64,000 nucleotides of DNA from Daphnia pulex (lineage: Eukaryota > Arthropoda > Branchiopoda > Diplostraca > Daphniidae): NCBI RefSeq assembly GCF_021134715.1, contig NC_060019.1, positions 620,001 through 684,000 of the forward strand. The letters run 5' to 3'. Position numbers and translations under genes: made by a program. How positions within the stretch are numbered: the first letter of the stretch is position 1; each line of letters starts with the position of its first letter. The notes beneath the pieces are model-generated. The model did not search any database. It was not told the DNA's origin and saw nothing but the letters and a program-made list of their open reading frames with translations. This document shows, piece after piece, positions 1-64,000 of this stretch.

Positions 1-265
1 ACACAACGATTAGACCGTGTAGAGAGACAATCCCGCGTGAGTTACGGTCGATTCATCATCCCAGCGCAGATTTTTATACAAGGTATTTTTTTCATTTTTA
101 TTTGTGTGTTCAATTGGAGATTGCGCAACGCGTACGGCGTCAAGTAAAAAGAAAAAAAAACTGTTGGACGTTGATGCATTTGTATAGGGGAAAACCGACA
201 ACAACAACAACAACAGCACACCGGTTAAGGATTTAATTTCGCCCATATCCAGTTGGGTTGTGTTA
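1..265. other. left flank outside the duplication, with a signal-peptide-like open frame
   Basis: This stretch ends where the duplicated block begins, at the motif AAGTGTCTGCCGTTG, which recurs at 14,118. On the minus strand, 10-246 is open for 78 codons and begins with a short polar segment followed by a run of leucines (GVLLLLLLSVFPYTNAS). That would make a plausible signal peptide, but the rest is low-complexity (a phenylalanine run read from poly-A) and no partner exon was found. It may be the first exon of a gene running off the left edge, or chance. Confidence 0.2.
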
Positions 266-827
266 AGTGTCTGCCGTTGAAAATCGCCTCGCCTATAATA
301 GTAGCAGCTTAATAGTTATATTCTTCAACAAAATGTTGGCTGGCTGCTGCAGTGCTGCTGCCTTTTGGTTTTTCTCTCTCATTTGCATCAGCCAACTGTG
401 GCCGATTATTGGCCGGTTGCCAACTCGAATCATTTTCTATTCACCAACTTGTTAAAAATTTTGGTTTGAGCTCTTTTGTGTTATTTAATCCAATAGGATT
501 CCGTGTCCATGTCGCATTGAAAATCACCACAGACGCATCTTCTTCTTCTTCTTTATAAGGACATTTCACATTTTGTTTTGGTTTTCCTGGATGTGGGGGG
601 GATAGTATCGACCTTAAAACCCCCCGTTGTTTTAAAAAAAAAATATTCTTCTTCACATTTTTGGGAACATATGGAAAAAGTCGTTTGAATATTTTGTCCA
701 TGTTATTGTAGAGCTCGGGATTGGGTTGAAATTTCAAAAAAAGTACCGAGAAATCTCTTTTGTGTCCAGCCAACAGCTCCAACAACAAATTGTTCGCATG
801 TGTAGACTCATTAATCATCGTGAATAA

Positions 828-2390
828 TAATGATTAGTTCAAAAGAAAAACCAGACTGTTTTTCGTTCCATGTTATAGCCTTCTGGGTGGGTTTAGTACA
901 TAATAATGGCTGACGTGTGTTGTCTATGCCACACGATCGATAATTTCCCCGCTGGCTCTTTTTTTTTGCTATTAAAAATCAAAATGAATTAGGATAAAGC
1001 TAGCTGGGCTCCTTTTGGTTAAAAATGTCCTTTTTAAGATTTCGTCTGGAATTTCGTGTAATTTTCCAAACAAAACGGGACCCCGAAATTTGTTCTTATA
1101 TAGTCGCAATAAACAGTCTCGTTTTTGAAAGTTTAACCGGTTGCGCGCATCAGCAGTTGAATATAACGAAATAAAATTGTATAGGACACGTAGGGCGGGT
1201 ACACACACAACCTTTAGACTGCTACGACTATACGTAGGAATGTGTTATTCCACCACGACATTTTCGAAACGGCCATGCCAGGAGATTGTTGGATCATCCA
1301 GCTGAGAGAAACGACGTCTGAGCACCAGCACCGGGTAGGAAACAAAATATAAGAAGAGGTCTTGTTTATAGCGCTTGAGGCGCCCATTGATATAAATCAG
1401 TATTCCAATGACTCGGGTAAGATCCTTCCATGAAAAATAAGAAAAAATCCCCTCCGACTAAATCAACAAGGAAAAAGCTAAGAAAGAAAAGAACGAACGA
1501 AAAGTTTGTGTGTTTTTAGTATTATTTCCCCCCCATTTTTGGGGGCGACTTGTGCGCGCTGGCTGCTGGCTGCTGTGCTCCATTCGACATGGAATCTAAT
1601 TTTCTATTTAAAAATATACAAAAAGATATGGTGGGCCCTCGGGAGGTCGCTACTGACCGAAATTTTTTTGTTTCTTGGTGCTCTATGGCATCTCTCTCTT
1701 TCTCCCTGTGCTAGACTCGTGTATTTATTTGTTGGGCCCCCAGGCGCATTTTTCGTGCAATCTCAACAAACGTGAGTCAATATTACGTTGCGTCTTTTTA
1801 ATATAAAAGAAAAAGAAAAAAAAGATTTTATTTTATTTTTTCCTAGAAACTTTTTTTTTTATTTTTTTTATTTGCATTCCCCTCCTTTCCCTTTTTTGGA
1901 GGGGCCCCGTTTTGTTTATCTTCTCTCCCACACGCATTTTCAATGATACAATCACAACAACAACAACAACAACAACAACAGAATTTTTTCCGACTATGTC
2001 AGAAAAATGGGAGATAGAGAGAGAGAGAAGCCTTGTTACGTATTATTATTATTATATCAGTTTTGCGGATTCACTCACGCTTGTTGTTCACGGCGGATAT
2101 CCTTTAACGTTACGCCTTCTCGATCGTTTCGAATTTTTCGGCGTTTCTCTTTTCCCTTTTTTTATAAGGCTGCCATGATGATAACCTTTGATCCAATTGA
2201 CGAATTAATCGATTCCCAAAATAAAACCCATTTTATTCAAAATTGAATTTTGATTTTCTGGCGCGCGAAAAATTTTGAAAATTATTTAAAAAAAGCTGGA
2301 AGGTTTCCAGGGCGTTGTTGTGTATTTTCTTGGCCATTCAATTTGCCATAAGCATCAAATTATTTGATTTTATAGTGGCAGTAAAAAAAT
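828..2390. other. copy-A-specific segment, no gene seen
   Basis: The two copies align up to GTGAATAATAAT and resume at AGACAACTTTTTGGC. The 1.56 kb between those points is absent from copy B, so it is either an insertion in A or a deletion in B. It contains many homopolymer runs and a (CAA)n microsatellite. Open frames of up to about 90 codons exist, but they are driven by simple sequence and have no splice or domain support. No terminal repeats were recognised. Confidence 0.6.
1953..1981 (+). repeat. (CAA)n microsatellite
   Basis: About nine uninterrupted CAA units lie within the segment unique to copy A. Confidence 0.9.
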
Positions 2391-4819
2391 ATAGACAACT
2401 TTTTGGCTCTTTTGTGTGTGTGTGAGTCGGGGTGATGGACGGGTTTGCTATCAAGTATCAACCCAGTCGATCCTAGATGTATCCTGATAGATGTTGGTGA
2501 TTTGCACTGCTGCTGCTACTCAATAGAGAAAGGGGGGGGGGAGCTCTTCAAAGTCCCGCGGGAAATATTCACGGATAAGATAGTACATTACGACGATTAC
2601 GTACCGGATCTGGTTGGGACTTGGGATCCCTCCTCCTCCTACCCACTCGAAAAGAGTGATGGTGATGGGTCCCCCCCACCCCTCCTCTTGAAAATTGCGT
2701 ATAATAACTTTTTGTGGCGCGCTAAAGGTCACAAATATCGACTCGCCGGGTTTTTTGGTTGTTGTTTGGTTGCCGTTTCTGGCTTTTTTTATGAGGACTT
2801 GCTGATTATCTGGCCGTTTTATGACAACGCGTGGCCTTAGTTAATAATAAGTAGTAGGCAGTCAAATAAATGAATATTTATTAATAAATTAAATACACGC
2901 ATTCTTTAAACCGCCGCCAATACAATTCCTCCGTTTTTGTTTTATCGGAACTGTTGGTTCGAATTCTCGACAGATGGCGTTTGATGTGTGTCTCTATTTA
3001 CCACCGCCAGATGGCTATCGAGAACAGGCAGCAAAACATCTGAACGAAAATTCAATTCAATCTGTGAGACGAGAGGAGAGACTGGATTTTTGTTGAATTA
3101 ATTAACAAATCACGATTGTCAAGTCTTTCGTAATTTCTAGTTCATAAAGAAATTGTCAAGTAGGCCAATGCAACGCTACTGTGGACAGTTTGATAAAGTT
3201 TGCTTGTTATCTGGTTTGGCGGGTCGTCCCAATAACCAACCATGCTGCAAAAACGTGATAAAAAAAGCAACGACGAATTCATTTTGCGGAATGGTATGTC
3301 AAATGTTAGTCAGCAAATTTCTTTTTCAGTTTTTAAATCTTAAAATTTGCAAACAGGATCTAAGGCTAGTGAAGCTCATCACCGTAACATCAGATATGAG
3401 GATCTGGGGTGAGGACCTGGGTTGAAATGAAAGGTATTCTCTAGTAGTTGTCGAATATAACAAAAATGTGAAATTACCTAATGTATGTTTTACTTTTATT
3501 TTACAACAATAAGGACACTCATCAGTTCTCGAATGTTCATCGGGTTAGCAGAAAGTGTGTTCTGAAATATCATTGTTGAAGGATTCTTCATGGAGTGAAC
3601 TACCCGGCCATCAAATAAGCATCACAACAATCTTGGGTTTGAGGTAAGTCATCTTTATCAGTTCTAATTTCTTGATGGAGTCCATCCCCAGTCATGTGTG
3701 TTTGCTATTGTATGGATATAACAGTTAACGAAATATTATCTAAACCGTAAAAACCGAACTGACCGAACGGCTATCAGTATGAGCTAAAGATCAGATAATC
3801 TTCGACATGAAATTCTTTTAGATTACAATTTATTTCACCAAGGGCCAATTACCGGTAGGCATACTGTTGAAGCCTACAACATTTTTGTTTTCAGATTTAG
3901 GCAATCGATTTTTTTAATATTCGGATTTCGACTGTTTTATTTTTTGGCAAACGTATTGGAGAAAGGGGATACTATTAACGTAACCCTTTTTGAAGGTGAA
4001 TTTAAAAAGAGGTTTTTGAAGTGCTACCAAACTATTACGGATTTTTGACGTGGTTAACAACAGGGAAACTGAATTGCGATTGCTTGCATCTTCTTTCTCG
4101 ACTAACGCACGTAACGTTATTTTTATGACGAAATTACTGAATCTTTCTGTTTACGACTATTTTGAAGAAGCCTTTATTTGTTTTGGTCGGTGTACAAAAT
4201 GCCACTCGGAAAAGGACACTTATCCAAACGTTTTCATGAGAAAAATAGGAGGAACATAAAAAATGTAACGAATTGAAAAATTGCTTCATTTGAATATCTA
4301 CACTTTTAAAAAACCATAACAATTTTAGTCGTAGGATGGCTCTATAGGGGTATCCCAATCGCTCACTGACTCGGGCAAGGCGTGCAGTACCGAGGACCTC
4401 CATCACTCGATTCGTTCAAGACTCGGTTGGATGGCCTAGGCGATAGGCAATCAACTACTGGTCATTAGATTTTCGGTGGCGGTCTCGATAACAGTTCCGT
4501 GGAATCTGACAGGACGATTTTCTATGGGATAGAACAGAACCGACAAACCCGACATTTTTCTTAGTTGACATGATTTTTTGCACGAGTCGGTCGACTGCTG
4601 GAAGGGCGAAAACGATGTCTCAAGGAAGGAGATATACGGCTGCCTACTGTTGTTTGTTTGTTTTTTGTTTTTTTTGTTTTTTCCGTTTGTTTGGCTTTGT
4701 GTGTGGGATTTTGTGCCCGTTCGATGCCTTGAGGCAGAGTTTTTTTTTTCTTGATCAAAGATTACCTCAGGTTTTTTTCTCTGCCTTCAAGTGTCAACAG
4801 GAACGATCCCTCCGACAAA
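2391..4819. other. intergenic DNA shared with copy B, plus a divergent tail
   Basis: From 2,391 to about 4,200 this aligns with 14,690-16,510 in copy B. The 131-codon open frame at 2,445-2,840 is destroyed in copy B by indels that are not multiples of three, so it is judged non-coding. From about 4,200 to 4,819 the copies part: copy B continues into the ankyrin exon of its gene 1, while copy A has unrelated T/G-rich sequence. This is where the ankyrin array of copy A was truncated. Confidence 0.6.
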
Positions 4820-6319
4820 CTATAATTGTCGTCCACGGTCCATCCTATGTTGAATTAACAATTCAATTATTTCATTTAAATTGAAATGTCGATAATAAAT
4901 ACGTAACAAAGTTAGGACATTCGATCCGTCGTTGTTCTTGCAATTAATGTCGATTCCATGTTGAATTAAAAGTTGAATGATTTCAATTACATTTTCTTTT
5001 TGATAATAACGACATAAGAAAAAAAGAGCATTCAATCCGTCGTTGTTCTTGCAATTGACATCGATTCCGTGTTGAATTAAAAGTTGAAGTATTTCCAGTA
5101 AATTATTTTGTCCGTTGTATTTTCTGTTTGCCAAATAATGAAGGGGTGACATTCCTTCTTCGTCCGTGCAATTGAAATCCACACCTTCTTGTAGAAAATG
5201 TGTTACTTCTTCCAAACTTGGATAGCTATCACGCGAACATAGGGCGAACAACTGAGTTTCAAATTGACTCTGAAATGGAAATAAATTTAATTTGTTGTTA
5301 CCTAAACAGTAATAGTTAAAGGCTTTACTTTAATTTTTTTGAGAAATTCTGCAACTTCTGACGATGTTATTCTCTCCACGATATTTTCCCTTAGCATTTT
5401 CAGGATTAGGTCACGAGCACATTGTGATTGTATTTCTGTTTAGTTGAAGCATATTTGATTTTATTTCGTCATATTTTAAAGTCTATTTTTATTTAAATTA
5501 ACTTACTATCCAGATTAACTGGTTTATTATCAAGTATGTGGGTGTGAATTTGATGACGCAAACCGAAAAGATGACGGCCATCTAGTAGGAAGTAGCCGAA
5601 GACGAGTCCTTCTGAAAACACATCGCTTTGGATAGTTCCTCGTTTAACTGTTGATGTTGTTTCACTTTCAGACTGGCTCAATTCTTCGTCATTAAATAAG
5701 TTCAGAATTTCAGGTGCTAACCAGTCAAAGGTGCCTCTGACTCCGCTCATAGAGTAAGACCCTCGCTCATTCACTTGTTTGCACAGTCCAAAATCAGCCC
5801 ATTTCAATAAAACGTTTCCTTTTCTGGGATCTTGCCAGATGAGGACGTTTTCGGGTTTGAGGTCGCGATGCACCAGTCCCATTTTGTGAATATACTCCAA
5901 TCCGACAGCTAATTGATAAAGGGCCGTTAGCGATGGGGGCATCGGCCCACGGTATTTATTCTTGTGCCCGTCTTTCAAAAATAATTTTTCCAAAGAAGCG
6001 TTGCACAATTCAAGATAATAATATCTGTAAATAGTCAATCAAAGGCATTCAGTTATTTTTTTCATACTTGTTTTGTTGGTTTTTGTTTTTTACCTGAAAT
6101 TTGCGTCACTCTCGGCGTGAAACAATTTGATTACATTCGAGTGATCAAGTCCCTGCAACGCTTCTTCTCCTTGTGTGTTGCTTGCCATATGAATTAACTG
6201 AATTCGCTTGACGGCCACCGATTTTTCACGCCATATACCTTTACAATTTTACATACGATTCCATAACGTCCTTCACCCAACTTGTTGTCGAGATCCAAAT
6301 TCCTCACTTCGTTCGACAT
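4820..6319 (-). pseudogene. kinase-ankyrin gene A1, damaged
   Basis: Predicted exons are 6094-6319 (kinase N-lobe), 5507-6024 (C-lobe), 5329-5435 (end of kinase) and 4820-5269 (ankyrin). The C-lobe keeps HRDLKPENVLIW, WADFGLCK and FDWLAPEIL, so the catalytic and DFG motifs are intact. The glycine-loop exon differs from its twin B1 by an extra 8 bp near 6,245-6,255 (within CCTTTACAATTTTACATACG), which shifts the frame inside that exon. The ankyrin array has only about three units, against nine in B1, and ends in an unrelated tail. The closest known kinase relative is the IRE1/RNase L type (LCNASLEKLF start of the C-lobe, compact activation segment, SDVFSEGLVFGY). It is probably a pseudogene. 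The open C-lobe plus ankyrin part could still be expressed from an internal start. Confidence 0.7.
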
Positions 6320-7080
6320 TTCCAATCAATCCGATATTTCTGAAATGTATTTCTTGTTAAGTTTTCTTAAATTGAATGAGTGCCCTTCGATTTTCACCAG
6401 CTAAATCAGTTGACTGAGTAATTCGTATCAAGGAATTTAGGTATGAGCGTTGTTATTCAGATCACAGCTTGTATCATTTTGTATTGGTTACCTTGGCAAT
6501 TTTATCAAGGTAAACAGTTGATAAAACTTGTCAAGATAAATCCTCAGTTCACTTTTACTTATGTCACTTTCAGGAGATCGGAGGGATATTTTAATGGAGT
6601 CAATAACATTTTTTGTTATTTTATTATTTACGTACGCTTTTCTTTTAATACTTAAAATCTGATTAAAAATTTCGGAAATACATGTAATTTGATGGGGTAT
6701 TCAGGATTGGGTTCCGAACATCGTTGATTTTTCAAGTATTCCCATGACTAGTGGAAAGAGCGATGCATTATGCATTGCCGAAGCAACTAGAAAAGTACCA
6801 ATTTTCATTAAGAGATGAGTTAAGACCTGTAGAAAGAGTCAGATCAATTTCCTCCAATCAGAGGAGAACATTGAATCTGCAGTAGATCAATATGGTTTTG
6901 GTGTTACAGTAGATTCATTTTGGTTTCAGTTTTATTATTCACTTTGCATAACAAAAAATTGAATCAAGAGAAATCAGCTCCTCTATTATGTCAACGGTTC
7001 ATAGAGTGGGTAAGGCTAACTAACATGACAAATGATTTTGGCGGGATTTTATAAAGTCAGAACAGTAAAAAAAAAACATG
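6320..7080. other. spacer between kinase-ankyrin genes A1 and A2
   Basis: This AT-rich spacer aligns with 18,715-19,510 in copy B and contains no supported gene. It must hold the promoter of A1 and the 3' end of A2, both minus strand. No clear TATA box was identified. Confidence 0.6.
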
Positions 7081-10049
7081 TTAAAAACGATATCCTTCTG
7101 TCATACTTTGGATCCAATATTTTTTTGTGCTTTCCGTAGTGCTTCTCTCTACAATACATTGCAGAATTTCATGTCGTTTTTCTTTTGTCTTATTATATGC
7201 GATGTAAGTTAACGTATATGGCGTCACATCGCAACAACATTCAATATGAAGTCGAATAATATAATTTAAATATTGTTTTTGATCACTTTGGCACAAGGAA
7301 TGCATGCATTTTTTAAAGTCGCTGTAATCTTTCTCTCTATAAGGCCACAAGCCATAAAATTTTTGATTTCTTTCCCAGTCTTCTTTACCATCGACTTCCA
7401 TTTCATGCTGAAGAAAAATTTGAACAATGTCAACTAAATTTTCTTTGTGGTAGAATTGACACAAGATATCAAGGGCTCTTCTTCCAAAGCGACCATTGCA
7501 GTTGACGTCGATTCCGTGTCGAATCAAAAGTCGTATTAAGTCAATTAATTTGTCTTCTTGATAAAATGTGCATAAATAATGCAAGGCATTATTCTTCCAA
7601 AGGTCTTGGTAATTCACTTCTATTCCTTTTTCAATTAGAAGTTGAACTATTTCAACAATATTTTCTTCTTTATAATATTGAAACAAATGGCAAAGAGCAT
7701 TGCGTCCCATACGGTCCTTCCAATTCACATCGATTCCATGCCTCACGAAAAGTATAATTATTTCAATTAAATTTTCTTTTTTATAGTAACGAAAAACAGT
7801 CTGAAGAGCATTAGATCCGTCCGAGTCTTTGCAATCGACTTCGAGACCGTGTTCTAACAAAAGTTGTAGAATTTCAATTAAATTGTCATCTTCGTGATTT
7901 TTATACAACTCAAGGAGAACATGATCTGGTATACTATGGGCCTTGGTGTCAAATCCGTGTTCAAATAAAAGTCGAATTATTTCAATTAAATTTTTTTTTT
8001 TATAATAAAAAATCAAAATGGAAATGGCATCCCATCCATTGTTGTCTTTGCAATTGACGTCGATTCCGTGATGAATTAAAAGTTGAATGATTTCAATTAA
8101 ATTTTCCTTTTGATAATAACTACATAAGAAGAGAAGAGCATTCAATCCGTCGTCCTTGCAATTGATGTCGAGTCCATGTTGAATTAAAAGTTGAATGATT
8201 TCAAATAAATTTTCATTTTGATAGCGACGACATAAGAAAAGAAGAGCATTCCATCCAACGTTGGTTTTGCAATTGACGTCGATTCCATTTTGAATTAGAA
8301 TTTTAATTATTTCCTTTATATTTTCATTTTGATAATAGTGAGACAATAAAGTTAGAATATTGTATCCGTTGCTGTCCTTGCAATTGACATCGATTCCGTG
8401 TTGAATTAAAAGTTGAATGATTTCTATTAAATTCTCTTTTAGATAAATTCCACCCAAAGATGTAAGAGCATTGTCTCCAGAGTTATTCTTGTAATTGATG
8501 TCGATTCCATGTTGAATTAAAAGTTGAATGATTTCAATTAAATTTTCGTTTTGATAATTTACGCACAGTAAAGTGAGAGCATTTTCTCCGTAATTATTTT
8601 TGCAATTGACATCGATTCCATGTTGAATTAAAAGTTGAATGATTTCAACCAAATTTTCTTTTTGATAATGACGACATAAGAAAAGAAGAGCATTCCATCC
8701 GTCCTTGTTTTTGAAATTGACGTCGATTCCATGTTGAATTAAAAGTTGAATTATTTCAATCAAATTTTCGTTTTGATACATATGACAGAATAAATGTAAG
8801 ATATTTAATCTAACACCGAAGAAAAATAGGCTAAGGTTGACGCCATTCTTAAGGAAGTGTCGCACTATTTCAACCAAATTGTTATTGCCATCCTCTTTTT
8901 TATTCAGATTGATTAGGGGAGTCCATCCTATAAAATCGAAAAAAAAGACGCCGACACCCATTTCTAGATAGGATTCAACATCCTTCAAAGTAGGATAGGT
9001 ATCTTTGCGATCTCTGCGACCAACCTCCCAAAACTGCGTTTGTTACATAAATTTAACAAAATTTGAATTTGTATTATTTTGTATTTATTACTTTTTTTAA
9101 AACTAAAGTTTTTACCTTTTCAGAGAGTAGTTCAACGACATCTGACGAATTGATTCGATCTTCCGGCTTCCCTTCTAACATTCTCTTGATTATGTCAAAC
9201 GCGCACAGTTGACATTCTGTTCCAGTCAAACGAAACATAAATTTTAATGAAATTTCCGCATGATTTATGTGATAAACAAGGTACTTACTATCTAGATTAA
9301 TTGGTTTGTTTTCAAGTATGTTGGAGTAAATTTTATCACGAGAACCGAACGGATGAAGACCATTTGAAAGATAATATCCAAAGACAAGACCTTCCGAAAA
9401 CACATCGCTCTTGATTGTTCCCCTTTGCGTTATTTCTTCTTCGGTGACGAGTAGTTTCAATAATTCTGGTGCTAACCATTCCCTTGTCCCCTTGATTCCA
9501 CTCATAGAACAAGTCCCTCTTTCATTCACTTGTTTACTCAGTCCGAAATCAGCCCATTTCATCAGAGTTTCTTTAATTAGAACGTTTTCCGGCTTGAGAT
9601 CACGGTGGATCAGTCCCTGTTTGTGAATGTATTCCAGGCCAGTAGCTAATTGGTAAATGTTAAGTAATTGTATGGGCATTGGGTGAGCGTTTAAGAATTT
9701 TTCTGGGTCCTTGTCTTTAGATAACAGTTGTTCCAACGAGCCATCACACAATTCAAGACAGTAATATCTAGAAATAGTTGTTTTATTAGTTATTACCTCA
9801 TCACAGCTCATTAATCTGCTTAGATGACGTATCTTACCTGAAATTCTCGTCACTCTCGGCGTGAAAAAATTTTACGACATTCGGATGATCGAGTTTTTTC
9901 ATGGCTTCTTCTTCTTGGTTGCAGCACTGATCTAGTTGAATTCGCTTGATGGCCACTGTTTTTCCATCCCAGGATCCCTTGCAAACGATACCATAACGCC
10001 CCTCCCCTAATTTGTTTTTGAGATCGAAAATCTTCAACATTTTCGACAT
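7081..10049 (-). CDS. IRE1-type kinase fused to long ankyrin array (A2)
   Basis: Four predicted exons: 9838-10049, 9289-9767, 9116-9216 and 7081-9033, with GT-AG introns of about 65-80 bp. The start is the ATG giving MSKMLKIFDLKNKLGEG, since the upstream in-frame GTG is less likely. Kinase motifs are complete: GEGRYGIVCKG loop, VAIK lysine, HRDLKPENVLI, WADFGLSK and TREWLAPELL. After the final kinase helix (RMLEGKPEDRINSSDVVELL) the gene goes straight into about 14 ankyrin units of 37 residues (NALxLLCxxYQxENLIEII...LLIQHGIDVNCK). IRE1 and RNase L carry a KEN ribonuclease domain after the kinase, and none is visible here. RNase L has ankyrins before the kinase, so the order is reversed. No signal peptide or membrane segment is seen, so it is probably cytoplasmic. 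The function is unknown. A sensing or scaffolding role of the repeats is inference. Confidence 0.8.
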
Positions 10050-11060
10050 ACTGACTTTCGGAAACAGCACAAATAATTAACTAATCCTTTCACACAAAAA
10101 AATATGTGGTCTTTGTTGTAAGGGATGCAACAGCCTTTTGATTTATTTGCCCTTGACGACTAATCAAAGTGATAAACCTAGTCCTGGATGGCAATTTTAT
10201 CTTGTTGGGTTTGTTGTCTTGGCAATGTTATCAGGGAATTATAGCTGATAAAAAATCTTGAAAGAAATTTTTTTTTGTCCCCTAGTCATTGGAAAGTTAG
10301 AAATTTCTAGCGACGACTTTCGAACAAAAATTTTAAATGACGGGAGTGAAAATGAGGCATGCGAATGTAATGGTTTTCATCGCCCAGCCTTATAACCAAT
10401 CTTGGAAAGAAAAAAGGAAAGGGAAATTTAAAATTCTGACTCACGACAGTGGTTGAAGTTGAAAAATATAATAATTCCATACTCTTTTTAGACTTTAAAC
10501 TCATCTAACTGGTAAAGGAGAAAAAAAAAACAATGTTAAATGGAATTTTTTTTGGGGGGAGTAATAAAGGAGAGCGGATCAAGCGACTAAAGCCATGAGT
10601 GCCGTCCACCCTTGCTGTACCTGCCGGCCCACGCCCGGTCTTTGCAGCACATCGACACAGGCATGGGCGGCGCTAATAAATGCTGGGGGTGTAGATGAGA
10701 TTTTGCTGGCGTAATATTAATACTTATAGGCCCTTATACATAGTGCTCATCAGTACGGTGGATGTAGATAGCAAGGATCGGGCACGGATGCTTATATTGC
10801 CTTTAACGGTATTCCAGATTTACCGATAATAACAACTTATACATGTATTCTTTTTCTTTCTTTTTTTTAATGGTATGCATGAATATTGTCAACGTCAACA
10901 AGGGGTAATATTTATTTTGATTATGTCATTGTACATTTTCGTTGTAGTAGAATAGGCCTGCCATTCGATTATCAACACTTTTACGATTGGTCAGCGGTAT
11001 AACTATAAACATTCTTATTGATTAACACAGAATTTTACCTGAAATCTCGCTCAAACTTGA
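10050..11060. other. spacer with a GC-rich exon-like island (about 10,570-10,690)
   Basis: The spacer between A2 and the secreted-protein gene aligns with 22,759-23,486 in copy B, except for roughly 120 bp at about 10,570-10,690. That island is conspicuously GC-rich. On the minus strand it reads as a terminal exon: a polypyrimidine tract and acceptor ACACCCCCAG, then about 33 open codons including SAAHACVDVLQRPGVG and GWTALMALVA, then a stop. The parent gene was not recognised. No other gene is seen. Confidence 0.4.
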
Positions 11061-11832
11061 TCAAGGTCTGAAGTGCTGGAAACTCAAACTCTGTTTTAAG
11101 AAATCGTCGAACTTGGGAAAATCGTTATCGTCATTAACAAATTCTGCGCCGACATTATTATGAGATGATTCCGGCTCTTTTTTTAAATCATTGTAGAATA
11201 TCGATGGGTATTGAGGCCGTGATGATGGGTCGATGGTGGAATCCATGTTCTCCGGAGGAAAGTAAGGCGAAGGTGAAAAAGTCGGTGATGGATAAGATGG
11301 CGTTGTGTAACCGTAAATCAGTGATTCGGTGTAGTAAGCTGCAGGAGAGACGGAAGTAGGGCGGTCGTAACTGGGAGTCTTCTTAGGAACGTAAAGTGGA
11401 ACATAAGGCTTGAATGCTGATGCATGGTTGTAAATAATCGGAGCGAAATAGCTGTGAGCTGGAATAGGGAAATGTGGCTTAGATTTATGATTTGTTTTGT
11501 GATTTGATTTCGGTTGATTTGGCTCGTTGGGCCATCTCATTGGCCAGAATTCACTGTAGCGCCCATTGGGGTTAAGTTCGTCAAACTCCTCTGTCTGACC
11601 ACTTCCAAAGGCGCCCATCGAGTTTCTGTTTTTATCTTTTTGAATCTTCGCGCCGTATTCTTTCGCCAAATTGTTGCCATCGAGCCAGACAACTGCCACA
11701 GCTAATTGAGTCAGTAGGACAGGAACTAAAATCTGTGTAAAATTTGCATTAACCAAACAGTTATTACGTATGTCAGTCATTTTTTTCTTTGAATGATTTT
11801 TGCTAACTCACTTTGAATATGGCGCGTTTCAT
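11061..11832 (-). CDS. secreted Pro/Tyr/Ser-rich protein, copy A
   Basis: Two exons, 11812-11832 (ATGAAACGCGCCATATTCAAA) and 11061-11732, joined by an intron of about 79 bp. The spliced start, MKRAIFKILVPVLLTQLAVA, is a good signal peptide. Starting at the ATG inside the intron (11,780) would give a poorer one. The mature protein of about 210 residues is polar at first, then rich in proline, tyrosine and serine (for example YTTPSYPSPTFSPSPYFPP), with an acidic tail ending in FQHFRP. No cysteine pattern or chitin-binding motif is seen. Composition fits an extracellular matrix or cuticle-associated protein, but no family was recognised. The paralogue in copy B is about 90% identical, with in-frame indels, suggesting both are functional. 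Confidence 0.75.
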
Positions 11833-12281
11833 ATTTGCAAAAACTTATTGATTTACGTTTGTATCTTGTTATCCGGTTTTCTTTGAAGACACTGCGTTGA
11901 AGTTGAGCTCGAAAACTCGAATGATGGATGAATGTACGACTACCACGGAGTTATATCCATTGGAGAAAGGCTCCACTTTTTTCTCAAACCGTATAAGATG
12001 CCTGTCCTCAGCATTTTCCCTTGTCGCATTGTCCCTCGTTGCTTTCCCGATCACCGTCGTCTGTGGTTTTCCTTTCTGGCCCCTTCTTCTGCTGATCAGC
12101 TCTTCTTGCTGTCATTCCCAACTTTCAATGGTTATTTTGAGCTGACGACTGCGGCTCCCCGGCTCGTAACTTTTATTTTTAAGCTGATCGATCATCATAA
12201 TTTTTCTATGAACGAAAAGAAACCACAGAAAAAAAGAGAATAATTCGCCAGAGATCAAAAATCTTCTGGCAATTGGTTACG

Positions 12282-13029
12282 TTTTATTATATTCTCTAGG
12301 CGATACACATGTAATAACGGACCCCGGCCGCGAACCTCATCTCTCACGTATTATCGGAATCAGCCGAGCGTGAATCACATACCCTCCATCCGTACGCGCA
12401 CTCACACAACAGCGTGGGTCTATGCAAAAAAACAACAAAATCTGATGAGGTCACTAACCCGACTATCAGACAGTTTTTTTTAAATTTTATTGATTTCTTC
12501 AAATACGTTACTTTCCCTTTTTGCGCGCGAATTGCGCGATTGCGAATTGCGAATTGCAAATTGCAAATTGCAATTTGCGAATTGAATTGCAATTGCGAAT
12601 TGCGCGCAAAAGAAATTTCCGCCGATGGATCTTATTGTCTCTCGCCAAGAAAAGCGCAGCAACGCCCTTTTTAAATTTGTTTTGTCGGCGAATGCAAATC
12701 AGAACCGGTTCCTGCACAGAGCCAAGGGCTTGGCCAGTCATTGAGCTCATCGTCCGTTTTTAATTTTCTTTGCATCTGCTCGTTTTCAATTTTGCGCTGC
12801 TTTTTATTTGTGTGAGGAGGTGGGCGGGAATGGCATTGTTGTACCAGTGTTGCGACTTCCTCAACAACGGCCGTGGCCAAGATTTGTTAGGTTAATTATT
12901 GGCGGCAGTTGCGACTTGTGGGCTGCAGCAGAGCCGCTCACGGTGTCGGCCAATGTAGCGCTTGCCGTTCACCACCACCAGACTTGGCGCTGCGCAGCAC
13001 TAGATGGGCAATCGAAGATCGTATAAGCC
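12282..13029. other. region upstream of the sulfotransferase gene
   Basis: Unique DNA between copy A and the sulfotransferase gene. It contains the AATTGC heptamer block described separately. Overlapping open frames in all directions here are by-products of that repeat and show no domain. The 5' UTR and promoter of the sulfotransferase should lie within the right half. No clear TATA box was found. Confidence 0.5.
12527..12612. repeat. AATTGC/GCAATT heptamer block, partly palindromic
   Basis: About 85 bp is made almost entirely of variants of GCGAATT and GCAAATT on both strands. It begins with GCGCGCGAATTGCG and ends with GCGAATTGCGCGC, so the ends are nearly inverted copies and the block could fold on itself. 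It sits about 420 bp upstream of the sulfotransferase start. Confidence 0.8.
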
Positions 13030-14117
13030 ATGGCGTCGATGGCGTCTCTCGTCAGAAAGTACCTAGTTGGCCTCGTTTTCCTCATCTTTCTGCTCTTCCA
13101 ACAAGCCATCATCCGCATGGCCACTTTAGATGGACACCAGCAGCAGCAACCAACAGGTAGCAAATAGCCAACACAAATAGTCTTGAATTCCTTCATTCAT
13201 TTTGCGTTTGGTGTTCAATAGGAGTTGCGGTGGTGGTGGCGGCAGTGCCCACGTCGACGCCAGCCACGACCACAACAACCGAGTCAACATCCAGCACCAA
13301 GCGGATTTTGATCGTGTCGACGTGGCGATCGGGATCGTCGTTCCTGGGCCAACTCATCGCCAGTTCGCCCGGCGTTTTCTATTCCTTCGAGCTCATGGCC
13401 AAACACGTCCCGTTCCTGTTCCGCTGCCACTTTCCCGACGACTACATCCGGTTCATCAACGGGACCAATCACGTGAAACTCAACCGGCGGATCTGGAAAG
13501 AGTGCCGATATCACGAGCTCCCGTCCTTGTGCCACCAACCGCAAATGCTGGCCCAGCTCTGCGCTTCTTTTCCCGTCAATTTGATCAAAGTCGTCGAGTT
13601 GTCGGTCAAAGATCTCGTCGCCTTCACCACCAATTCGTCATCGGCTCTTGCCGGCCATCCCGTGACGGACCGTTGGAAAATCGTCTACCTGGTCCGCGAT
13701 CCTCGCGGCACCATGGCCTCCAGGGCCAAACTAAAATGGTGGATGGCCAATCGGAATTGCCAGGAACCGGCCCGACTCTGTGGCCGCATCGAAGAAGATC
13801 TCGACTTGGAAAAGCATTTCACGGCCGGCCGGGATTACCTTCTGCTGAAATTCGAAGATTTGGCCGTCAACGTCCGATCGGAGACGGAGAAACTCTTCCG
13901 CTTCCTGCAACTGCCCGTCACGGATCTCACGACGGCCTTTCTCGACACTCACACCCATCAGTCGAATAACCAAACGGCCGAAAAGGATCCGTTTTCCACC
14001 GTCCGGCAATCGGACACCGTGGCGTTCGGCTGGAAAACGAAATTGTCGAAGAAAAAAATCGCCAAAATAACCAATTCTTGCGCGCCATTTTTGAAAAAGA
14101 TGGGCGTCATCGTTTAG
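13030..14117 (+). CDS. carbohydrate (Gal/GlcNAc-6-O type) sulfotransferase
   Basis: Two exons, 13030-13156 and 13222-14117, with a 65-bp intron and matching phase, encode about 340 residues. The N-terminus (SLVRKYLVGLVFLIFLLFQQ) is a type II signal anchor, as expected for a Golgi enzyme. A Thr/Pro stem follows. The 5'-phosphosulfate loop is STWRSGSSFLGQL, and the 3'-phosphate-binding motif is VYLVRDPRGTMASR. Family members (CHST1-7 group) use PAPS to sulfate sugar 6-hydroxyls on glycans or glycosaminoglycans. Length and motif spacing fit. Coding GC content is far above that of its neighbours. The stop codon lies immediately before the left edge of duplication copy B. The exact acceptor sugar cannot be told from sequence. 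Confidence 0.9.
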
Positions 14118-16538
14118 CAAGTGTCTGCCGTTGAAAATCGCCTCGCCTATAATAGTAGCTTAATAGTTATATTCTTCAACAAAGTTTTGGCTGCAGCTGC
14201 TGCCTTTTGGTTTTTTTCTCTCATTTGCATCAGCCAACTGTGGCCGATTATTGGCCGGTTGCCAACTCGAATCATTTTCTATACACCAACTTGTTCAAAA
14301 TTTTGGTTTGAGCTCTTTTGTGTTATTTAATCCAATAGGATTCCGTGTCCATGTCGCATTGAAAATCACCACAGACGCATCTTCTTCTTCTTCTTTATAA
14401 GGACATTTCACATTTTGTTTTTTCTTTTTCCTGGATGTGGGGGGGGGGATAGTATCGACCTTAAAACCCCCCGTTGTTTTTTAAAAAAATATTCTTCTTC
14501 ACATTTTTGGGAACATATGGGAAAAGTCGTTTGAATATTTTGTCCTTGTTATTGTAAGAGCTCGGGATTGGGTTGAAATTTCAAAAGTACCGAGAAATTT
14601 CTTTTGTGCTCAGCTCACAGCTCAAACAACACATTGTTCGCATGTAGACTCATTAATCATCGTGAATAATAATTTAACGTAATATAATAAGACAACTTTT
14701 TGGCTTTTGTGTGTGTGTCGGGGTGTTGGACGGGTTTACTATCAACCCAGTCGATCCTAGATGTATCCTGATAGATGTTGGTGATTTGCACTGCTGCTCA
14801 ATAGAGAAAGGGGTCTTCAAGTCCCGAGGGATTTATTCACGGATAAGATAGTACATTACGTACCGGATCTGGTTGGGATCCCTCCTCCTCCTACCCACTC
14901 AAAAAGAGTGATGGTGATGGGTCCCCTCCACCCCTCCTCTTGAAAATTGTGTATAATAACTTTTTGTTGCGCGCTAAAGGTCACAAATATCGACTCGCCG
15001 GGTTTTTCGGTTGTTGTTTTGTTGCCGTTTCTGGCTTTTTTTATGAGGACTTGCTGATTATCTGGCCGTTTTATGACAACGCGTGGCCTTAGTTAATAAT
15101 AAGTAGTAGACAGTCAAATAAATGAATATTTATTAATAAATTAAATACGCGCATTCTAACCATTCTGGCATTCTTTAACCGCCGCCCAATTCCTGTTTGT
15201 TTTTTATCGGATCTGTTGGTTTGAATTCTCGACAGATGGCGTTCGATGTGGTTCTCTATTTACGACCGCCAGATGGCTATCAAGTACAGACAGCAAAACA
15301 TCTGAACGAAAATTCAATTCAATCTGTGAGACGAGACTGGATATTTGTTTAATTAATTAAAAAATCACGATTGTCAAGTCTTTCGTAATGTCTAATTCAA
15401 TGAGAAATGTCAAGTAGGCCAATGCAACGCTACTGGACAGTTTGATCTTTGATAAAGTAAGCATGTCTATATCTGGTTTGGCGAGTCGTCCTAAAAGCCC
15501 ACCATGCTGCAAAAACGTGAACAAATAAGCAATGACAAATTCATTTGTCAGAATGGTAACTAAAATGTTAGACATCAAATTTCTTTTTCAGATTTTAAAT
15601 CTCAAAATTTGCAAACAGGATCTGCTAGTGCAGCTAATCACCGTTAACATCAGACAACATCAGACATGAGGATCTGGGGTGAAGACCTGGGTTGAAATGA
15701 AAGGTATTCTCTAGTAGTTGTGGAATATAACAGAAACGTGAAATAACCTAAAGTGTGTTTCTATTCTATGGCTTAATAAGGCACTGCGTGCTTCAGAATC
15801 TCATCAGTTCTTGTCTGTTCATCGAGGTAGCAGAAAGTGTGTACCGAAAATACCATTGTTGAAGGATTCTTCATGGTGTGAACTACATAGCCATCAAATA
15901 AGCATCACATCAATGTTGGGTTTGAGGTAAGTCATCTTTCATTTCAAGTTTCTTGATGGAGTCTATCCCCTGTCGCTTTTAGAAGTCATGTGTGTTTGTT
16001 TTTCGTAAACTGTTTGGATAGTTTTATGATATGGACACAAGAGATAAGGAAACACTGTTATCTACACCGTAATAACCCAATGACCGAACTGATGGAACGA
16101 CTATCAGCTTATGAGCTCAAGATCAGTTAATCGTCGACCTGAAATTCTTATAGCCTTTCGTTTCTTTCAGCATGGGCCGATCGCCGGTACTGTCGATGCC
16201 TACAGAATTTTTCGTTTGATTTAGGCAATCGATTTTTTTTACAGTCCGATTAGTATACCTTTTTTTTTTATTTTTTGGCAAACGTATTGGTGAAAAAGGA
16301 TGCTACCGTACGTTACCTCTTTGACTCTTTTTAATTTTTAAGGTGAAAGAAGAGATTTTTGAAGTGCTAAAACGTATTTTGACGTGGACAACAGGGAACT
16401 GAATTGCGATGGCTTGCGTCTTCTTTCTCGACTAACGTAACGATATTTTTATGAAAAATAACTGAAACTTTCTGTTGACGACGATGTTGAAAAGCTCTTT
16501 ATTTGTTTTGGTCGACTATCGTTTTTCCTTTAGATAAA
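14118..16538. other. non-coding leader of copy B
   Basis: Aligns with 266-827 and 2,391-4,200 of copy A. Indels between the copies are frequent and not multiples of three, and none of the open frames is conserved. No gene is seen. Confidence 0.6.
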
Positions 16539-18714
16539 TTAGAACACCGACTGTGTTTCTGGATCCACATTGCACCCACTTTGCATCATCAGTCGAATAA
16601 TTTCAATTAAATTTGCCTTTTGATAAAATTTGCTTAATAAAGTGATGGCATTCCATCCACCACTGGTACTGCAATTGACTTCTATTCCGTGTCGAATCAA
16701 GAGTCGAATTAATTCAATCAAATTTTCTTTTTCATAAAATTCGCATAATAAAGTAAGAGCATTCGATCCGCTCTTAGTCGTGGAATTGACTTCGATTCCG
16801 TTTTCAATTAATAGTTGAATTATTTCCATTAAATTTTCTTCGCTATAATTCTGACACAATAAAGTGAGAGCGTTCCATCCGTTGTCATTCTTGCAATTGA
16901 CGTCGATTCCGTGTTGAATCAAAAGTTGAATTATTTCAATCAAATTTTTTGTTTGGGAATATCGACACAATAAAAGGAGAGCATTCCATCCGCCGCTGGT
17001 CTTCCAATTGACATCTATTCCTTGTTGAATTAAAAGTTGAATTAATTCAATCAAATTTTCTTTTTGATAAAATTCGCATAGTAACGTTAGGGGGTTCCAT
17101 CCGCAGCTGGTTCTACAATCGATTTCTATTTCGTGTTGAATCAAAAGTCGAATTATTTCGATCAAATTTTCTTTTTGATAAAATTCGCATAGTAAAGTTA
17201 GGGCATTTGATCCGTTGTTGGTCTTGCAATTGACTTCGACTCCGTGTTGAATTAAAAATTGGATTATTTCGATCAAATTTTCTTTTTCATAAAAAAGACA
17301 TAGGAAATGAAGAGAATTCCATCCTCCACTGGTCTTGCAATTCATTTCAATTCCGTGTTGAATCAAAATTCTAATTATTTCTATTACATTTTCTTTTTGG
17401 TAATGTCGACACAAGAAAAGAAGAACATTCCATCCACCGGTGGTCGTGGAATTCATTTTGATTCCATGTTGAATCAAAAGTTGAAGTATTTCCACTAAAT
17501 TATTGTGTTCATTGTTTTTTTCCTTCGCCAGATAAAGAAGGGGTGACATTCCTTCTTTATTTGTGCAATTGATATCCATACCTTCCTGTAGAAAATGTGT
17601 TACTTCTTCCAAACTTGGATAGGTATCACGCGAACAAAGGGCGAATAACTGGGTTTCAAGTTGACTCTAAAAAGAATATGAATAACTTTTTTGTTGTTTT
17701 CTAAATAGTAATAGTTAAAGGGTTTACTTTAACTTGTTTGAGGAGTTCTGCAACTTCTGATGATGTTATTCTATCCGCGATATTTTCCTTTAGCATTCTC
17801 AGGATCAGTTCACGTGCACATTTCGATTGTATTTCTGTTTAGTTGAAGAAATTTGATTTTATTTCGTCATATTTTGAAGTCTATTTTGATTTAAATTAAC
17901 TTACTATCCAGATTAACTGGTTTATTTTCAAGTATGTGAGTTTGAATTTGATGACGTAAACCGAAAGGGTGACGGCCATCTAACAGAAAGTAGCCGAAGA
18001 CGAGGCCTTCTGAAAACACATCACTTTGGATAGTTCCTCGTTTAACTGTTGTTGATGTTGTTTCACTTTCAGACTGGCTGTTTTCTTCGTCATTAAATAA
18101 GTTCAGAATTTCAGGTGCTAGCCAGTCAAAGGTACCTCTGACTCCGCTCATAGAGTAAGACCCTCGCTCATTCACCGGTTTACACAGTCCAAAATCAGCC
18201 CATTTCAATAAAACGTCTCCCTTTTTGGGATCTTCCCAGATGAGGACGTTTTCAGGTTTGAGGTCGCGATGCAACAGTCCCATTTTGTGAATATACTCCA
18301 GTCCGACAGCTAATTGATAAAGGACCGTTAGCGATGGGGGCATCGGCCCACGGTATTTATTCTTGTGCCCGTCTTTCAAAAATAATTTTTCCAAAGAAGC
18401 GTTGCACAATTCAAGATAATAATATCTGTAAATAGTCAATTAAAGGCATTTTTCACTCATTTTTTCATACTTGTTTTGTTGGTTTTTGTTTTTTACCTGA
18501 AATTTGCGTCACTCTCGGCGTGAAACAATTTGATGACATTCGAGTGATCAAGTCCCTGCAACGCTTCTTCTCCTTGTGTGTTGCTTGCGATATGAATTAA
18601 TTGAATTCGCTTGACGGCCACCGATTTTTCACACCATATACCTTTACATACGATTCCATAACGTCCTTCACCCAACTTGTTGTCGAGATCCAAATTCCTC
18701 ACTTCGTTCGACAT
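16539..18714 (-). CDS. IRE1-type kinase fused to ankyrin array (B1)
   Basis: Four predicted exons: 18497-18714, 17905-18425, 17728-17834 and 16539-17666. The start is ATG at 18,714 (MSNEVRNLDLDNKLGEGRYG). Kinase motifs are complete: GEGRYGIVCKG, VAVKRIQL, HRDLKPENVLIW, WADFGLCKP and FDWLAPEIL. The last kinase exon encodes a helix (RITSS-like, variant RIADNI in this copy) that is followed by LFALCSRDTYPSLEEVTHFL and about nine 37-residue ankyrin units. The array ends with a degenerate unit and DPETQSVF. This is the intact twin of the damaged A1. A predicted product of about 650 residues has no membrane segment. Function is unknown, and an intracellular kinase with a ligand-binding repeat tail is inferred. 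Confidence 0.8.
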
Positions 18715-19510
18715 TTCCAATCAATGCGATATTTCTGAAATGTATTTCTTGTTAAGGTTTCGTAAATTGAATGTGTGCTCTTCGATTTTCACCAGCTAAG
18801 TTAGTTGACTGAGTAATTCGTATCAAGGAATATTGGTGTGAGTGTTGTCATGCAGATCACATAGCTTTATCATTTTGTATTGGTTACCTTGGCGATTTTA
18901 TCAAGGTAAAACAGCTGATGAAATTTGTCAAGATAAATCCTCAGTTCACTTTTGCTTAGCCTATGTCACTTGCAAGAGATCAGAAAGATATTTAATGGAG
19001 CCATTAAAATTTCTTGTTATTTTATTATTTACAAATAGGCCTATGTACGCTTTCATTGTTTTAATTTAAAAAATGATAAAATATTTCCTAAAAACAGGTA
19101 GTTTGATGGGGTAGCTGAATTAAGGATTGGGTTCCGAACATCGTTGGTTTTGCCAGTATTCCCGTGACTAGTTTAAATAGCGAAAATGCATTGCCGAAGC
19201 AACTAGCAAACAAGAAAAGTCCCAATTTTCGTTAAGTGGTGGGTCATAATCTGTAGAAAGGGTCAGATGTCAGATCAATTTCCACCAATCAGAGCAGAAC
19301 ATCGAGGGAGTAGATCAATATGGTTTTGGTTTTACAGTAGATACATTTTGGTTTCTGTTTTATTATTCACTTTGCATAACAAAAAATTTGAAAAAATTAC
19401 AACAAGAGAAATCAGTTCCTCTATTATATTAACGGTTCATAAAGTGGATAAGGCTATCTAACATGCATTGAAGTGATACAGAGGATTTTGGCGGGATTTA
19501 GTTAAAATAT
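18715..19510. other. spacer between B1 and B2
   Basis: AT-rich spacer matching 6,320-7,080. No gene, RNA or clear promoter element was identified. Confidence 0.6.
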
Positions 19511-22500
19511 TTAAAAAAAACCTTGTGTCATATGTTGGATCCATTCTTTTTCGATGTGTACCTTACCGCAACACCTTGCGATGTATTTCACAATTTCATG
19601 TCGTCTTTCTTTTCTCATTTCATATGAGATGCAAGTTAGCGTATATGGCGTCACAACGCAACAATTTTCCATTAGAAGTCGAATTATTTCATTTAAATTT
19701 TCTTTTTGATCACTTTGGCACAAGGAATGCATGTTTTTTTTAAAGTCGCTGTAATCTTTCTCTCTATAAGACCACAAGCCATAATATTTCTTATTTCTTT
19801 CCCAGTCGTCTTCACCATCAACTTCCATTTCATACTGAAGAAAAATTTGAACAATATCCACTAAATTGTCTTTGGTGTAGAATTGACACAAGATATCAAG
19901 GGCTCTTCTTCCAAAGCGACCATTGCAGTTGACATCGATTCCTTGTCGAATCAAAAGTCGTATTAAGTCAATTAAATTGTCTTCTTGATAAAATGTGCAT
20001 AAATAATGTAAAACATTATTCATGTAACCGTCTTCGCAATTCACTTCTATTCCATATTGAATTAATAGTTGGGTTATTTCAATGATATTTTCTTCTTTAT
20101 AATATCGAAACAAATAGTAAAGGGCATTGTGTCCACGATGGTTCTTGTAGTTGACATCGATTCCGTGTTCAATCAAAAGTCGAGTAATTTCAATTAAATT
20201 TTCATTTTGATAATAACTATACAAAAGGTGAAGGACATCACCCCTTTTGTTTTTCTTGCAATTGACTTCGATTCCGTGTCGAATTAAAAGTCGAATTATT
20301 TCAATTAGATTTTCTTTTTGATATCTTACCCCAAATAACAAAAGCAGAGCATTCTTGTGGTGTTCCGTTTCGCAGTTGACTTCGATTCCATATTTAATCA
20401 AAAGCCGAAAAATTTCAATTAAACTTTCATTTTGATAATAATGAGACAAACAGTGAAGTGCATTCCACCCGCTGAAGTTTTTGCAATTGACATCGATTCC
20501 GTGTTGAATCAAAAGTTGAATTATATCAATTAAATTTTCGTTTTGATAATTTCGGCACAATAACGTAAGTGCGTTTTCTTCGTTATTATCCTTGCAATCA
20601 ACTTCAATTCCGCTTTCGATCAGAAATAGAATTATTTCAGTTAAATTTTCATTACCATAATTACGAGTCAAACAGTGAAGGGCATTTGATCCGTCGTCGC
20701 ACCTGTCATTGACATCGATTCCTTGCTGAATCAAATATAGAATAATTTCAATTACATTTTCATGTTGATAAAAAGAAGACAAATAGTGAAGTGCATTCCA
20801 CCCGCTTGAGTCTTTGCAATTGACGTCGATTCCATGGTGAATCAAATACTGAATAATTTCAATTAAATTCTGCTTTTGTTTACGTTGACACAACAACATC
20901 ATGAGAGCATTCAGTCCAGAGCTATTCTTAAAATTGATATCAATTCCATGTTGAATCAAAATTTCAATTATTTCAATGAAATTCTCTGCTTCCTCATTGT
21001 CACACAAATAAATGAGAGCATTATCTCCGCTGTCATCCGTGCAAGTTACACTGATTCCGTGGTGAATAAGTAGTCGAATGATTGCAATTGAATTTTCCCG
21101 TTTGTGACTATCGGCAATTACAGCGTTAGTTTCGCTGTGATTCTTGCAATTGAAAACATTTTTGTTTTGACACAATGAAATGAGAGCATTCGATCCGCCC
21201 TTTGTCGTGGAATTGATCTCAATTCCGTGATGAATCAAAAGTTGAATTATATCAATTAAGTTTTCGTTTTGATAATTGCTGCACAATAAAGTAAGTGCGT
21301 TATCTCCGTTGCTGTCTTTGCAATTGACGTCGATTCCATGTTGAATTAAAAGTTGAATGATTTCAACCAAATTTTCTTTTTGATAATGAAAACACAATAT
21401 AGTTAGAGCATTATCTTCGAAGGTCTCCTTGCAATTGATTTCCATTTCGTGTTCGATCAGAAGTCGAATTATGTCTATTAAATTGTCTTTTTTATAATAG
21501 CGACAAAATAAATGCAAGACATTTGATCTGGCGAAGAACAAAGTTTGACCAAGGTTAACTCCATTCTTTATGAAGTGCCGCACTATTTCAACCAAATTGT
21601 TATCGCCAACATCCTTTTTTGCTTTTGCCAGATATAAAAGGGGAGTCCATCCTTCAGGATTGACAAAGTTGACATCCACACTTTTTTCCAGAAAGTATTT
21701 GATATCCATTAAACTAGGATAAGTATCACTCGAACATAAGTCCATAAACTGTTTTTGTGTCACAAGCTTTACAACATATGATATATTTAGTTATTATTTA
21801 TTTAATTTTTTTTTTCACTTTAATTTTTACCTTTTCGTAAATTAGTTCAGCGACATCTGACGAATTGATTCGATCTTCCGGCTTTCCTTCTAACATTCTC
21901 TTGATTATGTCATACGCACATGGTTGACATTCTGTTCCAGTCAAACGAAACATAAGTTTTAATGAAATTTCCGCATGATTTATTTGATAAACAAAGTAGT
22001 ACTTACTATCTAGATTAATTAGTTTGTTTTTAAGTATGTTAGAGTGAATTTTGTGACGAGAACCGAACGGATGAAGACCATTTGAAAGATAATATCCAAA
22101 GACAAGGCCTTCTGCAAACATATCGCTTTGGATTGTTCCCCTTTGCGTTATTTCTTCTTCGGTGACGAGTTGTTTCAATAATTCTGGTGCTAACCATTCC
22201 CTTGTCCCCTTGATTTCACTCATAGAACAAGTCCCTCTTTCATTCACTTGTTTACTCAGTCCGAAATCAGCCCATTTCATCAGAGTTTCTTTAATTAGAA
22301 CGTTTTCCGGCTTGAGATCACGGTGGATCAGTCCCTGTTTGTGAATGTATTCCAGGCCAGTAGCTAATTGGAGAATATTACACAGTTGTTTTAACATTGG
22401 GTGGGCCTGCAAGAATTTTTCTGGGTCCTTGTCTTTAGATAAAACTTGGTCCAACGAACCATCACACAATTCAAGACAGTAATATCTAGAAATAGTTGTT

Positions 22501-22758
22501 TTATTACCTCATCAGCTCATTGATCTGCTTAGATGACGTATTTTACCTGAAATTCTCGTCACTCTCGGCGTGAAAAAATTTTACGACATTGGGATGATCG
22601 AGTTTTTTCATTGCTTCTTCTTCTTGGTTGCAGCACTGATGCAGTTGAATTCGCTTGACGGCCACCGTTTTTCCATCCCAGTCTCCTTTGCAAACGATAC
22701 CATAACGACCCTCCCCTAATTTTTTTTTTAGATCGAAAATCTGCGACATTTTCGACAT
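19511..22758 (-). CDS. IRE1-type kinase fused to very long ankyrin array (B2)
   Basis: Four predicted exons: 22547-22758, 22007-22485, 21831-21931 and 19511-21748. The start is MSKMSQIFDLKKKLGEG. Kinase motifs are GEGRYGIVCKGDW, VAVKRIQL, HRDLKPENVLI, WADFGLSK and TREWLAPELL. About 18 ankyrin units follow, four more than in its twin A2, and one unit is shortened (around FNCKNHSETNA). The C-terminal 150 residues after the array are shared with A2 (GLWSYREKDYSDFKKNMHSL; GLWPYREKDYSDFKKCMHSL in A2) and look like a cap domain. No KEN ribonuclease domain is visible. Predicted length is about 1,010 residues. The surplus units match internal units at DNA level, consistent with growth by unequal crossing-over in 111-bp steps. 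Confidence 0.8.
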
Positions 22759-23486
22759 ACTGACTTTCGGAAACAGCACAAATAATTAACTAATCCTTTC
22801 ACATAAAAAAAGATGTGGTCTTTGTCGTAAGGAATGCAACAGCCTTTTGATATATTTGCCCTTGACGACTATAATCAAAGTGATAAACCTAGTCCTTGAA
22901 GGCAATTTTATCTTGTTTGCATTGTTTGTTGCCTTGGCAATTTTATCAATGAAATATAGCTGATAAAAAATCTTGACAGATAATTTTTTAGTCCCCAACT
23001 CATTGGAAAGTTAGAAATTTCTAGCGACGATTTTAAAATTTAAATTTTTTGCCCGTTTCTACTTTCATTTGATTCATTTTCACTGACGAAACAAATGGCA
23101 GTACATTTTGGTGGGACTGAAAAGAAGGAGAAAATGGGGGTGTTAATGAGAATTCTGCTGGCGTAATACTTAAAGGCCCTATAGTAGCATCAGTACGGCG
23201 GACGTAGAGAAGCAAAGATCGGGCACGGATGCTCATATTGCCAGTATTTGTAAATTTACCGATATTGTAAATATGTTTATTATTTTCCTTTTTAAATGTT
23301 ATGCATGGTTATTGTCAAGGTCAACACGGGAAAATATTTATTTTGATTTTGTCATTGTACATTTTCGTTGTAGTAGAATAGGCCTGCCATTCCATTATTA
23401 ACACTTTTACGATTGGTCAGCGATATATAACTAAACTATCTTATTGATTAACACAGAATTTTTCCTGAAATCTCGCTTAAACTTGA
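22759..23486. other. spacer between B2 and secreted-protein gene
   Basis: Aligns with 10,050-11,060 but lacks the 120-bp GC-rich exon-like island. No gene seen. Confidence 0.6.
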
Positions 23487-24246
23487 TCAAGGTCTGAAGT
23501 GCTGAAAACTCAAACTCTGTTTTAAGAAATCGTCAAACTTGGGAAAATCGCTATCGTCATTAACAAATTCTGTGCCTACATTATTCTGAGTTGATTCCGG
23601 CTCTTTTTTTAAATCATTGTAGAATATCGACGGGTATTGAGGTCGTGATGATGGGTCGATGGTGGAATCCATGTTCTCCGGAGGAAAGTAAGGCGAAGGT
23701 GAAAAAGTCGGTGATGGATAAGATGGCGTTGTGTAACCGTAAATCAGTGATTCGGTGTAGTAAGCTGTAGGAGAGACGGAAGTAGGGCGGTCGTAACTGG
23801 GAGTCTTCTTAGGAACGTAAAGTGAAACATAAGGTTTGAATGCTGATGCATGGTTGTAAATAATCGGAGCGAAATAGCTGTGAGCTGGAATAGGGAAATG
23901 TGGCTTAGATTTGTGATTTGCTGTTTTGTGATTTGATTTCGGTTGATTTGGCTTGTTGGGCCATCTCATTGGCCAAAATTCACTGTAGCGCCCGTTGGGG
24001 TTAAGTTCGTCAAACTCCTCTGTCTGACCACTTCCAAATTCACTCATCGAGTTTCTGTTTTTATCTTTTTGAATCTTCGCGCCGTATTCTTTCGCCAAAT
24101 TGTCGCCATCGAGCCCGACGACTGCCACAGCTAATTGAGTCAGTAGGACAGGAACTAAAGCCTGTGTAAAATTCAAATTAACCAAACGGTTATTTCAGTC
24201 AGTTCAATGAATTTCACTAACTTACTTTGAATGTGGCGCGTTTCAT
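23487..24246 (-). CDS. secreted Pro/Tyr/Ser-rich protein, copy B
   Basis: Two exons, 24226-24246 and 23487-24161. Splicing gives MKRATFKALVPVLLTQLAVA, a signal peptide like that of the copy-A gene. The mature part keeps the Pro/Tyr-rich centre and the FQHFRP end. Differences from copy A are mostly substitutions plus a one-codon insertion (HKTANHKSK versus HKTNHKSK), which preserve the frame and suggest selection on the protein. An unrecognised family, probably extracellular. Confidence 0.75.
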
Positions 24247-24675
24247 CTTTTCAAAATTTTGTTGATTTACGTTTGTACCTTCTTATCCGGTAAGACACTG
24301 CGTTGAAGTTGAGCTCAAAGACTCGAATGATGGATGAATGTACGACTGCCACGGACTTATATCCATTGGAGAAAGGCTCCACTTTTTTCTCAAACCGTAA
24401 GATGTTTGTCCTCAGCATTTTCACTTGTCGCATTGTCCCTTGTTGCTTTCCCGATCACCGCGTCGTCTGTGGTTTTTCTTTCTGGCACTTCTTCTGCTGA
24501 TCAGCTCTTCTTGTCATTTCCAACTTTCAATGGTTATTTTGAGCTGACGACTGCGGCTCGTAACTTTTATTTTTAAGCTGATCAATCAACATCATTTTTC
24601 CGAACGAAAACGAACCACAGAAAAAAAAGAGAATAATTCGCCCGAGATCAACACTCTTCTGGCAATTGGTTACGC

Positions 24676-26763
24676 TACAAAACTCATCACCGCGTGTCGA
24701 GAAAGTGGAATGCTATGTACTACTAGCGGTAGCTTTCTATAAGTGATTAAATTTTTCGATTTCGATAAACTCTCTCTCATTTGCTTCGGAAATATTAGTG
24801 TTGGACATGTACTTAAAACTTGTTGGAATGGAATGAAAATTCCCCGTAACCCTTTGTTGATTTTGGATTCTTTTTATGGGGACGTAGTCCGTAGGTTAGT
24901 TTCTGCAATTTCTTCTAGTACGATCTCATTAAATTGATCATAAAGGGTCCGCTTTCCTTCACCAGTTAATCACTGTTCCGGCTGACGAACAGCGAGCCTT
25001 AATTTTAGTGCAGCTGAATACTTTTACATTAGAAATCACTGGTATTTTTCATTACAGGTCTTCCACAGACACACGTATTTAGCTGATGTAAATGTCGTTC
25101 CAACTCATCAATGTTCCAAATTCTCTGTTACCAATTACCAACCAAACTGATCTATTTCGAGTAGCTCAGTCTGCGCAATCTCAGAATGAGCAGCAACAGA
25201 TGAGACGCCCTGAAAGAAAAGAAACGATAATGATCGTAGGACGCTTCTTATTTGTACATTTGCTTCTGCTGGTATCTTCCTCTTGACTAGCCAGTGGCTC
25301 CTCTTTTATTTAGTCTTACTGATAGTGATACTATAAGGACATATTTTTTTCCCCCTGGTTTCCCAAACGCGCTCTACAGATAAACCGATAATTCCATCTC
25401 ATTTGCAAGTTTAAAAGAAATATCGACATTAAATCGATCCTTTTTATTTAGTTCAAATCGAACTTATGCCCACATTTAACCGTTTTTTCCCTTCGAGTAA
25501 CTTAATGGGTTAAAAAAGTTGTGCGTGTGAAAGTCACATTATGTCTTTCCATTACTGATCAAGCTTTGTTTTCTGTGCACGTATAAAAGTTGGTAGTGAT
25601 TTCAACGATCCACTCGATTTCTGAAAAGCTTGGAATTGGATTTTCGGTGAATAGATCAGATTGCGTAGCATTTGGTTTTATTACCGCACGTTTAAGTGTT
25701 GCAGTTCCCGAATCGAATTCCCCCAAAGTTCGTCATCATAAGACCTTGCCACCTTGGTACATTTTACAACGATTCGCTTTGCGTGTGCATTTGAATTTTT
25801 CAATTGGCCATGATATAAGTTAAAAACTGTGCCATTCACTGGTGACGGTGAAGTGAATGCTTTGGCTAAATTGTTAACCGAAATTAAAATTATAAAGAAG
25901 AAAGACACAATTGGTTATTAATTATTGTTTGTTTGTTTTTTTGTTTCCAAGGATCAGGGCTGATGACGCCGATTACTACCTCCAGGTTTGGAGTTTTGAG
26001 CTTTAGCAGTTTTCTGGTGTGTTGGCGGCTTCTTCGTGACGATTGGTGATAGTTATTTGGTGAGTAGATGAGGCGCAACCGCGCAAGTCTCTAGATCTTT
26101 TTTGTTGTTTGTTCAATCTTAATCGAGTGTCAACCAGTGTCCAGCGAGAGCGCTAAACTCTTCAGTTAGTTTTAAGATCCTTCTTCTTTCCCTTTCTTAT
26201 TTTTAACGCTAGCTAGCTACACCGTAGCCTTCATTATTTTTCAGTTTTCAACATCTCTAAAAACATTTATCGGCAGGCACTGTGATGTAAGTTTCTGTGA
26301 TAATTGGCAGATACTGAACCGCAGCTGGGATTTTAAAAATTCGTCTGCTAAGTTAGCGTTGACGTTATAATCGGTGACTACACCGCTCGCAAATTAATTT
26401 GACATTTGTTGTCGTGTCATTTAGTTTTGTATTTTGCCATTATTTATTTCAATTAGTGCAACAGTTTTTTGGTCGAATAAGGAAAGTTTCACAAATAAAG
26501 CGTGAATCTTAAAGATAAACGGTTGTGGTGCCAAGTATGTTATGTGTGTACCAAGGTCTACACTGTCAGTCATTTGTATAACTTGTCAACATAGGCTGTT
26601 TCATGTTAAGTGCAGTAGTTTTGATTATTTTGATTTGTTTTTCTTATTTAGATTGTGTCTATCACTGAAAGAGAATCAGCATCCTGGTGATCCTTCCATT
26701 AGGAAAATGACTACGCGGTCAATAACACCAAAAAAATGTCAACAAATTGTCATCACATATAAT
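24676..26763. other. intergenic, one TATA-like promoter
   Basis: No confident gene. A good TATA box (TATAAAAG) lies at about 25,583, and downstream of it 25,658-25,756 is open and bounded by AG and GT, so a small exon is possible, but no start codon fits. Around 26,600-26,900 two related segments of about 90 bp (TTTCTTATTTAGATT, then a short open stretch ending CTTCCAAGG or CTTCCATTAGG) look like a tandem exon duplication leading into the palindrome arm. Confidence 0.4.
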
Positions 26764-28646
26764 ATGCAAGTTAAGTTTACATAGAATCTTGATAATAATC
26801 ATGTTGAGTGCAGCAGTTTCAATTATTTTGTGTTTATTTCTTATTTAGATTTTGAATTAAACTGAATAAGAACCATCTGGTTATTCTTCCAAGGAAAAGG
26901 CAAACACCACCATCACAGTCAACAAGTTTGTTAACCCAATGACTGCCACTGGGTAGCAGTTACCCTTGAATAGCTCTAGTTCCTTGGAATGGGTCCACAC
27001 TTATTTTGAGGTATTGCTTGCTGTCGTTACAATCTTACATGCAATTTTGAAATCCAAAGTCACCTCCATTCTCGTTTCAGTTTAACCTGCGCCGCTAATC
27101 CATTGACTGAATCCATTGGGGGTATTAACTGACGAGAGATAAAAGACAACTGACTAACTAACGTGATGTCATTCACCAATACTGTGCGTGCCATCCTTCC
27201 GTCGCCCCAAGGCATGGGGGAATTGTACCTGTTCCAGCTACGCTGCCAGCATAATTTCACTACCCAACTGACGGCCTGGTGGGTCAACTTACCAATCACT
27301 GACTCCTACTACCCCTGCTCTCAAGTCTCAACGGACCAAAGGACGACCATGTTGTGAGTATCGTTATTTTTTTGTCTTATTTTTGTTGTTGTTTGTTACT
27401 TCAGTTCAGTTGTGTGTTGAGTGTCGATGAGGTTACCGTATAGATGGCTAAAATGGCCTTTGATCGTTTTTCTGCTGTCAAAAGCATCAGCTAGTTTTGT
27501 TCACAATTCTAAAGAGATGAACAGAGTTACTGTAAGACCATTTTGAGTGACATTTGAAAGTGTATTGTTCAAATTTTTTTAGTATATAAGGGACTCATCT
27601 TGCGCCCATTTTAAGAGACGAGTTCGACTGTTAACCAACTGTTAAATTTTTCATTTAGATCATAGACGTCAAGCACATTGATCATTAACACAAATTATAA
27701 ACAATGAGACTTATTTTCTTTTTTTATTTGCAGGTTCTCGCAGGTTCTAAACTACAGGAACTTTCTAAATTTGCATGGCAGACTTTATGAGAAGGTATGT
27801 CCTTTGAAGAAAAAGGGCAATGGCTGCTGTCAACAAGGTCCCTTATTGTTTGGTAACCCATTGGCTGCTACCCTTGAATCTCCCTATTTACTTCCTTCTT
27901 GATTTGAGGTATTGCTTTCTGTCGCTACAATCTTATTGAAAATTATTGTCATTCAATGTTCATTTGCTTACAGGGCAAAACCTTCACTACTTATCGTGGA
28001 CTCCATCCATTGGTGGAAACTGATGAGAGAATGCTGTAATTCAAGAGGATACTGATAAATTGTGTAGTTGTTGGATGCTTTACCAGTGCATATCTGGGCT
28101 CCCTTCTTTTCTGTGGCCCCGTTTCCCTTACTAACCACTAACCAACGCCCGCCGGTGGTCACTCACCCGCTGTGAAACCAGGAGGAGGGGAGGGCTCTGG
28201 TCGAACGGGGACTTGGAAGGCGCATGATCCGATGACAACTTTTGGAGGGTCATGAGTCTAGCCCGGAAGCCTAGTAAGACTACATCTCCCCGGAAAAACT
28301 TGCCTCGTACTTCTCTCTTCTTCTCGGTCCAGATACATATCTCTGGGGGCCGTAGACATTTCCTATAACAGCATGTGCGAGTTAAAACAAAGCAACCCAC
28401 TACCCAATGAAACAAATAGCCATGGTTTATTTTTTGTGAAAATCTCCGTCAGTCAAGTTACAAAGACGATGTGGATTTCCGCAAAACTTAACCACCGCTT
28501 TTTGTCTCATTGCCGCAGCGGTGGTGGCGGGTTGCGTTTAAACTCGTGCAGTAATAAATTGCCTTGAACCGGACGCTCTGTTTATTGAAATTTTTGTACA
28601 TTAAAAAAAAAAAAATAAAAAACAGTTTTTTGTATAAAAAGTTTTA
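26764..28646. repeat. large inverted repeat, left arm
   Basis: Nearly identical, in reverse complement, to 36,984-38,898. It contains a three-exon ORF (27,163-28,039) and a GC-richer segment (28,050-28,420). Together with the inner pair at 28,648-29,119 and 33,411-33,880 it forms a palindrome about 12 kb long with a 3.1 kb interruption in its right side. Confidence 0.9.
27163..28039 (+). CDS. three-exon gene for a 105-residue protein of unknown function
   Basis: Exons 27163-27353, 27734-27794 and 27974-28039 join in frame with GT-AG introns to give about 105 residues. An in-frame stop just upstream supports the ATG start (MSFTNTVRAILPSPQGMG). The middle reads NYRNFLNLHGRLYEK and the end GKTFTTYRGLHPLVE...ERML. 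There is no signal peptide or known domain. Cysteine, Trp-Trp and tyrosine content is high in the first exon. The mirror copy in the right arm lacks 10 bp at the second acceptor (GTTCTCGCAG), so the same splice there hits a stop almost at once. Whether this is a working gene or a fragment of a larger one is uncertain. Confidence 0.4.
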
Positions 28647-28647
28647 T

Positions 28648-29119
28648 TTATTACAGACAGCACATTGTTAGGGTTTAACATTGGTTTATTTGGATATGGT
28701 ATAAATCTAGGGTTGGTAGGTGTGTGTTTGTGTGTGAAGAATTGGAAGGTATAAGTTTGTGAGGTTTGGAGATTAATTGGTAGGGATATGTTTGTAGGGT
28801 TAAAACTTAAAATTAACTGTTTTTATCCAAACTTGAAATATCCCCCTCTCCAACATCTTCCACTTTCCTTTCCCAATCCCGAAAACATGTTTATTACTTG
28901 CTAGACATAAACATCCCCATATTTTTGTTTTCCTTCTTAACATATTAACGGTAACACGACAACAGCACGGCCAATTGAATTTGATGCAGAAAGATCTATC
29001 ACCAGCATAGGCTGCAACAAAGTACCACAGCGGACAGCGACTACGCGAACATACACGATAAACCTGTAACCGAAATGAAATGAATTAATCTTCAGCATCA
29101 GTTGAAATGCATTCTGAAA
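28648..29119. repeat. inner inverted repeat, left member
   Basis: Reverse complement of 33,411-33,880 with few mismatches. On this side it directly continues the left arm. On the right side its partner is separated from the right arm by 3.1 kb carrying the VPS33A fragment. Confidence 0.9.
28800..29063 (-). CDS. possible terminal exon, Cys/Trp-rich (left copy)
   Basis: An acceptor (CATTTCGGTTACAG) opens an 87-codon frame: SRCCPLWYFVAAYAGD-like start, then IKFNWPCCCRV, a basic stretch, and KWKMLERGIFQVWIK before the stop. The same frame is open in the mirror copy at 33,464-33,727 (SCCPLWYFVAAYAGDRSF). The alternative frame, 62 codons from 29,125, is shorter. No family recognised. Recent duplication alone could explain why both are open. 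Confidence 0.3.
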   Translation of the reverse strand, partial: VYRVCSRSRCPLWYFVAAYAGDRSFCIKFNWPCCCRVTVNMLRRKTKIWGCLCLASNKHVFGIGKGKWKMLERGIFQVWIKTVNFKF

Positions 29120-29995
29120 AGACAAATTAATGATGCTCTATGTGGTTTTAGTTAAACCAAATATTCTTAAAACAATATCTGATAGCTTTTGTTGAAACAA
29201 AAAAACTAAATGTGTGATTTAAGCTACAACAAAGAAGGATGATGATCCTGCTGATCCTGCTTTAAAAAAATCAATTACTATCTAGCAGTAAATTCCCATG
29301 CATTAATAACAAAAATGACACAAGTATAGCTGAACTATGAAACCTCTCAGTGACAGTAAGCAAGATTTTGAATCAGCCAGACAATTAGAAAGTTGATTGA
29401 AATAATTACTTCAGTTGTTCATGTTTCTTCATTTGACGAAACTCACAAGAGTACAGGTAGCAAGAGGAACACCCTTTACCAGCTGGCTGCATCAAATCCA
29501 TAAGTACATTGGGCAGCAACGACGAAGCTCAGACTTCACCAGACTGTATATCACAAAAAAAAACTCAATTACTATCAAGGACACAGCGTCTCAAATGAAA
29601 AAAAAAAAACAAAAAAATTACAGAAGTTAAAGTTAACTACACAATCGTTTGGAATATATGTTGCATAGGATCCTACAGCTAGCAAGCTTTTCCAAGGTAG
29701 ACAACTAAAGTTCTACAACAGGCAAGTTAAGACATGGTCAAAGTCTCACAGTTAGAAAGTTGAACATATTTACCTGATTTGTTCTTTAGTGTTTCTTACA
29801 AACCGTACAGCTGGTACGTACAGGAAAAAGAGACGACATCTTGGCAAAATGTAGGCCACATGATCAGCTGAAATTTTCAAGTAGAAATTAATAGGCTAGG
29901 TTACCACACAAATAACTAAATTCACACATAAATAATTAAGATTCAGTCAGATCTAACAACCCAAGGTAAAAGTCTATTTTACCCGACCAACTTCT
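29120..29995. other. AT-rich DNA inside the palindrome, nothing supported
   Basis: This unique spacer is between the left inner repeat and the foldback element. Short open frames only, with no splice-consistent gene. Confidence 0.5.
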
Positions 29996-30262
29996 TACTT
30001 TACTTTACTTATCTAATTCACTTTACTTTACTTAATCTAGAAAAGTAACTAACTAAGCGGGAATGAGCCCGAGCGTAGCGAGGAAATACAGGGGTTTTGG
30101 GTGGGTATAATAAAGTATAATAAAGCATCAAACCATACTTCATTATACTTTACTATACTATAACCAAAAACAACTATATTTTTACGGTATGCTCGGGCTT
30201 ATTCCCGCTTAGTTACTTATCTAGATTAAGTAAAGCAAAGTGAATTAGATAGGTAAAGTAAA
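29996..30262. repeat. foldback (MITE-like) palindromic element
   Basis: Left arm 29,996-30,075 (starting TTACTTTACTTTACTTATC) matches the reverse complement of 30,189-30,262 at roughly 90%. The loop is itself partly self-complementary (TTTTGGGTGGGTATAAT against ATACTATAACCAAAA). Almost the whole 267 bp can form one hairpin. No coding capacity. The flanking DNA to 31,770 is rich in AAAGTA/TACTTT repeats related to its arms. Confidence 0.8.
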
Positions 30263-30879
30263 AATACCACTTACTTTATTTACTTAAAGGTAATCCAATT
30301 GCCGCAATACAAAACGAACTTAACAGCACAACTCTATGTCCCTTATTAAGGAATCAACATGATTTCTTCGTAAAATCAAATCCCAAATTCTGCAGTTAAG
30401 ATGGCGAGTTTTTGGTTTCACGAACAATCTGTGATACACTTCTGAGTCGTTATTAGCTACAAAAAGTCTAGTCAAAATACGCCCGTCTAATTCCTGAGAT
30501 GTTGCACTACCACCGTCAAAAATCAAACTAATTCAGGTGTCGTCTGCTACGGAAATTCTCAGACGTTGCATGCATCACAATTTGAGCCATACTTATACTT
30601 TGAATATTAAAATTTTATTTGATAAGTTTTCCACGCAACACATGATAAACTTAGATATGAAAGTAAATTTTTTATCAATGTGCAGTGTTTGGCAATGAAT
30701 CGCAGTAAAAATGTTTTTTTTGTGGGGGGGAGACCCCCCCAACCCCCCCTTTTTTTTATTTTTATGCAGATTGTCCCCCAAAAGCCCACCATTTCAACTT
30801 ACGCTTTTTACGCTAAATGATTTGTTAACGAAAACAGCCAACAAACATCGAAATTTTTCAGCCATATTATACTTATTAT

Positions 30880-30925
30880 AACCTAACCTAACCTAACCTA
30901 ACCTAACCTAACCTAACCTAACCTA
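30880..30925 (-). repeat. interstitial telomeric repeat (TTAGG)n
   Basis: About nine perfect AACCT units, which are the reverse strand of TTAGG, the standard arthropod telomere repeat. It lies close to the middle of the large palindrome, between its inner arms. The repeats run without a mismatch and stop at ACTATACTTTAC. Confidence 0.9.
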
Positions 30926-31140
30926 CTATACTTTACTTTATCTTATAAGGATACATGAAACGTCAAAATCATAATAATAAAGTAAAGTAAAGTAAAGTAT
31001 CTTCATCATGATATAATATAGTAAAGTTCCATGACCTTTATATGAATAATAAAGTATAGTAATATAAAGTAACAATTTGATTGCCACTTACAAGTTGTTA
31101 TTAATACAGTAAAGTTTATAATGATTTGATGATATTTTCA

Positions 31141-31208
31141 TCGATCGTGGATTTGAACCACCAACCATTATGTTAGAATTCTATTGCTATACCACAGCGC
31201 TAATCGAC
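31141..31208 (-). repeat. tRNA-like Pol III sequence
   Basis: On the minus strand this reads TTAGCGCTGTGGTATAG (A-box-like) and, about 35 bases on, GGTGGTTCAAATCCACG, a near-perfect B box and T-loop. The cloverleaf stems pair poorly, so a tRNA-derived SINE or pseudo-tRNA is more likely than a working tRNA. Confidence 0.4.
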
Positions 31209-31416
31209 ACTTCCTCGATACGCAAAATGTTTTAATAACATTTACAGTTATATCATAATAAAGTGCACTGTAATAATTTGAATAAAGCTGTATTTATATG
31301 GCACAATGAACTTCATAATAAAGTAGGATAAAATAATATAACGTTAAAATAAAAAGTAAAGTAATTCTTGATTGACCCTTACTTTAAAATTAAAAAAAAT
31401 TTAATTTATATATTTC

Positions 31417-31488
31417 ACCTGATCTCGGATTTGAACCACTGAGCCATGAATTTGTAATCAAGTGCTATACCACAGAGCTAATCGACAT
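31417..31488 (-). repeat. second tRNA-like Pol III sequence
   Basis: Closely resembles the one 280 bp to the left: GATTAGCTCTGTGGTATAG then AGTGGTTCAAATCCGAG. Two related copies so near each other favour a short dispersed or tandemly duplicated tRNA-derived repeat. Confidence 0.4.
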
Positions 31489-32018
31489 TGCTTCGATGTG
31501 AAAATAAATAAAATAAATAATATTTCACTATTATGTATTAATTATGAATTTTTGGCAACAGTGTTTTAATAATATTGACAGGATGCCAGTCTGCTACACG
31601 GTAGGGAACAGAGAGGTTGTACGTGAAATTTCTCGTATTTAAGTAAAGTGAAGTAAAGTAAAGTGAAGTGAAGTAAAGTGTAAATTAAGTGAGTGTGTAG
31701 TAATAATTGAGAATTAAGGAAAAAATTAAGTATAATAAAGTAAAAATTAAGTAGAATTAAGTAAGGTTTTGGTCGGCTAAAATAGACTTTAACCCAACCC
31801 AAAAAGGAAATAACATTTTTATGAAGAAAACTGTAAGGAAGGAAAATACGCCGTACGTTAACGATACCTTTCAATCAACACATCACAATCAGTGCTACAA
31901 AAAAATGGCGGCGGTCATACGTAACGAAGACTTATTGTTCCACATCAGTAGTTGTAAATGTGAACCATAGATGGCGATGAAACTTGTCTTTTAGTCTGCT
32001 AAAAAAGAGTCAAATAAA

Positions 32019-32582
32019 ATGTCTGCAATTGTCAACCTACGTGTTTTCCGTAATTTTCAGCAGTTTGTGTCAATTAGACCCATTTCTAATTATCCCACAT
32101 CATTTCGCAAAAAAAAAGAAATTCAGAAAGTGGATGGTAACTTTCATATTTTCAAACTGGCGCTTAGTATCATTAGATTATTTACACGTGAATGGCATGT
32201 GCTGCAAGGCTGTAACCGGCTTTCTGTTGAAATTTATTAGGAGATGACGAATTCCGTTCGCTGGATCTGAGTCCCAACAAGCCGTTGAATATGATATCAT
32301 ACGGACGCAAAGTATACAAGAGAGCAGCAGTTCATCCTCCACATTCCAACAAAATGCCAACTGATGAAGACTGTAGACTGGCCCTCAGTTTCGCCAGTTG
32401 CCAGATCTTTCCATCCAGCTAGTTTCCCCCTGCCCTTGCATCAGGACAATGTTGTTCCGGGGGCAACACCACCCGGTAAATTTGCCAATGCAGAGTTGAT
32501 GAAGATCCCCAACTTCGTTAGGTTATGGCCGTCAAGCAGCCTACCATCAACTTTTTTGTTCAAAAGCATTGTATTCTACTGA
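32019..32582 (+). pseudogene. MRPS35: mitochondrial ribosomal protein S35, broken 5' fragment
   Basis: Exon 1 (32019-32136) encodes a typical mitochondrial presequence (MSAIVNLRVFRNFQQF...SFRKKK). A 104-bp intron follows, and exon 2 begins at 32,241. Exon 2 reads YGRKVYKRAAVHPPHSNKMP, and then DWPSVSPVARSFHP and ELMKIPNFVRL, all of which match the conserved MRPS35 core (human has MPTDQDWPSV and LLKIPNF). Between MPTDED and DWPSV a 7-bp duplication (TGTAGAC, 32,372-32,378) shifts the frame. The match ends at KIPNFVRL, about a third of the way through the family's length, and then changes into sequence shared with 39,008-39,060. It is probably a duplicated, dead fragment; the full gene should be elsewhere in the genome. 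Confidence 0.7.
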
Positions 32583-32671
32583 ATGTGCAATCGAAATGAT
32601 ACAGGTAATAACCAACACTAGCTTTATCCATTTCATGTATTGCTGAAACATATATTCTTCTTGTCTTTTAT

Positions 32672-33360
32672 TAGGAGTCATAATTATCTGCTGTTTGTAT
32701 TGGACGTGCTAGATCACCAATCCCAGCATAGACCAATCTCTCATTTCATCTTCTTGAGAGAAGATTGGATTAGTGATTGGTGGTTGCATTTGTAAGTTCA
32801 CTTATTATGTCACTGAACTTTTTCCATTGCTGTCTAATATGTATTTAAAGTATTGATCTCCACTTATGTCTATCTAATGTTCAAGAGATGCTTTTTAGTG
32901 TATACTGATAATTGTTTATTCTTTTAGATCATAGATGTCAAGCACTTTGATGACACAAATTATAAACAAGGTGACTTATTTTTCTTTTTTTATTTACAGG
33001 ATTTATCATTGATAACTCTTTTATTAGGATTCATCATTATCTGTGCTTTGTATTGGACTTGCTCGATCACCAACCAAAGCATGAACCAATCAATCATTCA
33101 CTTCGTTAGAGAACCTTGGATAGCTGATCGGTGGTTTCATGTGTAAGTTCACTTTTCATGTCATTGGACTTTCTTTGTTGTAGTCTCTTATGTATTTAAA
33201 GTATTGATCTGAACATACTTCCATCTAATATTTAAGAGACGATTTCAAGTTTATACTGAAAACTGTTTTATAATTGTTCTTTTAAATTATAGACATCAAG
33301 CACATTGATGACACCAATGATAAACAGGTGACTTATTTTTATTTACAAGTATAGCCAAAT
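32672..33360 (+). repeat. tandem duplication (about 350 bp unit) containing an exon-like segment
   Basis: Two consecutive units begin TTAGGAGTCATAATTATC and TTAGGATTCATCATTATC. Each has an acceptor, an open stretch with a hydrophobic run (second unit: GFIIICALYWTCSITNQ ... WIADRWFHV), a donor GTAAGTTCAC, and then a short segment (ATCAAGCACATTGATGACAC-like) ending before GTGACTT. Single copies of these modules also occur near 27,660 and, inverted, near 37,960 and 38,940. They look like exons of an unrecognised short membrane protein family. Confidence 0.6.
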
Positions 33361-33410
33361 TACAGATTTCTAAATTGGCATGGCAAACTTTATGACAAGT
33401 CATATTCTTT

Positions 33411-33880
33411 CAGAATGCATTTCAACTGATGCTGAAGATTAATTCATTTCATTTCGGTTACAGGTTTATCGTGTATGTTCGCGTAGTTGCTGTCCGCTGT
33501 GGTACTTTGTTGCAGCCTATGCTGGTGATAGATCTTTCTGCATCAAATTCAATTGGCCGTGCTGTTGTCGTGTTACCGTTAATATGTTAAGAAGGAAAAC
33601 AAAAATATGGGGATGTTTATGTCTAGCAAGTAATAAACATGTTTTCGGGATTGGGAAAGGAAAGTGGAAGATGTTGGAGAGGGGGATATTTCAAGTTTGG
33701 ATAAAAACAGTTAATTTTAAGTTTTAACCCTACAAACATATCCCTACCAATTAATCTCCAAACCTCACAAACTAATACCTTCCAATTCTTCACACCCAAA
33801 CACACACCTACCAACCCTAGATTTATACCATATCCAAATAAACCAATGTTAAACCCTAACAATGTGCTGTCTGTAATAAA
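33411..33880. repeat. inner inverted repeat, right member
   Basis: Reverse complement of 28,648-29,119. It ends at CTGTAATAAAC, after which the VPS33A-bearing insert begins. Confidence 0.9.
33464..33727 (+). CDS. possible terminal exon, Cys/Trp-rich (right copy)
   Basis: Mirror of 28,800-29,063, opened by the acceptor CATTTCGGTTACAG. An upstream exon-like piece (CTAAATTGGCATGGCAAAC, 33,372 onward) resembles the middle exon of the three-exon ORF in the left arm. Identity of the product is unknown. Confidence 0.3.
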   Translation, partial: VYRVCSRSCCPLWYFVAAYAGDRSFCIKFNWPCCCRVTVNMLRRKTKIWGCLCLASNKHVFGIGKGKWKMLERGIFQVWIKTVNFKF

Positions 33881-33886
33881 CAAGAC

Positions 33887-34552
33887 CCTTCCAGATTCGC
33901 CCTCGGGTATTAACGTGCAAGATATCAGTTAAAAGCTTTTGCTTATATTTTCAAAACAATTAAAATGTAGGAATTTCGTAAGATTTTGTTTATTGTAATT
34001 TCCTGGATTTTTTTTCTTTATCATTTACGAAATAAATTTATTATTATTTTATCATTTATCATTTTACGAAATTCTTGAGTTAAACTCAGACAGTGGCCCA
34101 ATTTCTCCATCACAAGGGCTGAGGTAAAAAGGCAACAGTTCAGGTTACAAGATCGAAGCCATATTTTAGGAAAAAAGTTTGAGGCAAGGCAACAATTCAG
34201 GGAAACAGATGGAGGCAACAATTCGAGAAAAAAGATGGAGGCAATTAGCTGCAGTCGATGTTTAAGGACGTCAAGTAATTAAGATCTTCAGACAATCAGT
34301 AAAAAAGGATTTGTTTACTGATTGTCTTTAAGCCACTCCCTCAGCTCCCTTTCATCAGGTATATCCGGGTTGATCTAAAGAGAATACACAAGAAAAAAAA
34401 ATCCCGATGAAAAAAACTGCTGGAGAAATATTATTGAGTTTAAACTAACCATGATTACCGAATCATCGAAGGAGTCTAGGAATATTTCTCCACTATCGCG
34501 TGCGAATGCAGAAACCTTAACACCTCCAAATGCAACAATGGCGTTATCCAGG
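33887..34552. other. 3' side of the VPS33A insert
   Basis: On the minus strand, immediately past the premature VPS33A stop, an open segment in another frame reads LDNAIVAFGGVKVSAF (34,440-34,552). A further exon-like piece at 34,318-34,375 reads NPDIPDERELREWLKD. Neither matches VPS33A, and the two may belong to a different gene fused here. Purine-rich repeats (GATGGAGGCAA) occupy 34,140-34,250. Confidence 0.35.
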
Positions 34553-35850
34553 CTACTGAGCTGAAATAGCTTTAGCTTTGCGACTGAGTGCAGTACCCAC
34601 GGCTGAAAAGTTCTTGTCCCTGCGAAAATAAATAACTTTAAAACTGTCGGAAGCAAAATTTGTCTGATTAAAAATTTCACCTCAAATCAGCGTAAAGCTC
34701 TTCGGCCGAGTTTAGAACAACAGATTTAACAGAGCTACCATCAGAGCGAGGTGACTGGCCCGCATTTGATGAGGCTTGAAAATTTTCTCCTGGAAGCTTG
34801 ACTGTATCTAAATAACAATGAAACCACAAAATGCAAGTAAAATAATTGTTTTACTCAGAAGCTAACAATACTTTCTTACTATGTTTTATTCCATGGAATT
34901 CGTCGATAAGACCCTCATAGGTCAACTGAGTGACAACAGGAGTTATCAAATCTACAGTCCTATCAATGATCATGAGAGTGTCGAACAACGGAGACATGGG
35001 GGGATCACAGTCTACCCCAATATCACGTCGCATTCGAGTCATCAATTCGAATACGTTACGGGCATGGCGCCCCTTACCCACAACGTTGGGGAAAATGCCA
35101 TATAAACTTTGGAGGGACATTAACCCATGAGCAATTTGGTGTAAGGAGATGATTTCATTGTCAACATATAAATCCTGAGAATAAATTTGAAGAAATTGAT
35201 GACAAGCAATCCCTTTCAAAGTTTGGCTCATAAATAAATACCTTGAAAACATTATCGAGTTCCATTGAAATGACATCACTATCTAGTGGGAAAAAATCAG
35301 CAGGCAGTTCATCAATAGAAGTAAGAGTTCCATACACTCCTTTGTCCTAAATGAAGTAATAATTTTGTCAACAATTTCTTCTTCGCTGATTTAAGTAACT
35401 TTAACCAACCTTGAGCCGCTGTTCACATACTGCACTTCGTCGGGAGACAAAAATTAACTGATATTCCTTACTAGCAGAATGTCCTTGGCTTTCTTCGCTG
35501 AAATGTAAATTAACTTATTGTTGACTATTTAAAGTTAAAATATGTAGATTATTCATACCTGTGCAAGTTATCGGCAATACAATCCATCAGCTCAACTTCA
35601 GGTCTTGTGATGAACAGCATATTTTTAACAGATATGGAAGGCAAGCGCCCAGGTTTTAACTGAAACATTTTTACAACATCTAGTTCCTTAAGAAAACTGT
35701 ATTCTGCCACCAAACCAATGGGGCCAGTGAGTTGTTCATCCCAAAATATTGCCTAGCATAATTGATGAATTTACGTACATTTCTTAAATGGAATAGCACA
35801 CACCAAAATACCTTTGTTCCACTGAACTTCTCTAAAAGAGAAACAATATC
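34553..35850 (-). pseudogene. Vps33A: VPS33A (SM protein of HOPS/CORVET), truncated at both ends
   Basis: Seven splice-consistent exons: 35812-35850, 35559-35752, 35410-35497, 35242-35346, 34880-35174, 34681-34807 and 34553-34619. Together they encode about 304 residues co-linear with the N-terminal half of VPS33[75 protein letters not shown] and LNSAEELYADLRDKNFSAVG. VPS33A is the Sec1/Munc18-like subunit that guides SNARE pairing in lysosome and late endosome fusion. The normal length is about 600 residues. Here the frame stops after SRKAKAISAQ and the C-terminal half is missing. No convincing first exon was found; a weak candidate starts at 36,090. The insert interrupts the right palindrome arm. 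It is probably a duplicated fragment, but the retained frame is intact, so a truncated product is possible. Confidence 0.75.
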
Positions 35851-36983
35851 CTGTAACAATAACAAAACTGTTGACGAAATTTATTTTTACTGAACAAGAC
35901 ATCAACAGACTGTCAACAGACAACCTAATGGATTTTGTGGTTGTCCTAAGTCACAAAAAGCTAATGACTAAATCCGCATAAAATAAAATAAAATTTAGTA
36001 TTACCAATGCTCATCTTCTCCTGTCCTTAACTTTCTTTCTGAAACAGACACGTGCACATCCAAATTTAGGTGAGGACGATACATATTCATGTCTAACTTC
36101 TAATCATTAGCCTAACAGTCAAAATAAAATTTATCGTGAGGCATTACAATTATGGTAAATTATTTCAGTGCTTACCATACATGATGACTACTCATCATAT
36201 GGTATTTATATCAGTGAGTGACTCACAGAAATGGTTTAGTGCACTATGAAAATCAAGAAACCCATTTTATGGTCATTTTCCTGGGCGTCACAACAAAATC
36301 AATGAGTGACTCACAGAAATGGTTTAATACACTACCATGAAAATCAAGCAAACCCATTTTATGGTCATTTTCCTGGGCGTCACAACAAAATTAGTTAGGC
36401 AAACAAAATACGTAAGAAAACTCAAAATAATAAATGATATTGCGTTGATTTACCCTTCATGAAGCATTTAGCTATGCGAAACAATTACAATGACAATGAT
36501 GAATAAGGTAATCCATAGTATAGTCTTTTGCCTAAGAATTGAAACAGGAATGTTGAAATTATGCGTTACTTTAATAATTACAAATTGCAAGCTAACCATG
36601 TCAACATGATGACGACGTTCGGTAACTGACTAACTGATAAATCAGACAACAAAAACAAAACAAACAGACAATCGAATTGATGTTGTGGTTGTCCTAAGTC
36701 ACAAAAAGCTAATGACTAAATCCGCATAAAATTAAATTAAATTTAGTATTACCAAATGAATCGAAACTTACCTATCCGCTGAGATAAATTACTGTAAGTT
36801 TACACAAAAAGTTTGAAGAAAATCGATGCAGTAGTTTAGATTTCTATAAATTTATTCTGATTCTGAATTAAAGGTTCTGGAAGCCTGGCCCAGAACAGCG
36901 TACACTCCCCCCACATCCCTCCCCCTCCTACACACCCAGACACCCGCATTTACTTTAATGCCTTCTGGTAGTACAAGTACTAC
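35851..36983. other. 5' flank of the VPS33A fragment with short direct repeats
   Basis: An approximately 80-bp sequence (GTGGTTGTCCTAAGTCAC onward) occurs at 35,937-36,010 and again at 36,683-36,757. Between them an 88-bp unit (AGTGAGTGACTCACAGAAAT onward) is tandemly repeated at 36,213-36,389. No gene is supported. Confidence 0.6.
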
Positions 36984-38898
36984 CCTCAGGGATAAAACTT
37001 TTTATACAAAAAACTGTTTTTTATTATTTTTTTTTAAATGTACAAAAATTTCAATAAACAGAGCGTCCGGTTCAAGGCGGTTTACTACTGCACGAGTTTA
37101 AACGCAACCCGCCACCACCGCTGCGGCAATGAGACAAAAAGCGGTGGTTAAGTTTTGCGGAAATCTACATCGTCTTTGTAACTTGACTGACGGAGATTTT
37201 CACAAAAAATAAACCATGGCTATTTGTTTCATTGGGTAGTGGGTGCATTGTTTTAACCCGCACATGCTGTTATAGGAAATGTCTACGGCCCCCAGAGATA
37301 TGTATCTGGACCGAGAAGAAGAGAGAAGTACGAGGCAAGTTTTTCCGGGGAGATGTAGTCTTACTAGGCTTCCGGGTTAGACTCATGACCCTCCAAAAGT
37401 TTTCATCGGATCATGCGCCTTCCAAGTCCCCGTTCGACCAGAGCCCTCCCCTCCTCCTGGTTTCACAGCGGGTGAGTGACCACCGGCGGGCGTTGGTTAG
37501 TGGTTAGTTAGGGAAACGGGGCCACAGAAAAGAAGGGAGCCCAGATATGCACTGGTAAAGCATCCAACAACTACACAATTTATCAGTATCCTCTTGAATT
37601 ACAGCATTCTCTCATCAGTTTCCACCAATGGATGGAGTCCACGATAAGTAGTGAAGGTTTTGCCCTGTAAGCAAATGAACATTGGATGCCAATAATTTTC
37701 AATAAGATTGTAGCGACAGAAAGCAATACCTCAAATCAAGAAGGAAGTAAATAGGGAGATTCAAGGGTAGCAGCCAACGGGTTACCAAACAATAAGGGAC
37801 CTTGTTGACAGCAGCCATTGCCCTTTTTCTTCAAAGGACATACCTTCTCATAAAGTCTGCCATGCCAATTTAGAAAGTTCCTGTAGTTTAGAACCTGCAA
37901 ATAAAAACAGCAAATAAGTCGCATTGTTTATAATTTGTGTTAATGATCAATGTGCTTGACGTCTATGATCTAAATGAAAAATTTAACAGTTGGTTAACAG
38001 TCGAACTCGTCTCTTAAAATGGGCGCAAGATGAGTCCCTTAAATACTAAAAAAATTTGAACAATACACTTTCAAATGTCACTCAAAATGGTCTTACAGTA
38101 ACTCTGTTCATCTCTTTAGAATTGTGAAAAAAACAAGCTGATGCTTTTGACAGCAGAAAAACGATCAAAGGCCATGTTATAGCCATCTACGGTAAGAAAA
38201 TACGTCCCTGCTCTAGCTAATCGACACTCAACACTCAACACACAAGTGAACTGAAGTAACAAACAACAACAAAAATAAGACAAAAAAATAACGATACTCA
38301 CAACATGGTCGTCCTTTGGTCCGTTGAGACTTGAGAGCAGGGGTAGTAGGAGTCAGTGATTGGTAAGTTGACCCACCAGGCCGTCAGTTGGGTAGTGAAA
38401 TTATGCTGGCAGCGTAGCTGGAACAGGTACAATTCCCCCATGCCTTGGGGCGACGGAAGGATGGCACGCACAGTATTGGTGAATGACATCACGTTAGTTA
38501 GTCAGTTGTCTTTTATCTCTCGCGTCAGTTACCCCCAATTGATTCAGTCAATGGATTATAGGCGCAGGTTAAACTGAAACGAGAATGGAGGTGACTTTGG
38601 ATTTCAAAATTGCATGTAAGATTGTAACGACAACAAGCAATACCTCAAAATAAGTGTGGACCCATTCCAAGGAACTAAGGAGAGCTATTCAAGGGTAACT
38701 GCTACCCAGTGGCAGTCATTGGGTTAACTTGTTGACTGTGATGGTGGTGTTTGCCTTTTCGGCTTTTCCTTGGAAGAATAACCAGATGGTTCTCATTCAG
38801 TTTAATTCAAAATCTGAATAAGAAATAAACACAAAATAATTGAAACTGCTGCACTCAACATGATGATTCTCAAGATTCTATATAAACTTAACTAGCAT
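36984..38898. repeat. large inverted repeat, right arm
   Basis: Reverse complement of 26,764-28,646. Similarity starts at AAAACTTTTTATACAAAAAA and ends near CTTAACTAGCATATC. The mirror copy of the three-exon ORF is present (first exon 38,302-38,492 on the minus strand), but its second exon lacks 10 bp at the acceptor. Confidence 0.9.
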
Positions 38899-39007
38899 AT
38901 CTAGCAAGTCCAATAGAAACAGCCGATAATTAAGATTAATCCTAATAAAACATGAGAAGAATCCAGGTTTCAGCATGTAATAAAGCTAGTGTTGGTTGTT
39001 ACCTGTA

Positions 39008-39250
39008 TCATTTCGATGGCACATTCAGTAGAATGAGTTTGAACAAAACAGTTGGCTGCACGACTTTCACGTTTCCTCTTACTGTAAGTTGATGAAAAAT
39101 ATTAAGGTTATCCAACTACACGGACACGGACACATACACGGAATAGAACAGATCACCGACAAGTTACAAACGAAATCACTCGAATTTACCTATGAATTCA
39201 CGGTAATTTTCGAAGAGAAGATAGCTTAACTTTTGACAGCAAACCACCAT
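39008..39250 (-). CDS. possible two-exon gene for a 44-residue protein
   Basis: Exons 39190-39250 and 39008-39081 join in frame (intron about 108 bp, donor GTAAATTC, acceptor CAACTTACAG). They give MVVCCQKLSYLLFENYREFI followed by VRGNVKVVQPTVLFKLILLN and a short end. The same last exon, diverged but with the same frame and the same final SK-stop, is joined to the MRPS35 fragment near 32,530-32,606 (VKQPTINFF...ILLNVQSK). Conservation of frame in two diverged copies gives modest support. Confidence 0.35.
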
Positions 39251-39402
39251 GAGCCCATAACTAACACAATAATCAACACGCCATCTATTTGACACGTCTC
39301 AAAACTCTTGTTTGAATGACTGGTCTTAACATACTCACAAAACTTGAAAAGCGCATTTTTGTTCGCTAAAACCTAGCAATCAATCTTGAGAGAAGTACAG
39401 AG

Positions 39403-39793
39403 AACAAAGCTCACTTGCTAGTTTTAAGCAAATTTTTCGGAAGTAGACCGGAAGTAAGCGATAGCGCCTTAACCATTGAGCTGTCATCAAAATAAACTAA
39501 ATATTCGTGATCTACGTTAAATTTGGGGTCGATAAGGTGTAAATTAAACGAAATCCAAAATTTGGTCAAAATCGAGAATTTTCCTGAACTATATAGTTCA
39601 GGAAAATTCTCAAAACCGGAAGTACGCGTACGTACAAAAGAAAACATGAACTTTACCACAAATTTGACGAAGATCACGAATATGTGGTTCTTTTGTGCGT
39701 CGAATGAATATTTACTGAACTACTGACTGAAATGCGAAAACCGGAAATAGAAAAAAAGCACATTATTTAGAAATATAACAAGTGAGCTTTGTT
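39403..39793. mobile_element. MITE with 15-bp terminal inverted repeats
   Basis: AACAAAGCTCACTTG at the left end is perfectly inverted as CAAGTGAGCTTTGTT at the right end, 391 bp overall, with no coding capacity. The interior contains a perfect 38-bp palindrome at 39,574-39,611 and CCGGAAGT motifs. A related interior sequence (CCGGAAGTGAGCGA ... GAGCTGTCAT) recurs near 42,040. No obvious target-site duplication was seen, so the superfamily is not assigned. Confidence 0.65.
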
Positions 39794-42700
39794 GGTGGAA
39801 TTGTTATCGTCAGTTTTCACTAAAAATTGTCTAACAGCAACTGCCGATAAATGTTTTAGAGATGTGCAAAGTAATTCAAAATAAATACAGCAAATAGGGC
39901 AAAAGTAAAAGACATCTAGCGCTAGGAGGAAGAAACGTTTTAAAATAGTTTGAAAATAATTTCCACCTTTAAGTCATCGGCACTCATTGAAATTACAAAG
40001 GAAAAGGATAAGAAACATCGATACTTACGTAATATTCTCTTCACCTAATAATCACATCAAGAAACCGCCACACATCACCAACAGCCCAACACTGCAAACA
40101 CTAAACTCCAAACGGTGATCAATCCACAATGTCTGGATCCTGCAACACTCACGCACTCAACCGAAAGGTAAAAACAAAAACAATAAGACACAAATTATTT
40201 CTAATTACACATTTATTGATCTATGCTGCCTTAAAAAACAAAATGAGTAGATCGCATCAGGAAAAAAAAACGAACTTAACAAGCTGAAGTTCAAATCCGG
40301 AAACTCACACCCACTTAAACCCACAAGAACGCCCAGACTTAAATCCGACACATGTTCTCAATTGCAAACATTAGACTAGAGAATGACAAGGACTGAAATA
40401 GTCACGAGTGACATAACTCGCCTCGAATCTAACTAGCTATCCCACCCCCTAGAACTGCCAACACTACAAGGATTCAATCGCTAAACATTCTTACAATAAA
40501 ATCCTCTTTGATACGCATTTATAGTTATGGAAATGTTGCTAATTAAACATTTAAACAATAAATGCAATCATGTTCATGGGTGTCAATATCACGTCATGAC
40601 TCGGTGGAACTTAACATATTTATATGAACGGTGTCACAGAATGCTCTACAGTTCTGCTTCCTACTCTCTTAAACAGGACCTAAACCTTCCCTGAACTTTC
40701 TTCAACAAGATTCGAACACAAAATTCCATCTTAACAATTTGAAGATGTAACCAATAACCTACTGATGATGTACCCGAAATTGAAACATTCCACAAAATTC
40801 CCAACCAAACCTTAAGGATCTGATGATCAAACCCGATGTAAGACCTTTGTTTAATAGCTGTGGATAATAGCTATTATTTATAAGAACTGAGAAAGTCCCC
40901 AGGTCCGTTATCTACTCCCTCCATACTGTCTCCCACTGTTTCCCATGTCTGTTCTTATTATATATAACCATGCAGGTACTAACCTAATACTTCCCCAATT
41001 AACTCTTACTCACACAACTACTTACGTTAATGCATCGTCGCATTTAAAAGAAAAGATAAACTTCGATATAAACAATTGCGGCAGCGTTATCTGACTTACC
41101 ATCACAATACTGGCCTTGGACGCACGATCACCGCCAATCTAACTTTCTACAGCGGCTTCGACTCGGCCAATACGCCAACTGTCTGACGATTTCTCAGATA
41201 CGCTACTCTAGGCGCTTCAAAAAAAGACGAAGAGCAGAACAAAAAACAAACAAAAATAACAAACAAGTTCACGGCAATTTCAAACAATCACAAAGAGAAA
41301 TGAATCAAGTCGGAATACTGTCCAGCAGATCGACTGGAGCAGTGACATCTGATGTTGAATGGTGGACAACGATCTCATTTGGTACGACATTGAAAAATTC
41401 AGCTGGGGAGTAAAATTTGTCTTCGCTGGATCCCTAAATGGCGGGATTGAATAAGCGAGTTGATCCTGGCGATATCTGTGAGTTGTTACGCCGGGTCATT
41501 CGAGAGAACCAAGATATTCTTCAGCCGATCGAATGATTTGATTCACGATCCTCAACTGGGCAGCAATAAAATTAAAAAAGAATTAAAATCTTTGAGTTAA
41601 AAAAAAATAGTTCTAATGGAATTTTACCAAGTAAATATCTTTTGTCACTCCGGCAACACACGGACGATCCTAGTTTCGGTTCATTGCAGTCATGTTGTCC
41701 GATGCGATGCAAACGGCCAAACTAATAATTGGCGAATCGACGCACTAAACGGGCGAGTAAGTTCGTGATTCCAGGACCTTTATCGGCAGCTGCTGTTGAA
41801 CTGGAGACCATTCTTTGAGGATGGGGTCGCTGCTGCTGCTCCCGCTTCACTATTATTGACAAAGGCATAAGACAAACGTGAATATGGGCGATCAACAGAC
41901 GAGATTTTCCACCATCCATCTCCTATTACATAATTACTCTACATAACTTTTGACATTTCATGGACATTTGTTCGCCAATATACAAAGCCATCTAGTGTTA
42001 AAAACTCAACCATTTCTTAATATTTTGCACTGAAACTATACCGGAAGTGAGCGAAGGGTCCTGAACTGTCGAGCTGTCATATAACTTGACCAGAGATCTG
42101 TGATTTGTCTTTGATCTGTGATCCTCTTGAAATTTGGCATGAGACCTCCACTCGTAGACCAGTCAGCTATACTTTGCGACGTAACTTCACCTGTATAAAG
42201 CAAAGAAACAAGAAAGTAATGAATGAAAGAAAGTTAGTTATTATTCTAAAAATACCTGAGGATACCAGAGAAAGAAGTGGGACTGTTGTAGGGTCATCAG
42301 CTTTCCGGTTTTAGTCTCATAGAAAGAGGACATTTCACGAGGATTGTGAACCGTTGTTCCTGATTGAAATGCTTTGCCTGGCAGTGGACGATGATGATAT
42401 CGGTAGGTCTTGATCAAAACAAAACAATCAAAAGTAAAATTACTACACTTACTGTCAAATAATTTTCTTTATAGCATTTTCCTGTGAAATATCTTATGAA
42501 GATTTCTAACCTGAAATGGATAATAAACAGATCCCGATGATTATCGCTAAAAATGCACCGGATTTTAGAGCCTTGACATCTTCCACCTGTCCAAAATTTG
42601 GGTGGAACCAGTTTTTCTCATATAAAAACGAAGATTAGGTATCGGGCATGTCAAATCAAATTTTACGAACTAACAACTAGAGAAATTTTCAGGGTGATTT

Positions 42701-43934
42701 TTATCCTTGAGTACAGCTAAGAGTTTCGAGGATGTCATCGAAAGTTATAAGGAAATGTAAGCAAACGTTTACTTACCTAATCTGATCATTCCGATAACAG
42801 ATGGCAAGGAATCCGGTTGCGACGTCGGTGTAAGTTGGATGCTAGTGTCAATCATGTATCTTTGCTTAACTCGCCACAACCCGTAATGGAGAACTTGTGC
42901 GACAAGTAACATTTGAGGTGTCTCCTCTGACGCGATGAATCAGCATCTACGCGCATGTCGGTCGTGATCCAAAGATTCTAGAGTCTGAAAAGAGAAATAA
43001 GGAATTTTGTTAAAATAGATTTGTTTTTGTTTGACGTGGAACTGTAATCCACACCAATCCCCATGTAGACTGGAGATTGGAATTCTTCTTAATCCAGGCA
43101 AACATTGTGTCTGGCAGTTTACATAGTTAGGTTGCTGTTACTGAATGTTGGAGTTCACTCCATAGCACTTGTTCTACATCGATGGATTCTCTAAAGAGCA
43201 GTTCAGTTCACGTACACAGAACAACATTTTACGGCATCACTTATTTGTCTTTAAGGGAAATAGAAAAATCCAATGCAGGCGAACCCATCAATGCATCATT
43301 TCTTACACCAATTTAATCTGGGCACATCGGCTGTTTTCAACCACGTTAAAAGGGGGGGGGGGGTAACGAGTCACTCATGGGTAACACAGGATAGGAAATC
43401 GCAATCGAGAAAGAAGAGCGAACTTTTTCGTGAGGCCTCGGCCACATTTTTTAAATGCCCACTACAATCAAACAATTCAATGAGAGTAAAGTAAAGATGG
43501 TAAAGAGTAAAAGTTACGAGATACATGTTATTTACACTGCAGAGTGCAGACGAACTTGAGTGAGGAGAACTGGCCAACTGGGAAGCGGTGTTGCCAGTCT
43601 AATATTTAACTTTTAGAAGCCTGTAAGAAACGCATCTGGCGGTACCGTTGCTAACTAGATCATTCTCACAATATGATAAATCAACGGCAAATTTCTTGGG
43701 AAAAATATTGTCAGCTACCTGTGCTGCGTTAGCAGGGTACCCGAAGCCGAAGGGCTGTTAGGTGATTTTTTTTTCCACCACAAAAAAAAATAATAAATAG
43801 AAAATGACCTATCTCCTGCTGCAACCAGGATGACTCTGGTTTCGTTGAGAATAAATTCAAATCTGTATAAGCTTTCACTTCTTCTTTACTTATCATATGG
43901 AAATAAGAGGGAAGTGAATGAGCGGGATGACTGC
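39794..43934. other. gene-poor region
   Basis: No splice-consistent coding sequence was found on either strand. There is a diverged relative of the MITE interior at 42,040-42,090 and a 12-base G run at 43,352. Several short open frames lack any domain or start context. Confidence 0.4.
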
Positions 43935-44005
43935 GATAGGATACGAACCCTGAACTCCAGCGTGCCTAACAGAGACTATACCACTAGGTTATCAAGTAAT
44001 GCATT
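43935..44005 (-). repeat. tRNA-like sequence
   Basis: On the minus strand: ATAACCTAGTGGTATAGTC (A-box region) and CAGGGTTCGTATCCTATCG (B box). Folding is poor, so a tRNA-derived repeat or pseudogene is likely. Confidence 0.35.
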
Positions 44006-44089
44006 TTGAAAATGAAATATTGTTAGATATTCTCTGTCAATACTGTTTAAGGATATGATCTACTTCCGGAAATAATTAGCTCAGGATAT

Positions 44090-44165
44090 GCGACTATGGT
44101 GTAGTGGTTATAGCATCTAGCGTTGTATGCAAATGTACCGTGTTCGATTCCCACTTCCGCCACAT
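44090..44165 (+). repeat. tRNA-like sequence
   Basis: TATGGTGTAGTGGTTATAGC and GTGTTCGATTCCCACTTCCG give A- and B-box matches at tRNA spacing, with a 5-bp anticodon-like stem (GCGTT/AATGT). The T stem does not pair, so a working tRNA is unlikely. The short TACTTACTAACAC repeats just downstream are typical of a SINE tail. Confidence 0.35.
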
Positions 44166-46311
44166 TGTCCCCCATTGTTGTTCTGCTTTGTATAATATAA
44201 CTACTTGTACTTACTAACACTACTTGTACTAACACTAACTACTAAAACTACTTACACCAACTACTAAAAATTGATATGCGCGGCATATTAAAAAAAAAAA
44301 AAAAACTTTAGATAAATTCGTTGTGGCAAGTCAGATCGATTATCATCGTAAGACGTGGGACACTCTTGGACGCCGTAGTACTCGAGGGTTGGCTACTGAA
44401 TAAAAGTCTGACTTCCGATCAAATTCACCAAAATTGTCGCCTCGTCAATAATTTCTGATTGGATTACTACCTACTCCACTGAAAGCTCAGTGAAATAAGG
44501 AGTCCATCAGTTTAAAATAAGGAACCAAAATAAGCGATTCGATCTGCATTTTCCTTACTGAATAGAGAAATGTTTGAAGCCGAGAACAGGAATGCAATGC
44601 GAGAATGGGAAATGGAGCATGTTGATGATAACAGCCCAAATCTTTTTAAAAGCACAAATCAAAACTAAAATCCTTGAGGAGACATCCTACCTTATTATGA
44701 TGAAGACAGCTTACATGAACACCCCCACCAGCAGCAAGGTGAACCAATGTTTGCGTGCTGACATACACGACTGTGACAACTCTGTTCGAGAGAGAAGAAA
44801 CGATGATTAATGAGTACCAGATAAACATAAAAGGGCACCAAAACAAATCCAAGCGGAACTTCAAGTTTGTTTCACCTGAGCTTCTTTTCATCGATACTGG
44901 TTGACGAGCAGTTGTCATCGTACGACGATACCAGCTAAATCAACATGACGTTTGTCTGGAAAAACTATTGATTCTTCGCTTCAATGTCTTGGTGATTTCT
45001 GATATGAATGGGCGTTGGCACTGCTCTGGCAATAACACGGCAGAGGTTATAGAGTATATTCAATAACACGTTCTCTACTTGTCAACTTTATCTTCTTCGA
45101 GATACCTAACCTTGATGATTGAAACCACCTTGACGGGAAACCTGTTTTAGATGACAGCCAGTGACAGAGTACCATCACCCCGGAACCTCGACTTTCGTTG
45201 GCAGTCCTGCAATAATAGGTAGAATAAATTTTATGTCAGAATTTGCATAAAAATAAGGGACATTTCATAAAAACTAATAAGCTTTTTAGCACTTCACATG
45301 ACAACGGGAACAAGGGAACAAGTCTGAGCAAAATTGAAGCTTTGAAATTAACCGAATTTCCTTAACTAGCTCATGACTCATGAGATGTTGTTTTGGCATA
45401 AAGTGAAAGTTGCAAAGAATTGAGAATGACCTAAGTTAAAAATCAATACTAAATCTGAATAGTAGATGCTAGAAGGCAGTATTATAACCGCTTAGATTAT
45501 TACAGGGAATTCAAAACCCCTCCCCCCTACCCGAAAAAAAACACTAACAAATCAATTCTGCTGAAATAAGATCAAACTGAACATAACAAGTAGGCCTATG
45601 AAGCTTAGAAACCGCTACAAACTTTTTTTTTCTAGTGGAATTTTAATGACAACCAACAAACAAACAAACGTGATGACTGTTGAGTTTAGGGACTGAAAAT
45701 GAAAGTAACGCCACTTATACGTTTGCAGCTATCAGAGTATGTTGTTATGGGTGCAGATGCATACAATTCACATCACACATCCTCGGTCTTTCGGCAAGTC
45801 GGCAGCAAGTGAAAAAAAAAAACTTATTCAAGGGAATCAAGGCTTCATTTGATTAAATATTACGAATTTTGATCCGGAACGGAGCAGCGTAGGTTTAAAA
45901 CGCAAAAACGACAAAATTGGACCGTTCCTAATAGGCCTACTGTTACTCTATTGAGTAAACTCAATTTTAATTGCTCGAATTTTAATTGCAGAATAAAAAT
46001 TCTATCAGCAAAATAACATTACGCAGTATTTTGATATATAAAGCTCATTCGACTCTGTTCTTCATTTTTACTTCCATTTTGCATCAAAGCCTTTGCGTGA
46101 TATTTCGTCCTTGATTCGTTAAATATTTGCATACCTTGATCGTTTATGGAAACAGGGAGTGATTGTGGGGGCATCACGATCCCGCCGGTTTGTCACACCC
46201 TGATAGGGCGATTGTTCGCCACCTAATCTGGACACTGAAGTACAAAAAGGGAAATACTTTAGTATACAGGGCAGACTTTTTTCTTCTAAAAAACCAATGA
46301 AGATTCGGACC
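44166..46311. other. mostly empty; decayed coding remnant at 44,556-44,760
   Basis: On the plus strand 44,556-44,662 reads REMFEAENRNAMREWEMEHV then DDNSPNLFKSTNQ to a stop. After a shift, 44,690-44,757 reads PYYDEDSLHEHPHQQQGEPM. The composition is protein-like rather than random, which suggests a decayed exon, but the family was not recognised. Nothing else is supported in this stretch. Confidence 0.3.
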
Positions 46312-46318
46312 TATAAAA
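46312..46318 (+). promoter_or_regulatory. TATA box of the small secreted-peptide gene
   Basis: TATAAAAGACGGGAC about 95 bp upstream of the ATG at 46,409. A transcription start near 46,340 would give a 5' UTR of about 70 bases. Confidence 0.55.
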
Positions 46319-46408
46319 GACGGGACTGACTCCTGAATTTCCGCACAATCGACGATCGTCTAGTTAGCAAGTAGTTCGGTAGACGAAATTAATCTCGACT
46401 GTATAACC

Positions 46409-46634
46409 ATGACAGACTTAATAAAGGTAACAAAATCATTAATATTCAATCGACTTTACTTTTTAAGGCAAGGTTTTTCAATATTGGTAATTAATTTAAT
46501 TGAAGTCGAACTCTTTTGGATTCCAGCGTATTTTGACGCTGTCTGGTTTGATGGCCTCTCTTGTTGCCTCGGCTCAGTTGCCATCCACCACAAATGGTTT
46601 CCTTCCCTCCCCTTTAGAAAACAGGGAAAAATAA
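46409..46634 (+). CDS. small secreted peptide, 41 residues
   Basis: Exon 1 is 46409-46426 (ATGACAGACTTAATAAAG, donor GTAACA) and exon 2 is 46527-46634 (acceptor TTGGATTCCAG). The joined product is MTDLIKRILTLSGLMASLVA followed by SAQLPSTTNGFLPSPLENRE and a final lysine. The first 22 residues form a classical signal peptide with a likely cleavage after SAQ or VASA. The remaining peptide of about 20 residues has no cysteines. A very short first coding exon before a signal-peptide exon is the same layout as the secreted genes at 11,832 and 24,246. It may be a neuropeptide-like or structural secreted peptide. The gene could also continue if a donor inside exon 2 is used. Confidence 0.5.
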
Positions 46635-49600
46635 ACTTGCATCGTTCAGACTAAGGATAAATTCTTGAGAATGCTTTAGAAAAGCGTAATAACAGCGACA
46701 GTTGAAAGAAAAAAAAAACTTAATTCCTCGCGGCATCTTACCTTAGGGTGATGATGACTCGTCTGGATGACGCCAACAAAGTAAACCCATTTTGAGTGCG
46801 GACATTCACGGCCTGGAGCCCTGGACCTTGACTGGATGACCGAATGGAGTTAAACTTCCAAACTCTACAGGTATGCGAATGTTAAGTCGAAGGTATGACA
46901 CCAACGCTGATGTATGAATGCGATATTGGCGATGTTGCGGAGGGCTTCTAGCACCAGTTCTGTTGGAAAAAAATGTAAAGAAAAAAACGATTTAAACGAT
47001 AAATTCATTCTGAAACGATTAAATGTGGGTTCAACAGCCTCTCGTCCCTCATGAAGGAGTAGTGCTGGTTGGTATTCAATCAATATTCATGTGCCGGATT
47101 TTTTTAGCAACAATTTATCCAAGTGACAAAAAAAACCCGAATCTTATAGTAAGTCAAACTTTAGAAAATAATTTTGAAAAAAAAAATGATCAAAGCCGCG
47201 AACACCCCCTTGATTTTTGTTTTCAATCACATCCATATTGTTTTACATTAAAATATTTTAAAAGAAGAGAAAACTACAGTTCAGAAGTTATTCAAATTCT
47301 TTATCCCCTTCCCTTCAAACTAGTTGTTAGTTTAAAATAAACTCGTTTAGGATACCGAAAGCCTCCTAGGACCCAGGAACCTGACAGACTGCCCAGTCAC
47401 ACACGGCAGGAGTCCACGGTGGAGGGACCTTAACGGATCCCCACCCGGTCACACACTGCCTCAAGAGCCAACGCCACCGTTTATAGGTGTGGACGCTTGA
47501 AGTGCAACATGTGCAGGAGGGCTGATTGCTGAGCCAGCTCCGTAAACAACGGTCTACCGGCCCACAATCAGCTCCTCTCCTCTACAGCCAACGCCACCGT
47601 TTATAGGTGTGAGCTTGAGGAACTGCAAGTCCTAATATGCTAGTTCGGCTTACAGACACCCAACAGGATATTAAAAAATCCAACAACTAATTTGGAGGAA
47701 GAGAGATAAATTATAAACAATAACAATCAAACTGTAATTCCCACCCCCTTGAAAAATAAATTAGTGCTAAACAAAATGGTTGTAATAGAAAAAAAGACCA
47801 AGTGAGTGTCTGCACGCTTGTTCACATAAATAGGAATGTTTAAAAAATCTTAACATTTACAAGTTGGCGAAAAAAATTCTTCTGATGTTTCCATTACAGA
47901 AAAACAAAATGAAATGAAATCTAAATCTTATTCAACTAAATTTTCTTTTAACCTATATTTTAAATTAAAAATTAATGTAAGCAACACCATGATAATTGTA
48001 GAATTAAGTAAGGCAATACCGAGAAAACTAAAATAGACTAAAGACAACTTGTCAACAGTCAGAAAAGTTAGCACGCAAACAGGAATCTAGACTAGGACAA
48101 ACCTATGCTGAGTCTGATTACGAAAAATGGCATTTGCAAGGAATAGATAAAAAAAGTGGTAAATAACATTGCTCAGAATCTGTCTAAAGAGAAAGTGAAT
48201 GGTTCTTAACTTATTCGTTGAAAAGGTCCACTCTTTCTGGTCTATCCAAACACTCGTGCAATATTCTTCCTGGACTTTTGGGACAGCATTCTACAAAGAA
48301 GTTCATATGCAACGAGACAAGAAAATTTAATTTAAAAAAATGTTATTGACGTTGGAACTTGTAAACGCTCGAAACAATCATGCACTCGGTTCGAGTTTAA
48401 CTTTGTTGTGCACCCATTAGACAAGTATCCTGATTGTTTTATACCACTTACATTTTCGTGGCTTTATTTCGTAAAATTATTAATGTTTTACTTAACTTCT
48501 ATGCAACTCATACTTAACTGGAAATCACTGCAGCAGATTTTCTTTTTTTTTTACTACCCCGGTGGCTTGTTTTCAAAATAACCTTAGCTCTCGCGTGGTC
48601 GTGGTTGATGGCGGCCGCCATTCTTGTTTGGATCGTGCTGTGTTGCCAAAGCCCAAACTTAAAAGCTCCGGAAAGTTAGTTATCCGCGCCATGGGCCATG
48701 GCACGAGTCTGTGTAAAAATTAACATTCTAATTTACGTTTTGAAATTATCCGAATTTCCTTAGCTACCTCATGGGATGTTCTCATCATAAGGTGAAAGTT
48801 GCAACTAATTGAGGAAGACCAGCGTTAAGAAAAATTAATGCTCGAATTGAATAGCAAACGCCAAAAGCCAAAAGACAGGATGACTGACTGCTAAATTTAC
48901 TATTTCATAAAATTTGACTATTCAGAAATAGGAAACCTGATACTTGTCATAGTAATTCAATGTTATATATTCTTTCCTTTTATCGGACGTGGTCTGCAAA
49001 CATTGTTTCTCCTAGAAACAAGATTGAATACAAAATTCGAATGTTTGGAATGAATGATGGCTTGTTACTTATTTTAGATACTCGATCGTTGTCGACTTAA
49101 ATATTGGGCGTTGGCTATACCTTCAACACATAAAAATGAATTAACCATTGTTAAAAGAACTAAGAAGAGAATCACGAAGGCATGGTATAGCTATAGCTGT
49201 ACACCAGATAGTATGTATACAAGTATGTAAGGCCAAGTAATGCCCAACTTAAACTTGGCCGGACGTACTTGCGACTCGCCCAACGTAACTATAGCCCCAC
49301 TAAAACAGCATCGGTTGTTACCAGGGTACCGGTACTAGTAGATGGACCGTGAGTTCTGCTGTTGTTCGACTGTAGAATTCTATTACATTTTATCCTGGAT
49401 TGAATAGAGAACCGTTGATGACACAATTTTATTGATGCAAAGCGGAAGCTCTCAGGGGGGGGGGCAATTACACTGTTATTTTTGTGGACAAGAACTTCGA
49501 AAATTTTATAGGAAATTGTCAAACTTCATATCGATAGAACAACACTTATCAAATTATACCGTCAGGTGAGGCCAGGAAGGGCCAGACATAAGAGTCACAA

Positions 49601-50398
49601 AGAGCACTTGGAATCGTCGAGGACCCTATGCGCTGGTCATTTGAATAAAAATCGACGGGTGGGGAACGCTTGTTGCCTTAAGCAACGTAATCGACGTAGT
49701 ATAAAAATCTAATCTCCAATTTCATTTGATAAAGTGAGCAGTGCTGACAAAATTGGTTCTACGGTTGTTCGTTCTTTTACGTTTCTTTATAAAGGTATCC
49801 AATAAATTAGTTATTGTGTTTTTTAACAAATAAAGTTTAAAGGTAGCGTTTGCCGTTTTGTTAATTTGCATAATACAACTCACGTTTTTTTATCGTTGTC
49901 CGTAAGGTTATTAAACGTGTCACTTGGAATTTTCTTCGGGAATAAAGTTCACTCGCTCTTGTGATGCTTAGAGTATGTATAACGTTATTTTGGTTGGGTT
50001 CTTTTCATCAACGACCGCTCCCATTATTTTTGCTTATTTCCTTGGCAATTACGGGACAGTCCATTATAGTAGCCAACTCTTGACAAAATACTGGAACTCG
50101 ATTGTGAAAAAATTTTAGGAGAAGGAGGGGTTGTGCTAAAGTTTTTGAAGATGTATGGGATGATTAATAAGACATACGTGTGCTGATCAATCAAATGTTG
50201 GAAAAAGATCCAGAGAAGTGAATTTACCTCTTTGTACGTCACTCAGGAAGTCCAACAAATTGAAGCAAAAAATTAAAATAATAAAGAAGAGATACCGTAT
50301 AGACTAATTGTTATTCATCATTGAGAGTGCACAAGCGCGCCCATTTGACTTGATTATTATTATTCGAATTTTGGAGCCATTTGATCCGTGTCGAGAAA
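46635..50398. other. gene-poor region with a repeated 26-mer
   Basis: AGCCAACGCCACCG followed by TTTATAGGTGTG occurs twice, at 47,466 and 47,586, within a locally GC-rich stretch (47,340-47,650). The 105-codon frame at 47,023-47,340 has no domain or splice support. A TATA-like TATAAAAATC is at 49,701, but no gene follows convincingly. Otherwise nothing is seen. Confidence 0.4.
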
Positions 50399-50867
50399 AA
50401 AAAATTGCTAAATTCTATCCCAATCCCTCTCGTGGTATTAATGTGCAACTTTCCAAGTACTCCTTTTGCGAAAGAGTCGTCATTTGGATGGCCGATGGCG
50501 TCACATTAAAAAAAAATTACATAAGATCCATAACTTCGAGATATCGAGCAGCGTGGATTTTTAGATGGCCTGTAATGGGAGCGTAATTCTCTAAATCGCC
50601 ATATCCAAGTCGGTATTATTTTCCGAGAACCGCCGAGAACTGCGGAACAATTATCCTTCGACCACCTCGTCACCTTGCCTACGTTTTATCAAGGCTAAAC
50701 AAGGTCTCAAGTGGGTAAACGTTTACGTTTTAAATGGAAATCGACAATTATCATTTGACCTTGTTGATCATCAACGACGTTTCACACTCTGCGTCTGCGG
50801 ATCGCTCTACTGAATAGGTTTTTAGGTTAGTCGCTTTCCAAATCGAGGAGTGTCAAGTTCTACCAAA
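50399..50867. repeat. degraded copy of the ADAMTS 3' end and coiled-coil upstream region
   Basis: CTAAATTCTATCCCAATCCC and TACTCCTTTTGCGAAAGAGT match 52,355-52,580 and 57,225-57,450, with the last coding exon largely deleted. From 50,600 to 50,867 the sequence matches 57,540-57,780, which is the DNA just upstream of coiled-coil copy 2. It marks a duplication unit of metalloprotease tail plus coiled-coil gene. Confidence 0.7.
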
Positions 50868-50984
50868 ATGAAAAACAGTAAGATGGAAATAAGAGACTTG
50901 ATTTTAAAATTGGTTTTAATTTATAACTTTTATCTTTTTCATTATTATTTTTTAGGCTTATTTCGTATTAGGAAGAAAAGAAGA

Positions 50985-51898
50985 ATGGGTGTTATTACTT
51001 CATTGGACGAGTCTGATCAAGAGCAACCAACAGAGTACAAAACAAAGCTTGTTTTTTTATATTTTTCAAATTGAAGTGATTGTTTAATTTATTCAAAATG
51101 GTGTTTTGAAGACCTCAGCTGTCCATAGCGGGACTATGTCGCCGTCATTCCTCACTCATTCAAAAACGCGATAGATTTGATTTGGGCGGGTTTCCGTGCC
51201 ATATTTATTGCCCGATTTATTGGCAGGCCATTTCTTCTTTGAAACCTGATTCATTCCACATCCCAATATTTGTTTCGTTGTAACTGAAAAAGTCTCAATT
51301 TAAACATTTATTTCACCCCTTTTTTTTCTCACCGTTTCCATGACGTGTTGTCCGGCGCAGCCCCCCCCCCCTCCAATATTCAATTAAAATTATTAATTAT
51401 TGCCTATCGGGCAATACCCGATGAAACAACTTGTTGTTATTTTGATTTTTCGTTCTTCAAGATTCTAATCGATTTTTATATTTATTTTGTTTTACAGAGA
51501 AGAAGAAGTTTTAAGTGACACAGATGAGACCAATGATACCGAGGAGATAATTAGAGCAAAAGCTGGACTCAGGGAAGCGAAAGAGTATACTGCTAAGATT
51601 AAGCGATTATATGAGTTAGCTGCGAGTCGCCTCGAAGAGATCGAGAATGGAGTGCTGTCTGCCTATGTAGCTACTCCAGAGGAAGTTGAGCTTGAAATGT
51701 ACACACAGAATATATCTTGTGGTAGCTATTGATTAACAAATTTTTATGAAATTATTTAGGTGGTGCGAGATGAGGAACAGGATGAAGGCAAACGGATCAA
51801 TCGTAAACTCCAAGAATTTGTTCGTCGTTTTCCCCCTCCTTCCTGCTACATTTCATTATACTTTACCTCGTCCTATTATTGCCATCACACACCTTTAA
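50985..51898 (+). CDS. acidic coiled-coil protein of unknown function, copy 1
   Basis: Three predicted exons, 50985-51034, 51498-51698 and 51760-51898, about 129 residues. It begins MGVITSLDESDQEQPT, continues acidic (EEEEVLSDTDETNDTEEIIR), then a helical charged stretch (AKIKRLYELAASRLEEIENG) and VLSAYVATPEEVEL. The third exon frame is the least certain; another frame of it (VVRDEEQDEGKRINRKLQEF) looks more protein-like. The upstream frame from the ATG at 50,868 (MKNSKMEIRDLILKLVLI) could add a hydrophobic N-terminal anchor if the AT-rich stretch at 50,913-50,956 is not spliced out. The middle exon differs among the three copies by multiples of three only, which supports translation. No family recognised. 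Confidence 0.55.
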
Positions 51899-52412
51899 AC
51901 TTCACTCCGTACTACGAGCAATCTAAAAATTGAATTATAATGTGTGAAGCTGTAATTGTGGTGTAATGGTTTGATCTTGTCTACATGGCAATTACACCTA
52001 TAAAGGCGTTATTTTATTTCTTCGTTTCTGTTCGTATTTTGTGGTAGCAAATGATGCACCCCGTTAATTAGCTCAGCAAATTTCAAATTTCTATCCCTTC
52101 GTTCTGGCTTAGTTTGAAATATTATTCAAATTTACCAGGACAGTGGAATTACCCATGAAGTACCACCGTGAATGATTCTAACAACCGTAAACAAATTCTA
52201 AACAATAATTCTTTTCTGTTTACAAATTGAAATAAGAAATCGACAAACTATGGCAGCATCAATAATTCATCGTATATTCCCCGCCATGCGATTCATCCAT
52301 TAATTGACTAGAAAAACAACCGTTACTCAACTCACTAATAAGAAAATAACCTGCTAAATTCTATCCCAATCCCCCGTGGTATTAATGTGTTCACCTTTCC
52401 AATTCAAATCTT
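51899..52412. other. spacer between coiled-coil copy 1 and the metalloprotease gene
   Basis: Convergent 3' ends meet here. The part from 52,277 is duplicated at 57,153. No gene seen. Confidence 0.5.
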
Positions 52413-55400
52413 TTACTTTGGTGGTTTCAACGTGATGAAATCTTGATCGTCATAGCCGGAATGGCTGTTTAGGCTTTCTTCGGCGGCTTTGACAGTTTCC
52501 TCATCGATTTCTTCTTTCACAGGTTTGCCGTCCTTGTCCAGCATAAAGTACTCCTTTTGCAAAAGAAACGTCATTTGAATGGCGTCAAATTGAACAAAAA
52601 TGAAAAGATCCAACCTCGAGAGCAGCGGGAATTTTATGATGGACTTTGCCTGTCATTGGGGCGTTATTCGCCATGTCCAAGTCTGAACTTATACCAGAAG
52701 TGCGGACCAATCCTTCGGCCACTTCGATCGACGCGCAAGATCTGTGGAGGCAATAAAGATCCATTTGGCCATCGTTGCCACACCAAGTTCCGTCAGGGAA
52801 ATGAGCAGAAACTTCAGGTAAACTGTTCAACTCGAATCGTGGGCTGTAAAATCCTTCTCTATCGTTTCGCTGGCAGAAAATGGCACACGATTGCCATGGC
52901 CGTTCTGGTAAGATTGAAATTTTTATAATCACTTTAAATGTTATTTATTAAATTCTATGATCTTCTTATTATACTTTCAGAGAAGGCCGCCTGAATGCCA
53001 GTTCCCTTTGGATCGATGAATGGCACAAGTTTACTGAACTTGGCGCATTGTTGGCCAGCATATTCGACTGGTGTTGAACGAGGTTTTTCACCGCAAAGTT
53101 GAGCATCGTCGCAAATTGTCGCTTTGATGCTTGAACCTTCACATCGATGCAATACGTCACTTGGCTTTGGATTGTTGCATTCCCTTTCGCTTTCCACTGC
53201 TCCTATTGCACATGTAAGGATCATTTTGATACTATTGTATAAGCAGAAGCCCAGTGAAATGCAAATTATGTGAATCGTATACCTCTAGATTTTTGTAGAC
53301 ACCCAGAACCGCAGGGTTTATTTTTCCAGTCGGACCATCCACCTTGAACTGCTTCTACATTTAAAGCACGACCAGTCGATACGCATTTGCCTCCATTACA
53401 CCACTACTTGATCAAAATCAATTAGTATAATAATAAAATAACCAGATTTTTTTAAAGATAATAACCATTGAATTCCCACAGACAGTTCCTGGGAGAGCTG
53501 GCCCGGAGGAATAGTAGCCGTCACGATTTGGCGTTCTACATTTCATGGAATTGCACGACTCCTGATGAATTACAAAATATATTTAAGAAAAGGTTATGTG
53601 TTCTATTTTATTAGAAATTTTATTTTTAGAGTTTACGGCAATGTCGGCGTTAGTGGCGAAGTAAGCAACGGCAGCCTTGTCCCGCAAGAGAATGCGGCAC
53701 TGCTCATCGGCCGACCATAACTGACCAGGTCTATTTCCGTATTTGTTGTGGTTATAATCGGGGAAGTTGCCAGAAGGAAGATCGTTCATGCAAGTTTCTC
53801 TGTCGTGACGATGAAATTTTGATCAGTATATAGCGCCATTAATGTTGGGTCCAAAAAGTGTTTTACTTACGTGATGGAAGCAAAAGTTTTGGCGCTGCAA
53901 GTTGACCACGTAGCCTCTCCTACAACACCTCGAGAAGGACTCATTATGAAACCTGCAAGAAACGGCAAGAAACATTTGAATTTTCACATTATTGTTGTTC
54001 TTAAACTTCACGGACAATTCAAAATTACCCTCTGTCGCGCAGACGTTCCCACTGCTGTCGTGAGACATCCCTAAACTAATCAAAAGAAATCATTTACAAA
54101 AATGTTAGCGAATTAATGATTAACACATTTTTCAGGTATTCACTCACTTGTGGCCAATTTCATGTGCCATTACGTAAACTGAAGTGAATCCGGTGGAAGG
54201 ATACGGTTGACCTCGCTGGTTCGTGACTCCAAATTCTCCGATGACGCAATTGTAAATGTCAGTGCAAACGCCAGTGACAGTTGACAAACCTGAAGTGAAA
54301 AAATAATTAATTAATTTTCCCAAGGTAATTTTTAATGCAATTTAATTTAATACCCATTGTGACGTAATTATTTTTCCCTTTTTCAACTGCATAAAAATCG
54401 AGTCCAGATAAAAGAAGTGCCATATCCCAATGTTCGGCATCGCTGTCGGAGGGTTTGTTTAATTTCGTCTGAAAAGAGCAGAAGGAATCGAGAAGTTTCC
54501 CACGCTCTCCGTTGTTTACTAAATTGGCCGGTGGTTTTGCGTGGAATTCCATGTAAACAATCGACAAGTCGACACGTTGGCCCAGACTAGGAAGGTGGTA
54601 CAGTGCTTGCATCTATTACAATGAATTTAATGCTAAATTTTTAGTCTAAAGTTCCTTTTAATTTAGAATACTTTCTCACCGCATTGACGAAGGCAAGGAT
54701 CAGCTCACGAAGTTTCACATATTCTCTGGTCCCTAAGTAGGGCATGAACAAAGAAAGTGCAGCTGAATCCACAAAAACGCCTAGCTCTATAACCTTGTTT
54801 GGTGCAGCAGCTTTACTTCCAATTGTTTTCTCAAGTGTATTTTTGCCCACATTTTTTGCCGATTTATCAGTAGAAGCTTTGTTGCTCTTTCGCTTTTCAA
54901 TTGTTTGTGATTCCATCTGTTAAAAAAAGGATTTTTATGTTTACGGGATCTGTAACCAAGAACACTGAGACTTGAAGACAGTGTTACCACAACTGATTGA
55001 CGAGTGATGTTTGATTTTATCTGCATCGGTAATTCCGCTTATGAGATAATAGTTGTCATTAAATAATGGTAACGAAAATGTATTCTTAATGTTAATAGTT
55101 ACCATCGCAGCTTTCTTGATGGGCTTTGAGATGTGGGAAAGGATCAACGGCACGAACGATGTGAGCACCGATCATAATTATTTCGTTGTCTGTTTCATGC
55201 GGAGAGTTGAGCATTTGGCGGAGTCGCGAAGGGATTGGCTTGATTTCCATCGGTTTACCTCCATCAATCATGTAACCGTGCTGTTTAAATTATTCCATTA
55301 AATTTTAACTTTTTAAATTATTCAATAAAGTTAAAGACCATACGATATCGTCGTCTGTGCAGTGACTGAGAGCCGCAACTAATCCGTTGTCGTAGTGGAG

Positions 55401-55950
55401 AAAGTGGCACTCGTCACCTCGAGGATGTTCCTCCACAAATTCTTTGTCCTGCTCTCCGTTGCTCCTCACCACCGTCTTCATGTTAGGCGCCATGAGAAAG
55501 TTATTCGGACGCACTTTGAGGTTGTAGTTCCTATCAAATGAATCGACTGAAAACTCGTTCAACATTAAATTGTTATTAACTAATTGTTTCATACTTTCCG
55601 TTGGCAGCGAACGAATAATGGGCGTGATTTTCACGAGGGCCACTCCGCTTTGTTTTGGGACTGGCGTTTCGTTGAAGAGGATCTTCGGGCACGAAACTTC
55701 GATGGCGGCGGATGTAGACGACCTCGTACTCGTCGACTTGCGACGAATTGTCCACGCCAAATGTCCGTCCCAACTCGTCGACATTCATCAACGTGTGCAA
55801 AGTGCGCAACAACTAATACAGAAAAAGTAAGTGAAATTGTCATTCCCTCAGTTTATAGTCGAAAATAGATGGTCGATTTACCTCCGAGGGTTGTGGAAGC
55901 ACTCCAGCTGAGGCCAAACCGATAGCAGACAAGAACAGAATCCACTTCAT
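52413..55950 (-). CDS. ADAMTS-type secreted metalloprotease (M12B)
   Basis: Fifteen predicted exons: 55882-55950, 55595-55812, 55344-55546, 55103-55280, 54680-54916, 54354-54612, 54148-54289, 54029-54075, 53871-53952, 53637-53799, 53466-53561, 53283-53403, 52975-53202, 52615-52904 and 52413-52553 (about 820 residues; one edge may be off by a base or two). Order: signal peptide (MKWILFLSAIGLASAGV), prodomain (HGYMIDGGKPMEIKPIPSRL), catalytic domain starting KVIELGVFVDSAA, zinc motif split by an intron (VMAHEIGHK then LGMSHDS), Met-turn GFIMSPSRG, disintegrin-like region (QCRILLRDKAA), a thrombospondin type-1 repeat (GGWSDWKNKPCGSGC), then a Cys-rich region (SPRFELNSLPE, FPDGTWCGNDG). The C-terminal tail is short and acidic and there is no membrane segment. 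All zinc ligands and the Glu are present, so it should be an active extracellular matrix protease. Basic residues before the catalytic domain (EKRKSNK) may serve for propeptide removal. Confidence 0.85.
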
Positions 55951-55971
55951 TGTAAAACAGTGCGAAATCTA

Positions 55972-56006
55972 CTGAATGTTTCTGCGGAAAATCGAGCAAT
56001 TTATAT
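55972..56006 (-). promoter_or_regulatory. core promoter of the metalloprotease gene
   Basis: On the minus strand GGCATATAAATTGCTCG is followed about 27 bases later by CATTCAGTAG, a good arthropod TATA plus initiator (TCAGT) pair. The ATG follows about 25 bases after that, giving a very short 5' UTR. Confidence 0.65.
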
Positions 56007-57152
56007 GCCACGATAGGAAACGGAAAGTTCCTTAATCTTATACCACCTGCTCGCCAGTATAATCTCAGTATCCTTTCTTGTACTTTTCAGCTGTCGAAAT
56101 AACGCGGGCTCCCATGGCTGTGATTAATGTTCGTTTTTCGTATGGCAGTTTGTTTAGTATTTTAAAACCACTTTTTCTATCTTCTCTGTATTTCCCATAT
56201 TCAATTTTCCGCCTTGCCTGCAAAATTCTAATTACGTATGAGCTCTTGGTTATTCATTCTTGTTTCGGTGTAGTGTGCTGTACCCCTATAACGTTAACTT
56301 AGGGAAATTAGGAATAGAATTTATTATTTTAAATTTTTTTTAGCTTGTGCCCAAGTCTATTATTTGCGTTGTCATTGTTTGTGTTGTGGACTTATAATTA
56401 TCTACCCTATTTTCGACAGGCTTGCAGCGGAGGTCCTCATTATATCTAACTGTACTTTGTTACCTTCCGGACGAAAGAGGACCCTTCAAGATTTGACACA
56501 ACGCCCAAGATCGAACAAGTTAGTAGCCTATTTTTATCCAAATCCAATCCATGTTACTATTTCAAGCCAGTGCAGTTTGATTTCTGCAAAGGTTTAATTC
56601 AACTGACCTTGACACGTTACCGAGGGGTTTTCCCTATTATTGGAATATGGATGCACGATTAAACGTGTTTCTTTTTAGGTTCGAATTGATGTGTGGATGC
56701 ACTATGTCTCAAAGAAATTGTAGTTTTTCGCGAAGCTTTCAGAGCGTAGGGATTAAAGTGAGAAACATTTTTTTGGACGGCAGTACTACGAAATTTCCTA
56801 CGTCAGTAATTAATGTAATCTCTGTAATCGAAAAGAATCGTTGAGCTACAAAGAGAAAAGTATCTCTTACAGTATATTTAGACGAACTTAACATATCAGT
56901 CGGTATCAGTTGGACACAATACAACGTGAGTTTATTGCCCTTTTACAGACCCTCATCAACCGGAAGCGTTTGCAAAGCATTTCCGTACATGCTGGTAGTC
57001 TTACAAAAATAATTCGTGATTCTCGGAACTTACCATTTTTCACAAAAAACTTCTTTCCTTTTTCTTTCAAAATATTTTATTTGAAAGTCGTCGCCAATTT
57101 AAAATTTTAATCAAACTCCGCCAAATTCAATTCAATTTGCGCCTTGATTTAT
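56007..57152. other. intergenic; partly duplicated at 61,308-61,750
   Basis: From 56,115 to 56,880 it resembles 61,308-61,750 (ACCACTTTTTCTATC, GCTTGCAGCGGAGGTC, AAGAGAAAAGTATCTCTTA). The right-hand copy follows the stop of the charged disordered gene, so this left copy may be a 3' region whose gene has been lost. No coding sequence is supported here. Confidence 0.5.
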
Positions 57153-57284
57153 CCGCCATGCAGATTTTATCATCCAATTGACTAGAAAAACAAACGTTAC
57201 TCAACTCACTAAGAAGAAAAAAACTTATTAAACTATCCCAATCCCCCGTGGTATTAATGTTCACCTTTCCAATTCAAATCTTTT

Positions 57285-57535
57285 ACTTTGGTGGTTTCAA
57301 CGTGATGAAATCTTAATCGTCATAGCCGGAATGGCTGTTTAGGCTTTCTTCGGCGGCTTTGACAGTTTCCTCATCGATTTCTTCTTTCACAGGTTTGCCG
57401 TCCTTGTCCAGCATAAAGTACTCCTTTTACGAAAAAGAGTCGTCATTTAAATGGCTTCACATTGAACGAAAATGAAAAGATCCAACCTCGAGAGCAACGG
57501 GAATTTTGTGGTGGACCTTGCCTGTCATTGGAGTG
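57285..57535 (-). pseudogene. 3' fragment of the metalloprotease gene, same orientation
   Basis: Matches the last two exons at 52,413-52,670 and the intron between them. It keeps EYFMLDKDGKPVKEEIDEET and TPMTGKVHHKIP, but the codon after SGYDD is a stop where the intact gene has CAA, and the rest of the gene is missing. It arose together with coiled-coil copy 2 to its right. Confidence 0.8.
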
Positions 57536-57893
57536 CCCACTCGTACTCTTCCTAGAACTGCGGACCAATTATTCTTCAACCACTTCGTCACCTTACCTAC
57601 GTATTTCCTTATCAAGGCTAAACAAGGTCTCAAGTGGATATACACGTTTTTAAATGGAAATCAACGATTATTATTTGACCTTGTTGATTGTTGATCATCG
57701 ACGACGGTCCACACTCTGCGGATGGCTCTACTGAATAGGTTAGTCGCTTTCAAAGTCGAGGAGTGTCAAGTTCTACCAAAATGAAAAACAGTAAGATGGA
57801 AATAAGAGACGTTGTTTTTAAAATTGGTTTTGATTTTTTACCTTTTTTCATTATTATGTTTTAGGTTTATTTCTTGTTAGGAAGGAAAGAAAA

Positions 57894-58510
57894 ATGGGTG
57901 TTATTACTTCATTGGATGACGAGTCCGATCAAGAGCAACCAACAGAGTACAAAACATTTTTTAAATCTAAGTGATGGTTTAATTTATTCAAAATGGTGTT
58001 TTCGTTTCATATCGTCATTCATGCGTGACCTTAGCTGATTAGGGGTTTCCTTGGCATATTTCTTGACAGGCCATTTCTTCTTTGAAACCTGATTTTTCCC
58101 TTATCCCGATATTTGTTTCGTTATTACAACTATTTTAAGATTTTAATGGATTTTTATATTTATTTTGTTTTACAGAGAGGAAGAAGTTTCAAGTGACTCA
58201 GATTCAGATGAAGATGAGACCAACACCAATGATTCCGAGGAGGTAATTAGAGCCAAAGCTAAATACCAGAAAACGAAAGAGGATCTTGCTAAGATTAAGC
58301 GATTATATAAATTAGCTCTGAGTCGCCTCAAAGCGATCGAGAATGGAGTGCTGTCTGCCTATGTAGCTACTCCAGAGGAAGTTGAACTTGATAGGTATCT
58401 ACACACAATATATACTTTGTTGTCTTCATTGCTGAAATTTCATGACATTATTTAGGTGGTTCGTGATGACGAATAGGACGGAGGCGTCTAAACAAACGGA
58501 CCAATCGTGA
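57894..58510 (+). CDS. acidic coiled-coil protein, copy 2
   Basis: Exons 57894-57946, 58176-58394 and 58456-58510 give about 108 residues, using the same splice sites as copy 1. The acidic segment is longer (EVSSDSDSDEDETNTNDSEE), followed by LAKIKRLYKLALSRLKAIEN. The upstream MKNSKMEIR frame is broken in this copy by a single-base change in length, so the hydrophobic N-terminal extension cannot be universal. This favours MGVITSLD as the true start. Confidence 0.55.
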
Positions 58511-59639
58511 ATGCCAAGAATTCGTTCTTCGTCTTCTCTTCCTGCTACATTTCCTTACTTACCTCAGTTTATTGCCATCACACTTCTAATATTGCCCTAT
58601 GCTAAGCAAACTACAATTACATGATATGTATTGCAGTACATGTGGTCTTGAAATATAGGGGTGGATAACTCTTTTGTTTGTTCCATCTTGTTGTTTACTT
58701 GTTTTTTTCCACAAGCTAAGAGTTGCATCAGTGATCGTGTCTAAATAGATGTTATTCCAACCAAAAAGTTGTGCCAAAAAGTAGTGCGCAGTATACGCCG
58801 ATGTGCACCACTGCGGACGATAGCAGAACGAAAATTTTTATTACATGACAGATGACGGGGAGAAGAGGGAGAATGGGAGGGAGGAGGGCGTACGAAAAGC
58901 ATTACCAAAGCATTACTAAGCATTACCACGAGTGGAACAAAAAAGCTGTGCTAGTACGGCCACCTAATCTTTTTCGACCTGAGAGACTTTGACTTTGACT
59001 TTGACTGACACATTAGAGACTTTGATCTCGAGGTACACATTTCTGGAGTTTAAAAAAATAGACTGTAGCCTACTCAGAGCCTGATTGAGTTGGTGATAAA
59101 AATTGGTCCATCTATCCAGCTAATTGGCCCAATAAACTGAAGTCCCTAAGGTCGTTGATTTACCATTATTATTATTTATTTATTTTTTTGGTTACGGCTG
59201 GGGAGAACTGAACTGAAGAGGACATGTGGCTTTGTTGTTGTTGTTGCGTTTGTTGTTTTTAGTTGCGTTTGTTTATCTTCACTCTTCAGTTGTCCGGTGT
59301 ATGAGTCTAGCACTCTAGCCGTTTAGCCCCCACCTTCTTCTTGGCTCTCAGTTGAAGTGAGGGTTTCGATAGAAAAACACGCCATTGTTCTTTGTTGTTT
59401 GTTTTTTTAATGTTAGCCTGACTGCTCGGCAGTATTTGTATTTCTGATGGTTTAGATGAGAGTTATAAATTTTTTTTTACGTGGAATTATACACCGAAAG
59501 TGTTGAGTGCCATTTTTTAATTTGTAGAGGAATGTAAGTTCAGGACTTACAGTCATACACTGATTGAAGACCATTATTCAGTTTATTCGAAAAATTAAAT
59601 TTGTCGAGTTCGAAGAAAACTTCAGAGGTTTTTGGCAAC
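58511..59639. other. intergenic, simple repeats only
   Basis: Contains (GACTTT)3 at about 58,985, three AGCATTAC units at 58,900-58,925 and a TTGTTG microsatellite near 59,235. No gene seen. Confidence 0.5.
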
Positions 59640-60115
59640 AAAGCTTTTATTCTGTTCTTGTGCGCCAATCGGCTCTACATCAGCTGGAGTGCTCACAAAG
59701 CCCTCAGAGAAGTCAGAGATATATCTTGATAGTTTAAAATTATAATTAAGGTGACGAGTGACACTTTCTCGACTAAGGAAACGGATTAGTTGCGAATCTG
59801 AGTCACTGCAACGACGACGATATCGTAAGGTCTATAACTTAAATAAATAATTTTAAAAAAGTTAACATTTAATGGAAAAAAATCAAACAGCACGGTTATA
59901 TGATTGATGGAGGTAAACCGATGGAAATTAAGCCGATCCCTTCGCGACTCCGCCAAATGCTCCACTCTCCACCTGAAACAGAAAACGAAATAATTATGAT
60001 CGGTGCTCAAATCGTTCGTGCTGTTGATCCTTTCCCACATCTCAAAGCCCAAATCAAAGCAAGCTGCGATAAAACCATTAACAATAAAAATACACTTTAC
60101 GTTACCATTATTTAA
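59640..60115 (+). pseudogene. inverted 5' fragment of the metalloprotease gene
   Basis: In the opposite orientation to the intact gene, this carries a decayed signal-peptide exon (about 59,640-59,708), no exon 2, the end of exon 3 (59,751-59,825) and a well-kept exon 4 (59,893-60,077; GYMIDGGKPMEIKPIPSRLR). The donor of exon 4 is lost and the catalytic exons are absent. Exon 4 is nearly unchanged while exon 1 is badly eroded. Confidence 0.8.
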
Positions 60116-60490
60116 TGACAAATTTTATTTATTAGTGGAATAACCGGGAATAATCGATTCAGAAGTAACTCTTATTCTATCAGTTGTAATGATTAAAAAT
60201 AACTCAAGGCCATATTACCTGAACTTTTTAAGACATGTAGGGAAGGGTGGTCTTTTTCTCGCTGTGATATAAGCACGCTAAAACTTATTATGGCCGTCTC
60301 GGTGTGTACCCTGGGGTGAAAAATCCCAACCCTTATTCTTGATGCGCCTGATTTGACGACAGTTCACTTGGAGCTTTACTAAAAAATATCTGTCAGTCGC
60401 ACGTGTCAAGTTAAAGGCTACGGAACAGTCATTTTCGGAATTCATTTAAATTTAATTTATTTTTCTGAATTACTATTAAGAACTCGAAAG
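60116..60490. other. spacer upstream of the charged disordered gene
   Basis: No gene seen. It must hold the promoter of the gene starting at 60,491; no clear TATA box was identified. Confidence 0.45.
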
Positions 60491-61249
60491 ATGTCGAAGC
60501 AAGTCGATCTTCAAAGTCCTTCTTCGTCTGATGACAAACCCGATCGGGATGCTGGATCATCACAAAACAGGTTTTCTTTTTTTATGGTTGTTTTCCTATT
60601 TTATATTTTCTATAGTCTTTCTTCAACTGTCTCACTCAGGTTACATGGGCTTATATATGTGTATTTCAATGTGTTGGCATATTTTTTTCAATTCACAAAA
60701 TAAGTGTTCCATAGCACCGTATTCCGATATTCATTTTTTTGCGTGTTTTACAGTAATTCAGTAGATTTAACCCTTTATCGATGTGAGCCGATAAAAGTTT
60801 TGAGCTTCTAGACGCCACGTAAACCAGGGTTTAGAGAGGATTCCCTATAGGGGCTTTGTCCCGACAGGCAATGGAGAGATCGAGAGGATCTTTCCACGGG
60901 ATTCCCGACGGTAGATAAAAGGTTAAGTTGGGCGGCCGAAGCGGCCGAAAATGCAAAGAGGTCCGCAAAGTTTCAAGTTAAACAGGAGAAGAAGGAAAAA
61001 AAACAGATTATAAAGACAAATATTCTAATGTCAAAAATAAACTTCTTGCAAAGGAATCCCAGCCAGAGAAAATTAAGAAGGTAATATTACCCTACACCAC
61101 CTTCTAACTTACTTCGTTGCAATAAATTTCTTTTATGTACTTAGGCTTTGGCTGAAGTCGATGCCGAAGTCAAGTCTTCGATGGCCATGGATCCTGAACC
61201 TGATAGAACCGATGAAGGCGAACCTAGCGACGCCCTGGCCGGTCCATAA
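60491..61249 (+). pseudogene. charged disordered protein gene with frame break at an A8 run
   Basis: Exons 60491-60570, 60922-61080 and 61145-61249. Exon 1 reads MSKQVDLQSPSSSDDKPDRD. Exon 2 starts LSWAAEAAENAKRSAKFQVK and, after an A8 run at about 60,996-61,003, continues in another frame (DYKDKYSNVKNKLLAKESQP). Exon 3 gives ALAEVDAEVKSSMAMDPEPD and ends SDALAGP-stop. Exons 2 and 3 match in phase only if one base is restored at the homopolymer, so this is either a recent frameshift or a sequencing slip. The product would be about 114 residues, highly charged and low-complexity. It resembles the three coiled-coil genes in style but is not clearly homologous. Confidence 0.45.
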
Positions 61250-61756
61250 TGGTATGGAGCGTGGCTTGGGTATGGACTATGGAGAGAGCAGGTTACCATT
61301 GTCCATTGCTGTGAATTAATGTGAAATCTTTTTCGTATGCCAGTTTCGTTTGCCAGTTTAGCATTTGATTTGAACCCACTTTTTCTATTTCTTTGGATTT
61401 CCCATATATTTAAGAATCGAGTTTGCCTTAGCGTGAAAAATTCCAATTACGTGTGAGCACTTGGTTTATTTATACTTTTGTCGGTGTATCTCGTACCAAT
61501 ATGTACGTTATCCGAGAAATAGAAATTTGTTAATTCACAATTTTAGTTTGCGTCCCAATATTTTTTTCATTTGTCATTGTTTGTGTTGTCGAGTCAGAAC
61601 TATCTGCCCTATTTTCGAAAGGCATACAGCGGAGGTCGTGATTATATTTAACTGTTCTTCGTTACCTTCCAGATAATTTTCTTTCTCATTTTTAGTTCGG
61701 TAAAGATAGTAAAGAATCGTTGAGCAACAGAGAGAAAAGTGTCTCTTATTATTTAG
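61250..61756. other. 3' region of the charged gene, duplicated from 56.1-56.9 kb
   Basis: Shares blocks with 56,115-56,880. The arrangement next to a stop codon suggests a 3' UTR. No gene seen. Confidence 0.5.
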
Positions 61757-62292
61757 ACAAATGTAAGGATCGGGTTAACTCACCGCTCTGGCAGAGAGTA
61801 GTACCCGAACCCAGCCACGGGAGGGCACCCGAAACCAGCGAACAAGCGGCGCATCTATAGCACTAACAGCCATAAGCGCGCAATTCAAAAAGGCGTATGC
61901 GCAAACGATTCCGTTGAGCAGATAGGATCCGTTCACGGACACCGTGATGTCGACACACGGGAAGTATCAAGTCCCGACACCGTGAGGTTGACTCACGGGA
62001 AGTATCAAGTCCCGACACCGTGAGGATGACTCACGGGAAGTATCAAGTCCCGACACCGTGAGGCTGACTCACGGGGAGTATCCATTGCCAACACCGTGAT
62101 ATCGACATCAGCCAGAGTATCAATTCCAACACGGCAATAACAGCAATAACGAGATCAATCTACGACGCTGACTTCCGCCTTAACCAGTATAAAAGCCCCC
62201 TTGTTTCCTGGAAAGGAAAAATCAATTACCAAGTGTTTCAGTGGGAAAATGTTAAAAATTACAAGTAAACTATACATGTTTGGGTCCTACAT
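61757..62292 (+). mobile_element. GC-rich insertion resembling a solo LTR
   Basis: This block is much richer in GC than its surroundings. It begins TGTAAGGATCGGG, contains the 38-bp tandem repeats, and then a TATA box (TATAAAAGCCCCC at about 62,189). That layout (upstream repeats, TATA, short transcribed part) is typical of a long terminal repeat left behind by an old retroelement. No partner LTR or internal region is in the window and target-site repeats are unclear, so a host promoter is an alternative. Confidence 0.35.
61939..62100. repeat. 38-bp tandem repeat, about 4 units
   Basis: GACACCGTGAGGTTGACTCA followed by CGGGAAGTATCAAGTCCC is repeated with period 38 (units near 61,939, 61,977, 62,015 and 62,053), the first and last being diverged. 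Each unit contains ACCGTGA and TCACGG, which are inverted relative to each other. Confidence 0.85.
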
Positions 62293-63190
62293 ATGTAAAC
62301 AATGCCCATATGCCCTGTACAAAACATTTAAATAATATGACTTCCACTACTTCAATAGTGGAAAACTTACATGCTACGGATTACCTGAATGATGTAGTAT
62401 TTTTCAATATTTTTCTTTGGTCGAAGTTGTTATCCAGTTAAGAGAAAAAACACTTTGAAAAAATACTTCCATAAGAGACAGTATTAAAAAAGGGTGTGGT
62501 TTTCTCAATATGGCGGATTGCAGCGTTGTCGGACTACAAGAATCCTGCTATCCGCACGGTGCAAGAGGTCAATAAGACAATACACACCAAAAATCTTAAT
62601 CTCATTCATAAATATGCTTCACCCTGTTTTATCCTTTTTATCCTTTATTATTAGACTACAATACTAATCATCATTATTATTGATATTATGATATTGATAT
62701 TGATTATTATTATTGGAGACTTGCTATTGTACTTCGCGGCAGCGTTGCCAATTTTGTTTCTACTTACCTACATGGTCTTCAATTTAATTAGAAAATTCTT
62801 TGGTCTCCTTAATTTTAATGATAAGCGGAGAAAATCAGATCTAGTTAGATTATTATTAAAATAATAAAATCTGATAGCTCATATTTTGATTTGAGCAGTC
62901 ATCTCTGGCACTGGCACTATGGTGGACCATAATTTCAATTTCAATTTTACCTCTCAAGTTATAAAGTCATGAATGTTAAATTGTATCAATCAATCAACCA
63001 AAATCCACTGAATTAATCAGTCAATTAATGGCTGTTCACTGTTGAAGTTTGAAGTGGTGATGCTGCACTTGCTTTTCACGGACTCAGCAGACGACAAAAT
63101 ATTTTTTGAGAAACAAGTACAGTTTGGCAATGCTGCGTGAAGTGCAATAGCAACTTTGACAGTTGGAGTATTTCACGTGTGAAGTGCAAT
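62293..63190. other. AT-rich intergenic DNA
   Basis: An ATT-rich microsatellite lies at 62,660-62,725. A direct repeat of GAAGTGCAATAG occurs twice just before coiled-coil copy 3 (63,137 and 63,180). No gene seen. Confidence 0.5.
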
Positions 63191-63313
63191 AGGCGCGACC
63201 AAATGAAAAACAGTAAGATGGAAATAAGAGACTTGATTTTAAAATTGGTTTTAATTTTTACCTTTTTTCATTATTATGTTTTAGGTTTATTTCTTGTTAG
63301 GAAGAAAAGAAAA

Positions 63314-63903
63314 ATGGGTGTCATTACTTCATTGGACGAGTCCGATCAAGAGCAACCAACAGAGTACAAAACATTTTTTTATTTAAGTGATGGTTTAATT
63401 TATTCAAAATGGTGTTTTCGTTTCAAATCGTCATTCATGTGTGATCTTAGCTGATTAGGGGTTTCCGTGGCATATTTATTGGCAGGCCATTTCTTCTATG
63501 AAAGCTGAATTTTTCCTCATCCCGATTTACAATAACCATTTTTTAAAAATTTTTAGATTTTAATGGATTTTTATATTTATTTTGTTTTACAGAGAGGAAG
63601 AAGTTTTAAGTGACACAGATGAAGATGAGACCAACACCAATGATACCGAGGAGGTAATTAGAGCCAGAGCTGAATACGAGAAATCGAAAGAGAATCTTGC
63701 TAAGATTAAGCGGTTATATGAATTAGCTGTGAGTCGCCTCGAAGAGATCGAGAATGGAGTGCTGTCTGCCTATGTAGCTACTCCAGAGGAAGTTGAACTT
63801 GATAGGTATCTACACACAATATATACTTTGTTGTCTTCATTGCTGAAATTTCATGAAATTATTTAGGTGGTTCGAGGTGACGAATAGGATGGAAAACGTC
63901 TAA
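63314..63903 (+). CDS. acidic coiled-coil protein, copy 3
   Basis: Exons 63314-63363, 63593-63805 and 63867-63903, about 99 residues, using the same splice sites as the other copies. It reads EVLSDTDEDETNTNDTEEVI then ENLAKIKRLYELAVSRLEEI. As in copy 1 the upstream frame from 63,203 (MKNSKMEIRDLILKLVLI) stays open through a hydrophobic stretch. The third exon is short. The right edge of the window cuts the 3' flank, not the predicted coding sequence. Function unknown. Confidence 0.55.
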
Positions 63904-64000
63904 ACAAACGGACCAATCGTGAACGCCAAGAATTTGTTCTTCGTCTTCACCCTCCTTTTCCTGCTACATTTCCTTATACTTATACCTCGTCCTATTATTG

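What the first reader, a model, noticed from the sequence alone, without database searches (positions are those of the whole stretch)
4820..22758. Kinase-then-ankyrin family related to IRE1/RNase L but without a visible ribonuclease domain
Four paralogues start with an IRE1-type kinase with complete catalytic motifs and then, in place of a KEN ribonuclease domain, carry 3 to 18 ankyrin units. RNase L has the opposite order (ankyrin, kinase, KEN). This suggests an arthropod lineage-specific intracellular sensor or signalling family built from the same parts as the unfolded-protein and 2-5A pathways. The sensing role is inference.
Basis: partly seen in the sequence, partly recalled or inferred. 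Interest (0 to 1): 0.8.

Follow-up and report, generated by a model that had tools for sequence, protein, structure and literature searches.

The report
Ribonuclease-less IRE1-type kinases with ankyrins
A crustacean-like genome carries a large, tandemly duplicated family of kinases related to the stress sensor IRE1 that lack its RNA-cutting and membrane parts and carry ankyrin repeats instead, which looks like an unstudied set of internal sensor proteins.

Summary
Four minus-strand paralogues, two tandem pairs, each carry a 3-exon IRE1-type kinase spliced in phase to an ankyrin exon. One (4820-6319) has an 8-base insertion that shifts the frame in its first exon, so it is not catalytically complete. 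With a family profile the 16 best PDB sequences are all IRE1 (187-158 bits; next 121). A tree joins the family to yeast, human and own-genome IRE1 against ten other kinases (98/90). No KEN domain was found in the four genes; the genome search found two KEN genes elsewhere, and only IRE1 appears to keep the catalytic His. No membrane segment is seen.

Genome-wide there are 84 kinase-exon places at >=100 bits and 116 at >=60 (at least three of the weaker ones are other kinases), mostly on contigs C3 and C11. 35 of 116 are followed by ankyrins on the same strand at a near-constant gap, none on the other strand. Other relatives end in an alpha-kinase (4 places) or a WD40 propeller, or are kinase-pseudokinase-ankyrin. 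Best reading: soluble, ankyrin-regulated signalling kinases, perhaps immune-type. Sensing, expression and lineage restriction are untested; a 2-5A link is not supported. None of my 10 literature searches returned a description of this family.

The parts
22547..22758 (-). Gene A exon 1: start codon, glycine loop, VAVK lysine, alpha-C; ends in phase 2
22007..22485 (-). Gene A exon 2: kinase C-lobe, HRD, DFG, activation loop, APE
   Evidence: the open frame 21801-22508 that holds exons 2 and 3 has IRE1 as its 16 best PDB matches
21831..21931 (-). Gene A exon 3: kinase alpha-H to alpha-I
19511..21748 (-). Gene A exon 4: ankyrin array, 745 aa, no KEN found
18497..18714 (-). Gene B exon 1: kinase N-lobe
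17905..18425 (-). Gene B exon 2: kinase C-lobe
17728..17834 (-). Gene B exon 3: kinase alpha-H to alpha-I
16539..17666 (-). Gene B exon 4: ankyrin array, 375 aa
9838..10049 (-). Gene C exon 1: kinase N-lobe (tandem sister of A)
9289..9767 (-). Gene C exon 2: kinase C-lobe
9116..9216 (-). Gene C exon 3: kinase alpha-H to alpha-I
7081..9033 (-). Gene C exon 4: ankyrin array, 650 aa
6094..6319 (-). Gene D exon 1: kinase N-lobe with an 8-nt insertion relative to B, frameshifted (likely broken)
5507..6024 (-). Gene D exon 2: kinase C-lobe, open
5329..5435 (-). Gene D exon 3: kinase alpha-H to alpha-I
4820..5269 (-). Gene D exon 4: short ankyrin array (strict motif finds 2 units)

Best explanation
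The four genes belong to a large, tandemly amplified family of soluble IRE1-type protein kinases in which the KEN ribonuclease and the luminal/membrane half of IRE1 are absent and the C-terminus is a swappable module, here an array of 37-residue ankyrin units. Shown: kinase kinship with IRE1, gene structure, no detectable KEN, catalytic motifs in most members examined, purifying selection on the kinase exons. Inferred: the ankyrin array binds a protein ligand or adaptor; binding brings kinase domains together; they trans-autophosphorylate on the IRE1-like Ser/Thr pair of the activation loop and then phosphorylate other proteins rather than cut RNA. Expansion, clustering, kinase-pseudokinase pairs and swapped C-termini suggest a recognition repertoire for stress or infection; this last step is the least certain.
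For: PDB: the open frame over exons 2-3 of A has 16 best hits, all IRE1 (3e-19 to 5.5e-17; next 1.6e-12). Family profile of 13 kinases: the 16 best are IRE1 at 187-158 bits, next 121. Tree of 68 rows: IRE1 + family against 10 other kinases of the same genome, 98/90. Intron 1 lies at the same place and phase (2) as in own IRE1 and in the KEN-bearing gene on C4. 39 kinase units with all three exons found (32 loci, none from C11; gene D among them): HRD in 32 of 39, DFG in 32 of 39, VA-x-K in 38 of 39, activation-loop S/T-x-S/T in 31 of 39. One gene, not two: 35 of 116 kinase places precede an ankyrin cluster on the same strand, 34 of 35 gaps 207-581 bases and one 9, 0 of 116 on the opposite strand. 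dN/dS of kinase exons 0.20, 0.39, 0.23 (A-C) and 0.21, 0.49 (B-D exons 2, 3); ankyrin exons 0.43 and 0.36. No stretch like a membrane helix: best 19-residue Kyte-Doolittle mean 1.1-1.6 in A, B, C. Module swapping: alpha-kinase, WD40 propeller, kinase-pseudokinase-ankyrin.
Against: No transcript, protein or ligand data. In the kinase-pseudokinase-ankyrin pair (L073/L074) the ankyrin exon is as constrained as the kinases (0.20 against 0.24 and 0.20), so fast ankyrin evolution (0.83 in the last 200 codons of A-C) is not general. Seven of 39 kinases lack canonical HRD (three HCD, three HRN, one HLD) and seven lack DFG, so not all signal by phosphorylation. 81 of 116 kinase places have no such ankyrin cluster directly downstream, and 30 of 65 ankyrin clusters have no kinase place upstream. 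15 of the 116 places are flagged with stops inside. Three weak places on C11 fell outside the IRE1 + family group. IRE1 kinases of yeast, human and this genome form their own clade (100/97), and placing own IRE1 with the family is nearly rejected (p 0.056), so descent from this species' IRE1 by recent duplication is not shown.
Confidence: 0.5

Rival explanations
1. They are regulators or decoys of IRE1: KEN-less IRE1-type kinases pair with the genome's own IRE1 (or with the C4 pseudokinase-KEN protein) through the kinase dimer face and tune or block RNA cleavage in trans.
For: Kinase kinship with IRE1; one gene with an intact-looking KEN motif in the genome, IRE1; a pseudokinase member under purifying selection.
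Against: About a hundred units to tune one gene would be odd; no membrane anchor to meet IRE1 at the ER; the C4 KEN has lost the catalytic His.
Confidence: 0.15
2. The family is amplified but serves ordinary cellular or reproductive signalling; copy number reflects tandem duplication with no tie to defence.
For: The tandem block of about 12.4 kb also copied a neighbour gene; constrained ankyrins in L073/L074.
Against: Change of C-terminal module and places on seven contigs suggest more than passive copying.
Confidence: 0.22
3. Much of the family is decaying: short-lived duplicates on the way to pseudogenes.
For: D is frameshifted; 15 of 116 places of at least 60 bits are flagged with stops inside, some of which may be intron stops.
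Against: dN/dS well under 1 in kinase exons of both window pairs and in L073/L074, though exons 2-4 of broken D still score low, so a recent break is not seen by this test; 32 of 39 units keep HRD.
Confidence: 0.08
4. Kinase and ankyrin exons are separate neighbouring genes.
For: No transcript evidence is available here.
Against: 59-82 nt introns with GT-AG and phase 0; 35 of 116 kinase places followed at a near-constant gap, 0 of 116 on the other strand.
Confidence: 0.02
5. They are members of a known kinase-then-ankyrin group (RIPK4/ANKK1 or DAPK).
For: Same domain order (recalled).
Against: The family profile ranks IRE1 37-66 bits above any other kinase; no RIPK4, ANKK1 or DAPK chain is among the 60 best shown of 922. 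None of the three was in the tree.
Confidence: 0.03

Closest known systems
IRE1 (ERN1/ERN2, yeast Ire1)
   Same: Closest kinase by sequence, profile and tree; same phase-2 intron as the genome's own IRE1; HRD, DFG and an activation-loop Ser/Thr pair in most units examined
   Different: No KEN ribonuclease found, no luminal sensor, no membrane helix; C-terminal ankyrins
RNase L
   Same: Ankyrins plus an IRE1-type kinase domain in one soluble protein (recalled)
   Different: Order reversed, no KEN, active-type kinase rather than pseudokinase (recalled for RNase L); 2-5A binding not tested
RIPK4 / ANKK1 and DAPK1 (recalled)
   Same: N-terminal kinase followed by ankyrins
   Different: Other kinase families; none is among the 60 best PDB matches shown
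NLR-type recognition repertoires (recalled)
   Same: Large clustered family, one signalling domain with varying recognition modules
   Different: No nucleotide-binding oligomerisation domain; immune role not shown

Membership tests
IRE1 | Kinase domain of the IRE1 clade | tested here: met
IRE1 | KEN ribonuclease after the kinase | tested here: not met
   none found in the four genes; two KEN genes in the genome at E<=0.001, both elsewhere
IRE1 | Luminal sensor and membrane helix | tested here: not met
   exon 1 starts at the kinase in A, B, C; no 19-residue mean above 1.6
RNase L | Ankyrin, kinase-like, KEN order | tested here: not met
   kinase then ankyrin, no KEN found
RNase L | 2-5A binding by the ankyrin array | not testable with these tools
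   needs a binding assay
RIPK4/ANKK1 | Kinase then ankyrin order | tested here: met
   (that RIPK4/ANKK1 have this order is recalled)
RIPK4/ANKK1 | RIP-type kinase | tested here: not met
   16 IRE1 sequences on top and no RIPK4 or ANKK1 among the 60 shown of 922; that the PDB holds RIPK4 is recalled, and no RIPK row was in the tree
DAPK | CaMK-type kinase with ROC-COR and death domains | tested here: not met
   IRE1-type kinase, no such Pfam domains in the eight ORFs
DAPK | Calmodulin-binding segment | not tested
   no call looked for it

The most novel reading that the evidence does not exclude
The ribonuclease half of IRE1 was dropped and its kinase became the signalling core of a clustered, NLR-like repertoire of about a hundred cytosolic receptor kinases in one crustacean lineage, with ankyrin, WD40, alpha-kinase and pseudokinase modules exchanged behind it: a new class of animal pattern- or effector-sensing kinases.
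Probability: 0.25. Interest if true: 0.85.

Novelty: new variant of a known kind. Interest (0 to 1): 0.6.

Why it matters
IRE1 is usually one or two genes that act through RNA cleavage (recalled). A genome with about a hundred IRE1-type kinase units that lack the nuclease separates the kinase function from the nuclease on an evolutionary scale, and gives a natural set for asking what the IRE1 kinase phosphorylates besides itself. If the ankyrin arrays bind pathogen or stress proteins, it is an unstudied receptor family in what may be a model crustacean.

Tried and rejected
Separate genes for kinase and ankyrins: rejected on structure and pairing. A hidden KEN in the ankyrin exon tail: Pfam at E<=10 gave none in the C-terminal pieces of A, B and C; the AlphaFold model of A's exon 4 is a run of helix pairs but poor (pLDDT 60.4, pTM 0.42, two sequences in the alignment), so it was not used for a fold search and decides nothing. 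A split RNase L made of a kinase-ankyrin sensor and the C4 pseudokinase-KEN effector: set aside because the C4 KEN reads R-D-K-A-V-Q where human IRE1 reads R-N-K-K-H-H (alignment; Rx4-6H as the active site, passages of PMC3710099). General fast evolution of ankyrins: not supported by L073/L074. A coiled-coil/KH ORF after the kinase on C8 (L036): about 1.5 kb away and not counted as a fusion. Literature: 10 searches. Seen: passages of PMC3710099, PMC4833078, PMC4528696 and PMC4244043, the protein-kinase section of PMC4244043, and a term search of PMC12102780 without occurrences; of the other listed papers only listings and starts of abstracts. None of this describes the family. My notebook entry wrongly names gene D as the one unit without VA-x-K; it is L022, which reads VTVK.
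Full report
Place and organism. The window is bases 620001-684000 of contig C3 of a 133.2-Mb genome in 13 contigs. Nothing outside this genome, prokaryotes, viral contigs and the PDB could be searched, so restriction to arthropods or to one genus is untested.

The four genes. Stop-to-stop ORFs and Pfam place Pkinase and ankyrin families in alternating ORFs on the minus strand. Splice sites give four exons each, all GT-AG, phases 2, 1, 0: N-lobe; C-lobe with HRD, DFG and APE; alpha-H/alpha-I; ankyrin array. A (22758-19511) and C (10049-7081) are one tandem pair, B (18714-16539) and D (6319-4820) the other, copied in a block with spacing of about 12.4 kb that also copied a neighbour gene. A, B and C encode 1009, 657 and 914 residues. 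D has an 8-nt insertion in exon 1 relative to B (226 against 218 nt) that shifts the frame before the catalytic lysine; it is probably broken, so the finding's 'complete catalytic motifs' holds for three of the four.

One gene or two. Introns between exon 3 and the ankyrin exon are 59-82 nt. Genome-wide I copied the places of at least 60 bits from the kinase search (116 of 154 matches; 150 of 311 candidates were scored, so counts are lower bounds) and 137 of 151 ankyrin segments (weak ones left out), merged into 65 clusters. 35 of 116 kinase places have a cluster downstream on the same strand with no kinase between; 34 of 35 gaps are 207-581 bases and one is 9; on the opposite strand there are 0 of 116 within 2.5 kb, downstream or upstream. 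All 35 are among the 68 places of at least 120 bits. Five further kinase places precede a second kinase that precedes ankyrins. 30 of 65 ankyrin clusters have no kinase place upstream. Places are exons, not genes: 84 reach 100 bits, 15 of 116 are flagged with stops inside, and three of the weak ones on C11 proved to be other kinases (below).

Which kinase. The 236-residue open frame of A that holds exons 2 and 3 and reads through the short intron between them, against all PDB chains: the 16 best are all IRE1 (3e-19 to 5.5e-17), then PDK1 at 1.6e-12. A profile of 13 family kinases: 16 IRE1 sequences at 186.9-158.2 bits, then a CDPK at 121.2; 60 of 922 matches are shown, and no RNase L, RIPK4 or DAPK is among them. 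Tree of C-lobes: 73 rows; one search drops five rows (the C4 pseudokinase and L071_624, both long branches, and L050_3038, L053 and L054, which fell outside the IRE1 + family group). In one search, 55 family rows and 3 IRE1 rows stand apart from 10 other kinases of the genome (98/90); family alone 86/89, not starred; IRE1 alone 100/97. Own IRE1 inside the family: AU p 0.056. Long branches are present among the outgroups, and no RNase L or RIPK row was available. The first intron sits between F-(K/R/Y) and the aromatic of the hinge in phase 2 in the family, in own IRE1 on C1 and in the C4 gene, which supports common descent; whether other kinases of this genome have it was not checked.

No ribonuclease. 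PF06479 finds three matches in the genome at E<=0.001, two genes: IRE1 on C1 and a gene on C4. The C4 gene is a pseudokinase (HGN for HRD) with KEN; no ankyrin or membrane ORF was seen in the 2.8 kb upstream. Its KEN reads R-D-K-A-V-Q where human IRE1 reads R-N-K-K-H-H, so it has lost the His of the Rx4-6H motif that PMC3710099 calls the active site (passages seen). Own IRE1 keeps R and H if the two ORFs are joined across their intron. None of the window genes has a detectable KEN. The first 60 residues of A, B and C have no hydrophobic stretch (19-residue means at most 0.62) and the highest anywhere is 1.56.

Activity and selection. In 39 distinct kinase units for which all three exon pieces were found (32 loci, none from C11, gene D included), 38 have VA-x-K (L022 reads VTVK), 32 have HRD, 3 HCD, 3 HRN and 1 HLD, and 32 have DFG; 31 of 39 have S/T-x-S/T at the site that aligns with the IRE1 activation-loop serines (the role of those serines is recalled). 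dN/dS, A-C: exons 0.20, 0.39, 0.23, 0.43; B-D exons 2-4: 0.21, 0.49, 0.36. The last 200 codons of A-C exon 4 give 0.83, different from the kinase exons (Fisher p 0.005 on rounded counts), but the kinase-pseudokinase-ankyrin pair L073/L074 gives 0.24, 0.20 and 0.20, no difference. Ankyrin units are 37 residues; among the 35 window units that the strict motif finds, variation is highest at the first seven positions and in the first helix (entropy up to 3.6 bits) and low in the second helix, as expected of a binding surface (recalled from ankyrin work). The last three units of A and C are colinear (80, 88, 94%) while most inner units have their closest match elsewhere, and D's second unit is closest to a unit of C (89%), so arrays seem reshuffled.

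Other C-termini. On C11 four of ten alpha-kinase matches (PF02816) lie 244-263 bases behind a family kinase place (places); in one, the alpha-H/alpha-I segment and the alpha-kinase share one open frame (alpha-kinase E 7.1e-48). In L034 a WD40 propeller follows (exons joined by hand: WD40 47.9 bits, cut-off 27). In L073/L074 kinase, pseudokinase (HCD) and ankyrin appear joined in phase by short introns, judged by eye on the sequence. Some C11 units look kinase-only (the first in L041 stops after alpha-I).

Reading. These facts fit soluble IRE1-type kinases with exchangeable C-terminal modules, acting by phosphorylation. That the modules sense ligands, and that the role is defence, is inference from expansion, clustering and module exchange. 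Ten literature searches of the held library returned no description of the family; subscription journals are mostly missing from it.

Noticed in passing
L003/L040/L072 (G000:C4, about 1982900-1984750): A soluble-looking pseudokinase-KEN gene (HGN for HRD) whose KEN has Gln where the catalytic His should be; a likely dead ribonuclease related to IRE1.
   Followed up: partly
L034, C11 1437453-1443363: IRE1-type kinase fused to an alpha-kinase, and a neighbour fused to a WD40 propeller.
   Followed up: partly
L073 and L074 (C3 1424801-1428000 and 1389101-1392300): Kinase-pseudokinase-ankyrin genes; the pseudokinase (HCD) is under purifying selection (dN/dS 0.20).
   Followed up: yes
window 11061-11807 and 23487-24194, minus strand: Tandem copies of a proline/tyrosine-rich protein gene with no Pfam match at E<=0.01, carried along in the block duplication.
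   Followed up: partly
window 13161-14117, plus strand: Sulfotransferase ORF between the two duplicated blocks (Sulfotransfer_1 E 2.1e-12).
   Followed up: no
window 34851-35282, minus strand: Exon of a Sec1-family protein (E 1.7e-19).
   Followed up: no
window 55305-55784, minus strand: Weak match to a reprolysin propeptide below the cut-off.
   Followed up: no
30 of 65 ankyrin clusters, e.g. C3 2603737-2615494 and 2694749-2705305, C12 746484-754200: Arrays of the same ankyrin type with no kinase place of at least 60 bits within 2.5 kb upstream; a diverged kinase (for example the weak match at C3 2605503-2605730) or a different N-terminal domain is possible.
   Followed up: no
C11 248877, 1751931 and 1908807 (L053, L050, L054): Kinases with HKD in place of HRD that match the family weakly but fall outside the IRE1 + family group in the tree.
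   Followed up: no
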